Of a stretch of DNA of 64,000 nucleotides, positions 1 to 64,000 are shown piece by piece. Source of the stretch: Sulfitobacter faviae (GTDB lineage Bacteria > Pseudomonadota > Alphaproteobacteria > Rhodobacterales > Rhodobacteraceae); assembly GCF_029870955.1 (NCBI RefSeq), contig NZ_PGFQ01000002.1, forward strand, positions 150,827 to 214,826. Direction: 5' to 3'. Both the position numbers and the translations under genes were made by a program. The notes under the pieces were generated by a model. That model saw nothing but the letters and a program-made list of their open reading frames with translations, was not told the origin of the DNA and searched no databases. Positions within the stretch are counted from its first letter, which is position 1. Every line of letters starts with the position of its first letter.

Positions 1-1217
1 CGCTTCTCGGAAACGGCGAGAGGAGAATTCCTTGCCGCTCTCGGGGTCCTTCTCAGGGATGTTGCGGCGGCGCAGCTCGACAGGATCCATGCCGACCTTG
101 TCGGCCAGCTCATCCATCGCGCCTTCGAAAACGGTGACGCCCACCGCCTCGCCCGGCGCGCGGACGGAGCCCGCGCAAAGCCGGTGCACCCGCGCCAAGT
201 CCATCGACATCTTGCGGTTCGCCCCGGCATAGAGGAAATGCGACGCCTGTAAGACCGGCTCGGCAAAGCTCTCTCCGGGCAGGTTAGACACCCGCGCGTC
301 ATGGCCCAGACCGGTCAGCCGACCTTCGGCATCGGCGGCAAGGCGCACCCGCTGCGTGGTCTCGGACCGGCGCATCGTCGCCTCATAGACCTGCTGGCGG
401 TGCAGCGCGACAGAGACCGGGCGGCCCACCTCTTTCGCGGCAATCGCCGCCGCGACCGCCTCGGGCGCGATGCCGAGTTTCGACCCGAAGCCGCCGCCGA
501 CATAGGGCGACAGGATGCGCAGCCGGTCGGGTGGATGCCCAAGGCATCGGACAGCTCATTGCGGTTGTATTTCAGCATCTGATAGCTGCCGCGCAGGGTC
601 AGCTCTTCCCCGTCCCATGAGGCGATGGAGGCATGCGGCTCCATCGGGGTGCTGGAATGCGACGGGGTGGTGTAGGTCACATCGACCGAGAAAGCGGCCT
701 GAGCCATAGCGCCGTCCAGATCGCCCTGATCCAAGGTCTTCGCCTCCTGCGGCTCAACCGCCGCGGTGGCAGGATCGACCGGCATGACCTCGCCGTTTTC
801 CAACGCCACTTTCAGCGATTGCGCCGCATGGCGGGCCTGTTCGAATTCCTCGGCGACGACCACTGCGATCAACTGGCCGAGATAGGCGGCCTGTTCCGGC
901 CCTTGAATTGGCGCTTGGTTCGCGGTGCCTTGCGCGGGGTTGCGCAGCAGGCGCGGGTCTTGGATCACGGCCAATACCCCCGGCATTTGCGCCACCGCTT
1001 CGCGGTTGGCCAAGACCACCCGGCCGCTATTGCCCGGCGCGCGGACCATGACGCCATGCACCATGCCCTCGACCTGCCATTCATTGGCATAGGTCGCCGT
1101 GCCGCTCACCTTCAGCGGCCCCTCGGGGCGGTCCAGCGGCGCGCCGACAAGCCCCTGCGCCATATCATCCAACCTGCGGGCGGTGGCAGGCGCGTCCATC
1201 TTGAATTGCTCGGTCAT
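1..1217 (-). CDS. Molybdopterin-binding subunit of a xanthine dehydrogenase/aldehyde oxidase family enzyme (partial)
   Basis: This is the large catalytic subunit of a molybdenum hydroxylase that oxidises an aldehyde or N-heterocycle with water as oxygen donor. The N-terminal part (first about 230 residues) is the aldehyde oxidase a/b hammerhead domain, with a run reading GTATYANEW. It passes into the Mo-pterin domain, with a glycine-rich YVGGGFGSK run after correction. The reading frame breaks at the GGG run at 529-531; one added base restores it, and the frame is then open to base 1, where the gene leaves the window. The start overlaps the stop of the FAD subunit by 4 bp (ATGA). Gene order 2Fe-2S, FAD, Mo matches paoABC/yagTSR-type operons. 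The substrate cannot be deduced. Confidence 0.9.
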
Positions 1218-2200
1218 TGCTGGGCCTCCGCGGTAAGTTCGTTCAGCACCGACACCAGCGTGCGGCGGGCGAGGGGGATTTTGAAATCATTCGCGCCATA
1301 GCCTTTGGCCTCGGCCAGCAGCAAATCGGCGGCTTTGTTGAAAAGGTCTTCCGAGGGCGCGTTGCCGGTCAGCAGTTCCTCCACCTCCGCATTGCGCCAC
1401 GGTTTCGGCGCCAGCCCGCCAAAGGCTAGATCGGCACGGGTGATCCGCCCGTCTTCCATATCGACGATCCCGGCGACCGAGACGAGGGCAAAGGCATAAG
1501 AAGCCCGGTCCCGCACCTTGCGGTAGGTCTGTTTTCCCGTCACCGGCGCGGGCAGCACCACGGCGGTGATCAATTCGCCCGGCTCAAGAACGGTCTCTTG
1601 GTCTGGCCGCTCTCCGGGCAGCAGATAAAGCTCATCCAGCGTTAGGCGGCGCGTGCTGCCGTCTTCTTTCAGCGTCTCCACCTCGGCCCCGAGCGCCCGC
1701 ATGGCCACGGCCATGTCGCTGGGATGGGTGGCGATGCAATGCTCCGAGGTGCCCAAGACGGCAAGGATGCGGTTGAACCCCTCCTTCGCCGAACAGCCCG
1801 TGCCCGGCTCGCGTTTGTTGCAGGGCATGGCGCGGTCATAAAAATACAGGCACCGCGTGCGTTGCAGCAAATTGCCGCCCGTCGTCGCCTTGTTGCGCAA
1901 CTGTCCGCTGGCCCCGGCCAGCAACGCACGGCTCAGCACGGGCCAGCCCTTGCGCAGACGGGCGTCATTGGCCAGATCGCTGTTGGTCACCAAGGCCCCG
2001 ATGCGCAGGCCGCCATCTTCGGTCTCTTCGATCTCGCCAAGGTCGAGCCGGTTGATATCGATCAGCGCCTCGGGGGTCATGACCTCCAGCTTCATCAAAT
2101 CCAGAAGGTTGGTGCCCCCGGCGATGAAGGTGCCACCGCTGGCCGCTTGCCGCGCGGCGGCCTCTGTATTTTCGGCGCGGGTATAGTCGAATGGTCTCAT
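1214..2200 (-). CDS. FAD-binding subunit of the molybdenum hydroxylase
   Basis: This is the middle, flavin-carrying subunit that passes electrons from the 2Fe-2S clusters to an acceptor. The protein (328 residues) begins [11 protein letters not shown]. The FAD-binding motif [16 protein letters not shown] lies near residues 22-37, with a second flavin-loop motif [13 protein letters not shown] near 106-118. The Cys-rich stretch around residues 115-138 (RTRC, MPCNK, GTGC) recalls the extra 4Fe-4S cluster of PaoB-like subunits; that is an inference from Cys spacing. The start at 2200 was chosen over an upstream in-frame ATG because it makes a 4-bp ATGA overlap with the 2Fe-2S gene and opens with the family N-terminus. 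Confidence 0.92.
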
Positions 2201-2703
2201 GCGCTTTCTCCCGCCGCTTTTCGGATCGCCTCGACGATGTTGGGATAGGCCGAACACCGGCAGAGGTTGCCGCTCATCCGTTCCGAGATTTCTTCCGTCG
2301 TCAGCGCAGGCTTGCCGCTCAGGTCATCGGTCACATGGCTGGGCCAGCCCTCTGCGATCTCTTCCAGCATCGCGGTGGCCGAGCAGATTTGCCCCGGCGT
2401 GCAATAGCCGCATTGGAACCCGTCTTCGCTGACAAAAGCTTCTTGCAGCGGGCTGAGGTTGCCGGGCGCTCCGATGCCTTCGATGGTGGTCACCTCATCG
2501 CCGTCATGCATACAGGCCAATGTCAGGCAGGCGTTGATCCGGCGGCCATTCACCATGACTGTGCAGGCGCCGCATTGCCCGTGATCGCAGCCCTTCTTGC
2601 TGCCGGTCAGTCCAAGATGGTGGCGGAGCGCATCCAGCAGCGTCGTGCGGGGATCGAGATCCAGCCGCTGCTTCGTGCCATTGATGGTCAGATTCGTTTC
2701 CAC
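2197..2703 (-). CDS. 2Fe-2S subunit of the molybdenum hydroxylase
   Basis: This small electron-transfer subunit (168 residues) carries the two classic 2Fe-2S sites. The plant-ferredoxin site reads [16 protein letters not shown] with a further Cys in [10 protein letters not shown]. The C-terminal helical site has [10 protein letters not shown] and GNLCRCSAY. It is the first gene of the three-gene operon, and translation is coupled to the FAD gene by a 4-bp overlap. Unlike E. coli PaoA, no Tat signal precedes the ferredoxin domain, so a cytoplasmic location is inferred. The 170 bp between this start and the left end of the IS30 element should hold the operon promoter. Confidence 0.95.
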
Positions 2704-2872
2704 GGCAATTTCCTTTGGCTAAATGGGGGCGGAGGAGCGGACCCCTCCGGCTATCGGCTGCCTCGGGACGTAGGGCGGCGTGGATGAGCGGCAAGCGGGT
2801 GTGGCTGGTGGGGTTCAGACAGCGTGCTTTGATAACATAACCATGATTACGAGGCTTTTGACTGCGCAGCGG
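2704..2872. other. Intergenic region between the molybdenum hydroxylase operon and the IS element
   Basis: This 169-bp stretch must contain what remains of the upstream region of the minus-strand operon. I see a G/C-rich imperfect palindrome near 2730-2750 (GGAGGAG...CTCC) but no clear operator or coding sequence. Base composition drops towards AT from about 2820, approaching the IS30 left end. Confidence 0.4.
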
Positions 2873-2893
2873 TGGATTCACAAACGAAGTGCA
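2873..2893 (+). repeat. Left inverted repeat of the IS30 element
   Basis: Reads TGGATTCACAAACGAAGTGCA. It aligns with the reverse complement of 3962-3981 (TGAACTCACGGTGAAGTGCA) with one single-base length difference and a few mismatches. It lies 40 bp before the transposase start, the usual placement for IRL. Confidence 0.7.
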
Positions 2894-2933
2894 AAATATG
2901 TACGAATACAGAGAGTTGCATGGAGTATGAAGA

Positions 2934-3944
2934 ATGGGAACCCACTACTGTCACCTGAAGCTGGACGAACGTCGCAAGCTTGCAAAGTGGCTTGAAGCCA
3001 AAATGCCGATTTCAGAGATCGCGGATCGACTGGGTCGCGACCCGTCCACGATCTACCGAGACATTAAGCGTAATCGGTACACGGACAACGAACTGCTTGA
3101 GCTAAATGGGTATCACGCGCTCGTCGCTCAGGACAAATATGAGCAGCGCCGTGCGATCCATCGCAAGATGATCATCCACCCTGATTTGAAAGCCGCTATC
3201 GAAAACCGCCTGAAGGCTGGCTGGTCGCCCGAACAGATAGCCGGCAGGATGCGGCTCGAACGGCACCCGATCCGCGTGAGTCACGAGACGATCTATCGCT
3301 TTGCCTATTCCAAAGACGGTCGCGAGGAACAGTTCTACCGCCATCTCCCTGAGCATCGTCGCCACCGTCGGCCGCGTGGTTACCGCAGGCACAACAGAAC
3401 CCACATATTTGACAGTCAAAGCCTGTCACACAGGCCTGAGCGTGTCTCAAAACGCTTAGAATTCGGCCATTGGGAGTGCGACTTGATGATGTTCCGCAAG
3501 GAGCATGGGAAGGTAAACGTGACGTCACTGGTGGAGCGCGTCAGCCGCTATGCCGTCGTGATGCGTAATGAAGATCGCCAATCCAAACCGATCATGGAGT
3601 CTCTGATCAACGGGTTGGCTCCCCTGCCCGCCGATGCGCGCCAGTCGATTACCTTCGACCGCGGCACCGAGTTCTCGGCCTGGAAATATCTCAAGGCCGG
3701 GATCGGAGCGGATGCCTGGTTCTGTGACCCGCAAGCGCCCTATCAGAAAGGCACTGTTGAGAATACGAACAACAGGCTGCGTCGATACCTTCCAAGATCA
3801 ACCGCACCGACGGCGCTGACAAATCGATATTTGAGGTCGATTTGCCACCGCCTCAACGCAACGCCGCGCAAGTGCCTTGGCTACCGGACGCCCGCTGAGG
3901 TCTTTGAAAGCAACCTGATGGAAATACAGAACCGGTTGGAGTAA
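2934..3944 (+). CDS. IS30 family transposase
   Basis: A 336-residue DDE transposase. The N-terminus carries the IS30 helix-turn-helix: a LDERRKLAKWLE opening, then ISEIADRLGRDPSTIYRDIK near residues 28-47. The catalytic triad is visible as D in HWECDLMM, D in TFDRGTEFS and E in PYQKGTVENTNNRLRRYLP. This last motif is diagnostic of the family, as is the ending GYRTPAEVF. Length matches intact IS30 transposases (about 320-380), with no frameshift, so the element may be active. The start ATG at 2934 follows directly on the left end. Confidence 0.96.
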   Translation: MGTHYCHLKLDERRKLAKWLEAKMPISEIADRLGRDPSTIYRDIKRNRYTDNELLELNGYHALVAQDKYEQRRAIHRKMIIHPDLKAAIENRLKAGWSPEQIAGRMRLERHPIRVSHETIYRFAYSKDGREEQFYRHLPEHRRHRRPRGYRRHNRTHIFDSQSLSHRPERVSKRLEFGHWECDLMMFRKEHGKVNVTSLVERVSRYAVVMRNEDRQSKPIMESLINGLAPLPADARQSITFDRGTEFSAWKYLKAGIGADAWFCDPQAPYQKGTVENTNNRLRRYLPRSTAPTALTNRYLRSICHRLNATPRKCLGYRTPAEVFESNLMEIQNRLE

Positions 3945-3961
3945 AACGACATATCAAGAAC

Positions 3962-3981
3962 TGCACTTCACCGTGAGTTCA
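3962..3981 (-). repeat. Right inverted repeat of the IS30 element
   Basis: Reads TGCACTTCACCGTGAGTTCA on the plus strand, 17 bp after the transposase stop. Its reverse complement matches the left arm core TCAC...GAAGTGCA. Confidence 0.7.
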
Positions 3982-4064
3982 CAAGCCGCGTCCAACCGCC
4001 GCCCCCTCTGGCCGCTTGGCACAAAGCCGATTAGAAACGAGGGCGAAACCGGGGGAGCGAACCG

Positions 4065-5291
4065 TTGCAAAAGATCTTATTGCCCGAAAGACCCGACTGG
4101 CGCGCCCATGCGCAAGAGGTGGGCTTTACCTTTGCCGATATGCATGGCGAACCCTATTGGGACGAAACCTCGGCCTATGCGTTCTCGCTCACCCAGATCG
4201 AGAATGACATCGAAGACCCTTCGACCGAGCTTCACGCCATGTGCCGTGAAGCCGTGGCCGAGATCTTCGCCAGCGAAGAGTTGATGACCCGCCTCGCCAT
4301 TCCAGATGCCCACTGCGACCTTGTGGCCGAGAGCTGGCGCCGGGGCGATCCTGAGGTCTATGGCCGTTTCGATTTGGCCTATGACGGCACGAACCCCGCC
4401 AAACTGTTGGAATATAACGCAGATACGCCGACCTCACTTTACGAAAGTGCGGCCTTTCAGTGGCAGTGGCTTGAGGACCAGTTGAAAGCGGGCGCACTGC
4501 CCGAAGGCACGGATCAGTTCAACGGCATTCATGAGGCGCTGGTCGCCCGTTTTGGCGATGTCTTCGAGCAGGACAGCGATCTGCATTTTACCGCCGTGGC
4601 CGACAACCCCGAAGACTACGGCACCGTCGAAGCCATGGGCTGGGCCGCACGCGAGGCGGGGCTGGGCGCGCATTACTGCGATCTCGATAAGATTGGGCTG
4701 AGCGACGATGGCCACTTCCTTGATGATCAAGACCGCCGCATTGCCGTCCTGTTCAAACTCTACCCTTGGGAAGACATGCTGCGCGACGACTACGCCGCCC
4801 ATATCCAAGGCTCGGGCTGTCTGTTTCTGGAGCCTGCGTGGAAAGCGCTTTTGTCAAACAAGGGCCTCCTGCCCGTGCTGTGGCAGATGTTCGAAGGCCA
4901 CCCCAATCTGCTGCCCGCGTTTTTCGAGGCTGATGTAGCCGATGCGCTCGCCGGGCGCGGCCCCGCCGCCCCCGCCTGCGCCGACGCCTTTGACCGGGCG
5001 GCGGCGGAACTGGCCGAGGCGCATGTGCGCAAGCCGATCCTCTCGCGCGAGGGGGCGTCGGTCACGATCCACCAATCTGGCAAGGTGATCGAACAGTCGC
5101 AGAACTCTGATTACGCCGAGCATCCGCGCATCGTGCAGGCCTATGCCCCGCTGCCCACCTTCGACGGCTTCCGCCCGGTGATCGGCTCTTGGATCGTGGG
5201 AGAGACCTGCGCGGGCATCGGCATCCGCGAAGACCGATCGCGCATCACGCAGGATTTGTCACGCTTCAAACCGCACTACATTCTGGCATAG
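4065..5291 (+). CDS. Glutathionylspermidine synthase-like ATP-grasp protein (YgiC/YjfC family)
   Basis: This 408-residue protein belongs to the glutathionylspermidine synthase C-terminal (pre-ATP-grasp plus ATP-grasp) family. Recognisable segments include AYDGTNPAKLLEYNADTPTS near 124-143, EPAWKALLSNKGLLPVLW near 256-273 and KPILSREGASVTI near 322-334, which hold the nucleotide-binding residues. No amidase domain is present, as in YgiC and YjfC of E. coli; members ligate an amine or peptide by unknown chemistry. Translation starts at TTG 4065, supported by GGGGGAG about 8 bp upstream and by the family N-terminus. It pairs with the YgiB-like lipoprotein immediately downstream (39 bp gap). The true substrate is unknown. 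Confidence 0.88.
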   Translation: MQKILLPERPDWRAHAQEVGFTFADMHGEPYWDETSAYAFSLTQIENDIEDPSTELHAMCREAVAEIFASEELMTRLAIPDAHCDLVAESWRRGDPEVYGRFDLAYDGTNPAKLLEYNADTPTSLYESAAFQWQWLEDQLKAGALPEGTDQFNGIHEALVARFGDVFEQDSDLHFTAVADNPEDYGTVEAMGWAAREAGLGAHYCDLDKIGLSDDGHFLDDQDRRIAVLFKLYPWEDMLRDDYAAHIQGSGCLFLEPAWKALLSNKGLLPVLWQMFEGHPNLLPAFFEADVADALAGRGPAAPACADAFDRAAAELAEAHVRKPILSREGASVTIHQSGKVIEQSQNSDYAEHPRIVQAYAPLPTFDGFRPVIGSWIVGETCAGIGIREDRSRITQDLSRFKPHYILA

Positions 5292-5330
5292 CCCACCGCT
5301 CCGCCGCCCCTTGGCAGAAAGACGACCATC

Positions 5331-5909
5331 ATGACCAAACGCTCGAAACGGGTTTCCATCGCCATCGTCGGCGCCGCCGCCTTCACCCTTGCTGGCTGTG
5401 AGGAAGAAAAGGTCGACGCCGCCGCCTTCCCCGACCTGCAAAGCTGTCTTGCCGATGCCGCGCGTGGCGGGATGTACAGCGAGCAGGAATGCGAAACCGC
5501 CTTTGACGCGGCGCAAACCCTCCATGTGGAATCCGCCCCGCGCTACGACAGTCTTGAGGTCTGCGAAGAGCAGCATGGCGAAGGCGCCTGCGGCTCCGAA
5601 GAGGCGGCGACCCAAGGCGGATCGGGTGGCATCTTCATGCCCCTGCTGGCGGGCTATCTGATCGGCAATATGATGAGCAACCGCGCCGGCATGGCGGCGG
5701 CGCAACCGCTTTACAAAACCTCCGATGGGCGCTTCACCAATGCGGCGCGCTCCAGCACCTATTCGACAAATCGCGGCGCGGCCAAGCTCAGCACCTCGCA
5801 ATTTACCCGCCCCAGCACCACCATCGGCAAAACCCCGATGACCCGTGCCACCGCGGCATCGCGCGGCGGCTTTGGCCGGGCGGGCGGATCGCGCGGCTTT
5901 GGTGGCTGA
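5331..5909 (+). CDS. DUF1190/YgiB-like lipoprotein
   Basis: A 192-residue exported protein. The N-terminus is basic, then hydrophobic, ending in FTLAGC at residues 18-23, which fits a lipobox with Cys23 as the lipidated residue. The mature part has four further Cys in SCLADA, QECETA, EVCEEQ and GACGSE, then a glycine-rich hydrophobic stretch (GGIFMPLLAGYLIGNMM). The tail is Ser/Gly/Arg-rich. This layout is that of E. coli YgiB (DUF1190), whose gene is the regular partner of ygiC; here the order is reversed. Function is unknown in the family. It converges with the small gene at 5924-6082. Confidence 0.85.
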   Translation: MTKRSKRVSIAIVGAAAFTLAGCEEEKVDAAAFPDLQSCLADAARGGMYSEQECETAFDAAQTLHVESAPRYDSLEVCEEQHGEGACGSEEAATQGGSGGIFMPLLAGYLIGNMMSNRAGMAAAQPLYKTSDGRFTNAARSSTYSTNRGAAKLSTSQFTRPSTTIGKTPMTRATAASRGGFGRAGGSRGFGG

Positions 5910-5923
5910 TCGGCGCTGACGCC

Positions 5924-6082
5924 TTACTTGCGGCGCAGCACCGCCGCGGCAAGGATCACGATCGCCAGCGACAGCACCGCCACCGCCCAGAAGGGATCGT
6001 TGCCATGGGGATGCACATGCGCGCCCTCATGCGCCGCCAACGGTGCGGCAAAGGTGGCGAGGGCGAATGTCAGTTTCTTCAT
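5924..6082 (-). CDS. Small His-rich single-pass membrane protein (52 residues)
   Basis: A short gene with a good ribosome site (AAGGAG before ATG 6082) encodes MKKLTFALATFAAPLAA, a signal-like start. A His-rich stretch HEGAHVHPHGND (residues 18-29) follows, then one membrane helix (residues 31-48) and a C-terminal RRK. The same plan recurs in the small gene inside the urease operon at 34985. I recall such proteins as a Rhodobacterales family (DUF6732-like), but the assignment is tentative. The His cluster suggests metal contact at the outer face of the membrane; that is inference. It converges with the YgiB-like gene. Confidence 0.7.
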   Translation of the reverse strand: MKKLTFALATFAAPLAAHEGAHVHPHGNDPFWAVAVLSLAIVILAAAVLRRK

Positions 6083-6120
6083 CTCAATCTCCTTGATCTA
6101 TCACGGTGGACCGGGCGGCC

Positions 6121-6947
<827 letters not shown>

Positions 6948-6971
6948 GGGTGTCCTCGGTTTTCTGGAAAA

Positions 6972-7835
6972 TCAATCGGCGCTGTCGCGGGCAAGGGCGA
7001 TGACACGGCGTAGCGCGGTCTCCGCCGCTGCGCTATCGTCCCCCTCGGGCCAGTCGTAGAACCCCTTGCCGCTGCGCTTGCCAAGCTGCCCCCGCTCGAC
7101 CAATGCGGTGAGACTGGGCGAAGGGTCGTGCCGGTCGCAAAGGTCTGGGTAGAGGTATTCGGCGATGCTCAGATGGGTGCCCAGCCCGTTCAAATCGCGC
7201 TGGCGGAACGGGCCGGATAGCGCCATGCGCACGCCGACGGACCATTGCACGATCTCGTCAATTTCCGCCGGGCTGGCGACCCCTTGGTCCACCAGATGCA
7301 GACATTCGCGCATGATGGCATGTTGAATGCGATTGGCCACGAAACCAGGCGGCGCGTGATCGAGCCGCACGGGTCGCCGGTCCAGCCCGCGCAGTAGGGT
7401 CATGACCTCGGCACAAAGCCCTTCGGGCGCGTCTTCAGCTGCGACGACTTCGACGGCGGGGATTACATCGCCGGGGTTGAAGAAATGCGTGATCACGGCG
7501 CGTTCGGGCCGGGCCATATTCGCCGTCATCTCTTCCAACCTTAGGCCAGAGGTGTTGGACAAGATCGGCGCACCCTCCGGCACGGCCCCCTCCAAAGCGG
7601 CGAGCACACGGCGTTTCAGCGCGAGGTCTTCCGGCGCGCATTCCAATGCAACATCGGCCTGCCCTGCCTCCTCCAAGGCAGCGCAGGCGGTCGACCCCGG
7701 AACCGCGGTCAAAAATGCCTCCCGCGCGGCCTTGGTCGGGTCGACCGCTTGGACCCTCCAGCCGTGTTGGCCAAAGAGCCTGCCGATGGATTGGCCCATC
7801 GTGCCCGCCCCCACGATGATGATGCCTTTGGCCAT
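6972..7835 (-). CDS. 3-hydroxyacyl-CoA/carnitine dehydrogenase-like NAD-dependent oxidoreductase
   Basis: A 287-residue protein with an N-terminal Rossmann domain (IIIVGAGTMGQSIGRLFG at 5-22) and the C-terminal 3HCDH helical domain. The segment ILSNTSGLRLEEMT is the conserved catalytic-domain SNTS motif; the catalytic His lies in THFFNPGDVIP. The FVANRIQHAIMREC segment is also typical. It would oxidise a 3-hydroxy acid or CoA ester to the beta-keto compound that the downstream BKACE cleaves. The promoter region is shared with the divergent SDR gene and contains a perfect inverted repeat at 7860-7896. Confidence 0.88.
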   Translation of the reverse strand: MAKGIIIVGAGTMGQSIGRLFGQHGWRVQAVDPTKAAREAFLTAVPGSTACAALEEAGQADVALECAPEDLALKRRVLAALEGAVPEGAPILSNTSGLRLEEMTANMARPERAVITHFFNPGDVIPAVEVVAAEDAPEGLCAEVMTLLRGLDRRPVRLDHAPPGFVANRIQHAIMRECLHLVDQGVASPAEIDEIVQWSVGVRMALSGPFRQRDLNGLGTHLSIAEYLYPDLCDRHDPSPSLTALVERGQLGKRSGKGFYDWPEGDDSAAAETALRRVIALARDSAD

Positions 7836-7859
7836 GTGATCCCCCTCCCGGATATCAGT

Positions 7860-7896
7860 TGTTTACTTATCACCAGTGCGTAGTGATAAGTAAACA
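7860..7896. promoter_or_regulatory. Perfect 14-bp inverted repeat, probable LysR operator
   Basis: TGTTTACTTATCAC (7860-7873) and GTGATAAGTAAACA (7883-7896) are exact reverse complements separated by 9 bp. The site lies in the divergent promoter between the dehydrogenase-BKACE unit (start 7835) and the SDR (start 7923). The half-site TTACTTATCAC closely matches TTGCTTATCAC read on the minus strand upstream of the nearby LysR gene (9601-9611), suggesting that this regulator binds both. This is inference from sequence only. Confidence 0.65.
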
Positions 7897-7922
7897 GCGA
7901 ATAGGAAAAAGGATGCCGCCCC

Positions 7923-8648
7923 GTGACCCAAGACCCCTCTCCGCGCCATGCGCTCGTCACCGGCGGGGCGCGCAACATCGGCCTCGGCATCGCGCGCAGG
8001 CTGCGTGAAGATGGCTGGCGTGTCTTCGTCCTCGATATCGAAGAGCCCGAAGACCCAGCACTTCGGGCGGATGCGCAGCGGGTGGATCTGACGGACATCG
8101 CGGCGACCACGGCTGCCCTCCAACACAGCCTCGCGCAGGGGCCGGTCACCTGTCTGGTCAATAACGTTGGCATCGTGAAACCTGCGTCTTTCGACGCTGT
8201 CGCCCTCGACGATTTCGACCCCATCATGCATCTAAACCTGCGCACCAGCATTCTGGCGGCGAGACTGGTCGTGCCGGGGATGCGCGCGGCGGGGGCTGGG
8301 CGGATCGTGATGAACACCAGCCGCGTGACCAAGGGCAAGATCGACCGCACGCTCTATTCCGCAAGCAAGGGTGCGATCCAGTCGATGGCGCGGACTTGGG
8401 CGCTGGAGCTGGCGCGCGACGGGATCACCGTGAACTGCGTCGCCCCCGGCCCCATCGCCACAACCGCCTTTTGGGAGAACAACCCCGAAGACGCGCCGGA
8501 AACCCGCGCCATCGTCGATGCGGTGCCGATGGGCCGGATGGGAACACCTGAAGATGTGGCGCAGGCGGTGTCCTTCTTTGCCGATCCGCGCAGTGGCTTT
8601 ATCACCGGGCAGACGGTCTTTGTCTGTGGTGGCACGGCGGTCGGGTAA
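7923..8648 (+). CDS. Short-chain dehydrogenase/reductase (SDR)
   Basis: A 241-residue classical SDR. The cofactor motif is TGGARNIGLGIA (residues 13-24), then NNVG, the catalytic Ser in MNTSRVTKG, and YSASKGAIQ with the Tyr and Lys. ITGQTVFVCGG ends the fold. Translation starts at GTG 7923, because the nearby ATG at 7913 is in another frame. The gene is divergent from the dehydrogenase-BKACE operon and convergent with the LysR gene. A role in oxidising or reducing the same hydroxy/keto acid is likely but unproven. Confidence 0.9.
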   Translation: MTQDPSPRHALVTGGARNIGLGIARRLREDGWRVFVLDIEEPEDPALRADAQRVDLTDIAATTAALQHSLAQGPVTCLVNNVGIVKPASFDAVALDDFDPIMHLNLRTSILAARLVVPGMRAAGAGRIVMNTSRVTKGKIDRTLYSASKGAIQSMARTWALELARDGITVNCVAPGPIATTAFWENNPEDAPETRAIVDAVPMGRMGTPEDVAQAVSFFADPRSGFITGQTVFVCGGTAVG

Positions 8649-9556
8649 TCAGCCCTCGGGCGCGAGGGCCTCAAGCAACCTGCGTAGGACCGGATTGCGC
8701 GCATCGCGCAGATAGGCCAGCCCGATCCGGCTTTGCACCTTGGCGTCGCGGATCGGCAGGAAGGACACGCCCGCATCCTTCATCCGCGCGGCGGAGGCGG
8801 GGACGAAAGCCACCCCGAGACCCGCCGAGACGAAATTCACGATGGCGGTGAACTGCGGTGCGCGATGGGCCACGCGGGGGCGAAACCCGCATCGGCGCAG
8901 AGTTGATAGGCACAGGCGGCAAAGCCCATGTCGGGGCCAAGGTGGCTGAAGATGAAGCTCTCCTCGCGCAGCGCCGCCATGGCAACGGAAGGCACCTCGG
9001 CAAGGCGGTGATCGGGCGGCACGGCCAGCAGGATATCCTCGGTATGAACCGTGCGGGTGGCCAAATCCTCCGGCACGCCGGAAAGCGGCAGGCGCACGAA
9101 ACCCGCGTCGAGCCTGCCGGCCACGATCTCAGCGATTTGCAGGTCCATATCCAACTCGCGCAGGATCAGATCCACCTCTGCCGCGCCCGCGCGCAACTCG
9201 CGCAGGAGCCGCCCGAGGATCCCTGCGTAGGAGGCCGAGCCGACATAGGCCAATTCGATCCGCCCGCGCTGTCCGCTGCGCGCCGCTTCGGCCAATGTCT
9301 CGACCCGCCGGGCCTGTTGCAGCAGCGCGCGGGCCTCGGGCAGGAGTGACTTGCCGAAGTCGGTCAGCATCACCCTGCGGCGGTTGCGGTCAAAGAGAAG
9401 CTCACCGCCAAAGGCGGTTTCGAGATGTTTCAGCTGCTGCGTCAGCGCCGGTTGCGCCACGCCGAGCGCGGCTGCCGCTTGACCGAAATGCAGCGTTTCC
9501 GCGATGGCGACGAAGACCTCATACTGGCGCAACGTGGCGGTGAGTGGCGTTTCCAT
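8649..9556 (-). CDS. LysR-family transcriptional regulator
   Basis: The N-terminal winged helix is clear (LRQYEVFVAIAETLHFGQAA, then GVAQPALTQQLKHLE) and is followed by the periplasmic-binding-like effector domain. The frame breaks in the G5 run at 8876-8880; one added base yields 302 residues, the usual LysR length, with GLGVAFVPASAA near the C-terminus. It probably controls the adjacent BKACE, dehydrogenase and SDR genes and itself. The inverted repeat at 9598-9624 lies about 45 bp upstream of its start. Confidence 0.9.
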
Positions 9557-9597
9557 GCGGCCCCCTGAACTGACGTCAGAGGGTTTTCACACGCGCG

Positions 9598-9624
9598 CCG
9601 GTGATAAGCAAGTTAGATCACCGG
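9598..9624. promoter_or_regulatory. Inverted repeat upstream of the LysR gene
   Basis: CCGGTGAT (9598-9605) and ATCACCGG (9617-9624) are exact reverse complements with an 11-bp spacer. The spacer side contains AAGCAA, so that TGATAAGCAA echoes the TGATAAGTAA of the site at 7883-7896. Position and the shared half-site fit an autoregulatory LysR site. A transcription terminator for larC is less likely, as no T run follows. Confidence 0.5.
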
Positions 9625-9627
9625 CCC

Positions 9628-10809
9628 CTACCCCTCCGCCGCGCGGGCGCGGCTGCGGCGGGCGTGCAGGGTCTCGGCCTCAGCCAGATCGTCGCTTTCG
9701 ACCTTAACCGTCTCATGCCCACCGGGGCGCTGCGCACGCTTGCGCCGAAGCGGGCCGCTATCATCGCTTTCCCGCGGCAGGATCAACCGGTCGACCAAAG
9801 TGCGGCGGAGGCCGAGGGTCGAAGTCAGATCGAAGACCCGCGCGGCGACCGCCTCAGCCTCTTGCGGCTGGACCAGCAACTCAAGCCGCGTGACGGGGCG
9901 GGATTTCTTGCCCTGCCCGCTGAGCATCATGAGATCGACCACGCCCTCCATCTCGCGCAACCGATCCACCGCCGCGCCCAGTTCTTCGCCCGTCATGTCG
10001 TCGATATCGCAGGCGAATTGCACGAGACTGTCCTGCGCGATGCCCGTCGTGGCGGAGTCAAAGACGCTGACCCGCAGGATATTCGGCAGCCCTTTCATCA
10101 CCCGCATCCCCGCGCCCGATCCGGTACAGCGCAGCCGCCCCGGTGGACGGCTGGCGATGGGGCTGCCGCAGGTGAGATGGGCAAGGATCGCGGCCCCGGT
10201 GGGTGTCACCCGCTCGCCCGGCACGCCGTCGTCATGCCAATCATAGCCTTGCAAGATGAGCGCCGTGGCGGGCGCGGGCACCGGCAGTTTGCCATGCGCC
10301 GTTTCGACCAAGCCGCCGCCGAGGGGCAGTGCTGCTAGCGAGAATGTCGCCCCCTTCAGCGCGGCGCAAATGCTGCCCGCGGCGGTCACATCCATCAGCG
10401 CGTCCCAATCCGCGATCTCATGAAAATGCACCCGGTCGATGGGGATGTCATGCACCTGCGCTTCGGCCTCGGCGATCCGGTGAAGGATGGCGCAGGCGGC
10501 CTCCGCCGTGCCCTCGGACAGCGCTGCGTTTTCCAGCAAGTTGCGCATGGCGCGATAGGTCGTCTCGGCCCCATGCCGCCTGCCCGCGTCGGGTGTTGTC
10601 AGCACCAGCTCAAACCGCCGCGACGTGATGCCCGAGGCGACATGTTCGCTCAGTTCCGCATGGCCCACCTCGGCGGGGAGGACGGCGGCGACATCGGCCA
10701 AGGCGCGCTCGGCCAGATTGGGGAAGGCATGCAACATTGCGGCGATGAACATATCCCCCGCCGCCCCGCCAACGGGGTCGAGGTGTAGGTGAAGCCCCTG
10801 CCCCCGCAT
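9628..10809 (-). CDS. larC: LarC, nickel insertion enzyme for the nickel-pincer nucleotide cofactor
   Basis: LarC (DUF111) is a CTP-dependent cyclometallase that places nickel in the pincer nucleotide used by LarA-type racemases. The 393-residue protein opens with GLHLHLDPVGGAAGDMFIAA, the family signature. VHFHEIADWDALMDVTAAG and LPLGGGLVETAHG follow; a histidine- and aspartate-rich central part ends in ACDIDDMTGEELG. It is one uninterrupted gene; in Lactobacillus plantarum larC is split and needs a programmed frameshift. The start at 10809 shares one base with the larA stop (TGATG), so the two are translationally coupled. The LarC fold and its partner gene make the call firm. Confidence 0.94.
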   Translation of the reverse strand: MRGQGLHLHLDPVGGAAGDMFIAAMLHAFPNLAERALADVAAVLPAEVGHAELSEHVASGITSRRFELVLTTPDAGRRHGAETTYRAMRNLLENAALSEGTAEAACAILHRIAEAEAQVHDIPIDRVHFHEIADWDALMDVTAAGSICAALKGATFSLAALPLGGGLVETAHGKLPVPAPATALILQGYDWHDDGVPGERVTPTGAAILAHLTCGSPIASRPPGRLRCTGSGAGMRVMKGLPNILRVSVFDSATTGIAQDSLVQFACDIDDMTGEELGAAVDRLREMEGVVDLMMLSGQGKKSRPVTRLELLVQPQEAEAVAARVFDLTSTLGLRRTLVDRLILPRESDDSGPLRRKRAQRPGGHETVKVESDDLAEAETLHARRSRARAAEG

Positions 10810-12122
10810 CAATGCCCCTCCGGCCAAGGGTTGCGCAGCAGGCCGTCGTCGAACTGCATCTCTTGCAGATCGCCAATCACCTCAAGCCCCGGACGGTCGC
10901 GCAGTTCCGGCAGCATCGCCTCGGAGGCATAGAGATACTCAAGCTTCAGCGTGTTGGGGATGCGCAGCAGCCGGACCTTGGTGATATCCTCGGCCCCGCA
11001 GGTCTTGACCGCCGTCTGGATCGCGGTGCGGTCGCAGGGCATGACCATCGGGATTTTTGACTGCTTCAACACTTGTGAGGTGATGGCATTGGCATAGACC
11101 GCCTCGCGGTCGAAGTCCTGCTCCAACCGCTGCGTGATCACATCCGCCCGCGCCGCGCCATTGCCGTTGCCATTGCTGCGCGGCGACAGGCCAAGCGCCA
11201 CCAGCCGCGAGATATGCAGATGGACCTGCATCTTCTCGCTTGAAAACCGATGGGTGATATTGGGGTCCATCCCGGTGCCAGAGAACTCCTTGCCGATCTC
11301 ATCCACCACCAGCACGTCCAGATCGCCCGAGGCCGAAGGCGCGTCCAGCGGCCCCAACGGCAGACGGGGCATGTTGCGCATCGCCTCTTGCAGATAGGGC
11401 GCTTCGGCCTCCAGCATCCCGTCGCTGTCGAGCGCCACAACCTGCGCCAGCCCATCATAGGCATTCTCAATCGTGCCGATGCCGAAAAGCACCTTGCAAC
11501 GTTCCAGCTTCATCCGCGCCATTTTGGCCACGAAGATGCCGACGTTGTCGATGCCGCGCGAATGGCAGGTCTCGGCGCCCGATTGCTTGCCCAGCCCGAT
11601 CGAGAGCATTTTGGCCAGCCCGCTTTCGTTCGGCGCGCGGAAAGAGGTATGCGGCTTGATCCGGTTGAACAGGATAATCCCATCGGCGGCATTGGCGTGG
11701 CGGTCCATCCGCACCGACATGCCGTTGTCGAGCACGCCGATCTCATCGGTTTCCATCGAAGAGCGGATTTCGCAACCGAGGCTCTCTTCGGTCACGCCCA
11801 GTTTCGCCAGCAGCGCGGTCTGCCCCTCTGCGGTGGCGCCGCCGTGGCTGCCCATGGCGGGCACGACAAAGGGATGCGCCCCGCGCGCGCGGACCTCGGC
11901 CACGATGGCGGCCAGCAGTTCCGGCAGGTTCGCCAGCCCGCGGCTGCCTGCGGTGATGGCGATGGACATGCCCGGTTTGATCTTGCCTGCGCAATCGGCC
12001 TGCATCGCCTCCGCCACGGCGGCGCGCGGGTCGTCGATCTGGGTCGCGGCAAAGGTCTGACGGCAGAGCGCCATGCGCGGCAGCGGCGTATCCTCGACCA
12101 GTTTCACATAGTTCGGTTTCAT
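10809..12122 (-). CDS. LarA-family nickel-pincer racemase/epimerase homologue
   Basis: A 437-residue member of the lactate racemase superfamily (DUF2088). The cofactor residues known from L. plantarum LarA (His108, His174, Lys184, His200) have clear counterparts: His93 in GSHGG, His158 in RIKPHTSF, Lys171 in SGLAKML and His187 in AETCHSRG. The Lys-to-His spacing of 16 is identical. Characterised homologues invert the alpha-hydroxy carbon of lactate, malate, hydroxyglutarate or D-gluconate. Setting among sugar-acid dehydratases argues for an aldonate or aldarate epimerase, but the substrate is not determined. The start at 12122 is preferred to 12143 because GAGGGGAC precedes it. Confidence 0.9.
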   Translation of the reverse strand: MKPNYVKLVEDTPLPRMALCRQTFAATQIDDPRAAVAEAMQADCAGKIKPGMSIAITAGSRGLANLPELLAAIVAEVRARGAHPFVVPAMGSHGGATAEGQTALLAKLGVTEESLGCEIRSSMETDEIGVLDNGMSVRMDRHANAADGIILFNRIKPHTSFRAPNESGLAKMLSIGLGKQSGAETCHSRGIDNVGIFVAKMARMKLERCKVLFGIGTIENAYDGLAQVVALDSDGMLEAEAPYLQEAMRNMPRLPLGPLDAPSASGDLDVLVVDEIGKEFSGTGMDPNITHRFSSEKMQVHLHISRLVALGLSPRSNGNGNGAARADVITQRLEQDFDREAVYANAITSQVLKQSKIPMVMPCDRTAIQTAVKTCGAEDITKVRLLRIPNTLKLEYLYASEAMLPELRDRPGLEVIGDLQEMQFDDGLLRNPWPEGH

Positions 12123-12145
12123 CTGCGCTGTCCCCTCTGACATCG

Positions 12146-13692
12146 TTACCCCGTGACCCCAATCGGCCAAGGTGCGAATTCCTCTTCGCCCACGCCGAGC
12201 GCTTCGGACTTGCTTTGCTCCCCCGAGGCGATGGCGAGGATGCGCTCGAAGATCCTTTGCCCCAACTCCTCTAGGCTCTGCTCGCCGTCGATCACGGTGC
12301 CGCAGTTGATGTCCATATCGTCCTGCATCTTGGTGAACATCGGCGTGTTGGAGGCGAGTTTGATCGTCGGTGAGGGGTAAGAGCCAAAGCACGACCCGCG
12401 CCCGGTGGTAAAGCAGATCAGGTTCGCGCCCCCGCGATCTGCCCGGTGGCCGAGACGGGATCGAAGCCGGGCGTATCCATGAAGACCAGCCCCTTTTGCG
12501 TCACGGGTTCGGCATAGCGGTAGACCTCCATCAGCCCCGTGCTGCCGCTTTTCTTGGCCCCGCCGAGCGATTTTTCCAGCACATTCGCCAGCCCGCCTGC
12601 CTGATTGCCGGGGCTGACAACGCCGTTGATCTGCGTGTCGCGGCCCTTGGTATAGTCCAGCCACCAATCCATGCGTTCGACCAGCTTGCGCCCCACCTCT
12701 TCACTGCGGGCGCGCCGGGTCAGGAGGTGTTCGACACCGAAAATCTCGGGCGTTTCCGAAAGGATCGCCGTGCCGCCGTTGCGCACGAGGATATCCGCCG
12801 CCGCCCCCAGTCCGGGGTTGGCCGAGAGCCCCGAAAGCCCGTCCGACCCGCCGCATTGCATCCCGATGGTGATATGTTCCGCCGAACAGGGCGCGCGCCG
12901 GACGGCATTGGCCTGATCCAGCATTTCGCGCACCGCTTCTTTGCCTTCGGCAATCGCGCGGGCCGTGCCGCCGACATGTTGCATGGTGACGCAGCGCAGC
13001 ATCTTGCCCTCGGCCAACCCCTCCTCTTCAAAGAATTGGGCGAGGTTGTTGCGCTCGCAACCCAGCGAGAGGACCACGGCCCCGGCCAGATTGGGGTGGC
13101 GGATATAGCCCGAGAGCGTGCGGCGCAGCAGGTCCATCGGCTCGCCCGTAAGCTCCATCCCGCAGCCGGATTCGTGGATGAAGGGGATCACCCCGTCGAC
13201 ATTCTCCCATGCCTCCATCCGCTCTTCGTCGAAGTAATTGGCGATCTTGCGCGCCACGGTGGCCGAGCAATTCACTGTGACGAAAAGCCCGATGTAGTTG
13301 CGCGTGCCCACCCGGCCATTGGCGCGGCGGATGCCCATGAACTGGGCGCGCTCTTGCGGTGGCAGCAGCTTGGTCGGGGTATAATCGCGGGCAAAGGCAT
13401 AGTCTTTGTCGACCGCGTCGAACTTGATGTTATGGCTGTGCAGCCAATCGCCTGCGGCGATCTCTACTGCCGCATAGCCGATCACCGTGTCGAATTTCAG
13501 GATCGGCGCGCCGCGTTGGATCGGGCGGATCGCGATCTTGTGACCTTGGGGCGTATCGTGGTTGGCACGCAGCCCGTCTTGCGGCAATACCGCGCCACGG
13601 GGAACCGCCGCGGTTGCCACGACCACGTTATCCGTCGGTGACAGCAGCATCACCTTTGCGCGTCTGTCCTCTTGCATGGTCTGGCTGTCCAT
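12146..13692 (-). CDS. UxaA/GarD-family altronate or galactarate dehydratase
   Basis: A sugar-acid dehydratase of the UxaA family that eliminates water from an aldonate or aldarate to give a 2-keto-3-deoxy acid. An N-terminal SAF domain (about residues 10-85; RGHKIA-like run QGHKIAIRPI, then GDWLHSHN) precedes the catalytic domain. Catalytic-domain motifs are RRANGRVGTRNY, VLSLGCERNN, QCGGSDGLSG and SPGNQAGGL. The frame breaks in the C5 run at 12429-12433; an added base gives 515 residues ending with GEEEFAPWPIG. Both domains are fused, as in E. coli UxaA. The gene heads the minus-strand unit with larA and larC and is divergent from the GntR gene at 13786. Confidence 0.9.
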
Positions 13693-13749
13693 CGGATGCT
13701 CCCCCTCCCTCGGGTGTCGAAAAAACCGCTTCGGTAAGATGTCATTAAC

Positions 13750-13759
13750 TGATATATTA
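13750..13759. promoter_or_regulatory. Putative GntR operator TGATATATTA (copy 1)
   Basis: This AT-rich 10-mer lies in the 93-bp divergent promoter between the UxaA-family gene and the GntR gene. The identical 10-mer occurs at 17997-18006 in the other divergent promoter of the cluster. GntR/FCD regulators often bind TGATATATCA-like palindromes, so these are candidate operators. Confidence 0.5.
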
Positions 13760-13785
13760 GATTTAACAGCTATGGAAGAGCCCGC

Positions 13786-14562
13786 ATGACCGCATCGAAG
13801 AAACCCGCCGCGCAGAGCGCACAGACCCTTGCCAAAAGCATCCTTGGCGGTGGGGCCGACTTGGGTATGTTTGAGGGCGGGCCGACGGGACGCGGGGTTT
13901 ACGCCACCCTGCGCGATCAGATCGTGAGGCTGGACCTGCCGCCCGGCACGCCGCTGTTGCGCGCCGAACTGGCCGAGACCCATGGCGTCAGCCTGACGCC
14001 GCTGCGCGATGCGCTGCAACAGTTGGCCAAAGAAGGGCTGGTCAAGATCTACCCGCAATCGCGCACGCTGGTCACACCGATCGACATGTCGGCGATCCGC
14101 GAGGCGCAGTTCATGCGCATCGCGCTTGAGACCGAGGTCGTGCGCCGTTTGGCCGATGAGATCGCGCCCGAAGCCCTCACCCGTCTGCGCAGCATCGTCG
14201 CCTTGCAAAGCAGCATCTCGGACCAACCCGGCGATGTGCCGACCTTTCAGGAATTGGACGAGGTGTTTCACCAGACCCTCTTCGTGGCGGCGGGCCATGT
14301 GCAAAGCCAGCGCATCATGCGCAGTCATGCGGGCCACTTGGAACGCCTGCGCCGCCTGCATCTGGACGACATTGATGAGGCCGGGCGCATTCTGAACAAC
14401 AAGGACGTGATCGCCGGCCACAGCCGCATCCTCGATGGGATCGAAGCGGGCGATGCGCCCGCGGCGATGGAGGCACTGCGCCAGCACCTGCAACGCACCG
14501 TCGACCGGATGACCGAGAAACGGGCGGCTTTCCCGGAGTATTTCACCCCGGAAAAGCCCTGA
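13786..14562 (+). CDS. GntR-family transcriptional regulator (FCD domain)
   Basis: A 258-residue regulator with a winged-helix domain (YATLRDQIVRLDLPPGTPL, then LAETHGVSLTPLRDALQQLA, about residues 40-85) and an all-helical FCD effector domain. FCD metal-site residues are visible as ELDEVFHQTL and GHSRILDGIEAGD. It is transcribed away from the UxaA-larA-larC unit and converges with the RraA-like gene. It is the likely repressor of both divergent promoters that carry TGATATATTA. The effector is probably the acid or its keto-deoxy product (inference). Confidence 0.9.
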   Translation: MTASKKPAAQSAQTLAKSILGGGADLGMFEGGPTGRGVYATLRDQIVRLDLPPGTPLLRAELAETHGVSLTPLRDALQQLAKEGLVKIYPQSRTLVTPIDMSAIREAQFMRIALETEVVRRLADEIAPEALTRLRSIVALQSSISDQPGDVPTFQELDEVFHQTLFVAAGHVQSQRIMRSHAGHLERLRRLHLDDIDEAGRILNNKDVIAGHSRILDGIEAGDAPAAMEALRQHLQRTVDRMTEKRAAFPEYFTPEKP

Positions 14563-14563
14563 T

Positions 14564-15274
14564 TCAGCGGTTGTTGGCCTTGCGCCACGCGGCGAACTTA
14601 TCAAGATTCTCTTGCTTGGTGCCGGGGTAGAGCCCGATGATCCCGGCGCCATCCTTGACCTGCTCCACCACGAAATCCTCATAGGCGGTCATCTCGACAG
14701 CCTCATCTGCCACCTCTTCGGCGATATCCGCGGGGATGATGATCACGCAGTCGTCGTCGCCCACCACGATATCACCGGGAAAGACGGGGGCATCGCCGCA
14801 GCCCACGGGGCAGTTGATCTCAATCGCCTCATGCAGCGTCAGGTTCGTAGGGCTGGAGGGGCGCGCGTGATAGGCGGGGATCTCAAGCGCGCCGATGGTC
14901 GCCGCATCGCGCAAGCCCCCGTCGGTCACCACACCCGCCGCGCCGCGCATCATCAGCCGTGTGATCAGGATGTCACCGGCGCTTGCCGCGCGGGCATCCT
15001 TGCGGCTGTCCATTACCAGCACATGGCCCTCGGGGCAGGTCTCGATCGCGACGCGCTGCGGATGCTCGGGATTGCGGAATTCGACCAATTGGTTGCGGTC
15101 TTCGCGGGCAGGCATATAGCGCAGGGTAAAGGCGGGGCCGACCATGTTGCGCCCCTTGGCGGCAACCGGACCGACCCCCTGCACCACCTGATTGCGCAGC
15201 CCGCGCTTGTACAGCGCCGTCGCCAATGTCGCGACCGAGACCGCTTGAAGTTTCTCGCGTAGTTCGGGGCTCAT
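14564..15274 (-). CDS. RraA-like protein (HMG aldolase/oxaloacetate decarboxylase superfamily)
   Basis: A 236-residue protein of the RraA fold. Recognisable pieces are VSVATLATALYKRGL near the start, MVGPAFTLRY, GDILITRLMMRGAAGVVTDGG (the metal/substrate loop) and SAGDIL. Also visible are PVFPGDIVVGDDDCVIIIP and ADEAVEMTAYEDFV. Characterised relatives are 4-hydroxy-4-methyl-2-oxoglutarate aldolases or oxaloacetate decarboxylases. In sugar-acid operons such proteins probably split or decarboxylate a keto acid intermediate. The start at 15274 overlaps the stop of the DapA-like gene by 4 bp, so an upstream in-frame ATG is rejected. Confidence 0.88.
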   Translation of the reverse strand: MSPELREKLQAVSVATLATALYKRGLRNQVVQGVGPVAAKGRNMVGPAFTLRYMPAREDRNQLVEFRNPEHPQRVAIETCPEGHVLVMDSRKDARAASAGDILITRLMMRGAAGVVTDGGLRDAATIGALEIPAYHARPSSPTNLTLHEAIEINCPVGCGDAPVFPGDIVVGDDDCVIIIPADIAEEVADEAVEMTAYEDFVVEQVKDGAGIIGLYPGTKQENLDKFAAWRKANNR

Positions 15275-16182
15275 GCCGCCTCTCCCTTCAGTTGATTGTC
15301 TTTCAAGAATTGATCCAGCACCGCCTGCTGCTGTTCCGTCAGCGGCCATGCGGAAGGCGGGCGCGTGGGGCCGCAATCCTGTCCGATGGCCATAAGGGCG
15401 GCTTTGACGCCGGTGACATTGGTGCCGTTATGCTCTTCCGCGCGGATGTCCTCAAAGGCGCGCATCCCGGCGATGAGGCGGTTCGCTTCGCCGTAGTTGC
15501 CTGCGTCGAGTGCCGCGTGGATGGCGACCGAGCGCTCGGGCCAGACGTTGATAAGGCCCGAGGTGAAGCCCCGCGCCCCCACGGCATAGAGCGGCGGCGC
15601 CCAGACCTCGGCCAGACCGCCGACCCAGACGATATCTTTTGGCGCAGCTTCGATCGCGCGGGCAAGGTTCAAGGGGTTCGGCGTGGCCCATTTGACGCCC
15701 TTCACCCCGTCGACCTCGCACAGTCGCGCGATGCCCTCGGGCCCCATCGCGTCATTGCGCAGGTACAGCATCACCGGCAGCCCGCCCGAGGCATCGCGCA
15801 CCGCATGCACATAGTCGACCGTACCACGGGGAGAGACGAAGGGATCGGGCGGTTGGTGGATCATCAGCGCATCCGCCCCCGCCTCGGCGCTTGCCTTGGC
15901 CAGCGCACAGGCATCGCGAATGCCGCGCCCGACCCCTGCAAGCAGCGGCGCGCGCCCATCGACCATCTGCGCCACCTCGCGCACCATGGTGCAGGCCTCG
16001 TCATTGGTCAGCGCGTAATATTCGCCGGTATTGCCGTTCACCACCGGGATATGCACCCCGGCGGCAAGCGCGCGGTTAATGATCGGCCCCAGCTTGCGCG
16101 GCGCGATCTCTCCGCCCGGGTCATAGGGCGTCACGAGGATGCCCGAGATGCCGGTAAGCGCTTTCGAAAGATCATGTGTCAT
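15271..16182 (-). CDS. Dihydrodipicolinate synthase/N-acetylneuraminate lyase family aldolase or dehydratase
   Basis: A 303-residue class I (beta/alpha)8 aldolase. The substrate-carboxylate loop is VVNGNTGEYYALT (48-60), the catalytic Tyr lies in PVMLYLRND and the Schiff-base Lys in GVKGVKWATPNP near 163-174. The neighbours are sugar-acid dehydratases, and the C-terminal region is not typical of DapA. A role as 2-keto-3-deoxy-sugar-acid aldolase or as 5-dehydro-4-deoxyglucarate dehydratase (KdgD-like) is therefore likelier than lysine synthesis. It overlaps the RraA-like gene by 4 bp and follows the IlvD/Edd gene by 12 bp, so the three form one unit. Confidence 0.9.
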   Translation of the reverse strand: MTHDLSKALTGISGILVTPYDPGGEIAPRKLGPIINRALAAGVHIPVVNGNTGEYYALTNDEACTMVREVAQMVDGRAPLLAGVGRGIRDACALAKASAEAGADALMIHQPPDPFVSPRGTVDYVHAVRDASGGLPVMLYLRNDAMGPEGIARLCEVDGVKGVKWATPNPLNLARAIEAAPKDIVWVGGLAEVWAPPLYAVGARGFTSGLINVWPERSVAIHAALDAGNYGEANRLIAGMRAFEDIRAEEHNGTNVTGVKAALMAIGQDCGPTRPPSAWPLTEQQQAVLDQFLKDNQLKGEAA

Positions 16183-16194
16183 TGCCAGCCCCTC

Positions 16195-17936
16195 TCAGAA
16201 GATATCCGGCTCGCCCGCCGCTTGGCCGAAGGCCGCGGTGAGGTAGTCGAAGTCGCAGCCCTGATCGGCCTGCCCCACATGGCGCTGGAACATATAGCCC
16301 CACCCCCGCTCGAACCGCGGCTCGGGCGCTTTCCACGCAGCGCGGCGGGCGGCGAGTTCGTCCTCATCCACCAGCATGTCGAGGGTCCGCGCCTCAAGAT
16401 CCATGCGCACGATGTCCCCCGTCTTCAGCAGCGCCAGCGGCCCGCCCACGAAAGACTCCGGCGCGACATGCAGGATGCAAGCGCCGTAAGAGGTGCCCGA
16501 CATCCGCGCATCCGAGATCCGCAGCATGTCACGGTGCCCCTGTTTCAGCAGCGCCTTGGGCATCGGCAGCATCCCCCATTCCGGCATCCCCGGCCCGCCC
16601 TGCGGACCGGCGTTGCGCAGCACCAGCACATGGTCGGGCGTCACATCGAGGTTTTCGTCGTCGATGGCGGCTTTCATCTCGGGGTAGCTGTCAAAGACCA
16701 ACGCCGGGCCTTCGTGGTGGTGGAACTTCGGATCGCAGGCCGCCGGTTTGATCACCGCGCCATTGGGGCAAAGGTTGCCCTTGAGCACGGCAAGCGAGCC
16801 TTCCTTATAGACCGGGTTCGACAGGGGCCGGATCACGTCGTCATTATAGACAGGCGCATTCGCGATCCCTTCTTCCAGCGGTTTGCCGGTGCAGGTGATG
16901 GCCGACCGGTCAAGCTTGTCGCCCAACTGGTCCATCAGCGCCCGCAGCCCGCCCGCGAAGTAGAAATCCTCCATCAGATATTCGCTGCTGCCCAAGGGCC
17001 GGATATTGGCAATCAGCGGCGTGATGCGGCCCAGAGCGTCGAGATCGCTCAACTCCAGCGCCACCCCGGCGCGGCGCGCCATGGCCAAGAGATGCACCAC
17101 CGCATTGGTCGAACAGCCCGTCGCCATGGCCACCGTCGCCGCGTTTTGCACGGCGGCGGGGGTGATGATCTTGTCGGGCGTCAGGTCCTCCCAAACCATA
17201 TCGACAATGCGCCGCCCGCAAGAGGCGCTCATCCGTTTGTGCCCCGCATCCGCAGCGGGGATCGAGGTCGCCCCCGGCAGGGTCAGCCCCATCGCCTCGG
17301 CAATCGCGGTCATGGTGGAGGCGGTGCCCATCGTCATGCAATGCCCGTAGGACCGCGCAATGCCGCCTTCGACGCCAACCCATTCCTCGGCCGAGATCGT
17401 GCCCGCGCGGCGTTCGTCCCAGAACTTCCAGGCGTCCGAGCCAGAGCCAAGCGCCCGCCCCGCGTAATTGCCGCGCAGCATCGGCCCCGCGGGCAAAAAG
17501 ATGAACGGCACGCCTGCGCTGATCGCGCCCATGGTCAGCCCCGGCGTGGACTTGTCACAGCCCCCATGAGCACCACACCGTCAAGCGGGTGCGAGCGGAT
17601 CGTCTCTTCGGTCTCCATCGCGATCATATTGCGGTAGAGCATCGAAGTCGGCTTGGTGAAGCTCTCGTCGATCGAGATCGTCGGGATCTCAAGCCCCAGC
17701 CCGCCGGCCTGCGCGATTCCCTTCTTCACGTCCTCCGCGCGGTCGCGGAAATGAAGGTGGCAGGGGTTCATCTCGGACCAAGTGTTCAGGATGCCGATCA
17801 CCGGGCGGCCTTCCCAATCCTCGGGGCCCAGACCCATCTGCATCATGCGCGACCGATGGCCAAAGCTGCGCAGATCGTCGGGGGCGAACCAGCGCGCGCT
17901 GCGCAGCTGATCGGCGGTTTTCTTGGTCTCGGTCAT
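16195..17936 (-). CDS. IlvD/Edd-family dehydratase (probable sugar-acid dehydratase)
   Basis: An iron-sulfur dehydratase, 580 residues after one-base correction in the C5 run at 17561-17565. The corrected frame gives MGGCDKSTPGLTMG, the cluster-binding Cys motif. Further marks are GHCMTMGTASTM with a second cluster Cys, GCSTNAVVHLLAMA and SDARMSGTSYGACILHVAPE. Length and the LRSARWFAPDDLRSFGHRSR opening match the branch holding L-arabinonate, D-xylonate and related aldonate dehydratases, not the branched-chain amino acid enzyme. It heads a minus-strand unit with the DapA-like and RraA-like genes. The substrate stereochemistry is unknown. Confidence 0.9.
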
Positions 17937-17996
17937 GGATTCCTCGCCAGCTAAAACATCATCACAAAAAGGTTGGAAAACACATCTTGCTCGAAT

Positions 17997-18006
17997 TGAT
18001 ATATTA
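17997..18006. promoter_or_regulatory. Putative GntR operator TGATATATTA (copy 2)
   Basis: Identical to the 10-mer at 13750-13759. It lies between the divergent starts of the IlvD/Edd gene (17936) and the HpcH-like gene (18054), so one regulator bound here could control both halves of the cluster. Confidence 0.5.
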
Positions 18007-18053
18007 CCGTATCACCCCAATTGTCGATACCATTTGAGGGAGGAGCCGCGAAA

Positions 18054-18853
18054 ATGTCGGGAAAACCACTGAAACAAACGCTCCGCCCCAGCAGCCGCCT
18101 GTCGGGCTTTTGGCTCTCGCTCTGCTCTCCTACGGTGACCGAGATCGCGGCGGGCAGCGGGATCGACTGGCTGTTGTTGGATATGGAGCATGCGCCCAAC
18201 GATCTCAGCCAAATCACCGACCATCTGCGCGCGGCAGGCAGTGCCAATCCCGATGCGCAGATGATTGTGCGCCTGCCGTCCTCGGACCAGACGATGACCA
18301 AACGGCTGCTGGATATCGGCGTGCGCAATCTGATGTTCCCGATGATCCAGACTGCCGAGGCCGCCCGCCAAGCCGTATCATGGACCCGCTACCCGCCCGA
18401 AGGGCTGCGCGGCATCTCGGCCACGATCCGCGCCAATGATTACGCGCGGCAAACCGATTACCTCAGCACCTATGCAGAGGCGCAATGCGTGATCGTGCAG
18501 GTCGAAACCCCGAAGCGGTGGCCGAAATTCCCGCCATCGCCGCCGTGCCGGGGGTGGATGCGATCTTTATCGGGCCGGGAGATCTATCCTCCGCGATGGG
18601 CCATACCGGCAACCCGATGCACCCCGATGTCCAAGAGAAGATCCGTGAGGCGGTCGCGGCCATCCATGCCGCCGGGCTGCCTGCGGGCATCCTCGGCTAT
18701 GGTGCCGATCTTGCGCAACGGTACTTTGATGAGGGTATCGAATTCGTCGCCATCGCGGGCGACGCTTGGCTGCTCACGCGGCAGATGGATGCGTTGGTGC
18801 AGACCATGGCGCGGCCCTCCCCCACTTTGACACAGCAAACCCATAAGGATTGA
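18054..18853 (+). CDS. HpcH/HpaI-family class II aldolase
   Basis: A metal-dependent aldolase that cleaves 2-keto-3-deoxy acids to pyruvate and an aldehyde. LLLDMEHAPND holds the early acidic metal-pocket residues, VQVETPEAV (after correction) the metal Glu, and AIFIGPGDLSSAMG the metal Asp and substrate loop. The frame breaks in the CCCC run at 18508-18511; one added base gives 266 residues. Start at ATG 18054 is supported by GGGAGGAG 10-15 bp upstream. It is followed after 2 bp by the aldehyde dehydrogenase, its natural partner for the aldehyde product. Confidence 0.9.
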
Positions 18854-18855
18854 TC

Positions 18856-20396
18856 ATGACCGCGGACAGCAAGAGATTTCACCCCCACGGCAAACATCTG
18901 ATCGCCGGCGAATGGGTCGGCGGCGGAGAGACCTTCGCCAATTCCCCCGCCACCGGCGAAAGCGACCAATTCCAAAGCGGCACCCCGGCCCATGTGGACC
19001 GTGCCTGCCAAGCGGCGGAGGAGGCCTTTTGGTCCTACGCCTATGCCAGCCGCGAGACCCGCGCCGCCTTCCTCGACACCATCGCGGATGAGATGGAGGC
19101 CCGAGCCGAGACCATTACCGAGATCGGCACCCGCGAATCCGGCCTGCCCGAAGCCCGCCTTCAGGGCGAGCGGGGGCGGACAACCGGGCAGCTTCGCCTC
19201 TTTGCCGATCACATCCGCAAAGGCGCGCATCTGGACCGGCGCGTTGACGGCGCCCTGCCCGAACGCCAACCAATGCCGCGCCCCGACATCCGCATGATCC
19301 AGCGCCCCATCGGGCCGGTCGCGGTCTTCGGCGCGTCGAACTTCCCGCTGGCCTTCTCTACCGCGGGCGGCGACACCGCCGCGGCGCTGGCGGCGGGCTG
19401 CCCAGTCGTGGTCAAAGGCCACTCCGCCCACCCCGGCACGGGGGAGATCGTTGCCGAAGCGATCCACGCGGCGATCCAGAAATGCGGCATCCACCCCGGC
19501 GTCTTCTCTCTGATCCACGCCAACAGCCGCGAGGTGGGGCAGACGCTGGTGCAGCATCCGCTCATCAAGGCCGTGGGCTTTACCGGATCGCTCGGCGGGG
19601 GGCGCGCGCTCTTTGATCTTTGCGCCCAACGCCCCGAGCCGATCCCCTTCTTTGGCGAGTTGGGCTCGGTGAACCCGATGTTCGTTTTGGCCGATGCCGC
19701 CCGCAATCGGGGCGCTGAGATCGGCGCGGGCTGGGCCGGCTCGCTGACCATGGGCGCGGGGCAGTTCTGCACCAACCCCGGCATCGCGGTCGTGGCCAAA
19801 GGGGCCGAAGGCGATGCATTCGTCGCCGCCGCGAAAGAGGCGCTTGAGCAGGTCGGCCCGCAGGTCATGCTGACCGACGGCATCGCCAAAGCCTACCGCG
19901 ACGGCAAGGAACGTTTCACCGGGCGCAACGCCGTCCGCGCACTGGTCAGCAACGACAGCGAAGGCCGCGCCGCCCAGCCGAACTTGTTTGAAACCGACGC
20001 CGATACCTACCTGCAAGACCACGCGCTTGGGGAGGAGGTCTTTGGCCCCTTGGGTCTGGTGCTGCGGGTGTCCTCGGGCGATGAGATGCAAGAGCTCGCC
20101 AAAGGGTTCGAGGGGCAATTGACCGCGACGCTCCAGATGGACGAAGGCGACACCGACGCCGCCAAGGCGCTGATGCCCATTCTTGAGCGCAAGGCGGGCC
20201 GGGTGTTGGTGAACGGTTTCCCCACCGGGGTCGAGGTTTGTGACGCCATGGTGCATGGCGGCCCCTACCCGGCCTCCACCAACTTCGGCGCGACCTCTGT
20301 CGGCACCATGGCGATCCGCCGCTTCCTGCGACCCGTGTCCTACCAAAACCTGCCCGAGGCGCTATTGCCCGAAGACCTGCGCGGGCTTCGGCATGA
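18856..20396 (+). CDS. Aldehyde dehydrogenase, alpha-ketoglutaric semialdehyde dehydrogenase type
   Basis: An NAD(P)-dependent aldehyde dehydrogenase of the KGSADH/AldH branch. Marks are FGASNFPLAFSTAGGDTAAA with a cofactor-binding VVKGHSAHPGTGE, FTGSLGGGRAL, catalytic Glu in FFGELGSVNP and catalytic Cys in GAGQFCTNPG. The frame breaks near the GGG run at 20383-20385, close to the C-terminus. With one added base the protein ends PEDLRGASA and its TGA overlaps the next ATG by 4 bp, giving 513 residues, the family length. Sugar-acid pathways through 2-ketoglutarate semialdehyde use this enzyme type. Confidence 0.88.
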
Positions 20397-21355
20397 GCGG
20401 CGGGTTGATCGGCCCCGTCGCCGTGCTCGACGCGATGCCGCAGGACATGCAAGACAAGGTGCGCGGCTATGCCGAAGGGCTCGACCTGCGCTTTGCGGCC
20501 TCCTTCTCGGAAGAAGCCTTTGCCGAAGCGGTAAAGGGGGCAGCCTATATCGTCCCACGCGGGCGGGGGCTTCCGGCTGAGGTGCTGCGGGGGGCCGATA
20601 GCGTGCGCCTCGTGCATCAATGGGGCACCGGGTATGACAAAATCCCCTTGGATGTCGCGCGCGAGATGGGTGTGCCGGTCGCGCGCAGCCCCGGGGTCAA
20701 CGCGCCCACCATCGCCGATCTGACCATCGGCATGATGATCGCCGCGCTACGCCGCATCCCGCTGCATTACAACAACACCCGCGCGGGCAAATGGATCGTG
20801 CCCGAGATCGTCCCCGGGGCGCGGGATCTCAGCAGTCAGAAGGTCGGGCTGATCGGCTTTGGCGCCATCGGGCAGCTTGTCGCGAAACGGCTGACGGGCT
20901 TTGACTGCGAGGTGCTCTACTACCGCCGCTCGGGGCCCGCCGAAGGCACCAGCGCCCGCTATGCAGACCGCGATGAAATCCTTGAGACCTGCGATATTGT
21001 CAGCCTGCACATGCCGCTGACCGATGCGTCACACCACACCATCGGGGCGGATGAACTGGCGCGAATGAAATCGGATGCGCTTTTGGTGAACACCGGGCGC
21101 GGCGGGCTGATCGATGAGGCGGCCCTGATCGACACGCTGACCCACAAGCGCATCGCCGGGGCCGCATTGGATGTCTTTACCCAAGAACCGGTGGAGCCGG
21201 ACAACCCGCTGCTGCGTCTCGATAATGTCCTGCCGCTGCCGCATATCGGTGGCCATAGTGAGGACAACCTCAAACGCATGGTCGGCCATTGGGCGGGCAA
21301 CATCCGCGCCTTCCACGAAGGGCGCGGCATCGACGAGGCCTGCCTCGTGACCTGA
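20393..21355 (+). CDS. D-isomer-specific 2-hydroxyacid dehydrogenase
   Basis: A 320-residue NAD(P)-dependent 2-hydroxyacid dehydrogenase (GhrB/SerA fold). The Rossmann motif is KVGLIGFGAIGQLVAKRL. The catalytic Arg region is LLVNTGRGGLIDEAAL, with Glu in FTQEPVEPDNPLL and the catalytic His in LPLPHIGGHSED. It starts at ATG 20393, overlapping the corrected stop of the aldehyde dehydrogenase. Likely substrates are glyoxylate, hydroxypyruvate or another 2-keto acid from aldol cleavage. It ends just before a strong bidirectional hairpin. Confidence 0.9.
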   Translation: MSGGLIGPVAVLDAMPQDMQDKVRGYAEGLDLRFAASFSEEAFAEAVKGAAYIVPRGRGLPAEVLRGADSVRLVHQWGTGYDKIPLDVAREMGVPVARSPGVNAPTIADLTIGMMIAALRRIPLHYNNTRAGKWIVPEIVPGARDLSSQKVGLIGFGAIGQLVAKRLTGFDCEVLYYRRSGPAEGTSARYADRDEILETCDIVSLHMPLTDASHHTIGADELARMKSDALLVNTGRGGLIDEAALIDTLTHKRIAGAALDVFTQEPVEPDNPLLRLDNVLPLPHIGGHSEDNLKRMVGHWAGNIRAFHEGRGIDEACLVT

Positions 21356-21362
21356 AGGCAAC

Positions 21363-21388
21363 CCCCGGCCTGACCCCTCAGGCCGGGG
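21363..21388. terminator. Bidirectional hairpin between convergent genes
   Basis: CCCCGGCCTGA (21363-21373) and TCAGGCCGGGG (21378-21388) form a perfect 11-bp stem with a 4-base loop. It sits between the convergent stops at 21355 and 21395. There is no long T run, so it may work as a hairpin stabiliser or rho-assisted terminator. Confidence 0.75.
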
Positions 21389-21394
21389 CGCGGC

Positions 21395-21709
21395 TTAACC
21401 CTCAAGCGGTACGGGCAACAGGATCTTATTGGTCTGGCTCACCAAATACCCCGCCTCGGCGCTTTTCTTGAGATAGGCCTGCCACTCAGGATCCGCCGCC
21501 ATCTGCGCCCGACGGGCCGCACGGTCGGCAGCGTCCTCATAGGCCCAGATATGCACGAAGGAATTGACGTCCCCCGTCTCGACCTGCGCATAGATCACCG
21601 GCTCGCCCAAGATGCGGCGCTGCGCCGGGAAGCCGAATTCGGCATAGAGCGCGAGGTGTTTCTTGATCGTGCCGGGGCGGCAGCAATAGGTGCGGTGGTC
21701 GTAGATCAT
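21395..21709 (-). CDS. NIPSNAP family protein
   Basis: A 104-residue ferredoxin-like (dimeric alpha-beta barrel) protein. YDHRTYCCRPGTIKKHLALY at the N-terminus, VNSFVHIWAYEDAADRAARR in the middle and WQAYLKKSAE at the C-terminus match the NIPSNAP family. Bacterial members sit in catabolic operons with unclear roles. It is the last gene of the minus-strand unit GntR-larE-larB-GntR-NIPSNAP, 25 bp after the GntR stop. Confidence 0.85.
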   Translation of the reverse strand: MIYDHRTYCCRPGTIKKHLALYAEFGFPAQRRILGEPVIYAQVETGDVNSFVHIWAYEDAADRAARRAQMAADPEWQAYLKKSAEAGYLVSQTNKILLPVPLEG

Positions 21710-21734
21710 GGGGTGGTCTTTCTGCTTGCTTGGG

Positions 21735-22451
21735 TCATGCGATACCGGCGTGGTCGGTGATCCGGGCCCGCGCCTGCAAAAGGTGATAGGCCATCGACAC
21801 GCCTGCGACTTCGCTGTCGCCCGCGCGGATCGCTTCGAGGATTTGCCGATGTTCGCTGATCACCACGTCGATCCGGGCTTGGGAGCCTTGACGGGTCAGT
21901 TTTTGCGCCACGTCGATCCCCTGTTCGATCGAACCGCGGGCGCAATCGAGCATCTGCACGAAGACCTCATTGCCCGAGGCCGCCGCGATGGCGCGGTGGA
22001 ATTGGTAATCGGCGTCAAAGGAAGGATCGCGCGCCTGCATCGATGCCTCCAGCGTCTGTAAGGCTGCCTCGATCCGGGCGATATCCTTGGGGCTGGCGCG
22101 CTGTGCGGCCATGCGGGCGGTGGCCTTTTCGATCGTGATCCGCGCCTCCATGGCGCGCATCAGCCCGGCGACGGAACCCGCCGTGGCATATTCGATCAGC
22201 TTTTCCGAAGGCCGCCGCCGCACGAAGGTGCCCACGCCGCGCCGCGCTTCGACCAGACCGTCCTCTTGCAGCTTGCGCAGCGCCTCACGCACCACGGGGC
22301 GCGACACGCCAAAGGCGGTGGCGATCTGATTCTCCGACGGCAGCTTTTCCCCCTGCACCAGCTTGTTCGACACGATCTGCTCAAGAACCTGCCCGTAGAG
22401 CTGGTCAGCCAAAGTCTGGCGCTTCTTGATCTTCAGTTTCGGTGCTGTCAC
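21735..22451 (-). CDS. GntR-family transcriptional regulator (FCD domain), second copy
   Basis: A 238-residue FadR-type regulator. The winged helix runs from LADQLYGQVLEQIVSNKL to PSENQIATAFGVSRPVVREA (about residues 14-60), with the wing motif RRGVGTFV. The FCD domain contains DADYQFHRAIAAASGNEVF and SEHRQILEAIRAGD with metal-ligand His residues. It starts at GTG 22451, 3 bp after the larB stop, so it belongs to the larE-larB unit. It may sense the substrate of the LarA homologue (inference). Confidence 0.9.
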   Translation of the reverse strand: MTAPKLKIKKRQTLADQLYGQVLEQIVSNKLVQGEKLPSENQIATAFGVSRPVVREALRKLQEDGLVEARRGVGTFVRRRPSEKLIEYATAGSVAGLMRAMEARITIEKATARMAAQRASPKDIARIEAALQTLEASMQARDPSFDADYQFHRAIAAASGNEVFVQMLDCARGSIEQGIDVAQKLTRQGSQARIDVVISEHRQILEAIRAGDSEVAGVSMAYHLLQARARITDHAGIA

Positions 22452-22454
22452 CGG

Positions 22455-23161
22455 CTACCCTCCCGCCGCGGCGCGGCGCATCATATTGGCCAGCCGCAGC
22501 GCCGATGTTGCAGCCCCATAGCCGTTGTCGATGTTCACCACGGTCACCCCCGGCGCGCAGCTGGCAAGTATCGAATCGAGCGCGACCCTCCCGCCGCGGG
22601 CGACACCATAGCCCACAGAGGTCGGCACACCAATGACCACCCCCGGCACCAGCCCGGCCACGACCGAGGGCAGCGCCGCGTCCATCCCGGCAAAGACGAT
22701 CACCACATCCATCTCGCGCAGCAACTCTTCCCGCGCGAGCAGACGCCACAGCCCGGCGACGCCCACGTCCGAAACCTCGGTCGCCGCCATCCCGCCATAG
22801 GCCAGCGTGCGCCGCGCCTCGGCCATGGGAGCGTAATCAGAGGTGCCCGCACTGACGAGGGCGATGCGCGGGGTGCTGGCCAAGGGCCCGATCTCTCCCA
22901 AAATGGCGGTGCGCGAGGCCATGCAGTAATCGACCCGTTGCGCCGCGTCGGCGGGCAGCGCGGCGAACTGCTCTGCCGTCAGCCGGGTCAGCAACAGCCG
23001 CCGTTCCTCTGCTGCCGCGTCTCCGATGATGGCGGCGATCTGCGCCACGGATTTATGCTCACAAAGCACGGCCTCTTCGATGCCGATACGCCCCCGCGGC
23101 CCCGGTCAAAGGTCACGTCTGGATGCCCGTCGGGGCCGGTCTTAGTGATGGACAAATGCAC
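22455..23161 (-). CDS. larB: LarB, nicotinate adenine dinucleotide carboxylase/hydrolase for the nickel-pincer cofactor
   Basis: LarB carboxylates the pyridinium ring of NaAD and splits the phosphoanhydride, the first step of the cofactor pathway. The AIR-carboxylase-like core is visible as LVSAGTSDYAPMAEARRTL, VIVFAGMDAALPSVVAGL and GVPTSVGYG, followed by VVNIDNGYGAA. The frame breaks in the C5 run at 23091-23095. With one base added the N-terminus reads GRIGIEEAVLCEHKS, joining the core into 235 residues. GTG 23161, preceded by AAGAGGAA, is the best start and overlaps larE by 20 bp; an internal GTG at 23116 is the alternative. Confidence 0.92.
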
Positions 23162-23926
23162 TTCCTCTTAAATAGGCCCGCAGATCGACCGCGCGCCCGT
23201 CATCCGTGGCCTGCCGAACCTGCGTCAATATCGCTGCACGTTTCTGGGCGGAGAGGCCCTCATAGACAAGCGGATCAAGCTCGACCACCCAACCCCCGCG
23301 CAGGCGTCGGCAGCGCAGGGTGATATTGCCCATGACCTCACGCAGCAGGGTCTCTACCCGGTCGATCACCGCCAGATCCGCCGGCTCCACCCGCAGACCG
23401 GTCTCGATCCGGCTGGCCAAACAGGGGGCGGCTGGCAGTTCCGCCAGATCCCCCAGCCCGAGCGCGCGGGCCAAGGCGCGCACATCCGACTTGGACATCT
23501 GCGCCTCGACGAAAGGGTGCAACACGCCGTGCTCCGCCGCGGCTTGTAGGCCGGGACGGTAGTCCGACAGGTCATCGATATTGGTGCCCGCCGCCACCAG
23601 CGGCCCCATCCGCGCCAAGGTGCCATAGAGGTTCGATTTGCAGAAATAACAGCGATTGACCGGGTTCGCGCGATAGGCGGGATCGGCGAACTCCCCCGCG
23701 TCGACCAGCTTCAGCGGCAGGTCCCAAGTGGCGGCGAAATCCTTCACCCGCGCGGTTGCCGCCGCCGGAACGGCGGGTGAGACCGCATGGCAAAGCGTCA
23801 CGCCCGCCGCGCCGCGCACCTTGGCCGCGGCGGCCGAGAGCGTCAGGCTGTCGATCCCCCGCTGAGCGCGATGGTCAGTGAAGGGGGGCGCGCAAGGGCG
23901 GCGTGGAGGGCGGCAGGAACGGTCAC
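23142..23926 (-). CDS. larE: LarE, ATP-dependent sulfur transferase for the nickel-pincer cofactor
   Basis: LarE activates the two carboxylates of the LarB product with ATP and turns them into thiocarboxylates. The PP-loop motif SGGIDS (residues 22-27) appears once the C5 run at 23856-23860 is lengthened by one base, giving 261 residues. NRCYFCKSNLY supplies Cys93 and Cys96 and APCLASR supplies Cys169. Three such cysteines are the pattern of LarE forms thought to hold a 4Fe-4S cluster as sulfur carrier. The L. plantarum protein instead gives up one Cys sulfur. GTG 23926 overlaps the upstream GntR stop by 4 bp. Confidence 0.92.
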
Positions 23927-24677
23927 TCCGCCAATCCGTCCTCAGTCTTGAGCTGTGCCAAAAGCCGCCCGCTTGACATCTGGAGGTGGTCGCGCATCCG
24001 CTGGCGGGCGCGTTCCGCGTCACCCTCGGCGATAGAGGCGGCGATGTCGTAATGCTCTTGAATCGCGTCACGGCTTTCTCCACCGCGTTTCAGCGCTTGC
24101 AGCCGCCCGGCCAGCATCGTCTCGCGCAGGCTGGCGACAAGGTAGTTGAACAGGCTGAGGTAATAGCTGTTGCCCGTCGCCTCGCAAACCGCGCGGTGAA
24201 AATCGAGGTCGGCAGTGACCCCTGCCGCCACTGCCGGGCCGCCGATCTTGTTGCTTTGGTCATAGGCGGCGGCGGCACGCTCAATCTCTGCGCGGGCCTC
24301 GGGGGTGGCGCGGGCGGCGGCGATGGCAGCGGCTTCGATCTCAAGCCCCATGCGCAGCTCTAGGATCTGTTCAAGCTTGCGCTGGCTTTCCATATCACGT
24401 TCGGGAATCGCAAAGCCCTGACGGGGCCGGTCGCTGGCGACAAAGGCCCCCGGCCCTGACGGCTCGACAACATGCCTTCGGCCTTAAGGCGCGACACCGC
24501 CTCGCGGATCACCGTGCGGCTCACGTCGAAATCGCTGGCCAATGTGGTTTCGGAGGGCAGCACATCGCCCACGTTCCACACGCCGTTCACCACGTTGTGG
24601 CGCAGCACCTCCGTCACCTGATCGCTCAGCGTGGCACCATCGACGAGGGGCGCGGTCGCCTGAAGATTTGCAGCCAT
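23923..24677 (-). CDS. GntR-family transcriptional regulator (FCD domain), third copy
   Basis: A FadR-type regulator, 251 residues after adding one base in the C5 run at 24447-24451. The DNA-binding part contains VTEVLRHNVVNGVWNVGDVL, then PSETTLASDFDVSRTVIREA (about residues 20-60). The wing SSRQGRGAFVAS is rebuilt by the correction. The FCD domain has DLDFHRAVCEATGNSYYLSL and EHYDIAASIAEGD. It heads the unit with larE and larB and is divergent from the TAXI transporter, so it may control uptake as well as cofactor synthesis. A palindrome at 24714-24726 is its likely site. Confidence 0.88.
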
Positions 24678-24713
24678 AATAACAACTTCCTTTCGCCGAT
24701 TGGACCACCTGTA

Positions 24714-24726
24714 TGACAAGCTGTCA
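24714..24726. promoter_or_regulatory. Palindrome TGACA-AGC-TGTCA, candidate GntR operator
   Basis: Five-base arms with a 3-base centre lie 37 bp upstream of the GntR start and in the divergent region towards the TAXI gene (24930). TGTATGACA just to the left fits the TTGTCATACA style of FCD-regulator sites. The rest of this 252-bp region is AT-rich and should hold the two promoters; no other structure stands out. Confidence 0.45.
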
Positions 24727-24929
24727 ATAATCAGAAGGTAGGGTCATTCCCAGCATTACAACCAGAATACAACATTACAAGTAAGATGAAATCCCCGTAA
24801 ATTTGTATTTTTAATTGACAGGCTAGAGATTCCCCCGCAGTCTGCGGATCACGGCAAGAGGATGTCAGGGGGAGCCCGGAACCCATCCAGTAGCTGCCGA
24901 CACACAGTCAAAACTCGGGAGGAGTTTCT

Positions 24930-25889
24930 ATGTCACCGTTCTTCAAATCGATCCGCCGCACCACAGCGGCCACCATCCTTTTCGCCGTCGCAGGCGCCGC
25001 CGCCCATGCGCAGAGCTTTGTCATGGCGACCGGCCAGCAGGGCGGCTCGTGGTATCCCGTGGGCGGCGCGATCAAGGCGATCGTGGAGCGTGAGAACCCA
25101 GATATGGACATCACCGTCACGCCGGGTGCGGGCGTGTCGAATGTGGTCGGCGTGGACGCGGGCCGCTTTGGCATCGCCTTCGCCAACTCGATCTCGACCG
25201 TGGACAGCCTGTCGGGCAAAGAGCCGTTCCGCAAGGCCACGACCAATGTCTGCAACCTTGGCATTCTTTATCCGCAGTATTTCCAGATCGTCGCGCTTGA
25301 GGATTCGGGCATCAAGACCATCGCCGACATGAAGGGCAAACGCCTGACCACGCAGCAGCTTGGCAACACGGGCGAATTCCTGACACGCGAGCTTTTGTCG
25401 ACCGCCGACATGACCTTTGATGACCTCGACAGCGTCGCCAACACCTCCTATTCCGACTCCGCCTCGCAGATGAAAGACGGTCAGGCCGATTTCTTCACGC
25501 TCGGGTCGTCGCTGCCGACAGGTTCGGTCATGGATCTGGCCTCCTCCCGCAAGATCCGCCTGATCGACGTGGATGAAGAGACCTTCCAGTACTTCAAAGA
25601 CAAGAACGCCGCCTTCCAGCGCCGCGAAGTCAAGGCAGGCGCTTACCCCGGTTTCGATGAGACCGTGCATGCGATCAGCTACGACACCCATATGGTCGCG
25701 CCCTGCGACTATGACGGTGAGATCGTCAAATCCGTGCTCGCCGCGATTGCCGACAACAACGACAGCTTCGCCGCGATCAGCAAATCCATGGCGAACCTGA
25801 CGGTCGAGGAAATGGCCACCGACATCGGCGTGCCCTTCCACCCCGCCGCGAAAGAGTTCTACGCAGAGCGTGGCGTCTCGGGGATGTAA
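24930..25889 (+). CDS. TAXI-family TRAP transporter solute-binding protein
   Basis: A periplasmic binding protein (319 residues) of the TAXI type. A Sec signal peptide ends near AGAAAHAQS (residues 20-28). The mature start reads FVMATGQQGGSWYPVGGAIK, the TAXI signature; the family's namesake TAXI element is represented by this GGSWYPVGG loop. GVDAGRFGIAFANS and KGKRLTTQQLGNTGEFL follow. The ribosome site GGGAGGAG is strong. It works with the fused permease downstream. The ligand is unknown; its place beside the sugar-acid cluster suggests a hydroxy acid. Confidence 0.92.
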   Translation: MSPFFKSIRRTTAATILFAVAGAAAHAQSFVMATGQQGGSWYPVGGAIKAIVERENPDMDITVTPGAGVSNVVGVDAGRFGIAFANSISTVDSLSGKEPFRKATTNVCNLGILYPQYFQIVALEDSGIKTIADMKGKRLTTQQLGNTGEFLTRELLSTADMTFDDLDSVANTSYSDSASQMKDGQADFFTLGSSLPTGSVMDLASSRKIRLIDVDEETFQYFKDKNAAFQRREVKAGAYPGFDETVHAISYDTHMVAPCDYDGEIVKSVLAAIADNNDSFAAISKSMANLTVEEMATDIGVPFHPAAKEFYAERGVSGM

Positions 25890-25908
25890 TTTCCCCCTGA
25901 CGAGAAAC

Positions 25909-25941
25909 GGGTCGGCCGGGGCCAAGCGCTCCGCCCGACCC
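25909..25941 (+). terminator. Intercistronic hairpin after the TAXI binding-protein gene
   Basis: GGGTCGG (25909-25915) pairs with CCGACCC (25935-25941). With no T run, it is more likely an RNA-stabilising or partial-termination hairpin that lets the binding protein exceed the permease. Confidence 0.45.
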
Positions 25942-26023
25942 ACATCCCCATAGGCCCTACCGCCCGTGCATCGCATGCGCCGCCGCACAAGGGCCGCTTT
26001 CCACTCTAGACGCGAGAACCCCC

Positions 26024-27897
26024 ATGCAACTGTCGATCTTTCTGGACAAGATGCCCCTGATTACCCGCATAGCAAGGCTGATCCTGATCGGCATGGCTGC
26101 TTGGCATCTCTATGTCGCCTTCGTCGGCCCGCCCAACCCCTATATCATGCGCGGCGTGCACGTCGCTCTGGCGCTTTTGCTGATCTTCCTGACCGTCAAC
26201 CGCAAGGGGCTGCGCAACGATGTGCCGCGCTGGTATGACGTGGTGCTCGGGCTGGTTGCCTTGGGCGCGGCGCTCTATCCGTCCTTCAACCTCAACTACA
26301 TCACGCAGCGCTTTCTCTACGTCGATCCGCTGATGCCGATGGACATTGTGGTGGGGATCACGCTGGTTGTCCTGTTGCTTGAGGCCACGCGCCGGATGCT
26401 GGGGCCGATGCTGCCGATCACGGCGCTGCTGTTTCTCGGCTACGGCCTCGCCTTCACCTCGACCCTGCCCTCGGTGATCCTTGAGCAGTTGTTCATGACG
26501 CCCGAAGGCATCTTCGGCATCCCGATCGCGGTTTCCGCGACCTATATGGTGCTTTTCATCCTATTCGGCTCTTTGGTCGAGCGGATGGGCGTGGGCCAAC
26601 TCTTCATGGATTTCGCGGTGGCGCTTACCGGGCGTCAGGTCGGCGGTCCGGCCAAGGTGGCCTGTGTGACCTCGGGCCTCTTCGGGTCGGTGTCCGGCTC
26701 TGCCGTGGCCAATGTGATGACGACCGGGACCTTCTCCATCCCGCTGATGAAACGCATGGGGTTCAAACCCGCCTTCTCCGGCGCAGTCGAGGCCGTGGCC
26801 TCGACCGGGGGCAGATCATGCCGCCCGTCATGGGGGCTGCGGCCTTTGTCATGGCCGAATACCTCGGCGTGGGATACCTCACGGTCGCGAAATACGCGCT
26901 GGCGCCCGCGATCCTGTTCTATGTGGCCCTTTTTGCCGCGGTCCATTTCGAGGCCAAGCGCAAGGGCATCGGTTCGGTCCCGAAAGAGGATCAAGTGCCG
27001 CTGAAAACCGTTCTTGTCGAGCGGGGCCACCTGTTCTTGCCACTGGCGATCATCGTGGGCGTGCTGATGCTGGGCTATTCGGCCCCCTATGCGGCGCTTT
27101 GCGGTATCGTCTCGGTCGTGCCCGTGGCGGCGCTGCGCAAGACGACACGGCATTACGTCACCGTCGACAACATCCTCGAAGCGCTCGAAGGCGGCGCGCG
27201 TAACGTGCTGGCGATTGCCGCGGCCTGTGCCTGTGCGGGCATCGTCGTCGGCGTGATCGACATCACCGGCCTTGGCCTGACCTTCTCGAACTTCGTGATC
27301 GAAGCGGCCCAAGACACGCTGGTCATCGCGCTCTTCCTGTCGATGATCGCGGGCATCATCCTTGGCATGGGGATGCCGACCACACCGGCCTATATCGTGC
27401 AGGTCGCCCTGCTGGTGCCGGCATTGGTGAAACTGGGCGTCCAAGTCGAAGCGGCGCATCTCTTCGTGTTCTACTTCGCGATCCTGTCGGCCATCACGCC
27501 CCCCGTCGCCATGGCGGTCTATGCCGCCAACACCCTGTCCCACGCCAAGATCGTCGAGGCGAGCTGGGCTGCGGTGAAACTCGGGGCCACCGGCTTTATC
27601 GTGCCCTTCATGTTCGTCTATGAACCGGCGATCTTGATGCAGGGTTCGGCCACCCAGATCACCTTGGTCCTGTTGCAGGCCACCATTGGCGTCATCCTGC
27701 TGGCCGCGGCCCTGCAACGCTACTACTTTGGCCAACTGTCGAATGTGCTGTCGGTGGTGCTTTTCGCGGCGTCGCTCTTGCTGATCTATCCCGATCTGCG
27801 GCTCACTGCCTCGGGGCTGGTCATCGCGGGCGTTATCCTGGCCTTCCAAAAGGCCAGGAACCCCAACCCGAAAAGCCAAGCGGCCACACATACTTAA
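26024..27897 (+). CDS. TRAP transporter fused permease (4TM/12TM, DctQ-DctM)
   Basis: The membrane subunit of the TAXI TRAP system, 624 residues after adding one base in the G5 run at 26807-26811. The first about 170 residues hold four hydrophobic helices (small-subunit part). The rest is the large DctM-like part, with SGLFGSVSGSAVANVMTTG, then EAVASTGGQIMPPVMGAAAF rebuilt at the break, and LGMGMPTTPAYI near the C-terminal half. GSVSGSAVANV and GGQIMPP are hallmark motifs of the sodium-coupled transport core. The gene follows the binding-protein gene by 134 bp. Confidence 0.9.
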
Positions 27898-27924
27898 ATC
27901 TCAGAACGAAACGGAGCCTTCTCC

Positions 27925-29631
27925 ATGCTGCAAAAAACATCCCTCAAGGCGCGGACCGGCGGACAGGTCCTTGTGGATCAGCTTTTGATCCACGGCGCCG
28001 ACACCGCCTATTGCGTGCCCGGCGAAAGCTACCTTGAGGTGCTGGACGCGCTGCATGACGTGCAGGACCGTTTCAACCTGATCAACGCCCGGCACGAAGC
28101 CGGAGCCGCGAATATGGCCGAGACCTATGGCAAGCTCACCGGCAAGCCTGGCATCTGCATGGTCACCCGCGGCCCCGGGGCCTGCCACGCGGCCATCGGC
28201 GTGCATATCGCGCAGCAAGACAGCACGCCGATGATCCTGCTCGTGGGCCAGATCGCCCGCGACACCACCGACCGCGAAGCCTTTCAGGAAGTCGACTACC
28301 GCGCCATGTTCGGCCCCATCGCCAAATGGGCCGCCCAGATCGACGACCCGGCGCGGGTGCCGGAATATATGGCCCGCGCCTTCCGCGTGGCGACCTCGGG
28401 CCGCCCCGGCCCGGTGGTGATCTCCCTGCCCGAAGACATGCTGACCGAGGTGGTTTCCGTCGCCGATGCGCGGCCCTATACGGCCACCCATGCCGGCCTG
28501 TCGCCCGATAGCCTCGATATGCTCAAGACCGAGATCGCGCAAGCCGAACGGCCCCTGCTGCTGCTCGGCGGCTCCGGCTGGTCGGATGGAAGTGCGGCGG
28601 CCATCACCCGCTTTGCCGAGGCCAACAAGATCCCCGTCACCACCTCTTTCCGGCGACAGGACATCGTGAACAACCTCTCGCCGGTCTATGCAGGCGATTT
28701 CGGCACCTCCACCGCGCCCAGTCTTTACGCGCATCAACGCGAGGCGGATTTGCTCATCGTGATCGGCGCGCGTTTGGGCGAGATGACGACCAAGACCTAC
28801 ACCACCATGCAATCACCCAACCCCGAGACCCGTCTGGTGCATCTCTATCCGGAGGCGGATGAGATCGGCCGCGTCTATTCACCGGATTTGGGCATCGCCG
28901 CGGCGCCCGTCGCTGTGGCCGCGGCCTTGGACGGCGTCGATCTTGGCCGGGCAGAGGCATGGGGCGATTGGTGCGACAAGCTGCATGCCGATTACCTCAC
29001 CGATACCGAAGCGCCCAATGGCGGGGACTGGGACCTCGACATGGGGGTGGCCCTTGCGCAACTGCGCGATGAGCTGCCCGACGACGTGGTGGTCACGCTC
29101 GACGCGGGCAACCACACCGGCTGGGCGCAGCGGTTCCTGCGCTTTGGCCGTCCGGGCCGGATCGTCGGCTCCACCTGTGGCGCGATGGGCTATTCCGTGC
29201 CCGCCGCCGTCGCAGCCTCGATCGCAGACCCTGAACGGCTGACGCTCTCCTTCGTCGGCGATGGCGGCTTTATGATGAGCGGCAACGAACTCGCCACCGC
29301 CGCGCAATATGGCGGGCGGCCCATCGTGCTGCTGTTCAACAACGGCATCTACGGCACCATCCGCATGCACCAAGAACGCGACCACCCGGAGCGTATCTCG
29401 GGCACCACCTTGCAGAACCAAGACTTCGTAAAGATGGCCGAAGGTCTGGGCGCCCATGCCGAGCGGGTGACCAAAACCGAGGATTTCGCCGCCGCCTTCA
29501 CCCGCGCCCGCGAGAGTGGCCGTCCCGCCCTGATCGAACTGGTGACCGACCCTGAGCAGATCTCGACCCGCACCACGATCAGCAAGCTGCGCGCGGCGGC
29601 CCAGAAAAAAGTCGACGCTGACCAGCGCTGA
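27925..29631 (+). CDS. Thiamine diphosphate-dependent enzyme, acetolactate synthase-like
   Basis: A 568-residue ThDP enzyme with three domains. The N-terminal PYR domain has the catalytic Glu in INARHEAGAANMAETYGKLT, and a central domain follows. The C-terminal PP domain has the ThDP/Mg motif VGDGGFMMSGNELATA and VLLFNNGIYG. It resembles the IlvB/glyoxylate carboligase/2-hydroxyacyl-CoA lyase superfamily, but no regulatory subunit gene is near, so branched-chain synthesis is unlikely. Placed after the TRAP permease (27 bp) and before an FAD oxidase, it probably carries out carboligation or decarboxylation of a 2-keto acid in the same pathway. Confidence 0.88.
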   Translation: MLQKTSLKARTGGQVLVDQLLIHGADTAYCVPGESYLEVLDALHDVQDRFNLINARHEAGAANMAETYGKLTGKPGICMVTRGPGACHAAIGVHIAQQDSTPMILLVGQIARDTTDREAFQEVDYRAMFGPIAKWAAQIDDPARVPEYMARAFRVATSGRPGPVVISLPEDMLTEVVSVADARPYTATHAGLSPDSLDMLKTEIAQAERPLLLLGGSGWSDGSAAAITRFAEANKIPVTTSFRRQDIVNNLSPVYAGDFGTSTAPSLYAHQREADLLIVIGARLGEMTTKTYTTMQSPNPETRLVHLYPEADEIGRVYSPDLGIAAAPVAVAAALDGVDLGRAEAWGDWCDKLHADYLTDTEAPNGGDWDLDMGVALAQLRDELPDDVVVTLDAGNHTGWAQRFLRFGRPGRIVGSTCGAMGYSVPAAVAASIADPERLTLSFVGDGGFMMSGNELATAAQYGGRPIVLLFNNGIYGTIRMHQERDHPERISGTTLQNQDFVKMAEGLGAHAERVTKTEDFAAAFTRARESGRPALIELVTDPEQISTRTTISKLRAAAQKKVDADQR

Positions 29632-29643
29632 AGGATGACCCAG

Positions 29644-31091
29644 ATGACGACCCTGACCGCGCCGCCCCGCGCAGATGATACGGACGCGCAAGACCACGCC
29701 GCCTTGCTCGATGCGCTGCGCGATGCCATCGGCCCTGCCCATGTGGTGACCGACGCCAAGGATTTCGACGCGCGGCTGATCGAAGACCGCGGGCTGCGGC
29801 GCGGCACGGCGCTGGCGCTGATCCGCCCCGGCTCAACCGAAGAGGTCGCCGCCTGCATGCGTCTGTGCCATGCCGCCGAGGTGCCGGTCACGCCGCAGGG
29901 CGGCAACACCGGCCTTGCGGGGGCGGCGTGCCCGATGGCGGCATTATCCTCACAACAGACCGGCTGAACCGTATCCGCGCGGTCGATCCGACCAATGCCA
30001 CGATGACGGTCGAGGCGGGCTGCATCCTTGCCAATATCCAAGCGGCGGCGGATGAGGTCGACGCGCTCTTTCCGCTCTCGCTCGCTTCCGAAGGGTCATG
30101 CCAGATCGGCGGCAACCTTTCGACCAACGCAGGCGGCACGGCGGTGCTGCGCTATGGCAATACCCGTGACCTCGTGCTGGGGATAGAAGCGGTGCTGCCC
30201 GATGGCCGGGTGCTGAATGACCTGAACGGCCTGCGAAAAAACAACACCGGCTTTGACCTCAAACACCTCTTTATCGGCGCCGAAGGCACGCTTGGCATCA
30301 TCACGGCGGCGGTGATCAAACTCTTTCCCAAACCCACCGCCCGCGCCACCGCGCTAGTGGCCTGCACCGGCCCCGATCCGGCGCTCGCGCTCTATGCGCG
30401 GATGCGCGGCCAGACCGCCGACACGCTTTCGACATTCGAGTATATCGACCGGCTGGGCCTGCAAATGGTGATCGACCACGCGCCCGGCTGTAGCGATCCG
30501 ATGGCCGAGGTGCATCCCGCCTATTGCCTGATCGAACTCACCGGCAATGGCGCGCAGACAGACCTCGACACCCGGCTGGAAACCGCGCTGGAAGCCGCTT
30601 TCGAGGCGGAGGAAATCATCGACGCCGTGATCGGCGCCTCGGAGGCGCAGAAAGACGCGCTTTGGGCGCTGCGAGAGAACCTGTCAGAGGCGCAGAAACC
30701 CGAAGGCGCGTCGATCAAACATGACGTTTCGGTCCCGGTGTCCCGCGTGGCGGATTTCATCCGCGAGGCGACCCAAGCCTGTATGGATCACATGCCCGGG
30801 CTGCGCCCCTGCCCCTTTGGCCATTTCGGCGACGGCAACCTGCATTTCAATCTGTCACGTCCGGTGGATATGGCGGATGCGGCGTTCCTTGCCGAATACG
30901 GGGCGTTCAACCGAATCGTGCATGATATCGTGCACGAAATGGGCGGCTCGTTCTCGGCGGAACATGGCATCGGCACCTTCAAACGCGCCGAGCTGCGCCG
31001 GTATAAAGACCCGGTCGCGCTGGAGTTGATGGAGCAGATCAAGGCCACCCTCGACCCGGGCCATTTGATGAACCCGGGCAAGGTGCTTTGA
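29644..31091 (+). CDS. FAD-linked 2-hydroxyacid oxidase/dehydrogenase (GlcD/D2HGDH-like)
   Basis: A PCMH-type flavoprotein, 482 residues after one base is added in the G5 run at 29919-29923. The flavin site is TPQGGNTGLAGGGVPDGG (rebuilt), followed by GGNLSTNAGGTAVLRYGN and LFIGAEGTLGIIT. The C-terminal catalytic region has GHFGDGNLHFN and SFSAEHGIGTFK, whose His and Glu residues bind metal and substrate in D-2-hydroxyglutarate and D-lactate dehydrogenases. It would oxidise a D-2-hydroxy acid to the keto acid. The ATG at 29644 is better spaced from AAGG than the one at 29635. Confidence 0.9.
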
Positions 31092-31095
31092 CCGC

Positions 31096-31842
31096 TTAAC
31101 CGCGCCCCGCGAAGGGCATTTTGGTGGCCATCACGGTGACGAACATGGCGTTGGAGTCAAGCGACAGCTTCGCCATGTAAGACAGCGTTTCGGCCACATC
31201 GTTCACATCCATGCGCGGCTCGGACATGCGGCTGCCATTGGGTTGCAGAATGCCCTCCTTCATCCGCTCGGTCATCTCGCTCGCCGCATTGCCGATGTCG
31301 ATCTGCCCGCAGGCAATGTCATGCGCCCGCCCGTCGAGCGACAGCGCGCGGGTCAACCCGGTGATCGCGTGTTTCGTCGCCGTATAGGGCACCGACAGAG
31401 GGCGCGGCACATGAGCGCTGATCGAGCCGTTGTTGATGATTCGCCCGCCCTTGGGGCTCTGCCGTTTCATCAGGGCGAAAGCCGCACGGGCGCAGAGGAA
31501 TGACCCGGTCAGATTGGTCGCGACGATGTCGTTCCACTCCGCCACGCTGAGCGCGTCTACCTCAACTGCCGAGCCATTGCGCCCGGCATTGTTGAACAGC
31601 AGATCCAGCCGCCCAAAGGTCGTCTCCACCCGCTCGAAAAGCGCATCGACCTCCGCCTCGACGCCCACATCGGCGGCCACGGCGATATGCCCCTGCCCGT
31701 CGAGCCTCGCGCAGGCTGCGTCGATCTTATCCTGCTGCCGCCCCGTCAGCACGAGAGTGAAACCGTCCTTCGCCAAACGCTGCGCACAGGCAAGGCCCAC
31801 CCCGCTTCCGGCCCCTGTTATCAGAGCAATCTTTTGATCCAT
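31096..31842 (-). CDS. Short-chain dehydrogenase/reductase (SDR), second copy
   Basis: A 248-residue classical SDR with TGAGSGVGLACAQRL at the N-terminus, LLFNNAGRNG, Ser in INNGSISAHVPRP, and YTATKHAITGLTRALSLDGR holding the catalytic Tyr and Lys. The C-terminal segment around EPRMDVNDVAETLSYMAKL is family-typical. It converges on the FAD-linked oxidase (4-bp gap). Upstream, TAATATATAT at 31891-31900 resembles the reverse complement of the cluster's TGATATATTA site (8 of 10), so it may share the GntR control. The substrate is unknown. Confidence 0.88.
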   Translation of the reverse strand: MDQKIALITGAGSGVGLACAQRLAKDGFTLVLTGRQQDKIDAACARLDGQGHIAVAADVGVEAEVDALFERVETTFGRLDLLFNNAGRNGSAVEVDALSVAEWNDIVATNLTGSFLCARAAFALMKRQSPKGGRIINNGSISAHVPRPLSVPYTATKHAITGLTRALSLDGRAHDIACGQIDIGNAASEMTERMKEGILQPNGSRMSEPRMDVNDVAETLSYMAKLSLDSNAMFVTVMATKMPFAGRG

Positions 31843-31984
31843 CTTACCATTCCATCCCTGTCATCGCCCTGCGGGCCGTTGTGTGGAATCTAATATATAT
31901 GATCGCGCAAGAATAGGTTTTTTCGCTATTTTTCCGATTTGGCGCCTCGTTCAACTTGGCTGTCTCACATTCGCGCGAGCGCAC

Positions 31985-31999
31985 TAGACGACCGGTCTA
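31985..31999. promoter_or_regulatory. Palindrome TAGAC-GACCG-GTCTA, probable TetR-family operator
   Basis: Perfect 5-bp arms with a 5-bp spacer lie 21 bp before the TetR start. The sequence resembles the TAGACC...GGTCTA boxes bound by NemR/AcuR-type TetR proteins. Autoregulation of the tetR-oxidoreductase pair is the simple reading. Confidence 0.6.
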
Positions 32000-32020
32000 T
32001 TATTCCTTAGATGCCCCGGT

Positions 32021-32632
32021 ATGACAGAGGCAAAGAAATCAGATCAGACGCGGCAACGCATCTTGGACATAGGGCGCAGCCTCGTGCTGCGGCACGGGTT
32101 CTCTGGCGTTGGCCTGTCGCGCATTCTGAGCGAAAGCGGCGTGCCCAAGGGCTCGTTTTACTATTACTTCGCGTCGAAAGAGGCTTTTGGCACCGCGATG
32201 CTGGCAGATTACGTCGAGGCCTATCTCGACCGTGTCGATGCGCTGATCGCGGCCCCGGGAACGGCGGGCGGCAAGCTCGACAATTTCTGGGATGCATGGC
32301 TCAGCCAATCCAGCGCCCCGGGGATCGCCAGCGCCTGTTTGGTGGTGAAACTCGGATCCGAAGTCGCCGACCTGTCGGAAACGATGCGCGAAACCCTCGA
32401 TCAGGGTGTCGATGCTTTGGTCGCCCGAATTGCCCAATTGCTGCGCCAAGGCGCAGAGGATGGGACCGTTCGGGTGCTCGAAGACCCCGAGACCACAGCC
32501 CGCATGCTCTATGCCAAATGGCTCGGCGCTGCGGTGCTGGCCAAACTGGCACGCAGCGATGCGCCGCTGCGCATGGCGCGCGCTGAAACCTCTGCCCAAC
32601 TCTCCCCCACCGGGGACCAATTCCCAACCTGA
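32021..32632 (+). CDS. TetR-family transcriptional regulator
   Basis: A 203-residue repressor. The N-terminal HTH is TRQRILDIGRSLVLRHGFSG, then LSRILSESGVPKGSFYYYFASKE, with the typical FYYYF turn. The C-terminal ligand domain includes ACLVVKLGSEVADLSE, similar to NemR-like regulators that sense electrophiles. It is followed after 11 bp by an MDR oxidoreductase, a common pairing for electrophile or quinone detoxification. A palindrome sits in its promoter. Confidence 0.9.
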   Translation: MTEAKKSDQTRQRILDIGRSLVLRHGFSGVGLSRILSESGVPKGSFYYYFASKEAFGTAMLADYVEAYLDRVDALIAAPGTAGGKLDNFWDAWLSQSSAPGIASACLVVKLGSEVADLSETMRETLDQGVDALVARIAQLLRQGAEDGTVRVLEDPETTARMLYAKWLGAAVLAKLARSDAPLRMARAETSAQLSPTGDQFPT

Positions 32633-32643
32633 AAGGAAACAGC

Positions 32644-33624
32644 ATGTTCGCTGCCATCCACGACACATTCGGCGAGCCCGCCGAGGTTCTGACCACCCGC
32701 GAAACCGACAAGCCCGCGCCCGCCGCAGGCGAAGCGCTGCTGCGCATGGTGCTCTCGCCCATCCACAACCACGACCTTTGGACCGTGCGCGGCAACTATG
32801 GCTACAAGCCCGAACTGCCCGGCGCCATCGGCGGCTCCGAAGCGCTTGGCATCGTCGAGGCCGTGGGCGAAGGCGTTGATGAGGCGCTGATCGGCAAACG
32901 CGTCACCGCCGCTGGCTTCCACGGCGCATGGGCCGAGTATTTCACCGCCCCTGCCGCGGGCCTGCTGCCCCTGCCTGAGGCGATCTCGGACGAAGCGGGC
33001 GCGCAGTTGATTGCCATGCCCTTCAGCGCCCTGTCCCTGTTGGAAACCCTCAAAGTCGGCGAAGGCGATTGGCTGATCCAAACCGCCGCCAATGGCGCGG
33101 TCGGCAAGATCATGGTCGGTCTGGCCAAGGCGCGCGGTGTCAAATTGCTGAACCTCGTCCGCCGCGAAGGCGCCGCCGAAGAGATGCGCGACACCGGCGC
33201 GGAACATGTCCTCTCCACCGAAGATGCGGATTGGCAGAGCAAAGCGCGTGAGTTGATCGGCAAAGACGGCGCGGTCTCGGCCATCGATTCCGTCGGCGGT
33301 GAGTTGGGCGGTCAACTGGTCGAACTACTGGGCAAGGACGGTGAGTTGATCGTCTTCGGCACGGCGACAGGCCAGCCGCTCTCCATGTCCTCGGGCGAAT
33401 TGATCATGAAGCACATCACCGTCAAAGGCTTCTGGGGCTCGCGCGTCAGCGGCGAGATGGCGGCAGAGACGCGGGGCCGCCTGATTGGCGAATTGGTGCA
33501 ACTGGCTGCAAAGGGCCAACTGCCCCTCGACACCGGCGGCATCTACCCGCTGGCCGAGGTGACCGAGGCGATGAAAGCCGCGCTGACCACGGGCCGTGGC
33601 GGCAAGGTCATGCTGCGCCCGTGA
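32644..33624 (+). CDS. Zinc-type alcohol dehydrogenase-like (MDR) oxidoreductase
   Basis: A 326-residue medium-chain dehydrogenase/reductase. The N-terminal GroES-like part has SPIHNHDLWTVRGNYGYKPE and GGSEALGIVEAVG. The Rossmann part reads WLIQTAANGAVGKIMVGLAK, with the AANGAVG nucleotide loop. No structural-zinc Cys cluster is present, so it is closer to quinone or enoyl reductases (MECR/YhdH type) than to zinc alcohol dehydrogenases. AAAGGAAA precedes the ATG. Co-transcription with the TetR gene suggests reduction of a reactive enone or quinone. Confidence 0.85.
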   Translation: MFAAIHDTFGEPAEVLTTRETDKPAPAAGEALLRMVLSPIHNHDLWTVRGNYGYKPELPGAIGGSEALGIVEAVGEGVDEALIGKRVTAAGFHGAWAEYFTAPAAGLLPLPEAISDEAGAQLIAMPFSALSLLETLKVGEGDWLIQTAANGAVGKIMVGLAKARGVKLLNLVRREGAAEEMRDTGAEHVLSTEDADWQSKARELIGKDGAVSAIDSVGGELGGQLVELLGKDGELIVFGTATGQPLSMSSGELIMKHITVKGFWGSRVSGEMAAETRGRLIGELVQLAAKGQLPLDTGGIYPLAEVTEAMKAALTTGRGGKVMLRP

Positions 33625-33874
33625 TCGGGATTTGACGACAGCGGCGGCCCTCCCTCCCCGGGGTCGCCGCCCCATGCGCGGAATGCCCAAGTTTCGGACA
33701 GCACCGCGATTTGCTGCCCATTTTTCAGGCAAGCCCGCCGTGCAGGCGGCTCTGAACCGCCTCGGCGATGACTCTCCCCCGTCTCTATGGTGATTAAAAA
33801 ATCATCAGACTTTACAGGGCGGAGCGTTCCTCATCCTCATCGACAGCAGCATAAACAGCCCCCAAGCGACCCCG
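33625..33874. other. Intergenic region upstream of the urease operon
   Basis: This 250-bp stretch contains a G/C-rich imperfect stem near 33645-33672 (GCGGCGG...CGCCGC) that may end the MDR transcript, and an AT-rich part near 33789-33813 that probably belongs to the urease promoter. No TGGCAC-N5-TTGC sigma-54 promoter was found. The ureD frame is open from 33794 but has no ATG. Confidence 0.4.
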
Positions 33875-34672
33875 GTGCAGCCGCGCGCCATCGGTGCTGC
33901 GATGGTCTCGGCCAAGGCTGCGCGGGGCGGTTCGACAATCGGCGAATTGCGCCAGTCGGGCGCGATGAAGCTGCTCTTCCCCCGCCCCGACCCCGCGCTG
34001 TTGCAAGCAATCGTCATCAATTCCGCAGGCGGCATCACCGGCGGCGATAGTTTTGCCCTGACGGCCCGTGCCGAGGCGCAAGCGGCGCTCAGCCTCACCA
34101 CGCAGGCCGCCGAACGCGCCTATCGCGCGCAACCGGGGCAAGTAGCGGCGCTGCGCAATACCCTCACCGTCGACTCCGGCGCGACGCTGCATTGGCTGCC
34201 GCAAGAGACCATTCTCTACGACGGATGCGCCCTGCGGCGGCATCTGACCGTCGATCTGGCGCAAGACGCCTCTCTCCTGCTGGTGGAGCCACTTGTCTTT
34301 GGCCGCGCCGCTATGGGTGAAGCGCTGCGTCATGCCTATTTCCGCGACCGGATCGAGGTCAACCGCGCGGGCCAGCCGCTTTTTCACGACGCGATGACGC
34401 TCAGCGGCGATGTCACCGCGCATCTGGCGGCCCCGCACATCGCGGCCGGGGCCGGTGCCCTTGCCACGCTGATCTATGTGGCCCCCGATGCCGAAGCGCG
34501 GCTGCCCCGGCTCCGCGCCCAATTGCCCGACATCGCCGGGGCCAGCCTGATCGGCCCTGACCTGCTGGTTGCTCGGATCCTCGCCGCAGATAGTTTCGAT
34601 CTTCGCCAATCGCTCGTCCCGATTTTGGGCACGTTGAGCGGTGACACCCTTCCCCGATCATGGATGACCTGA
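33875..34672 (+). CDS. ureD: Urease accessory protein UreD
   Basis: UreD (UreH) is the scaffold that binds apo-urease and recruits UreF and UreG for nickel delivery. Family marks are [20 protein letters not shown] at the start, [14 protein letters not shown], then [16 protein letters not shown] and [12 protein letters not shown], and [13 protein letters not shown]. The start is uncertain: GTG 33875 gives 265 residues. The frame is open further upstream, but only to non-standard codons, so a few N-terminal residues may be missing through a base-call error. It leads the operon, with 1 bp to ureA. Confidence 0.93.
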
Positions 34673-34673
34673 C

Positions 34674-34976
34674 GTGCAACTGACCCCGCGAGAAAAAGAC
34701 AAACTGCTGATCTCCATGGCTGCCGAGGTCGCCCGCAAGCGCCTTGCGCGCGGGGTCAAGCTGAACCACCCGGAGGCCATCGCCCTCATCACCGACACCG
34801 TGGTCGAAGGCGCGCGGGATGGCCGCAGCGTGGCCGATATGATGCAGGCCGGTGCCCATGTCATCACCCGCGACGACTGTATGGAGGGGGTGGCCGAGAT
34901 GATCCCCGAGGTGCAGGTCGAAGCCACTTTTCCCGACGGGACCAAATTGGTCACCGTGCACAACCCCATCAGATAG
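34674..34976 (+). CDS. ureA: Urease gamma subunit
   Basis: A 100-residue urease gamma subunit, standard length. It opens [20 protein letters not shown] and contains [15 protein letters not shown] and [13 protein letters not shown], ending [14 protein letters not shown]. Together with UreB and UreC it forms the urea-hydrolysing complex in the cytoplasm. Translation begins at GTG 34674, immediately after ureD. Confidence 0.97.
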
Positions 34977-34984
34977 GATATCCC

Positions 34985-35181
34985 ATGCCGCGTTTTGCCC
35001 CCCTTCTTGCCCTGCCGCTTATGTCGCTCGCCATGGCGGCCTTCGCCCATAGCGCGCCGCTCCCCCACAGCCACGGCGGAGAGGGCGACGGATCGCTCGC
35101 CGTCTACCTGATCGCCGCCGCGGCCTTTGCGCTGTCGGGGGGATCCTCGTCCTGCGGCGTCTGAAGACATCCAAAGCATGA
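34985..35181 (+). CDS. Small His-rich single-pass membrane protein in the urease operon
   Basis: Between ureA and ureB lies a gene for a signal-like N-terminus ([19 protein letters not shown]), a His-rich [11 protein letters not shown] (residues 22-32) and one membrane helix (39-57). It then ends LRRLKTSKA. As written, translation stops at 35164; adding one G to the G6 run at 35137-35142 gives 65 residues, and its TGA then overlaps the ureB ATG by 4 bp. This overlap supports the correction. Its layout matches the 52-residue protein at 5924-6082. A nickel-related role at the membrane is conjecture from the His cluster and operon position. Confidence 0.75.
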
Positions 35182-35483
35182 TCCCCGGTGAGATCATTCC
35201 GGCGGAGGGCCTGTTGACCCTCAATGCCGACAGCACGGCGATCACGCTGATGGTCGCCAATACCGGCGACCGCCCGGTGCAGGTCGGCAGCCACTACCAT
35301 TTCGCCGAGAGCAACCCGGCGCTTGAGTTCGACCGCGCCGCCGCGCGGGGCCTGCGCCTCGACATCGCGGCGGGGACTGCGGTGCGTTTCGAGCCCGGCC
35401 AACGGCGCGAGGTCGCGCTCATCCCGATCGGCGGGGCGCGGCGTGTCTTTGGCTTTAACAGCGCGGTGATGGGAGACCTCTGA
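35178..35483 (+). CDS. ureB: Urease beta subunit
   Basis: A 101-residue urease beta subunit. [16 protein letters not shown] at the start, [20 protein letters not shown] in the middle and [12 protein letters not shown] at the end are diagnostic. The ATG at 35178 was chosen from the family N-terminus and from the overlap with the corrected small gene. It shares one base with the ureC start (TGATG). Confidence 0.97.
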
Positions 35484-37207
35484 TGCCTGCACAGATCAAA
35501 CGCGGTGACTATGCCGCCATGTTCGGCCCCACAGTGGGCGACCGGGTGCGGCTGGCCGATACGGACCTTATCATCGAAGTCGAACGTGACCTGACCACTG
35601 GGGAGGGCCGGGCCTATGGCGAAGAGGTCAAGTTCGGCGGCGGCAAGGTGATCCGCGATGGCATGGGCCAGTCGCAGGTCACCCGCGCGGGCGGCGCCGT
35701 GGACACGGTCATCACCAATGCGCTGATCGTTGACCATACCGGCATCTACAAGGCCGATGTCGGGCTGAAAGACGGGCGCATCGCCAAGATCGGCAAAGCG
35801 GGCAACCCAGACACGCAGCCAGGGGTCGATATCATCATCGGGCCGGGCACCGAGGTGATCGCGGGCGAGGGGCGCATCCTCACTGCCGGGGGCTTTGACA
35901 GCCATATCCACTTCATCTGCCCGCAACAGATCGAAGACGCACTGCATTCGGGGCTGACCACCATGCTCGGCGGCGGCACTGGCCCCGCGCATGGCACATT
36001 GGCCACCACCTGCACGCCGGGCGGCTGGCATATCGGGCGCATGATGCAGGCCGCCGATGCCTTTCCGATGAACCTCGCCTTTGCAGGGAAAGGCAATGCC
36101 TCGCAACCCGCCGCACTGGAAGAGCAGATCAACGCAGGCGCCTGCGCGCTGAAACTGCATGAGGATTGGGGCACCACCCCGGCGGCCATCGACTGCTGCC
36201 TTGGCGTTGCCGATGCGATGGACGTGCAGGTGATGATCCACACCGACACGCTGAACGAAAGCGGCTTTGTCGAACATACCGTGAAGGCCATGAAGGGCCG
36301 CACGATCCACGCCTTCCACACCGAAGGCGCGGGCGGGGGCCATGCCCCGGACATCATCAAGATTTGCGGCGAAGAGCATGTGCTGCCCTCCTCGACCAAC
36401 CCCACGCGGCCCTTCACGGTCAACACGTTGGAAGAGCATCTGGATATGCTCATGGTGTGTCACCACCTCGACAAATCGATCCCCGAGGATGTGGCCTTTG
36501 CCGAAAGCCGCATCCGGCGGGAGACCATCGCCGCCGAAGACATTCTGCATGACATGGGGGCTTTCTCGATCATCGCCTCCGACAGTCAGGCCATGGGCCG
36601 GGTCGGAGAGGTCTTGATCCGCACATGGCAGACCGCTGACAAGATGAAAAAGCAGCGCGGACGGTTGCCCGAAGAGACGGGCGACAACGACAATTATCGC
36701 GTCCGCCGCTACATCGCGAAATACACCATTAACCCCGCTATCGCTCATGGCATCTCGACCCATATCGGCAGCATTGGAGAGGGCAAGCGTGCCGATCTGG
36801 TGCTGTGGAACCCCGCCTTTTTCGGGGTGAAGCCCGAGATGGTCTTGCTTGGCGGCAGCATCGTCTGCGCGCAGATGGGCGACCCCAACGCCTCGATCCC
36901 CACGCCGCAGCCGGTCTATTCGCGGCCCATGTTCGGCGCCTATGGCCGGGCGGTGGAAAACTCCGCCGTGGTCTTTGTCAGCGAAGCGGCAGAGGCCGCG
37001 GGAGTGGGCGGTAGCCTCGGCCTTGCCAAACAGACGCTTGCAGTGCGCAACACCCGCGAGATCGGCAAGCGCGATCTGAAGTTGAACGACGCGCTGCCCG
37101 AGGTCGAGGTCAACCCCGAGACCTATGAGGTGCGCGCGGATGGTGAATTGCTGACCTGTGAACCTGCCTCCGTGCTGCCCATGGCGCAGCGCTATTTCCT
37201 GTTTTGA
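35483..37207 (+). CDS. ureC: Urease alpha (catalytic) subunit
   Basis: The 574-residue catalytic subunit with the di-nickel site. Metal and catalytic residues are visible: [12 protein letters not shown] (His141, His143), the carbamylated Lys224 in [30 protein letters not shown], the flap MVCHHLD and the Asp in [11 protein letters not shown]. Length and sequence are intact with no frameshift. It needs UreD, UreE, UreF and UreG, all encoded around it. Urea hydrolysis would supply ammonium from purine or amide breakdown. Confidence 0.98.
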
Positions 37208-37217
37208 AGAGACCGAG

Positions 37218-37724
37218 ATGACCCCAATTCTTTGCCAAGAGATGCGTCGCGCCGGAGCGTGGTCCGAGGCCAGTGACCGGGTCGAGCTGACCTATGACGG
37301 GCGCTTTCTGCGCCGCAAGGTGCTGACCACGGCGGACGGGCTGGCGTTTCTGGTGGATCTTGCACAGACCACCTCGCTCGACCATGGCGATGCCTTCGTG
37401 CTGGCCGACGGGCGTTTGGTCGAAGTTGTGGCCGCCGACGAAGCCCTGCTGGAGGTGACCGGCCCCGACCTGCCGCGCATCGCGTGGCATATCGGCAACC
37501 GCCACACCCCCTGTCAAATCGACGCCGACCGGCTGGTGATTCAGCGCGACCATGTGATCGCCAAGATGCTCGGCCAGATCGGTGCCACCACGCGAGAGAT
37601 CACCGGCCCCTTCCGCCCCGAGGGCGGTGCCTATGGCCATGGGCGCACCCATGGGCATGATCACGGCCATGTTCACCACGCTGTTCACAATCACGACCAC
37701 CCGCATGACCATGCGCATGGCTGA
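37218..37724 (+). CDS. ureE: Urease accessory protein UreE, nickel metallochaperone
   Basis: A 168-residue UreE. The conserved core WHIGNRHTPCQIDADRLV carries the metal-binding region, followed by RDHVIAKMLGQIGA. The C-terminus is strongly His-rich, beginning HGRTHGHDHGHVHH, and can bind several nickel ions. The ATG at 37218 is 10 bp after ureC. The gene overlaps ureF by 8 bp. Confidence 0.96.
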   Translation: MTPILCQEMRRAGAWSEASDRVELTYDGRFLRRKVLTTADGLAFLVDLAQTTSLDHGDAFVLADGRLVEVVAADEALLEVTGPDLPRIAWHIGNRHTPCQIDADRLVIQRDHVIAKMLGQIGATTREITGPFRPEGGAYGHGRTHGHDHGHVHHAVHNHDHPHDHAHG

Positions 37725-38364
37725 CACCCTACAGGCCGACGCGCTTCTTACCTTGGTGCAGATGCTGTCGCCCTCCTACCCGGTGGGGGCCTTCGCCTAT
37801 AGCCATGGGTTGGAATGGGCGGTGCAGAACGGGGATGTAACGGGGCAAGACAGCTTGGCCGATTGGCTGCGCGGCGTGCTGCGGCACGGCGCGGGACAGG
37901 CGGATGCGCTTTTCCTTGCGGCGGCTTATCACGCGGATGACCCATCGGAGATCGACGCGCAGGCCCGCGCCTTTGCCGCCTCTGCCGAGCGGTTGAAAGA
38001 GACCGTGCTACAGGGCGAAGCCTTTGCCCGCGCCAGCGCCGCGATCTGGCAGCAGGAGATGCCGCCGCTTTGCTATCCCGTGGCCGTCGGACGCGCCGCG
38101 CGGTTGCAAGGGCTGCCGCTGCGTCAAACGCTTGAGGTGTTCTTGCACGCCTTTACCGCCAACCTCGCCACCGCGGGCATGCGCCTGATCCCCTTGGGGC
38201 AGACCGAGGGGCAGATCGTCATCCGCGACCTTGCGCCGATTTGCCTTGAGGTTGCCGCGGCGGCAGAGGAGGGCACGCTCGACGATCTCTCCTCCACCGC
38301 CTTTCTCAGCGACATCGCCGCGATGAAACACGAAACCCAATATTCAAGGATTTTCCGCACATGA
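37717..38364 (+). CDS. ureF: Urease accessory protein UreF
   Basis: A 215-residue helical UreF. Typical parts are [20 protein letters not shown] and [11 protein letters not shown] near the start, and [20 protein letters not shown] in the second half. It bridges UreD and UreG in the activation complex. The start at ATG 37717 (MADTLQ) lies inside the ureE end; an ATG two codons upstream is possible. It overlaps ureG by 4 bp. Confidence 0.95.
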
Positions 38365-39005
38365 AACGCAACAATGGCCCTTTGCGCGTCGGCATCGGCG
38401 GCCCGGTGGGCGCGGGCAAGACCACTCTGACCGCCGCGCTCAGCCGCGCGCTGCGTGATCGGCTGTCCATCGGCGTGATCACCAATGACATCTACACCCA
38501 AGAGGACGCCGAGGCGCTGATGCGCATGCAGGTGCTGCCCCAAGACCGGATCATCGGGGTCGAGACCGGCGGCTGCCCGCATACGGCAATTCGCGAGGAT
38601 GCCTCGATCAACCTTGCCGCCGTGGCGGAGATGGTGGCGCGGCATCCGGATGTGGAAGTGGTCTTGATCGAAAGCGGCGGCGACAACCTGTCGGCTACCT
38701 TCAGCCCCGAATTGGCGGATGTAACGCTCTATGTGATCGACGTGGCGGCGGGCGAGGAGATCCCCCGCAAGGGCGGCCCGGCGATCACCAAATCCGACAT
38801 TCTGGTCATCAACAAGACCGACCTCGCCCCTCATGTCGGCGCCTCGCTCGAGGTCATGCAGCGCGATAGCGCGCGGATGCGCCCGGACCTGCCGACGGTC
38901 TTCTGTGCGTTAAGGTCCGGCGAGGGGATCGACGCGCTGCTGGCGCATCTGGCGCAGGTCGGGGGACTCGACCTCGCCCCCATGAACCCGGTGAGCGCGG
39001 CTTAA
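38361..39005 (+). CDS. ureG: Urease accessory GTPase UreG
   Basis: A 214-residue SIMIBI GTPase that drives nickel transfer. The P-loop is [20 protein letters not shown] (11-30), the nickel-binding CPH motif lies in [14 protein letters not shown], and the guanine-specificity motif is VINKTDLAP. It ends the urease operon, and its TAA overlaps the stop of the convergent P1 peptidase gene by 3 bp. No nickel transporter gene follows. Confidence 0.97.
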
Positions 39006-40030
39006 CCGCGATAGACCTCGGCCATCCGGTCGCGGAAGGCGGGCAGAAGGCTACCATCATAGCCCCGATGCGGGACGCCATGCCAAAGCGCGTTGAGGAT
39101 CGCCTCCTCAACCGCTTCGACCGCCGCGATAAAGAAGGCATCCATCCGGTCTTCGTTCATCCGCTCGACGTTCTGCGTGTCGGCCCCGCCGCGCGTGATG
39201 CGGTTGGCGGTTGAGAAGGCCAGCGCGATGTCGCCGCTTTGATGGCCGATGTGGCTGCCCAACCGGCCAAGGGCCGCGGCGCTGCGCCGGGCCATGCGGG
39301 TCAACTGCCGCGACCCCATCGGCGCGTCGGTCGCCAGAATGATGATGATCGAGCCCTTGTCGGGGTCATCCCCCGGCCCCGGCGGCGGCAACTGTTGGCC
39401 AAAGACCCGCAAAGCACTTTGCTGGCCGAAGTTCGACAAGACCAGCGCGCCAAGGTCGAACCCTGCGCCGCCCGGTAGGGCGACCCGCCGCGAAGCGGAG
39501 CCGAGACCACCAGCATAGCCGAAGGTCTTCATCCCGCTACCGGCCCCGACGGTGCCCTGCGCAAACGCTGGCCCGCAAGCGGCAATCGCCGCCTGCGCGT
39601 GATCCTCGGTCACCGCCAGCGCCTGAATGTCGTTCACCGTGCCGTCGTTGCATTCCAAAACCAGCGGGTTGACCGTGCAAAGGCCCCGCCCGATCTCGGG
39701 GTTTTCTGCAATCGCCCGCCGGATCAGCGCCGTGCTACAGGGGCCGACGCCAAAGGTGTTGGTCAGCAGGATCGGCGTCTCGATCTGGCCCAGTTCGGCC
39801 AGTTGCATCAGGCCCGCGCTTTTGCCGAAACCGTTCAACACGGCGACGCCCGCAGGCACCGGATTGCGGAAAAGATCACCTTCATGCGGCAGAACCGCCG
39901 TCACCCCGGTGCAAAGCCCCTCCCCGCGTAGGTCTTGGCTGCCCACGCGCACCCCCGCGACATCGCAGATGGTACTTCGTGGCCCCGCGGGCAGGGTCCA
40001 CCAGTTCTTGCTGTCGATCGTATTGCGCAT
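39002..40030 (-). CDS. P1 family peptidase (DmpA-type, Ntn-like fold)
   Basis: A 342-residue member of the DmpA/S58 family, self-processing aminopeptidases or amidases. Recognisable regions are [17 protein letters not shown] at the start, [26 protein letters not shown], and [30 protein letters not shown] and [20 protein letters not shown] follow in the second half. Substrates range from D- and beta-amino peptides to hydantoin-like compounds; none can be assigned here. It converges with ureG and is downstream of the ugd gene by 33 bp on the same strand. Confidence 0.88.
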
Positions 40031-40063
40031 TTTGCCTTCGAGAGTTTGGATTACGTTGGTGCG

Positions 40064-41239
40064 TCAATCCGCGCCAAAAAGATCGCGGGTGAAGACCTTG
40101 TCGGGGACATCCGCCAGATCGGGGTGACTGCGGTTGGCCACGATCACATCCGCGCGCGCCTTGAACGCCTCCAGATCGCGGGTGACCTCGGAGCCGAAAA
40201 AGCGTTCCTCTTGCAGCACCGGCTCGTAAACGATCACCTCGATGCCCTTGGCCTTGAGCCGCTTCATGATCCCTTGGACCGAGCTTTGGCGGAAGTTGTC
40301 CGATCCGGCCTTCATCACCAACCGGTAGATGCCCACCCGCTGAGGGCCAAGCGCCAGAATCTGCTCCGAGACGAAATCCTTGCGGGTGCGGTTCGCCTCG
40401 ACCACGGCGTTTATCAGGTTTTGCGGCACGTCAGAGTAATTGGCCAGCAACTGTTTGGAATCCTTGGGCAAACAGTAACCGCCATACCCAAAAGACGGGT
40501 TGTTGTAATGCCCACCGATGCGCGGGTCGAGGCAGACACCGTCGATGATCTGCCGCGTGTCCAACCCATTGGTCAACGCGTAGCTGTCCAACTCATTGAA
40601 ATAGGCCACCCGCATGGCGAGGAAGGTATTGGCGAAGAGCTTGATCGCTTCCGCCTCGGACGGGCCTGTAAAGAGCATGGGAATGTCGTCGTCGATTGCC
40701 CCCTCGGCCAGCAGTTGCGCGAAGCGCCGGGCACGCGGGCTGTCTTCGCCGACGACGATGCGCGAGGGGTGGAGGTTGTCGTAGAGCGCGCGGCCCTCGC
40801 GCAGGAATTCCGGGCTGAAGATGACTTGGTCGCTGTTCAACTCGGCGGAGAGGCCCGCGGTATAGCCCACCGGGACGGTGGATTTGATGACGATGGTGGC
40901 CGTTCTCGTGACCGCCAAAACATCACGCACCACCGCCTCAACACTGGAGGTGTCGAAGACATTGCTGCGTGGGTCATAGTTGGTCGGCGTGGCGATGAGC
41001 ACATAATCAGCGTCGCGATATGCCGCCTCCGCGTCGGTCGTGGCCCGGAGGGTGAGGGGCTTTTCCGCGAGATATTGCTCGATCTCCGGATCGACGATTG
41101 GCGCACGGCGGGCATTCACCTGCGCCACCCGTTCTGCGTTCAAATCGACCGCTGTTACCTCGTTGTGCTGCGCCAGCAGCACCGCATTCGAAAGCCCGAC
41201 GTAGCCGATACCGACAACGGCGATCTTGGTCTTGGACAT
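40064..41239 (-). CDS. ugd: UDP-glucose/NDP-sugar 6-dehydrogenase
   Basis: A 391-residue nucleotide-sugar dehydrogenase that oxidises UDP-glucose to UDP-glucuronate with two NAD. The Rossmann start is [20 protein letters not shown], followed by [31 protein letters not shown], and the catalytic Cys in [11 protein letters not shown]. Compact length (about 390) and the [14 protein letters not shown] segment match bacterial Ugd from capsule or exopolysaccharide loci. No other polysaccharide genes are in the window. The start ATG at 41239 gives the family N-terminus; an upstream in-frame extension has no homology-like features. Confidence 0.9.
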
Positions 41240-41488
41240 AAGCGTGGGCCTTTCTTGCGCGGCGTGGCGTGGCGTGATGTTAAACTGCGGCTCTCGTTTT
41301 GAAAAGGCACCGCCTGACAGGGAGTTAGGGCGGTTTGGCGAAAGTGAAGGCCGCAGCGCGAACCTTCCGCCCGTGCCGTGCGATGGTGCAGGACCGCCGA
41401 TTGTTGCGCGCGGCCCGAACGGTGGGTTGTCAGGCTGGCAAGACTTCCTTCTCACAGTCTCAGGCGACCCATAACGCGGAGAGCCCCG

Positions 41489-42816
41489 ATGCCCGACACC
41501 TCTGAGCGCCTATCCCTGCCCTATTTGATGCCCGCACAGGCGCAAAAACATGTGACCCATAACGAAGCGCTGCAACGGCTCGATCTTCTGGTGCAGCTTG
41601 CGGTCGAAGGCTTTGAGGCCAACACGCCGCCCGCCCTGCCGCAGGCGGGGGAGGTTCATGCGCTCGGTGACGCGCCGACAGAGGTTTGGGCAGGTCATCC
41701 CGGTGAACTCGCCGCGTGGGTCGGAGAGACCTGGCAGTTCACCGCCCCGCAAGACGGCTGGGTTGCCTTGGATAAATCGACAGGGATTCTGCACCGTTGG
41801 GGGGCTGGGGCGTGGACCGAGGTCTCGCCCCCGATCTGGCGAACCTCTCCGGGCTGGGGGTTAATACGGATCATGACAGTGGCAATCGCCTGTCGGTCTC
41901 CTCCCCGGCGAGCCTGTTTACCCACGAAGGGGCGGGGCATCAGCTGAAGCTCAACAAGGCCAGCGCCGCCGATACCGCGAGCCTGCTGTTCCAAACCGAT
42001 TGGTCTGGCCGGGCCGAAATGGGCACGGCGGGGCAGGATGATTTCGCCATCAAGGTCAGCGCCGATGGCAGCAGTTGGACCACCGCACTGGCCTTTGACG
42101 CAGCGAGCGGCATCGCCTCAGGCGCGGCGCTGACGCAGGGCGTGGATGATGCGACGGTGGGTCGTTTGCTGCGGGTGGGGGATTTCGGCATCGGCGCTGA
42201 CGCGGGGCCGTTGGTGACGGACCTCAACGCGCATGATCTTTCGGGCAGTTTTTCAAGCTATGGCGGCGCCCATGCGCAGGCGCCTGCCGGGGCCAACCCG
42301 TTCCCGGCGCTGAATGGGGTCTTCGGCCTGCTCTGCGGCAATAGCACCTTGGGCGGGCAGAGCGCCTATCTGTGGCAGATCGCACTGGGCATCGACACGC
42401 CGGGTCTGGCCATTCGTGTGCGGGCGACGGGGGCATGGGGCGCGTGGCAGCCTTTGTGGTCTGGCGCGAATACGACCGTGGATGCCAATGGATTCATCAA
42501 GGAAGCCAGCCCGATCGTGCGCCTGTTCCGCGATGGCCGTGAAGAGCCTGCGGTGCCTTTGGGTGCAGGGTTCGAACGGATCGGGCCGGGCCATTACCGA
42601 TTGTCGAATGTGCCGCCGCTCGCCAGCCGCGGCTGGCAGATCGAAGCGCCGCAGGATGCGAATGGCAACCGGCTGGTTCATGTCGCGTGCCGCTATGATG
42701 CGGGGACGCTCGATATCCGCACCTGCGAGGTGATCTGGCAGGACGGCTGGGCGGGCGGTGCGCCGCGGGACATTCCTGAAGGCCGTTGGGTCGACCTGCG
42801 GTTCGACATGCGCTGA
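41489..42816 (+). CDS. DUF2793 domain-containing phage/GTA tail-like protein
   Basis: The start, [20 protein letters not shown] then [17 protein letters not shown], is the DUF2793 domain seen in tail-associated proteins of Rhodobacterales phages and gene transfer agents. After one base is added in the C5 run at 41828-41832 the protein is 442 residues. The second half has repeated beta-like segments ([40 protein letters not shown]) as in tail fibres. No other phage gene flanks it, so it may be a stray cargo or receptor-binding gene acting in trans. The 249 bp upstream contain GGCGTGGCGTGGCGTG repeats but no gene. Confidence 0.85.
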
Positions 42817-42858
42817 GGGGGAAACGGACCCGGTCCGCAGGATCGAGCCGGGTGGCCG

Positions 42859-43833
42859 TTAGATGATCCTGCGCAATTGCTCGACCTCATAATTGCCTCC
42901 GCAAAGCAGAACGACAGAGGTCTGGCCCGCGTCGCCCTGCGGCCCTGCCAGATAGGCCGCCAGCGCCAAAGCGGCGGCCCCTTCGACCAGCATATTCTCT
43001 TCCCAAGCCAATACTTTCAGCGCCTCGGCGATCTGATCCTCGTCGCAATGGATGATCTCGTCGATCACCGCGCTTGCGATCGGTAGGGTCATCGAGTCCG
43101 CATCGACCCCGCCCGCCACGCCATCGGCCAGCGTGTCGAGATGTTCCGTTTCGACGATCTTGCCCGCTTTGATCGACGCGGCCAGCGCACAGCTATTCGC
43201 AGCGCTTACACCGATGACGCGGGTCCGCGGGGAGAATTCCTTGATCACCGATCCCATGCCCGAGATCAGCCCGCCACCGCCCATCGAGATGAAGACATTG
43301 TCGATGCCTTCGATCTGGTCGAGCAGTTCCAGCGCGGCGGTGCCCTGCCCCGCGATCACCTCGGCATCATTGTAAGGTGAGATATAGGTGTAGCCCTCAG
43401 CCTCGGCCAAGCTCTGCGCGTGCAGCTCTGAAAGCGAGGCATCGGCCCCATGGATCACGACCCTCGTGCCGTAGCTTTCGATGATCTTGCGTTTCTTGGC
43501 GACGACGGTTTCGGGCAGTACGACGATCAACTCATGCCCCGTGGTCTGGGCCGCAAGCGAGCAGGCGATGCCGTGGTTGCCGGAAGATGCGGTGATGACA
43601 GGCCGGTCGAGCGGCACGGTGGTCAGTTTCGCGCTGGCGCCGCGCAGCTTGAATGACCCGGTATGCTGGAAGTTCTCGGCTTTGTAGAACAGCCGCGAGC
43701 CCTCTGCCATTGGCAAGCGGGAGGCGATCACCGGGGTGCGGTAAACCGCGCCCGCGATTTTGCGATGAACCACGCAGGAACGTGCGGCGCTTTGAGCGAT
43801 CAGGTCTGAGGCTGACGGCATGACGGGCTCCAT
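42859..43833 (-). CDS. Threonine/serine dehydratase-like PLP enzyme
   Basis: A 324-residue fold-type II PLP enzyme. The PLP lysine is in HTGSFKLRGASAKL, the ring-binding motif is ITASSGNHGIACSLAA, the phosphate loop is SMGGGGLISGMG and the C-terminal LLCGGNYE completes the site. It lacks the ACT-type regulatory domain of biosynthetic threonine deaminase, so it is a catabolic dehydratase or a serine/threo-3-hydroxyaspartate type enzyme. It begins directly after the aminotransferase stop, as part of a three-gene unit with the serine hydrolase at 44986. Confidence 0.9.
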   Translation of the reverse strand: MEPVMPSASDLIAQSAARSCVVHRKIAGAVYRTPVIASRLPMAEGSRLFYKAENFQHTGSFKLRGASAKLTTVPLDRPVITASSGNHGIACSLAAQTTGHELIVVLPETVVAKKRKIIESYGTRVVIHGADASLSELHAQSLAEAEGYTYISPYNDAEVIAGQGTAALELLDQIEGIDNVFISMGGGGLISGMGSVIKEFSPRTRVIGVSAANSCALAASIKAGKIVETEHLDTLADGVAGGVDADSMTLPIASAVIDEIIHCDEDQIAEALKVLAWEENMLVEGAAALALAAYLAGPQGDAGQTSVVLLCGGNYEVEQLRRII

Positions 43834-44969
43834 CTAGCTTGACTGTGCCGCGCCGTGACGCACGAGGAAGGCCGAGACACGCGCCAATCCGTCGCGCAGG
43901 TCCGCCGTCGAATTGGCGAAACCGATGCGCAGCCAGCCCTCCATGTCCATGGCGCTGCCGGGGGTGAAGAGGACGCCCTCTTCCTCCAGCAGTTGCGTGC
44001 AGAAATCGCGGGAGGGCAGCGGCAGGTCGTATTTCAGCAGCGCCGTGGTGCCCGCTTGCGGCTTCACCCATGAGATCAGCGGCTCGGCCTCGACCCAATC
44101 CGACAGGATCGCGAGGTTCTCGCGGGTGATCCGATGCGCGCGATCGAGGATTTGGGCGCGGTTTTCGAGGGCGACGGCCGCGAAATACTCGTCAATCCGC
44201 CCGACGGAAATCGTGTTGTAATCGCGGTGGATCATGATGTCTTCCAGCAGGGTTTTCGGCCCCGCGACCCAGCCCACGCGCAGCCCGGCCAGCGAATAGG
44301 CCTTGGACATGCCCGCCGTGCTGATGCCACGCTCGTAAAGATCACAGATCGAGGCGGTATAGCCGTTCCCCGCCTGATCGGTGCCGCGATAGACCTCGTC
44401 GCAGAGCACCCATGCGCCGCTGCCGCGCGCGATCTCGGCAATCTCAGCCAGCATCGTGCGATCCATCAGCGCGCCGGTCGGGTTGTTGGGGTTGTTGGTG
44501 GCGATCATCCGCGTGTCGGGCCGCATCATCGCGCGCAGCTCATCAAGGTCGGGCAGAAAGCCGTTCTCGGGGCGCAGGTGCAGCAGTTCGATCTCGGCAC
44601 CGATGCTCTCGGGGATCGAGTAATGCTGCTGGTAGGTCGGCACGATGGCGATGACATGGTCGCCGCGGCTGACCAGCGTCTGGTGCACCAGCGCATTGGC
44701 CCGATGGTGCCGTGGGTGGTCAGCACGTTCTCGCGGGCTTGGTTTTCGTAGAGCCCCGCCACCGCGTCGCGCAGACGGTCCGAGCCCTCGATCGCGCCAT
44801 AGCCCATGCGCATCTCGCGCAATTCGCCCAGCACGGAATTGTCGACGTCCGCCATGTCGATCAACTCACCTAGGGTGATCGAGTCCACACAGGTCTCGGC
44901 GAGGTTGTAACGGCAGTGGTTCTCAAATTCGTTCATCCACATTTCGACGCCGAAGGTCTTGATATGCAT
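43834..44969 (-). CDS. Class I/II PLP-dependent aminotransferase
   Basis: A fold-type I aminotransferase, 378 residues after adding one base in the CCC run at 44700-44702. Marks are MGYGAIEGSDRLRDAVAGLY at the N-terminus, ATNNPNNPTGALMD with the ring-stacking Asn, VLCDEVYRGTDQ with the pyridine-N Asp, and the PLP lysine in STAGMSKAYSLAGLRVGWV. The C-terminal substrate Arg lies in EGWLRIGFAN. It lies between a serine hydrolase and a dehydratase on one strand. The amino acid acted on is unknown. Confidence 0.88.
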
Positions 44970-44985
44970 GGGGTTTCCTTTCGTG

Positions 44986-46058
44986 TCAGCTCTCGGTCAG
45001 CGCGGCGAAGAGCCGGCGGAGGAATGGCGGCGTGGCGGTCGGGGCGAGCCAGCGCATCACGGCTACGATCTCGTGCTCGGGCGCGATCCAGATCGTATGG
45101 CCGCCCGCGCCCTGCGCGCTGAAGGCGCTCTCGGGCAGTTTCGGATCGGCCTCCGCGCCGCGGTTCAGCCACCACAGGAAGCCGTATTTGTCGAGCGTCG
45201 GCGTTGGCGTCAGGGACCGCTGCATCCAGTCCTCGGGCAGAATTTGTTCGCCGTTCCACGCGCCGTTCTGGCAGATGAACTGGCCAAATTTTGCGTGATC
45301 CTCGGCAGAGATGAAGAGGCCCCACCCCAATGCCCGCCGCCGGTGACCGATTGCATTCGGGTGCCATCCAGCTCGACCCATGAGGTCGAATAGCCCTCCC
45401 ACCGCCAGTCAGCGGAGGCCCCGATCGGGTCCATGATCCGCGCGCGCAGCACCTCCGGCAAGGGCCGGCGGAAGCGCATCATCAGCGCATAGGCCAGCGC
45501 GTTGACCCGCACGTCGTTGTACTCATAGTGGCTGCCCGGCGCGCCGACCTGCCGCAACTGTCCCTTGCGGCTGTTGTCCGCACCCGGGCCGATCTGGCGG
45601 TAGTGGTCGACCTGATCGTCCTTGCCGAAAATCTCGCCGCGCCATTCGCTGTTCATCTGCAACAGATGCCGCCAGGTGATGCGCCCGTTGTGATCGCCCG
45701 AAAAATGCGGCCCCGGCACGCTGTCGCCCACCGGCGCGTCGAGGTCCGCGATCAGCCCGTCTTTCACCGCCAGCCCCGCCAGCACCGACAGATAGCTCTT
45801 GGCGATGGAGAATGTCATGTCGGCGCGCGTCGTATCGCCCCACTCAGCCACGCGCTGGCCGCGGTGCAGGATCACCCCGGCAGGGCCGCCGCGCGGTTTA
45901 ACGGGCCCCACGATCTCGGTCCAGGGGCCGCTCTCGTTCCACTCGCGGTTGCCGACATAGGCGCCATCGGCATGGTACATCGAGCGGGGCCAGTCGGTCT
46001 CATGCGCTTGCGCATGGTCGACGACGGCTTGCAGGGCGGGGGTGGCGGCGAATGTCAT
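44986..46058 (-). CDS. Serine hydrolase of the beta-lactamase class C/penicillin-binding family
   Basis: A 357-residue serine hydrolase after one base is added to the CCCC run at 45325-45328. The catalytic SxxK is in DMTFSIAKSYLSVLAGLA, the YxN element in HYEYNDVRVNALAYAL, and the late GGHTIWIAPEHEIVAVMR segment supplies the KTG-equivalent strand (HTI). The rebuilt junction reads GGGHWGWGLFISAEDHAKFG. Enzymes of this type are esterases, peptidases or amidases; beta-lactam resistance should not be assumed. It precedes the aminotransferase by 16 bp. Confidence 0.87.
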
Positions 46059-46132
46059 GGGGCTCCTCGGGGCTTCGGGCGAACATTTCCCAAGGGGGGC
46101 GGAATTGTAAACCGGTTAAATGTCTCCACGCC

Positions 46133-46612
46133 TCAATCGCCGATGTCGGGATAGACCTGAGAGCGTTTGACCACGCCGTAGACAAAACTGGTGTCGATCG
46201 AGCCGATGCCGCCGATGGGATGCAGCCGCGCGCGCACGAAACGCTCATAGTCCTCGAGATCGCCCACCACGACGCGCAGCAGGTAGTCCGACAGGCCGCT
46301 CATCACGAAACATTCCAGCACTTCCGGGATCGCGCGGATTTGGCTTTCGAAACGCTGCACCGTGCCCTCGTCGTGCCCGTCCAGCGTCACGCGCACCATG
46401 ACCGTGACCGGCAGCCCGTAGGCCTTGGCATCGACCTCCACGCTGTAGCCCCGGATCGCGCCGCTCTTCTCTAGCGCGCGCAGGCGCCGCAGGCAGGGCG
46501 AGGGCGAGAGGCCGACCTCCTCCGCCAGATCGAGGTTGGTCATCCGGCCGTTGCGCTGCAAGGTGCGGATGATGCGGCGGTCGGTGGCGTCCAATCGGGG
46601 CGTTTGGGGCAT
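46133..46612 (-). CDS. mdeR: Lrp/AsnC-family regulator, probable MdeR
   Basis: A 159-residue Lrp-type regulator. The HTH region is LDATDRRIIRTLQRNGRMTN, then LDLAEEVGLSPSPCLRRLRA, and the RAM ligand domain follows (VRVTLDGHDEGTVQRFESQI, CFVMSGLSDYLLRVV). It is divergent from methionine gamma-lyase and the MdeB-like enzyme, exactly as mdeR is in the Pseudomonas putida mdeRAB locus, so the symbol is given by synteny. The start at ATG 46612 (MPQTPRLD) was chosen over an upstream ATG as the usual N-terminus. Confidence 0.88.
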   Translation of the reverse strand: MPQTPRLDATDRRIIRTLQRNGRMTNLDLAEEVGLSPSPCLRRLRALEKSGAIRGYSVEVDAKAYGLPVTVMVRVTLDGHDEGTVQRFESQIRAIPEVLECFVMSGLSDYLLRVVVGDLEDYERFVRARLHPIGGIGSIDTSFVYGVVKRSQVYPDIGD

Positions 46613-46634
46613 GATATGCCAAATCTCCTGCAAT

Positions 46635-46652
46635 TTGCGCATATATTAGCAA
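46635..46652. promoter_or_regulatory. Inverted repeat TTGC-N10-GCAA, candidate MdeR site
   Basis: The arms flank GCATATATTA in the divergent promoter between mdeR (46612) and mdeA (46707). AT-rich centres with short inverted arms are typical for Lrp-family binding. This is a pattern match only. Confidence 0.45.
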
Positions 46653-46706
46653 CCAAATGCCCCTTGCGCCATCGGATCATGCCGCAAAATCAGACAGGGG
46701 CCAGCC

Positions 46707-47909
46707 ATGACCGAGAACCAGAAATCCTTTGCCACCCGCGCCATTCACCACGGCTATGACGCGCAGGACGAACAGGGCGCGCTGAACCCGCCGATTTACA
46801 TGAGTTCGACCTTTACCTTCGAGACCGCGGAGGCGGGCGGCGACATGTTCGCGGGCGAGCGCGAAGGGCATTTCTACACCCGTATCAGCAACCCCACGTT
46901 GGACCATCTGGAAAAACGTATCGCCAACCTCGAAGGCGCCGAGGCTGGCCTCGCCACCGCCTCGGGCATGGGGGCAATCACCTCGACGCTCTGGTCCTTC
47001 CTTCAGGCGGGCGACGAGATCATCATCGACAAGACGCTTTATGGCTGCACCTTCGCTTTCATGACCCATGGCCTGCCGCGCTTTGGCGTCAAGGTGACGC
47101 TGGTCGACATGACCGAGCCTGCAAACCTCGCCGAGGTGATCAGCGACCAGACCAAGGTGGTCTATTTCGAGACGCCTGCGAACCCGAACAACCGGCTGGT
47201 GGACATCGCCGCCATCTCCGACATCGCGCATCGCGTGGGCGCCAAGGTGGTGGTCGACAACACCTATGCCACGCCGGTCATCACCCGGCCCATCGAACAT
47301 GGCGCCGACATCGTGCTGCATTCGGCGACGAAGTTCCTTTCTGGTCACGGCGACGTGGTGGCGGGCCTCGTGGTGGGCAATGCCGAGGACATGATGCAGG
47401 TGCGGCTCGTGGGTCTGAAAGACATGACCGGTGCCGTGATGTCGCCGCTCACCGCCATGCTGCTTTTGCGCGGGATCAAGACGCTGGAACTGCGCATGGA
47501 GCGCCACTGCGCCACCGCCGCCAAGGTCGCCGAGGCGCTGGAGCAGCACCCGGCGGTGCTGCATGTCGCCTACCCGGGGCTGGCAAGCTTCCCTCAGGCC
47601 GAGCTTGCGCGGCGGCAGATGGGCAACTTCGGCGGCATGATCCCCTTCGAGGTCAAGGGCGGCAAGGCGGGCGGCATCGCTTTCATGAACCGGCTGAACC
47701 TCATTCAGCGCGCGGTGAGCCTTGGCGACGCGGAAAGCCTGATCCAGCACCCCGCCAGCATGACCCATTCCACCTATTCGCCCGAGGAACGCGCCGAACA
47801 CGGTATCGCCGAGGGGCTGGTGCGGCTTTCGGTCGGGTTGGAATCGGCGGAAGACATCATTGATGACCTTTACGCCGCGCTCGGGGCGCATAACATGCGC
47901 GCAGCCTGA
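46707..47909 (+). CDS. mdeA: Methionine gamma-lyase
   Basis: A 400-residue PLP enzyme of the Cys/Met metabolism family. It splits methionine to methanethiol, ammonia and 2-oxobutyrate. Marks are FYTRISNPTLDHLEKRIANL, ATASGMGAITSTLWSFLQAG and the lyase-specific Cys in TLYGCTFAFMTHGL. The PLP lysine lies in LHSATKFLSGHGDVV. MTHSTYSPEERAEHGIAEGL is also typical of the gamma-lyase branch. The gene order mdeR-mdeA-mdeB supports this over cystathionine enzymes. Methanethiol formation is an important sulfur route in marine roseobacters. Confidence 0.93.
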   Translation: MTENQKSFATRAIHHGYDAQDEQGALNPPIYMSSTFTFETAEAGGDMFAGEREGHFYTRISNPTLDHLEKRIANLEGAEAGLATASGMGAITSTLWSFLQAGDEIIIDKTLYGCTFAFMTHGLPRFGVKVTLVDMTEPANLAEVISDQTKVVYFETPANPNNRLVDIAAISDIAHRVGAKVVVDNTYATPVITRPIEHGADIVLHSATKFLSGHGDVVAGLVVGNAEDMMQVRLVGLKDMTGAVMSPLTAMLLLRGIKTLELRMERHCATAAKVAEALEQHPAVLHVAYPGLASFPQAELARRQMGNFGGMIPFEVKGGKAGGIAFMNRLNLIQRAVSLGDAESLIQHPASMTHSTYSPEERAEHGIAEGLVRLSVGLESAEDIIDDLYAALGAHNMRAA

Positions 47910-47987
47910 TCCGGCACGAACCGGACCAGTCGCGGGCGGTGTCGAGGAGGGCACCGCCCAAGGGATCCTCAGAATGAAAGACCTGCC

Positions 47988-50372
47988 ATGACCGCTCTCG
48001 CCCCTGCCCAGCTGAAGACCATCGAACAACGTCTGCTGTGGCTGTCGCACTGGATGATCCACAACGCGAACCACATTCGGCCCAAGGTGGACGGCATCAA
48101 GGTGGGCGGGCATCAGGCGTCTTCGGCCTCGATGGTGTCGATCATGACGGCGCTTTATTTCAGCGCCCTGCGGCCAGAGGACCGCGTGGCGGTGAAGCCC
48201 CATGCCTCGCCGATCTTCCACGCGATGCAATACCTGATGGGCAACCAGACCCGCGAGAAGATGGAGAATTTCCGCGGGTTTCAGGGCGTGCAGAGCTACC
48301 CCAGCCGCACCAAGGACGTGGACGACGTGGATTTTTCCACCGGGTCGGTCGGGCTTGGGGTGGCGGTGACCTCCTTCGCTTCGCTGGTGCAGGATTACAT
48401 CACCGCGAAAGACTGGGGCGCGGATGTCGATCTGGGCCGCATGGTCGCCTTGGTGGGCGACGCCGAGTTGGACGAGGGCAACATCTACGAGGCCCTGCAG
48501 GAGGGCTGGAAGAACGACCTGCGCAACACCTGGTGGATCATCGACTACAACCGCCAGTCGCTCGACGGGGTGGTGCGCGAGGGGCTGTTCAAACGCATTG
48601 AGCAGATTTTCGACGCCTTCGGCTGGGACGTGGTCAAGGTGAAATACGGCGCCCTGCAGCGCGCCGCGTTCGAGGAGCCGGGCGGTGACAAGCTGCGCGA
48701 CTGGATCGACAATTGCCCCAACCAGCTCTATTCGGCGCTGACCTATCAGGGCGGCGCGGTCTGGCGCGAGCGGTTGATGGAGGCGCTTGGCGATCAGGGT
48801 GATGTCACGGCATTGATCGACGCCCGCAGCGATGACGAACTGGCCGAGCTGATGGAGAACCTTGGCGGCAATTGCGTTGAGACCATGGCCGAGACCTTCG
48901 CCGCCATCGACCACGACCGCCCGGTCTGTTTTCTCGCCTATACCATCAAGGGCTGGGGCACGCCGATCGCAGGGCACAAGGACAACCACGGCGGTCTGAT
49001 GACCAAGACCCAGATGGCCGACTGGCAGAAACACATGGGCGTGGCCGAGGGGGAGGAATGGGAGCCTTTCGCCACCGTCGAGGACCCGCAAGCGCTGCAA
49101 GCGGCGCTGGATCGCGTGCCCTTCTTCGCCAAGGGCCGCCGCCGCTACAATGATGCCACGCTGCCGGTGCCGCGGATCGAACTGTCGAGCGACCGCGAAA
49201 TCTCCACGCAGATGGCCTTTGGCAAAATTCTCGACGATCTGTCGAAGGGCGACAGCGATCTCGCCTCCCGCATCGTTACCATGTCGCCGGACGTGACCGG
49301 GACCACGAACCTCGGGCCATGGGTGAACCGGCGCAAGCTCTTCGCGCGCAGCGAACAGGCCGACACTTTCATCAACGAGAAGATCCCCTCCACCGCGAAA
49401 TGGGAATTCACGCCCGAGGGCCAGCACATCGAACTGGGCATCGCCGAGATGAATCTCTTCCTGCTTCTGGGCGCGGCGGGCCTGTCGCATTCGCTCTTTG
49501 GCAAGCGGGTCATTCCCATCGGCACGGTCTATGATCCCTTCGTCGCCCGCGGCTTGGATGCGCTGAACTACGCTTGTTATCAGGACGCGCGCTTCATGAT
49601 CGTGGGCACCCCCTCGGGCGTGACGCTCGCGCCCGAGGGCGGGGCGCATCAATCCATCGGCACGCCGCTCATCGGCATGAGCCAGGATGGCTTGGCGAGC
49701 TTTGAGCCTGCCTTCGCCGACGAGTTGGCGGTCATCATGCAGTGGGCCTTCGACTACCTGCAACGCGATGGCGAAGGCGACCCGGACGAGCGCACATGGC
49801 TGCGCGACGAGACCGGCGGCTCGGTCTATCTGCGGCTCACCACCAATCCCATCGAACAGCCCGGCAAGCGCGTCGACGAGGACTTCCGCCAAGGCGCCAT
49901 CGACGGGGCCTATTGGCTGCGCAAGCCGGGGCCGAACTGCGACGTGGTGATCGCCTATCAAGGTGCCGTGGCGCCCGAGGCGATCAAGGCCGCGGGCAGC
50001 ATCGCCGAGGGCCGCCGCGACGTGGGTGTGCTTGCGGTGACCTCCGCCGACCGGCTGAACGCCGGCTGGACCGCGGCACAGCGCGCCCGGGCGCGCGGCA
50101 ACCACGCGGCGCAGAGCCATATCGAAACGCTGCTCGGCCAATTGCCGCGCGATTGCAAGCTGGTGACGGTGATTGACGGCCATCCGGCGACACTGTCGTG
50201 GCTGGGCGCGGTCGTGGGGCATCAGACGGTGCCGCTTGGGGTCGAGCATTTCGGCCAGACCGGCACCATCGCCGACCTCTACCGGCATTTCGGGATCGAC
50301 GCGCGCTCGATCGTGGAAAAGGTGCAGGGGCTCACCCCGGGCCGCCAGATGCTGCACCGGGTGGCGGGTTGA
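47988..50372 (+). CDS. mdeB: MdeB-like 2-oxobutyrate dehydrogenase E1 (AceE/transketolase superfamily)
   Basis: A 794-residue ThDP enzyme of the homodimeric E1 type. The N-terminal ThDP domain has VGGHQASSASMVSIMTALYF and the Mg/ThDP motif ALVGDAELDEGNIYEALQEG, followed by WWIIDYNRQSLDG. The PYR domain has EGQHIELGIAEMNLFLLLGA with the catalytic Glu. P. putida MdeB, encoded after methionine gamma-lyase, is the named precedent and acts on 2-oxobutyrate from methionine. No E2 or E3 gene is adjacent, so it would borrow them from another complex. It shares one base with the next start. Confidence 0.88.
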   Translation: MTALAPAQLKTIEQRLLWLSHWMIHNANHIRPKVDGIKVGGHQASSASMVSIMTALYFSALRPEDRVAVKPHASPIFHAMQYLMGNQTREKMENFRGFQGVQSYPSRTKDVDDVDFSTGSVGLGVAVTSFASLVQDYITAKDWGADVDLGRMVALVGDAELDEGNIYEALQEGWKNDLRNTWWIIDYNRQSLDGVVREGLFKRIEQIFDAFGWDVVKVKYGALQRAAFEEPGGDKLRDWIDNCPNQLYSALTYQGGAVWRERLMEALGDQGDVTALIDARSDDELAELMENLGGNCVETMAETFAAIDHDRPVCFLAYTIKGWGTPIAGHKDNHGGLMTKTQMADWQKHMGVAEGEEWEPFATVEDPQALQAALDRVPFFAKGRRRYNDATLPVPRIELSSDREISTQMAFGKILDDLSKGDSDLASRIVTMSPDVTGTTNLGPWVNRRKLFARSEQADTFINEKIPSTAKWEFTPEGQHIELGIAEMNLFLLLGAAGLSHSLFGKRVIPIGTVYDPFVARGLDALNYACYQDARFMIVGTPSGVTLAPEGGAHQSIGTPLIGMSQDGLASFEPAFADELAVIMQWAFDYLQRDGEGDPDERTWLRDETGGSVYLRLTTNPIEQPGKRVDEDFRQGAIDGAYWLRKPGPNCDVVIAYQGAVAPEAIKAAGSIAEGRRDVGVLAVTSADRLNAGWTAAQRARARGNHAAQSHIETLLGQLPRDCKLVTVIDGHPATLSWLGAVVGHQTVPLGVEHFGQTGTIADLYRHFGIDARSIVEKVQGLTPGRQMLHRVAG

Positions 50373-51298
50373 TGGAAATGACCTATTCCCTTGCCATCCA
50401 CGGCGGTGCCGGAACCATCCTCAAGGAAAACATGACGCCCGAGAAGGAGGCCGCCTATCACGATGGCCTCGCCCGTGCGCTGGAAGCCGGCGAAGCGGTG
50501 CTGCGCGACGGTGGCAGCGCGATGGATGCGGTGGTGGCCGCTGTCTGCGCGCTGGAGGATGAACCGCTGTTCAACGCAGGCCGCGGCGCGGTCTATACTT
50601 CCGAGGGCGTGCAGGAGATGGACGCCGCCGTGATGGATGGCGCCGACCGGCGCGCGGGCTCAGTGGCCGGGGTCTTCGGACCGAAGAACCCGGTGAAACT
50701 GGCGCGTGCGGTGATGGAGCGGACCGAGCATGTCACCCTCATCGGCCCCAATGCGCTGGAGATCGCGCGGCAGGCGGGCCTCGAGTTCGCCGACCGTGAC
50801 TATTTCTTCACCCAGTCCCGCTGGGATGCATTGCAGGAAACGCTCGAGATGCGCGCCCGCGGCGAGGTCTCGGACGATCCGGCGCGGCGGCATGGCACCG
50901 TCGGGGCCGTGGCGCGCGACGCGGCGGGCAACATCGCCGCCGCCACCTCAACGGGGGGCATGACCGCCAAGGCCCCGGGCCGGGTTGGCGACACGCCGAT
51001 GATCGGCGCGGGCACCTTCGCCGACAACGCGACCTGCGCGGTCTCTGCCACCGGGCATGGCGAGATTTTCATCCGCTGGAACGCCGCCGGGGAGATCGCC
51101 GCGCGGATGCGCCACGCGGGCGAGGATCTGGCCACCGCCGCCGAACATGTGGTGATGCAGGATCTGGCACCCAACGACGGCTCGGGCGGGGTCATCGCAG
51201 TGGACGCGGCGGGCAATATCGCCATGCCGTTTAACTCGCAGGGCATGTACCGCGGCATGGTGCGTAAAGGCTGCGCGCCCGAGACCAGTATCTATTGA
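50372..51298 (+). CDS. Isoaspartyl peptidase/L-asparaginase (Ntn hydrolase)
   Basis: A 308-residue plant-type asparaginase. YSLAIHGGAGTILKENMTPE is the family start; self-cleavage would occur before the catalytic Thr in RRHGTVGAVARDAAG. Substrate residues follow in GRVGDTPMIGAGTFADN and ATGHGEIFIRW, and the C-terminal PFNSQGMYRGM is typical. It releases aspartate from isoaspartyl dipeptides or asparagine. The 1-bp overlap with mdeB (TGATG) ties it to the methionine operon, an uncommon partner. Confidence 0.93.
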   Translation: MEMTYSLAIHGGAGTILKENMTPEKEAAYHDGLARALEAGEAVLRDGGSAMDAVVAAVCALEDEPLFNAGRGAVYTSEGVQEMDAAVMDGADRRAGSVAGVFGPKNPVKLARAVMERTEHVTLIGPNALEIARQAGLEFADRDYFFTQSRWDALQETLEMRARGEVSDDPARRHGTVGAVARDAAGNIAAATSTGGMTAKAPGRVGDTPMIGAGTFADNATCAVSATGHGEIFIRWNAAGEIAARMRHAGEDLATAAEHVVMQDLAPNDGSGGVIAVDAAGNIAMPFNSQGMYRGMVRKGCAPETSIY

Positions 51299-51397
51299 GC
51301 GGTGCGGCCCTTCGGTTGCCTTCCTGCCACGGGAAGGCGACAAATGCCGCCGCGAAGAGCCGCCCGCCATCTAAATCTTGACATTTTGTCCCCTCCC

Positions 51398-51414
51398 TTT
51401 GATTGACGGTCAAA
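51398..51414. promoter_or_regulatory. Palindrome TTTGA-N7-TCAAA upstream of the first dctQM
   Basis: Within it TTGACGGTCAA (51403-51413) is itself a near-perfect palindrome. It lies 26 bp before the dctQ start and could be an operator for a GntR-type regulator or overlap a -35 element. No regulator is adjacent. Nothing else is seen in the 141 bp between the peptidase and dctQ. Confidence 0.4.
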
Positions 51415-51439
51415 CGAACTTGACGGGAGAGGGGACAAG

Positions 51440-52017
51440 GTGCGTTTTTTAGCAGCAATTGCCAGGGTGATCTGCGCGGTGAACTTGGTCATCGGCAATC
51501 TCTTTTCATGGCTCGCACTCGGCATCGTGTTGGTCTGTTTCACCGTGGTTGTGCAGCGCTATGTCTTCGCGATCAGCTTCGTTTGGATGCAAGACCTTTA
51601 TATCTGGCTAAACGGCGCGATGTTCACGGCCGTGGCCGGTTTTGCGCTGCTGCGCGATGACCATGTGCGCGTCGACATCTTCTACCGCCCCGCCACTATG
51701 GCCCGCCGCGCACTGATTGACCTGATCGGCGTCATCGTCTTTCTGCTGCCCTTCTGCTGGATCGTCTACACCTATTCGATCCCCTTCGTGATCCGCGCTT
51801 GGGGCTATCAGGAAGGGTCGGCCAATGTGGGCGGCATGCCGGGGCTTTATATTCTCAAAGCCTTCATCATCGGCTTCGCATTTCTACTCGCAATTCAAGG
51901 GATTGCATGGATCATCCGCTCCATCCTCGTGCTCAGCGGCAATGCTGAGCTAGTGCCCAAATCCATGCAATACAGCCGGGACCAAATCCCGCAGACCATC
52001 CGCAGGGAGCCGTTTGA
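51440..52017 (+). CDS. TRAP transporter small permease DctQ (system 1)
   Basis: A four-helix membrane protein, 192 residues. LFSWLALGIVLVCFTVVVQR, then VWMQDLYIWLNGAMFTAVAG and LLRDDHVRVDIFYR are the DctQ signature. As written the frame runs on past the natural end; one base added to the GGG run at 52005-52007 gives a stop at 52015-52017 that overlaps the dctM ATG. Translation starts at GTG 51440 behind GGGAGAGGGG. Its binding protein is encoded on the opposite strand at 53684-54778. Confidence 0.88.
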
Positions 52018-53408
52018 TGGATCCGATTTTCATTGGCGAGATGCTCGCCGCGCTCATGTTCTTTGGCGTGATCGGCTTTTTGTTGCTCGGCTTTCCGGTG
52101 GCTTTCACCCTTGCTGGCGTGTCGCTGCTGTTTGGCGCCGTGGGCATGGGCTTCGGCGTGTTCGATCCCTCCAACTTCGGCTCGCTGCCGAACCGCTATA
52201 TCGGCTTCATGACCAACGAAGTCTTGGTCGCCGTGCCGCTCTTTATCTTCATGGGGGTGATGCTGGAACGCAGCCAGATCGCCGAACAGCTTTTGCTGAC
52301 CATGGGCAAGCTTTTCGGAAATATGCGCGGCGGTCTGGGGATTTCGGTGGTGCTTGTGGGCGCGATGCTCGCGGCATCCACCGGCGTCGTGGGGGCGACG
52401 GTTGTCACCATGGGCCTGATCTCTCTGCCCGCGATGCTGCGGGCGGGCTATGACCCCAAGCTTGCCACCGGGGTGATCTGCGCCAGCGGCACCTTGGGTC
52501 AGATCATCCCGCCCTCCACCGTGTTGATCTTCATGGGCGACATGCTTTCGGGCATTAACTCTCAGGTGCAGATGGCCAAGGGCAACTTTGCCCCCACGCC
52601 CGTCTCTGTGGGGGATCTCTTCGCTGGGGCGCTGCTGCCGGGGATTTTGCTGGTCTCGCTTTACCTGAGCTACGTTCTGTTCAAAGCCGCGACCGCGCCC
52701 GCCTCCTGCCCCGCGACGCCGGTTCCGGCGGATGAGAAAAGCCAACTGGTGCGGGATTTCTTTGTCGCCCTGATGCCGCCGCTCTTGCTGATCCTCGCCG
52801 TGCTGGGGTCGATCCTCGGCGGCATCGCCACCCCGACCGAGGCGGCCTCTGTCGGTGCTGTGGGGGCGATGGTGCTTGCGGCCATGCGCTGGCGTCTGTC
52901 CTTCCGCATCCTGCGGGAGACGATGATCGCCACGGCCACGATCACCAGCATGGTCTTTATCATTCTGCTGGGGGCTTCGGTCTTTTCCATCGTGTTCCGC
53001 ATGATGGGCGGCGACAATCTGGTGCATGAGTTCCTCAGCAACCTGCCCGGCGGCCCCTTGGCGGCGGTGGCGGTGGTGATGATCATCATGTTCTTCTTGG
53101 GCTTCATCCTCGATACCTTTGAGATCATCTTTATCGTGATCCCGATCACCGCGCCGGTGCTGTTGATGCTGGACATCGATCCGATCTGGCTGGGCGTCTT
53201 GGTTGGGGTGAACTTGCAGACATCCTTCCTGACGCCGCCCTTCGGCTTTGCGCTGTTCTATCTGCGCGGGGTGGCCCCGGCGGATCTGCCGACCAGCGCG
53301 ATTTACAAAGGTATCCTGCCCTTCGTGATGTTGCAGGTGGTGGCGATTGCGATCCTCTTTGCCTTCCCGCAAATCGTGACTTGGTTGCCTAAGGTGATCG
53401 CGGGGTGA
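52017..53408 (+). CDS. TRAP transporter large permease DctM (system 1)
   Basis: A 463-residue, about 12-helix transport subunit. Motifs are GFPVAFTLAGVSLLFGAVGM, AMLAASTGVVGATVVTMGLI, ASGTLGQIIPPSTVLIFMGD, and the second pseudo-repeat GGIATPTEAASVGAVGAMVL plus SFLTPPFGFALFYLRGVAP. All are standard for the DctM/IT superfamily. It is coupled to dctQ by a stop-start overlap and ends before a strong terminator. Length is family-typical with no frameshift. Confidence 0.94.
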   Translation: MDPIFIGEMLAALMFFGVIGFLLLGFPVAFTLAGVSLLFGAVGMGFGVFDPSNFGSLPNRYIGFMTNEVLVAVPLFIFMGVMLERSQIAEQLLLTMGKLFGNMRGGLGISVVLVGAMLAASTGVVGATVVTMGLISLPAMLRAGYDPKLATGVICASGTLGQIIPPSTVLIFMGDMLSGINSQVQMAKGNFAPTPVSVGDLFAGALLPGILLVSLYLSYVLFKAATAPASCPATPVPADEKSQLVRDFFVALMPPLLLILAVLGSILGGIATPTEAASVGAVGAMVLAAMRWRLSFRILRETMIATATITSMVFIILLGASVFSIVFRMMGGDNLVHEFLSNLPGGPLAAVAVVMIIMFFLGFILDTFEIIFIVIPITAPVLLMLDIDPIWLGVLVGVNLQTSFLTPPFGFALFYLRGVAPADLPTSAIYKGILPFVMLQVVAIAILFAFPQIVTWLPKVIAG

Positions 53409-53427
53409 GATAGCCCCCGACGTTCAA

Positions 53428-53455
53428 AGGCCCGGCAGCAATGCCGGGCCTTTTT
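53428..53455 (+). terminator. Rho-independent terminator after dctM (system 1)
   Basis: AGGCCCGGCA (53428-53437), loop GCAA, TGCCGGGCCT (53442-53451) and a T run to 53455. The 10-bp GC stem followed by T5 is a clear intrinsic terminator, 20 bp after the dctM stop. Confidence 0.92.
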
Positions 53456-53468
53456 GGTTGAGCGGTAA

Positions 53469-53593
53469 GGGCATCGCCCTCCCTGGTGGGCGATCGAACC
53501 CGTAAATGGGGCTGCGCGGGAGCCCATTTCGCGAACCGATCCGGCTGTCGAAACGCTGCAAAATCGCCCTCCGGGGGAGGGAGGGCGATGCCC
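53469..53593. repeat. REP-like palindromic intergenic element A
   Basis: A 125-bp element with perfect 16-bp terminal inverted repeats, GGGCATCGCCCTCCCT (53469-53484) and AGGGAGGGCGATGCCC (53578-53593). Each end also folds on itself (ATCGCCC...GGGCGAT), and the middle has a third stem AAATGGG...CCCATTT. The plan recurs in element B at 58014-58147: two ATCGCC...GGCGAT hairpins facing each other across about 75 bp. It sits between convergent TRAP genes just after a terminator, the usual home of REP/BIME units. Confidence 0.75.
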
Positions 53594-53637
53594 GGTGTGC
53601 CACCGGGCGGGACAGGTCTGAGACCGTCGTTTCATAG

Positions 53638-53665
53638 AAAAAGGCCCGGCGTTTCCACCGGGCCC
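53638..53665 (-). terminator. Rho-independent terminator for dctP (system 1)
   Basis: Read on the minus strand, CCGGGCC-type arms (53658-53664 and 53643-53649) form a GC stem with an 8-base loop, followed by a T5 run (plus-strand A5 at 53638-53642). It lies about 20 bp beyond the stop of the minus-strand binding-protein gene. Confidence 0.85.
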
Positions 53666-53683
53666 TTCCAATCAGCGCGAAGC

Positions 53684-54778
53684 TTAGTACTTCAGGAACT
53701 TCTGACGCGCCTGCACATAGGGGCTGTCGATGTTCTCGGTCCGGGTACGGACGAGGTTCAGCGCTTCGACAAAGCTCTCGGCGGTCCTCTTGACCAGTGG
53801 GTCGTCGCTGTTGCGCAGTTCTTCGACCACTTCGACCGAGGCTTTGGCACCGGCTTCCATGATGTCGTCGGGGAAGTTGCGCACGGTCACGCCATGCTCT
53901 TCCTGTAGGGTCTTCAGCGCGCGCGGGTCGTTGGCGTAGAAGTCGGCAGCAACCTGATCGTACTCCGCTTGGCTTACGTCACGGATGATCGCCTGCAGGT
54001 TCTCGGGCAGTTCCTGATACTTCTTCTTGTCGACGACAAGCTCGGTCGCCAGACCCGATTCCACGAAGGACGGCATGTAGTAGTTTTTGGCCACCTGATG
54101 GAAGCCGAGCGCCAGATCGTTGTAGGGGCCCACGAATTCCGCAGCGTCGAGCGTGCCCGACTGAAGCGCTTGGAAGATTTCGCCCGCGGCCATGTTGGTC
54201 ACGGTCGCGCCCAGTTTCTCCCACACACGGCCACCAAGGCCCGGGGTCCGGAAGCGCACACCTTTGACATCGTCGAGGCTCTTCAGCTCATCGCGGAACC
54301 AGCCGCCGGTCTGCGTGCCGGTGTTGCCCGACAGGAAGCCCTGAACGCCGAACTGGTCATAAATCTCGTCCCAGATCTCCTGACCGCCCATGTAGCGCAT
54401 CCATGCCGTCAGTTCCGGCGTGGTCATGCCGTAGGGCACGCCGGTGAAGAAGGACAACGCAGGGGATTTGTTCTGCCAGTAGTAGGCGGCACCGTGGCTC
54501 ATCTCGGCGGTGCCGTCGATCACGGCGTCGAGCGATTGCAGCGGCGGCACCATCTCACCGGCGGAGAAGACCTGAATGGTCAGCTCGCCACCCGAGGCGG
54601 CGGTGATCCGGTCGGCCAGACGCTGCGCGCCGACACCCAGACCGGGGAAGTTCTTGGGCCATGTGGTAACCATGCGCCATGTGATGTTGCCCTGCGCAAT
54701 AGCGGGCGCTGCAAGTGTCGTGGCGGCAGCACCTGCCCCCATTACACCGGCTTTGCGGATAAATGAACGACGATCCAT
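53684..54778 (-). CDS. TRAP transporter solute-binding protein DctP (system 1), Tat-exported
   Basis: A 364-residue periplasmic binding protein. The N-terminus MDRRSFIRKAGVMGAGAAAT, ending AAPAIAQG, is a twin-arginine signal. The mature start reads ITWRMVTTWPKNFPGLGVGA, characteristic of the DctP family-7/TakP-like branch that binds 2-oxo acids or other monocarboxylates. The ligand-carboxylate Arg lies in VRFRTPGLGGRVWEKLGA. GGAGG precedes the ATG at 54778; longer in-frame starts upstream are rejected. It is convergent with dctQM, so expression of binder and permease is uncoupled. Confidence 0.92.
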   Translation of the reverse strand: MDRRSFIRKAGVMGAGAAATTLAAPAIAQGNITWRMVTTWPKNFPGLGVGAQRLADRITAASGGELTIQVFSAGEMVPPLQSLDAVIDGTAEMSHGAAYYWQNKSPALSFFTGVPYGMTTPELTAWMRYMGGQEIWDEIYDQFGVQGFLSGNTGTQTGGWFRDELKSLDDVKGVRFRTPGLGGRVWEKLGATVTNMAAGEIFQALQSGTLDAAEFVGPYNDLALGFHQVAKNYYMPSFVESGLATELVVDKKKYQELPENLQAIIRDVSQAEYDQVAADFYANDPRALKTLQEEHGVTVRNFPDDIMEAGAKASVEVVEELRNSDDPLVKRTAESFVEALNLVRTRTENIDSPYVQARQKFLKY

Positions 54779-54963
54779 GTTTTTCCTCCCAAACGGATAT
54801 TTGCTTAGCCTCCCCCGACGTCGACGCGGAGGGCCATGCGCAGCAGATAATCGTCGCTTTTCGAAAATGTCCATGGCTTAGGCAAATTGAAATCTCACCT
54901 TCTGGACAATCCCGCCCCAAGCCGCATACGTAGTGCTACTTAAAGCAGCATTATTAATGGTCT

Positions 54964-54991
54964 TTTGCCTTGTTTTCGGCAGAAAGGCAAA
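54964..54991. promoter_or_regulatory. Inverted repeat TTTGCCTT-N12-AAGGCAAA in the divergent TRAP promoter
   Basis: Perfect 8-bp arms (54964-54971, 54984-54991) lie in the 245 bp between dctP of system 1 (54778) and dctQ of system 2 (55024). It is a candidate operator for shared control of the two systems. No regulator gene is adjacent. Confidence 0.5.
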
Positions 54992-55023
54992 TAATGTGCG
55001 AGCTGCCAGGGAGGGCTCAGATC

Positions 55024-55521
55024 TTGATAAAATTCATCGACCAGATGAACGAATTCGTCGGGCGCATCGTGTCGGTCGTCGCCGTCATTTTCGCCGCAAT
55101 CATCATCTATGACGTCTTCATGCGCTATGCGCTGAATGACCCGACCCGCTGGGCCTTTGACGTCACGAAACAACTTTATGGCTTCTATTTCGTGATGCTG
55201 GGCGGCTATGCGCTGCGCCATCAGGCCCATGTGCGGGTCGATCTGATCACCGAAACCCTTGGCCCCAGCCTGCGCCGTTGGGTCGAAGCGGCGGGCTATG
55301 TGATCTTTTTCTTCCCCTTCGCGTGGATCTTCACCACCCGCTCTTATGAATTCGCCATGCGCTCCTATGCCCAAGGTGAGACGACATATGGCTCGGTCCA
55401 GCTGCCGGTCTATCCGCTGAAAATGGCCATGGCCCTCGCTGCCGGTCTTTTGCTGCTGCAAGGCGTGTCGGAATTTTTGAAACTCGTACTTAACCGTCAG
55501 GAACTGCCCCGTGACGCCTGA
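55024..55521 (+). CDS. TRAP transporter small permease DctQ (system 2)
   Basis: A four-helix protein of about 165 residues. The signature runs through IVSVVAVIFAAIIIYDVFMR, WAFDVTKQLYGFYFVMLGGY and ALRHQAHVRVDLITETLGP. The start is judged to be TTG 55024 behind GGGAGGG, as upstream in-frame ATG codons at 54970 and 54994 lack a ribosome site and overlap an inverted repeat; this remains uncertain. It overlaps dctM by 11 bp. Confidence 0.85.
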   Translation: MIKFIDQMNEFVGRIVSVVAVIFAAIIIYDVFMRYALNDPTRWAFDVTKQLYGFYFVMLGGYALRHQAHVRVDLITETLGPSLRRWVEAAGYVIFFFPFAWIFTTRSYEFAMRSYAQGETTYGSVQLPVYPLKMAMALAAGLLLLQGVSEFLKLVLNRQELPRDA

Positions 55522-56832
55522 ACTCATTGCACTCACCATGTTTGGCCTGCTTCTGCTGGGCCTCTTCATGGGCCACCCGCTGGCCTTCGTTCTGGGCGGC
55601 ACCGCCGTTTTGGGCGCTGTCATCGCCGGCAAACCGATGGTGCTGGGCATCGTCATCAACCGAATTTTCGGCGATGTGCTGGACAACTTCACGCTGATCG
55701 CGATTCCGCTCTTTATCTTGATGGCAAGGTTCCTGTCCGATTCGGGCGTGACGGATAAGATGTTCGAATCACTGCGGCTTTTGATGTCGAACATTCGCGG
55801 CGGTCTGGCGTTGGCAGTGGTTTTCATCTCGATCCTGCTGGCCGCGACCACGGGTATCATCGGCGCCTCGATCACCGTGATGGGCGTGATGGCCCTGCGC
55901 CCGATGCTGCAATATGGCTATAGCCCGACCCTGACCACCGGGGTCATCGCCGCCTCGGGCTGTTTGGGCATTCTGATCCCGCCGTCGATCATGCTGATCC
56001 TCATGGCCTCTTATTCCCCCCTTTCGGTGGGGGAGCTTTTCGCGGGCGCCATGGTGCCGGGCGTGGTGCTGGGGCTGCTCTATGCGGTCTGGGTTTTCGT
56101 CGTCGCTGTGGTCCGGCCCGACATGGCCCCCGCCGTCGAGCCTGATGAGAAAATCTCGAAACCCGCCCTTGTGCGCATGCTGCTGATCGAAGCCGTGCCG
56201 CCGCTGGTGCTGATCCTCGGCATTCTGGGCTCCCTGCTCGCGGGCATCGCCACGGCGACTGAAGCTTCCGCCATCGGTGCGGCGCTGGCACTGGTGATCG
56301 TTATCATGCGCGGCAAGTTCAGCTGGGCCTCTTTCTACGGCGCGATGTTGGAAACCGGGCGCACCTCGGCGATGATACTGTTTATCGTCGTGGGCGCCAC
56401 CGCCTTTACCGGCGTGTTCAACATCACCGGTGGCCTGCGCGCCACGCAGGAGATCATCCGCAACCTCGACATGGCGCCTTGGCTCTTGATCGCGATGATG
56501 ATGTTCATCGTCTTCATCCTCGGGGCCTTCCTCGACTGGACCGGCATCGTGCTGCTGTCCTTCCCGATCTTCCTGCCGATCGTGCAGGAGATGGACGTGA
56601 GCCTGTTGTGGTTCGTCGTCCTGATGTCGGTGGTTCTGCAAACGTCCTTTTTGACCCCGCCCTTTGGATATGCGCTCTTCTACCTGCGCGCCATTGCCCG
56701 CGTGAGGTCAAGACGTCGCATATCATCGTCGGCGTGCTGCCTTTCATCGGTCTGATCCTGATGATGTGTGTGGCCATCGCCCTGTTCCCACAGCTTGTCA
56801 CCTGGCTGCCGGAAACGCTCTATACAAAATAA
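55511..56832 (+). CDS. TRAP transporter large permease DctM (system 2)
   Basis: The 12-helix transport subunit, 440 residues after adding one base in the CCC run at 56697-56699. The corrected end reads REVKTSHIIVGVLPFIGLIL and closes LVTWLPETLYTK. Marks are LFMGHPLAFVLGGTAVLGAV, TTGIIGASITVMGVMALRPM, ASGCLGILIPPSIMLILMAS and TSFLTPPFGYALFYLRAIAP. It starts at GTG 55511 inside the dctQ end. The binding-protein gene follows after 19 bp. Confidence 0.92.
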
Positions 56833-56851
56833 TCAACGGAGGAGAGAGATT

Positions 56852-57940
56852 ATGAAATTGAAATCAACCCTTGCCGGTCTGGCACTCTGCGCGGGCGTTG
56901 CCACGCAGGCCGCGGCCCAAGACAGCTGGACCATGACCACCACATGGCCCACTTCGCTGGAACTGATCGAGATCGACAAGCATTTCGTCGATCTTGCCAA
57001 CAAGCTGACCGGCGACGACCTGACAATCGAATTCTTCGAAGGTGGCTCCCTCGTGCCCGCGGGCGAAGTGTTCGGCGCGGTTGAATCCAACACCGTGCAG
57101 GCTGGCGCGGACTGGCCCGGTTACTGGGCGGGCCGCAACTCTGCCTTCTCGCCGCTGGCGACCACGGCGAGCCTGTTCAACGCGGTCGACTACGTCAACT
57201 GGATCGAGCAATGGGGCGGCAAAGAGCTTTATAACGAGATCTACGGCAAGTTCGGCATGGTCTATCTGCCCTACGGCGTGACCAACAACGAATCCGGCTT
57301 CCGCACCAACGAGCAAATCGTCACGCTGGAAGACCTCAAGGGCAAGCGTCTGCGCCTGTCGGGTCTGGAGCAGGGCCGTCTGTTGGAGAAACTGGGCGGG
57401 TCGCAGGTCTCTATGGCCGGTGGCGAAATCTATCAATCGCTTGAGCGCGGCGTGATCGATGGCGCGGAATTCTCGACCCCGAACGTCGACTTCTCGGGCG
57501 GTTTCCAGCAGGTCACCAAATACTGGGCGACACCGGGCTGGCACCAGTCCGCCTCGATCTTCGGTGTGATGATCAACAAAGGCGCATGGGACGCCCTGTC
57601 CGACGAGACCCGCGAAGCGCTTGAGATTGCAGCGCAGGCCAACCTCGTTTGGTCGCTGTCTTTCACCGAGAAGCGCGCGACCGAAGCGTACCAGCAGTTC
57701 CTCGACGCGGGCATCGAAATCAACCGCTACGATGACGAGACGCTGACCAAGGTTCAGGAGATGGCCAACGAGACCATCGAAGAGACCGCCTGCGAGAACC
57801 CCGATTCCGCAAAGGTTTACCTGAGCCAGCTGGAATATCTGAACGACTACGCGAAATGGCGTGACGCTTCGGCGCCGTTCAACCTTGGCCGCACACCGAA
57901 TGGTCCGGACATCGAGAAGATCCGCGCCTGCGCGGAGTGA
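56852..57940 (+). CDS. TRAP transporter solute-binding protein DctP (system 2), Sec-exported
   Basis: A 362-residue binding protein with a Sec signal (MKLKSTLAGLALCAGVATQA, cleavage near AAAQD). The mature part begins SWTMTTTWPTSLELIEIDKH, the same TTWP start as system 1. The carboxylate-binding Arg is in GKRLRLSGLEQGRLLEKLGG, and the FSTPNVDFSGGFQQVTKYW segment is typical of this branch. GGAGGAGAGAG is a strong ribosome site. It is the last gene of the dctQMP operon and ends before an intrinsic terminator. Confidence 0.93.
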   Translation: MKLKSTLAGLALCAGVATQAAAQDSWTMTTTWPTSLELIEIDKHFVDLANKLTGDDLTIEFFEGGSLVPAGEVFGAVESNTVQAGADWPGYWAGRNSAFSPLATTASLFNAVDYVNWIEQWGGKELYNEIYGKFGMVYLPYGVTNNESGFRTNEQIVTLEDLKGKRLRLSGLEQGRLLEKLGGSQVSMAGGEIYQSLERGVIDGAEFSTPNVDFSGGFQQVTKYWATPGWHQSASIFGVMINKGAWDALSDETREALEIAAQANLVWSLSFTEKRATEAYQQFLDAGIEINRYDDETLTKVQEMANETIEETACENPDSAKVYLSQLEYLNDYAKWRDASAPFNLGRTPNGPDIEKIRACAE

Positions 57941-57965
57941 TTTGAGAAGTCAGGTTTAAACGGAT

Positions 57966-57992
57966 AGGCCCGCCAAATGGCGGGCCTTTTTT
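57966..57992 (+). terminator. Rho-independent terminator after dctP (system 2)
   Basis: AGGCCCGCC (57966-57974), loop AAAT, GGCGGGCCT (57979-57987) and a T6 tail. It begins 26 bp after the stop codon. Confidence 0.92.
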
Positions 57993-58013
57993 CCGTTTGG
58001 GGAAGAAGATCGA

Positions 58014-58147
58014 GGGCCATCGCCTGCCCGCGGGTCGGCGATCAAACGCTAGATGCTGCCACTTTATCCCTCAGCCATGATGTACCTTCGCGAGGTTGCA
58101 CCCAGCCTCACCAAATCGCCTACCCGGGGGCGGGCAGGCGATGGCCC
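58014..58147. repeat. REP-like palindromic intergenic element B
   Basis: A 134-bp element with perfect 18-bp terminal inverted repeats, GGGCCATCGCCTGCCCGC (58014-58031) and GCGGGCAGGCGATGGCCC (58130-58147). Each end forms an ATCGCC...GGCGAT hairpin. Shared words with element A include GGCGATC(A/G)AAC after the left hairpin, TTCGCGA in the right half and AAATCGCC before the right hairpin. The loops differ, so the stem pairs have co-varied, as in REP families. Confidence 0.75.
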
Positions 58148-58189
58148 GGCGCCTGCGGCTTGATTCTGGGCCAGCGGCAAAATCGGCCC

Positions 58190-58923
58190 CTACCCCTCGA
58201 CCCGTTTCAGGAACCGCTGCAACCGCGCATCCTTCGCCGCGCCAAAAATCTCCGACGGCGCTCCGCTCTCAACAATTTTCCCGCCGTCCATAAAGATCAC
58301 CCGATCCGCGATCTCGCGGGCGAACTGCATCTCATGGGTCACGATCAGCATGGTCTGCTTGCGCTCCGCCACCGCGCGCATCAGGTCGAGCACCTCCCCC
58401 ACCCATTCCGGATCGAGCGCCGAGGTCGGCTCGTCGAACAACATCAGTTCCGCCCCGAGCGCCATGGCGCGACCGATGCCAACACGCTGTTGCTGCCCAC
58501 CGGACAACGCCGCCGGAAAACTGTCGGCCTTATCGGCCAAGCCGGTCTCAGCCAGAACCGAGAGCGCGCGTTCTTCGGCCTCGGCCTTGGGCCGTTTCTG
58601 CACCGTGACGAGCGCTTCCATGATGTTCTCTTTCGCCGTCTTGTTGGCGAAAAGCGCGTAGTTCTGGAACACCATCGCCGTCCGACGCCGCAGCGCTAAA
58701 ATATCCGCCTTGCGCGCCTTGGCGGCATCGACGGTCACGTCGCCGATGCGAATGACCCCTCTTGCGGCACGTCGAGGAAATTGAGGCAGCGCAGCAGGGT
58801 CGACTTGCCGGTGCCCGAGGGGCCAATCACGACCACCCGCTCGCCCTCGGCAATCTGCAAATCAATGCCGTTCAGAACCGGCGCGCCGCCGAAATCTTTG
58901 GTCAGGCCAGTGATATCAATCAT
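58190..58923 (-). CDS. Amino-acid ABC transporter ATP-binding protein
   Basis: A 244-residue ATPase of the polar amino-acid uptake type, after adding one base in the CCCC run at 58756-58759. Walker A is [20 protein letters not shown], the Q-loop is [20 protein letters not shown], the signature is [17 protein letters not shown], Walker B is [13 protein letters not shown] and the switch His is in [10 protein letters not shown]. It overlaps the permease stop by 4 bp. The operon order is binding protein, permease, ATPase. Confidence 0.92.
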
Positions 58924-59593
58924 CGCACGAACGCCTTATTCAGATAGGTTTCAAGCCGCTTTTGCACTTGGCTTAACGCTTCGACGATGACCCAATAGAT
59001 CATGGCGACCACGAGATAGGCCTCGAAATAAAGGAAGCTCCCTGCGGCTTCTTTCTGGGCCGCGCCATCATCTCGGTCACGCCGAGGGTAAAGGCGAGCG
59101 ACGTGCCTTTGATCATGTCGATGAAATAATTCACCAGCGTCGGCGCGGCGATCCGGGCGGCCTGTGGCAGGATGATCCGCCACATCATCTGACCTTGGGT
59201 CATGCCGATGGACTGGGCCCCCTCCCATTGGCTGCGGTCCACCCCCATGATCGCGGCGCGGATGCTCTCGGCCATATAGGCTGCAAAATGCAGGGTCAGC
59301 CCCATGATGGCGGCAGTCACGCCGCTGATATTGGTCAGGAACGACAGCACCTGCGGCAGACCGAAGTAGAAAAGGAACAGTTGCACCAACAGCGGCGTGC
59401 CGCGAAAGAAACTGATGAAAACGATCACGAACCAGTCGAGCACGGGCACTTTCACAACCCGTTCAACCGCCAAAAGCGAGGCGAGGATGAGTGCGAACAC
59501 CATCCCCGCCACCGCCATGAACAAGGTCAGCGGTACGTAGCCCAATATGACGGGCACCAGCCCCAGCATGTAGTCAAGGTCTAGCGCCCGCAT
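58920..59593 (-). CDS. Amino-acid ABC transporter permease
   Basis: A HisM/GlnP-type membrane subunit, 224 residues after adding one base near the CC at 59060-59061 (junction reads TEMMARAQKEAAG). [39 protein letters not shown] and the EAA loop [20 protein letters not shown] identify the family. Three base pairs separate it from the binding-protein gene. It transports a polar amino acid, possibly cystine, given the FliY-like binding protein. Confidence 0.9.
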
Positions 59594-59596
59594 GGG

Positions 59597-60355
59597 TTAC
59601 TCCGCTTTGGTGATGTCTGTGCCGAACCACTTGTCCGAGATTTCGGCCAGTGTACCGTCTTCGCGCAGGGATTCCAGCGCAGTGTCGACACGGTCACGCA
59701 GCGCGCGGCCTTCGTCATTGTCTTGGAACGGCAGGGCGTTGCGGATCTCAGAGAAGGGCTTGCCCGCCAGTTGCAGCGGCAGGGGGCTTTCCTGAATAAG
59801 CTGCGCCGAAGAAACCCGGTCCATCACAAAGGCATCGACCCGGCCAAGCGCGGTATCTTGGGCGATGTTGGACTCATAGGTCTTGATCTCGATCTCATCG
59901 GCGAAGGCAAGTTCGTTCAAAAGCTGCTCGAAGTTCGACCCAAGGTTCACCGCCACGGTTTTGCCGCGCAGGTCTTCGACGCCGCCGATCTCTTCGTTGC
60001 CCTCTTTGGTCACGACCTGCGCACCGTCAAAGACATAAGGCGCGGTAAAGGCGAATTTTTCCTGACGCTCGGGCGTGATGGTGATCTGGTTGGCGATCGT
60101 ATCAATGCGGCCTGCGTCCAGCGCGCCGATCAGGCCGGAGAAGGCCATGGTCTCGAACTCGACCTCGAAACCCGCCTCTTCGCCGACGGCGTTCATGACA
60201 TCGACTTCAAAACCCTGAAGTACGTCCTGCTTCACGAAGGTGAAGGGGAAATAGCCGCCCGACATGCCGACGCGGAGCGTGTCATTGTCTTGGGCAAAGG
60301 CTGCGGTGCCGGTGACCGCGGCGAGCGCGGTTGCGGTAACGATCTGTTTCAGCAT
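59597..60355 (-). CDS. Amino-acid ABC transporter substrate-binding protein
   Basis: A 252-residue periplasmic protein of the SBP_bac_3 family. A Sec signal ends at GTAAFAQ (residues 15-21). LRVGMSGGYFPFTFVKQD, QGFEVDVMNAVGEEAGFEVE and IDTIANQITITPERQEKFAF line the ligand cleft. The PFTF and NQITIT segments resemble cystine/FliY-like binders more than glutamate or arginine binders; that is a weak inference. It is the first gene of the operon. The GGAG before ATG 60355 is well placed. Confidence 0.9.
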   Translation of the reverse strand: MLKQIVTATALAAVTGTAAFAQDNDTLRVGMSGGYFPFTFVKQDVLQGFEVDVMNAVGEEAGFEVEFETMAFSGLIGALDAGRIDTIANQITITPERQEKFAFTAPYVFDGAQVVTKEGNEEIGGVEDLRGKTVAVNLGSNFEQLLNELAFADEIEIKTYESNIAQDTALGRVDAFVMDRVSSAQLIQESPLPLQLAGKPFSEIRNALPFQDNDEGRALRDRVDTALESLREDGTLAEISDKWFGTDITKAE

Positions 60356-60600
60356 TGAATTTACTCCTCTAACGCTTGCGCTTCAGATGTCACCGGGCGC
60401 CGCCCGCTTCAACACCGTCGCTGAAACAGGAACGTTTGACGGGCAGGATCGGTTCAGATGGAATAACGGGTTTAGGGGAGTGACCCCGGCAGGGACATCC
60501 TCCCCACTACAGCGCCCGTGACAGAATGGTATTCTGCGAATCTGAAGAAGATTCCCCACATGCGGAACAGATATGCGCGTTTCGCATAGCTTTAACTCGG
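60356..60600. promoter_or_regulatory. Promoter region of the amino-acid ABC operon with inverted repeats
   Basis: This 245-bp stretch separates the regulator stop from the ABC binding-protein gene. It contains TATGCG-N5-CGCATA (60572-60588). Just left of that is a GAATCT...AGATTC element (60538-60553: GAATCTGAAGAAGATTC) followed by ATGCGGAAC, which together look like operator half-sites. No coding sequence is seen. Confidence 0.45.
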
Positions 60601-61955
60601 TCAAAGCGTCTCGATATCCAACCCTTCGGCAGCCCAAGCGGCGAGCTTGCGGTCGACGGTTTTGCGCGACACGCCCAAGCGGCGCGCGGCCTCGGCTCGG
60701 TTGCCGTTCGACAGATCAAGGATGTGCAGCATATGGCGCTGCGTGACCAGTTCGAGATCTTCGATCGCCCGTGGCCCATCGACCGCGCCATGGCCCGCAA
60801 AGGCTTCGGGCAGACTGCCGAGGATCACCGAGCGTTCGATCAGATTGCGCAATTCGCGCACATTTCCGGGCCAGTCGTAACGGCGCAGTTTCAGCAAAGT
60901 CTCCGCATCCAAACGCAGCGCGGGCATGCCAAGCGCGGTCGAAAACTGCTGCATGAACATCGCCGCCAGTTCGACGATATCCTCAGACCGGTCCTTGAGC
61001 GGCGGCATCGCGACCTCGACCACATTCATGCGGTGGTAGAGGTCGGCGCGGAAACGCCCCTCTTCCACCGCCTTGGGCAGGTCGGCGTTGGTGGCAAACA
61101 GGAACCGCAGGTTCAGCGGAATCTCCCGCTCTGCCCCGTCGGGCCGGATGCGCTGGTCTTCCAACACCCGCAAAAGCGCCGCCTGTAGCTGCTCCGGCAT
61201 CTGCGCCACTTCGTCCAGAAACAACGTGCCGCCGTCAGCCAAGAGGAACAGCCCCGGTTGCAGGGTCTCATTCCCCTCCACCGCGCCAAAGAGTTCGGGC
61301 ACGATCCTGTCCGGCGTGATGGCGGCGCAATTCACCGCGACGAAAGGATTGTCGGCACGGTCGGACATCTGGTGCAACTGCCGCGCGGCCAACTCCTTGC
61401 CCGTGCCGCTGGGACCGGTGAACAGCACCGGCGTCGGCACCGGGGCAAGACGGTTGAGCATGCCGCGCACCTTCGACAGCGCCTCGGACTTGCCGAGCAT
61501 TTGCACCGCCGTGCCACCCTGCAACTCCCGCCTGAGCAGGGTATTGTCACGGCGCAGGTTCTTGCGGTCCAAGGTGCGCGACACCGCGCCGAGGATTTGG
61601 TTCGCGCGGAAGGGTTTCAGCACGAAATCACTCACGCCCGCCCGGAGTGCGGCAATGGCGGTTTCAAGATCGGCATAGGCGGTGATCAGGACCGTGTCGG
61701 CGTAGAACCCCTTGCGGCGCTGTTCGACGACCCATTCCAGACCGGTCTTGCCGGGCATGACATTATCCAGCACGACCACATCGAAATGTGCCTCGTCCAA
61801 GAGCTTGGTGGCCTCCGCAGGAGAAGCCGCTTGGGCCACGCGTTTGACGCGCGCTCCAAGATCTTGGTGAGGAAATGGCGCATCCCCGGTTCATCGTCGA
61901 TCACAAGGATCGACGCACCTTCGAGCGTGCCGCCGTATTCATCGCCTGCCGCCAT
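60601..61955 (-). CDS. NtrC-like response regulator without a GAFTGA motif
   Basis: A 451-residue response regulator after one base is added at the CC at 61856-61857. Receiver: ILVIDDEPGMRHFLTKIL and phospho-acceptor Asp in VVVLDNVMPGKTG. AAA+ domain: Walker A LFTGPSGTGKELAARQLHQ, Walker B GGTLFLDEVAQMP, then RFRADLYHRMNVVEV and DWPGNVRELRNLIERS. A Fis-type HTH ends it (GNRAEAARRLGVSRKTVDRK). Where sigma-54 activators read GAFTGA this protein reads ELFGAVEGNETLQPGLF, so it probably does not contact sigma-54. It follows the formate dehydrogenase genes; no sensor kinase is in view. Confidence 0.88.
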
Positions 61956-61972
61956 GATATGCCTCTTTGGTG

Positions 61973-62098
61973 TCAGTCCAGCCGGACGTTTTCACCTGAA
62001 TAGACCTCGGCGGAGGAAAAGCCTATCTCATGCAGCCCGAAATAGGCCACGACGCCGATCACCGCGACGCCCAGAAACCCTGCCAACATGGCTTTCAT
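61973..62098 (-). CDS. 41-residue single-pass membrane protein
   Basis: A short gene with a good ribosome site (AAAGGAG, 7 bp before ATG 62098). The product has one hydrophobic helix (MLAGFLGVAVIGVVAYFGL) and a polar tail, HEIGFSSAEVYSGENVRLD. It lies 34 bp after formate dehydrogenase gamma and 17 bp before the response regulator, so it is co-transcribed. I do not recognise a family. It could be an accessory subunit of the membrane-bound dehydrogenase or a signalling peptide for the regulator. Confidence 0.65.
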   Translation of the reverse strand: MKAMLAGFLGVAVIGVVAYFGLHEIGFSSAEVYSGENVRLD

Positions 62099-62132
62099 CG
62101 CGCGACTCCTTTGATTTGAACGCCGCCGCCCG

Positions 62133-63326
62133 TCATTCTGCGGGGGTCCGTTTGTCTTGTTTGACCTCATCGAGCCAGAGCGAGTGGTGCTGTTCGCCCA
62201 ACGCTCATCGACCTCGCCATTGCCCATGGCGTCAAAGGCGCCTTCCATGCCGAGCGTCCCGATGTAGATATGGCCCAAGATCACCGCCATCATCAGAAAG
62301 CCGATGATCGCGTGCCACAGCTGGGCATATTGCATTTCGGCATGCGGCGTCAGATCGCCCTGAAGCGGACCAAAGCCTGCGGCCTCGGCCATGCCGATGT
62401 CATTGATGATGTTGAACGTATGCCCGAAAAGCTGGATCTCGAAGGGAAAGAGCAGAGACAGCCCCGAGAGCGAGACCGAGAAGCCCAGCAGGATCACGGC
62501 CCAGAAGACGATCTTTTGGCCGAAGTTAAACTTCTTGGCGGGCGGGTGTTTGTCACCGATGAAACCGCCGCCCTGTTTGATCCAGAGCCAATCCGTCTTG
62601 TTCGGGATATTGTGCCAAATCCACATGACGAAGACCATGACGAGCGCAATCATGAAGGCCCATGAGACGTTATTGTGGATGAACTTCGACCCGGTCAACA
62701 GGGTCGAGTTGAACTCATGCCCCAGCAGAGGGATGACGACCTTGCGGCCAAAAAGCGTGGCCAAGCCCGTCAGCGCGAGCAGGATGAACGAGCCAGCCAG
62801 CATCCAATGCGCGAAACGCTCAACGGCTTTGAAGCGGGTGACGGTGCGCCCGACCTTGCCGCCTTCGATACGGATCCGGCCCGCAGAAGGTAAAAGAGCA
62901 GCAGCACGGCCAGCGTCCCGGTGAGCAGCCAAGCGCCATAGGTCGCAAGTGGGCCTTCGCGGAATTGCTGCCACCACATCCCGTTGTCTTGGACAAGGAC
63001 GCGGCCCGTCTTGTTCATCGTACTCACGCGCACGGGCAATTCGTTATAGCGGATACCGCGCCACAGGTCGGGTCGGAGCGTCCGCCGAGCGGGCCAAGGC
63101 TTGGCACCGTGGCCGCATCGCCGCCCAGATGTTGCGCCTGAACCCATCGTCGATCTCTGCGCCGTTCTGACGCCGTTCGATATCGGCCAAGTTTGCGCGC
63201 CGCCGGTACTGGCGCGGTCGATGGCCGAGGGGGTCGCGTTCTCAGGCAGGCGCAGTCCTGCGCCGTGACGCTGACCGGCAGCGCGGCCAAGGCGAGAATG
63301 AAAAGAGCCATCAGGTGGCGCAGCAT
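62133..63326 (-). CDS. Formate dehydrogenase gamma subunit (cytochrome b556), with about six frameshifts
   Basis: The membrane subunit that accepts electrons from the beta subunit and passes them to quinone. A signal peptide (MLRHLMALFILALAALPVSV) and a soluble N-terminal part precede the four-helix cytochrome b domain. Haem-ligand His candidates lie in ERFAHWMLAGSF, FIHNNVSWAFMI and LWHAIIGFLMMAVILGHIYI. Six single-base deletions, always shifting in the same direction, reconcile the three frames into one protein of about 399 residues. Examples of joined pieces are GRSDPDLWRGIRYNELP, LLFYLLRGRIRIEGGKVG and the end KQDKRTPAE. Decay is unlikely given the conserved content. Confidence 0.85.
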
Positions 63327-63392
63327 GGGAAATCCCCGGCTAGACAGATATGGAGAAAAGGGACGGCCCGATCAGGCCGCCCCCGCAAGCCG

Positions 63393-63974
63393 TTACTGGC
63401 CCTTTTGCTCGTAAGCCGTGCCCCAGCCCAAGCGCCGGAGCCGAAGCCGCGCGCGACCACGCGCTCGCGGTAGATGTCCGAGACCATGTCCCCGTCACCG
63501 GCCAGCAGCGCCTTGGTCGAGCACATCTCGCGCAGATCGGCAGCTTGCCTTCCGCGATCCGGTTGCGACCGTACTTCTGGAACTCGGCTTGGGAGTGGTT
63601 CTCTTCCGGGCCGGCGCAGAAGGTGCATTTGTCCATCTTGCGCGGCTGCCGAAGTTGCGGCCTGCGGGTTGCGGCGCGCCAAAGGGGCAGGCGTAGAAGC
63701 AGTAGCCGCAGCCGATGCAGAGGTCTTTGGAGTGCGCACGATGCCGTCGTCGGTCTGGTAGAACAATCCACCGGGCAGACCGCCATGCAGGGCGCGTCCG
63801 AGCAGTGGCAGCAGGCGACGAGATCGAGCGTTCGCCCGGCTGGCCGTCCTGAATGGTCACCACGCGGCGGCGGTTGATGCCCCAAGGCACCTCGTGTTCG
63901 TTCTTACAAGCCGTGACGCAGGCGTTGCATTCGATGCAGCGCTCGGCATCGCAGAGAAACTTTGCTCTTGCCAT
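63393..63974 (-). CDS. Formate dehydrogenase iron-sulfur (beta) subunit, with about six frameshifts
   Basis: An electron-transfer subunit with four 4Fe-4S clusters. Cluster Cys groups visible across the frames are CIECNACVTACKNEH, VACCHCSDAPCMAVCPVDC, LCIGCGYCFYACPFGAPQ, KMDKCTFCAG and EMCSTKALL. It starts MARAKFLCDAERC at 63974 behind GGAG. Six deletions, all in the same direction, join the frames into about 195 residues ending near GTAYEQKGQ (stop at 63393-63395). It should pair with a molybdenum or tungsten catalytic subunit encoded just beyond the right edge. Confidence 0.85.
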
Positions 63975-63986
63975 TCTCTTGTCTCC

Positions 63987-64000
63987 TTACGCTGGCATGA
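63987..64000 (-). other. Possible 3' end of the upstream gene (formate dehydrogenase catalytic subunit?)
   Basis: A TAA on the minus strand at 63987-63989 lies 12 bp before the beta-subunit start and overlaps its ribosome site, as expected for the end of a preceding operon gene. Only 14 bases are in view, so identity is inferred from the usual alpha-beta-gamma order. Confidence 0.3.

Follow-up and report, generated by a model that had tools for sequence, protein, structure and literature searches.

A plasmid-borne nickel-pincer enzyme that probably flips a sugar-acid carbon for its neighbouring enzymes in marine Sulfitobacter

The window, a 64,000-nucleotide stretch of DNA, holds a cluster of nickel-pincer nucleotide (NPN) and sugar-acid genes on a plasmid of marine Sulfitobacter. 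Gene borders were set by comparison with the S. faviae plasmid (23 genes compared). The gene larC, for nickel insertion (9628..10809, minus strand), overlaps by 1 base the larA homologue (10809..12143, minus strand), a member of NPN isomerase group 22 and a proposed sugar-acid C2-epimerase. The stop of a frameshifted gene for an altronate/galactarate-type dehydratase, UxaA (12146..13692, minus strand; Pfam GD_AH and SAF), lies 2 bases before the larA start, and uxaA, larA, and larC are all within 2 bases of one another. On the far side of the cluster are larB (22455..23149, minus strand) and larE (23142..23926, minus strand), each with a frameshift near its start. The NPN biosynthesis proteins all score above NCBIfam equivalog cut-offs: LarC1 (159.4 against 90 bits), LarC2 (94.8 against 50), LarB (NF033503, 222.7 against 175), and LarE (TIGR00268, 213.3 against 150).

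Between these genes are a GntR-type regulator (13786..14562, plus strand), an RraA-like aldolase (14564..15274, minus strand; PF03737, 105.4 bits), and a DapA-type dehydratase/aldolase (15271..16182, minus strand; PF00701, 139.2 bits), which reaches no cut-off among the seven families listed. A frameshifted IlvD/EDD gene (16195..17936, minus strand), araD in S. faviae, encodes an L-arabinonate-type dehydratase. The larger piece of the split protein scores 823 bits against L-arabinonate dehydratase NF009559 (cut-off 882), and the whole S. dubius orthologue scores 1085. A frameshifted HpcH/HpaI aldolase gene (18054..18853, plus strand) was identified through its S. dubius orthologue, which is closest to HpaI and GarL, both below cut-off. 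It is followed by a KGSADH-like aldehyde dehydrogenase (NADP+) (18856..20397, plus strand), for which all scores against KGSADH (2,5-dioxovalerate dehydrogenase) and the other families listed are below cut-offs, and by a 2-hydroxyacid dehydrogenase identified by a profile match (20393..21355, plus strand). A NIPSNAP family protein (21395..21709, minus strand) and a FadR/GntR regulator with Pfam GntR and FCD domains (21735..22451, minus strand) complete this part. The lar genes and the sugar-acid genes named in the preliminary description are all present, and RraA can be added to them.

The end given in that description, 23926, does not hold, since the cluster runs on to about 31.8 kb. Beyond a frameshifted FCD-domain regulator (23923..24677, minus strand), this extension consists of a TAXI-type TRAP solute-binding protein (24930..25889, plus strand), a frameshifted TRAP permease (26024..27897, plus strand) at which DctM gives two separate matches, a thiamine-pyrophosphate (TPP) enzyme (27925..29631, plus strand; Pfam TPP domains; subfamily NF006052, 782.9 against 539 bits), a frameshifted GlcD-like FAD-linked oxidase (29644..31091, plus strand; PF02913 and PF01565), and an SDR oxidoreductase (31096..31842, minus strand; Pfam adh_short). 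The comparison with S. faviae bears directly on larC, UxaA, RraA, DapA, HpcH, larB, larE, the TRAP permease, and GlcD. Both comparison and S. faviae annotation are available for the GntR-type regulator, IlvD, the aldehyde dehydrogenase, the 2-hydroxyacid dehydrogenase, NIPSNAP, the FCD-domain regulator, and the TAXI protein, and annotation for the FadR/GntR regulator.

The LarA homologue is probably an NPN isomerase of a 2-hydroxy acid, as its predicted fold, its residues, and its family score indicate. It scores 483.9 bits against NPN isomerase group 22 (NF052515; curated cut-off 400). Searching the PDB by sequence, with LarA alone or with a 31-row profile, yielded no useful LarA hit (2yjg_A only at E 0.56), and therefore structure was used; the predicted structure has the two-domain LarA fold. 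The NPN-binding and catalytic residues of LarA are R75, H108, H174, K184, and H200 (numbering of PMC11770544), and all five are matched in the window LarA. Its residues R61, H93, H158, K171, and H187 are kept in 100 of 100 rows, and 11 other LarAs carry identical amino acids at the aligned positions. The hhalign comparison of two LarA alignments had a probability of 1.9; its residue pairing was retained only because a 111-row alignment yields the same five residues.

Lactate racemase proper has F and F in the loop that follows its second histidine, and GntE has E and V at the same positions (PMC11770544). The corresponding columns of the group-22 alignment, which are approximate because of a loop insertion, hold T in 91 of 100 rows and S or A in 89. 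Neither the F/F nor the E/V signature was found at these approximate columns in the 100 rows; the GntE comparison covers these loop positions. GntE (LarAH19 and LarAH20; groups 19 and 20) is a D-gluconate 2-epimerase according to PMC7583248 and PMC6978723. It resembles the present case as a LarA-type NPN sugar-acid epimerase beside sugar-acid genes. It differs in its groups, in its loop signature, and in its partner, which is gluconokinase, whereas the partners in the Sulfitobacter cluster are dehydratases. Because LarA epimerases of the GntE type were already described in sugar-acid pathways, the novelty is less than first proposed, when the pathway was thought to be undescribed. NCBI group numbers are assumed here to follow those of PMC7583248. 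The model NF052515 carries a name that states no reaction, and the term "group 22" is absent from the main texts searched for it. The present findings suggest a role for this branch of nickel enzymes, to which none had been assigned.

The plasmid nickel enzyme probably inverts a single carbon of a sugar acid, allowing neighbouring enzymes to degrade the acid. We infer a reaction class, a substrate, a transport step, and an order of steps as follows. The acid would be taken up by the TAXI TRAP transporter. LarA, with a cofactor supplied by the cluster's own LarB, LarE, and LarC, would invert C2 of a polyhydroxy acid by a hidden hydride transfer, converting the C2 epimer that does not suit the next step into the one that does. 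The L-arabinonate-type IlvD or the altronate/galactarate-type UxaA could then form a 2-keto-3-deoxy acid. This product may undergo a second dehydration and an oxidation by the DapA-type protein and the aldehyde dehydrogenase, leading towards 2-oxoglutarate. Alternatively, the HpcH or the RraA aldolase may split it, and GlcD, the TPP enzyme, and the 2-hydroxyacid dehydrogenase would handle the two-carbon piece. We lean, with some confidence, towards this placement of LarA ahead of the dehydratases.

The Weimberg-type non-phosphorylative L-arabinose pathway uses L-arabinonate dehydratase, a DapA-type enzyme, and an aldehyde dehydrogenase. The cluster has genes of all three types, the specificities of the last two being putative. 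Unlike that pathway, it includes an NPN epimerase along with a second dehydratase, of the UxaA type, and no sugar dehydrogenase or lactonase was seen among its genes. The pentonate route is unproven, because the aldehyde dehydrogenase and the DapA-type protein reach no listed family cut-off. A pentonate, with interconversion of L-ribonate and L-arabinonate, is the best single guess at the substrate and is in itself a doubtful one.

A 2-hydroxy dicarboxylate of the aldarate, tartrate, or malate type would be quite an improbable substrate. It would fit TRAP and TctABC transporters, and in 5 of 99 loci the gene immediately upstream of LarA is TctA. Malate, hydroxyglutarate, and D-arabinarate are substrates of LarAs from other groups (PMC11770544). 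The HpcH protein is similar to GarL, and the closest solved structure to the S. dubius UxaA orthologue is galactarate dehydratase (6u7l). That orthologue is related to galactarate dehydratase TIGR03248 but falls far outside the equivalog, at 366.6 bits against 730.85. The IlvD is of the L-arabinonate type, and the kinase-type partners found elsewhere act on monocarboxylic sugar acids, both of which argue against a dicarboxylate.

Linkage of LarA to UxaA or IlvD, which the preliminary description had proposed to look for in other genomes, exists and is patchy. It was found at 29 of 80 named loci, which are the best-ranked 80 of 592 and related to each other, at 4 of 19 evenly drawn loci, and at none of 20 control loci with other LarAs, all from the window's own class. 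Evenly drawn loci differ from controls at p = 0.047, a weak comparison; for UxaA alone the counts are 2 of 19 and 0 of 20 (p = 0.23). None of the chosen sugar-acid families was found at 12 of the 19. The family profiles were built from the 80 named loci, the sugar-acid families were picked after viewing the same loci, and the profile labels are our own, with at least one member checked for most labelled families relied on. Loci shorter than 15 kb number 14 of 80, 3 of 19, and 5 of 20, and one locus (L155) duplicates another (L005). Against NF052515, the 80 named LarAs and the window LarA all give E values of 1e-100 or lower (81 of 81), and all 19 evenly drawn LarAs are above its cut-off.

Two close relatives, L005 (LarA 85% identical) and L007 (77%), have no IlvD or UxaA within about 10 kb, and in P. 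pseudonitzschiae H46 the cluster is split into two parts about 11 kb apart. These would be expected if LarA and LarBCE were plasmid passengers functionally unconnected with the dehydratases. Such a chance association is very improbable, given that many of the same gene types are gathered around a distant LarA and UxaA in another genome, G746 (where the SDR, 61% identical, is the last gene in common), that UxaA also adjoins LarA in Bacillota, and that the control loci lack both dehydratases. L007 keeps LarA, LarB, LarC, LarE, TAXI, TPP, and GlcD, and a Haloarcula group-22 LarA adjoins a glycerate 2-kinase-like gene. Both are consistent with a smaller, late-pathway 2-hydroxy acid (glycerate, glycolate-derived, or lactate-like) as the LarA substrate; LarA would then work for GlcD, the 2-hydroxyacid dehydrogenase, and the TPP enzyme and not for the dehydratases. 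This is rather unlikely in view of the tight packing of uxaA, larA, and larC and of the recurrence of UxaA or IlvD as an immediate LarA neighbour in 18 of 99 loci, a count that uses an approximate distance rule (the larA start is an estimate and the permitted gaps are loose). Inversion ahead of the dehydratases, as first proposed, stands as C2 epimerisation of an aldonate-like acid, which is the best reading, with the qualification that linkage is patchy and some close relatives lack both dehydratases.

Sugar-acid stereochemistry is usually met by one dehydratase per isomer, and an epimerase ahead of a dehydratase would loosen this rule. Tentatively, group 22 may be a nickel-dependent branch of C2-epimerases with a general reach over C3-C6 polyhydroxy acids, recruited repeatedly beside an enzyme that accepts one C2 epimer only, be it a dehydratase, a kinase, or a phosphate dehydrogenase. 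In the Sulfitobacter cluster it would stand between a pair of dehydratases with opposite C2/C3 preferences, and all four C2/C3 aldonate stereoisomers could drain into the same 2-keto-3-deoxy acid. Group-22 LarAs occur in both Bacteria and Archaea; a quick LarA tree without bootstrap, in which long branches meet in places, gives about 13 changes as a rough figure. The unassigned branch would become a testable class of sugar-acid epimerases, and the cluster suggests a possible reason for a dedicated plasmid nickel-cofactor pathway in marine bacteria, of which some came from samples of diatoms or corals.

Frameshifts, which the preliminary description overlooked, occur in 9 of the 23 compared genes, including those for UxaA, IlvD, HpcH, LarB, and LarE. 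Gene decay was considered because of this number and was rejected: the breaks are assembly errors. Window positions 47999-64000 recur as the first 16,014 bases of contig C2; across 16,028 alignment columns the two copies differ by 1 mismatch and 35 gap openings (40 gap columns). The frameshifted genes are whole in the S. faviae plasmid annotation. Split DctM genes are found on both contigs C1 and C2 (8 of 21 loci, the 21 being our own grouping of 31 matches), and split Aldedh genes are likewise present. The genes rpoB and rpoC are each in a single frame, which speaks against a uniform error rate.

The genes larA, larB, larC, and larE were each found in the cluster, as the preliminary description had stated. 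LarC, LarB, and LarE exceed their NCBIfam cut-offs, and LarA exceeds that of NPN isomerase group 22 (483.9 bits, cut-off 400). Gene borders were taken from an alignment to the S. faviae plasmid and its annotation. The order is larC-larA-uxaA, GntR, RraA-DapA-araD (IlvD), and HpcH-ALDH-2HADH, followed by NIPSNAP-FadR-larB-larE-FCD, TAXI TRAP-TPP-FAD oxidase, and SDR. UxaA and LarA are spaced by 2 bases, and LarA and LarC overlap. The cluster had been placed at 9628..23926; the genes are there, but its end lies near 31.8 kb rather than 23.9 kb. Urease-like frames are present at about 33800-39000, starting about 2 kb past the cluster end. We take these to resemble the operon of urease, another nickel enzyme, and the S. 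faviae plasmid annotation has UreD and the gamma subunit at the corresponding place. The ORF at 2934-3944 is presumably similar to an IS30-type transposase.

The genome is 3.83 Mb in five contigs, with the window on contig C2. C2 has the same 16 kb at either end (window 47999-64000 repeats G000:C2:1-16014 at 99.74% identity), consistent with a circle of about 199 kb, and is probably a circular plasmid with untrimmed ends. Between the two copies of this repeat there are 35 gap openings and one mismatch, which measures the indel error of the assembly directly. Nine of the 23 genes compared are split in the window. The same nine are whole in the S. faviae annotation, and the four present at the S. 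dubius locus L003 (LysR, UxaA, IlvD, and HpcH) are single frames; rpoB and rpoC of the genome are whole. Given the differences between the repeat copies, these frame breaks are assembly errors.

Thirteen Sulfitobacter plasmids, each about 190-420 kb in size, cover the region 9600-31900 completely (86.8-97.7% identity, S. faviae being the best). Pseudosulfitobacter plasmids carry LarA homologues of 80-90% identity; the genus accounts for 47 matched records, and diatom cultures are the source of many of those among the matches listed. In Pseudosulfitobacter pseudonitzschiae H46 (L184 14410-20584), an ABC transporter and a GTPase lie between the two cluster parts. The transporter's binding protein scores highest against nickel-binding NikA (205.1 bits, 600 needed) and the GTPase is near ZigA (568.5 bits, 600 needed).

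The proposed linkage of LarA to UxaA and IlvD dehydratases holds at part of the loci. One or the other was found near LarA at 29 of 80 named loci (the best 80 of 592), at 4 of 19 evenly drawn group 22 loci, and at none of the 20 loci around other LarAs. However, loci L005 and L007, whose LarAs are 85% and 77% identical, have neither within reach, and 12 of the 19 evenly drawn loci are without any counted sugar-acid family; both count against the link. An approximate distance rule puts UxaA immediately upstream of LarA at 8 of 99 loci and IlvD immediately next to it at 10 of 99. A quick tree of 100 group 22 rows plus 11 other LarAs requires at least 13 changes in whether one of the two dehydratases is there, so the link has been gained or lost many times. 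Locus L006, where a short frame immediately before larA aligns with two separate UxaA pieces, shows one such loss.

The strongest single comparison is with a genome of another family in the same phylum (G746), which holds relatives of 16 of 20 queried cluster proteins within about 21 kb. Identities are 38% for LarA, 59% for LarB, 41% for LarC, 51% for LarE, 63% for RraA, 71% for IlvD, 43% for HpcH, 35% for UxaA, 31% for 2HADH, 61% each for the FAD oxidase and SDR, 60 and 75% for the two TAXI proteins, 66% for TPP, and 43% for the FCD-type regulator, whose gene is also hit by the second FadR query. ALDH gave partial matches at both ends (45 and 54%), and the sole DapA match is about 10 kb off (27%). 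The search gave no match for NIPSNAP or for the first GntR. The quick tree places the G746 LarA far from that of the window. The pairing of a different LarA with largely the same set of genes suggests that this core depends on the epimerisation.

In Fischer projection, the acids accepted by L-arabinonate dehydratases have C2 on the right and C3 on the left, and those accepted by altronate and galactarate dehydratases are the mirror pair. A C2-epimerase would deliver the two remaining C2/C3 pairs to one or the other dehydratase, and each isomer would yield the same 2-keto-3-deoxy acid. LarA would convert C2 to a ketone with NPN accepting the hydride, which would then return onto the other face, following the superfamily mechanism described in PMC7583248 and PMC11770544. 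The downstream genes fit a five-carbon acid that is cleaved to pyruvate and a two-carbon piece or oxidised to 2-oxoglutarate; family scoring gave no more exact name for the aldehyde dehydrogenase and DapA-type proteins. The substrate, order of steps, and transport are what we infer from these genes.

Published LarA types (PMC7583248, PMC11770544) include D-gluconate 2-epimerases and racemases of malate, of hydroxyglutarate, and of 2-hydroxyacids in a broad range. None of the 13 homologues for which assays appeared in 2020 has group number 22 (PMC7583248, Table 1), assuming that the numbering matches. A subfamily with one catalytic histidine is linked by context to carbohydrate genes (PMC12611868), whereas the window LarA has both histidines. 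A limited search, which does not establish absence from print, found no paper pairing "nickel-pincer" with "altronate dehydratase" or "DUF2088" with "sugar acid."

Group 22 LarAs also occur in other gene contexts, and the five plasmid LarAs checked are all above the group 22 cut-off. An SDR is directly downstream of larA at 32 of 99 loci, mostly in Bacillota, and the named loci (best 80 of 592) include gluconokinase-like FGGY kinases (27), 6-phosphogluconate dehydrogenase (24), and glucuronate isomerase (17). One representative of each Bacilli neighbour family was identified by score. The latter two are above their cut-offs, the SDR passes as D-mannonate oxidoreductase (288.2 bits, cut-off 281), and the FGGY protein falls short as gluconokinase (495.4 of 648.55 bits). 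This context is similar to a GntE route that has been proposed in Thermotoga maritima and is discussed in PMC6978723. The archaeon Natronococcus sp. CG52 (L183 5616-9257) has a four-carbon acid sugar kinase, closest to D-threonate kinase (212.8 of 450 bits), PdxA, and LarA in a tight row, a hint of a tetronate C2-epimerase. In Salinicola, LarA has three such genes nearby, for an NAD-binding reductase, PdxA, and a DUF1537-type kinase with SBD_N/NBD_C domains. In Haloarcula sinaiiensis (L179 6486-9296), a glycerate 2-kinase-like gene (240.4 of 550 bits) directly precedes LarA and LUD-domain genes adjoin, hinting at a glycerate racemase. Marinovum has TRAP, LarA, and then annotated KDPG aldolase and 2-keto-3-deoxygalactonokinase genes. 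Sugar ABC transporter, GH88, and Gfo/Idh genes neighbour LarA in Halocatena, and Sporomusa termitida has TctCBA, LarA, and two UxaA-family genes.
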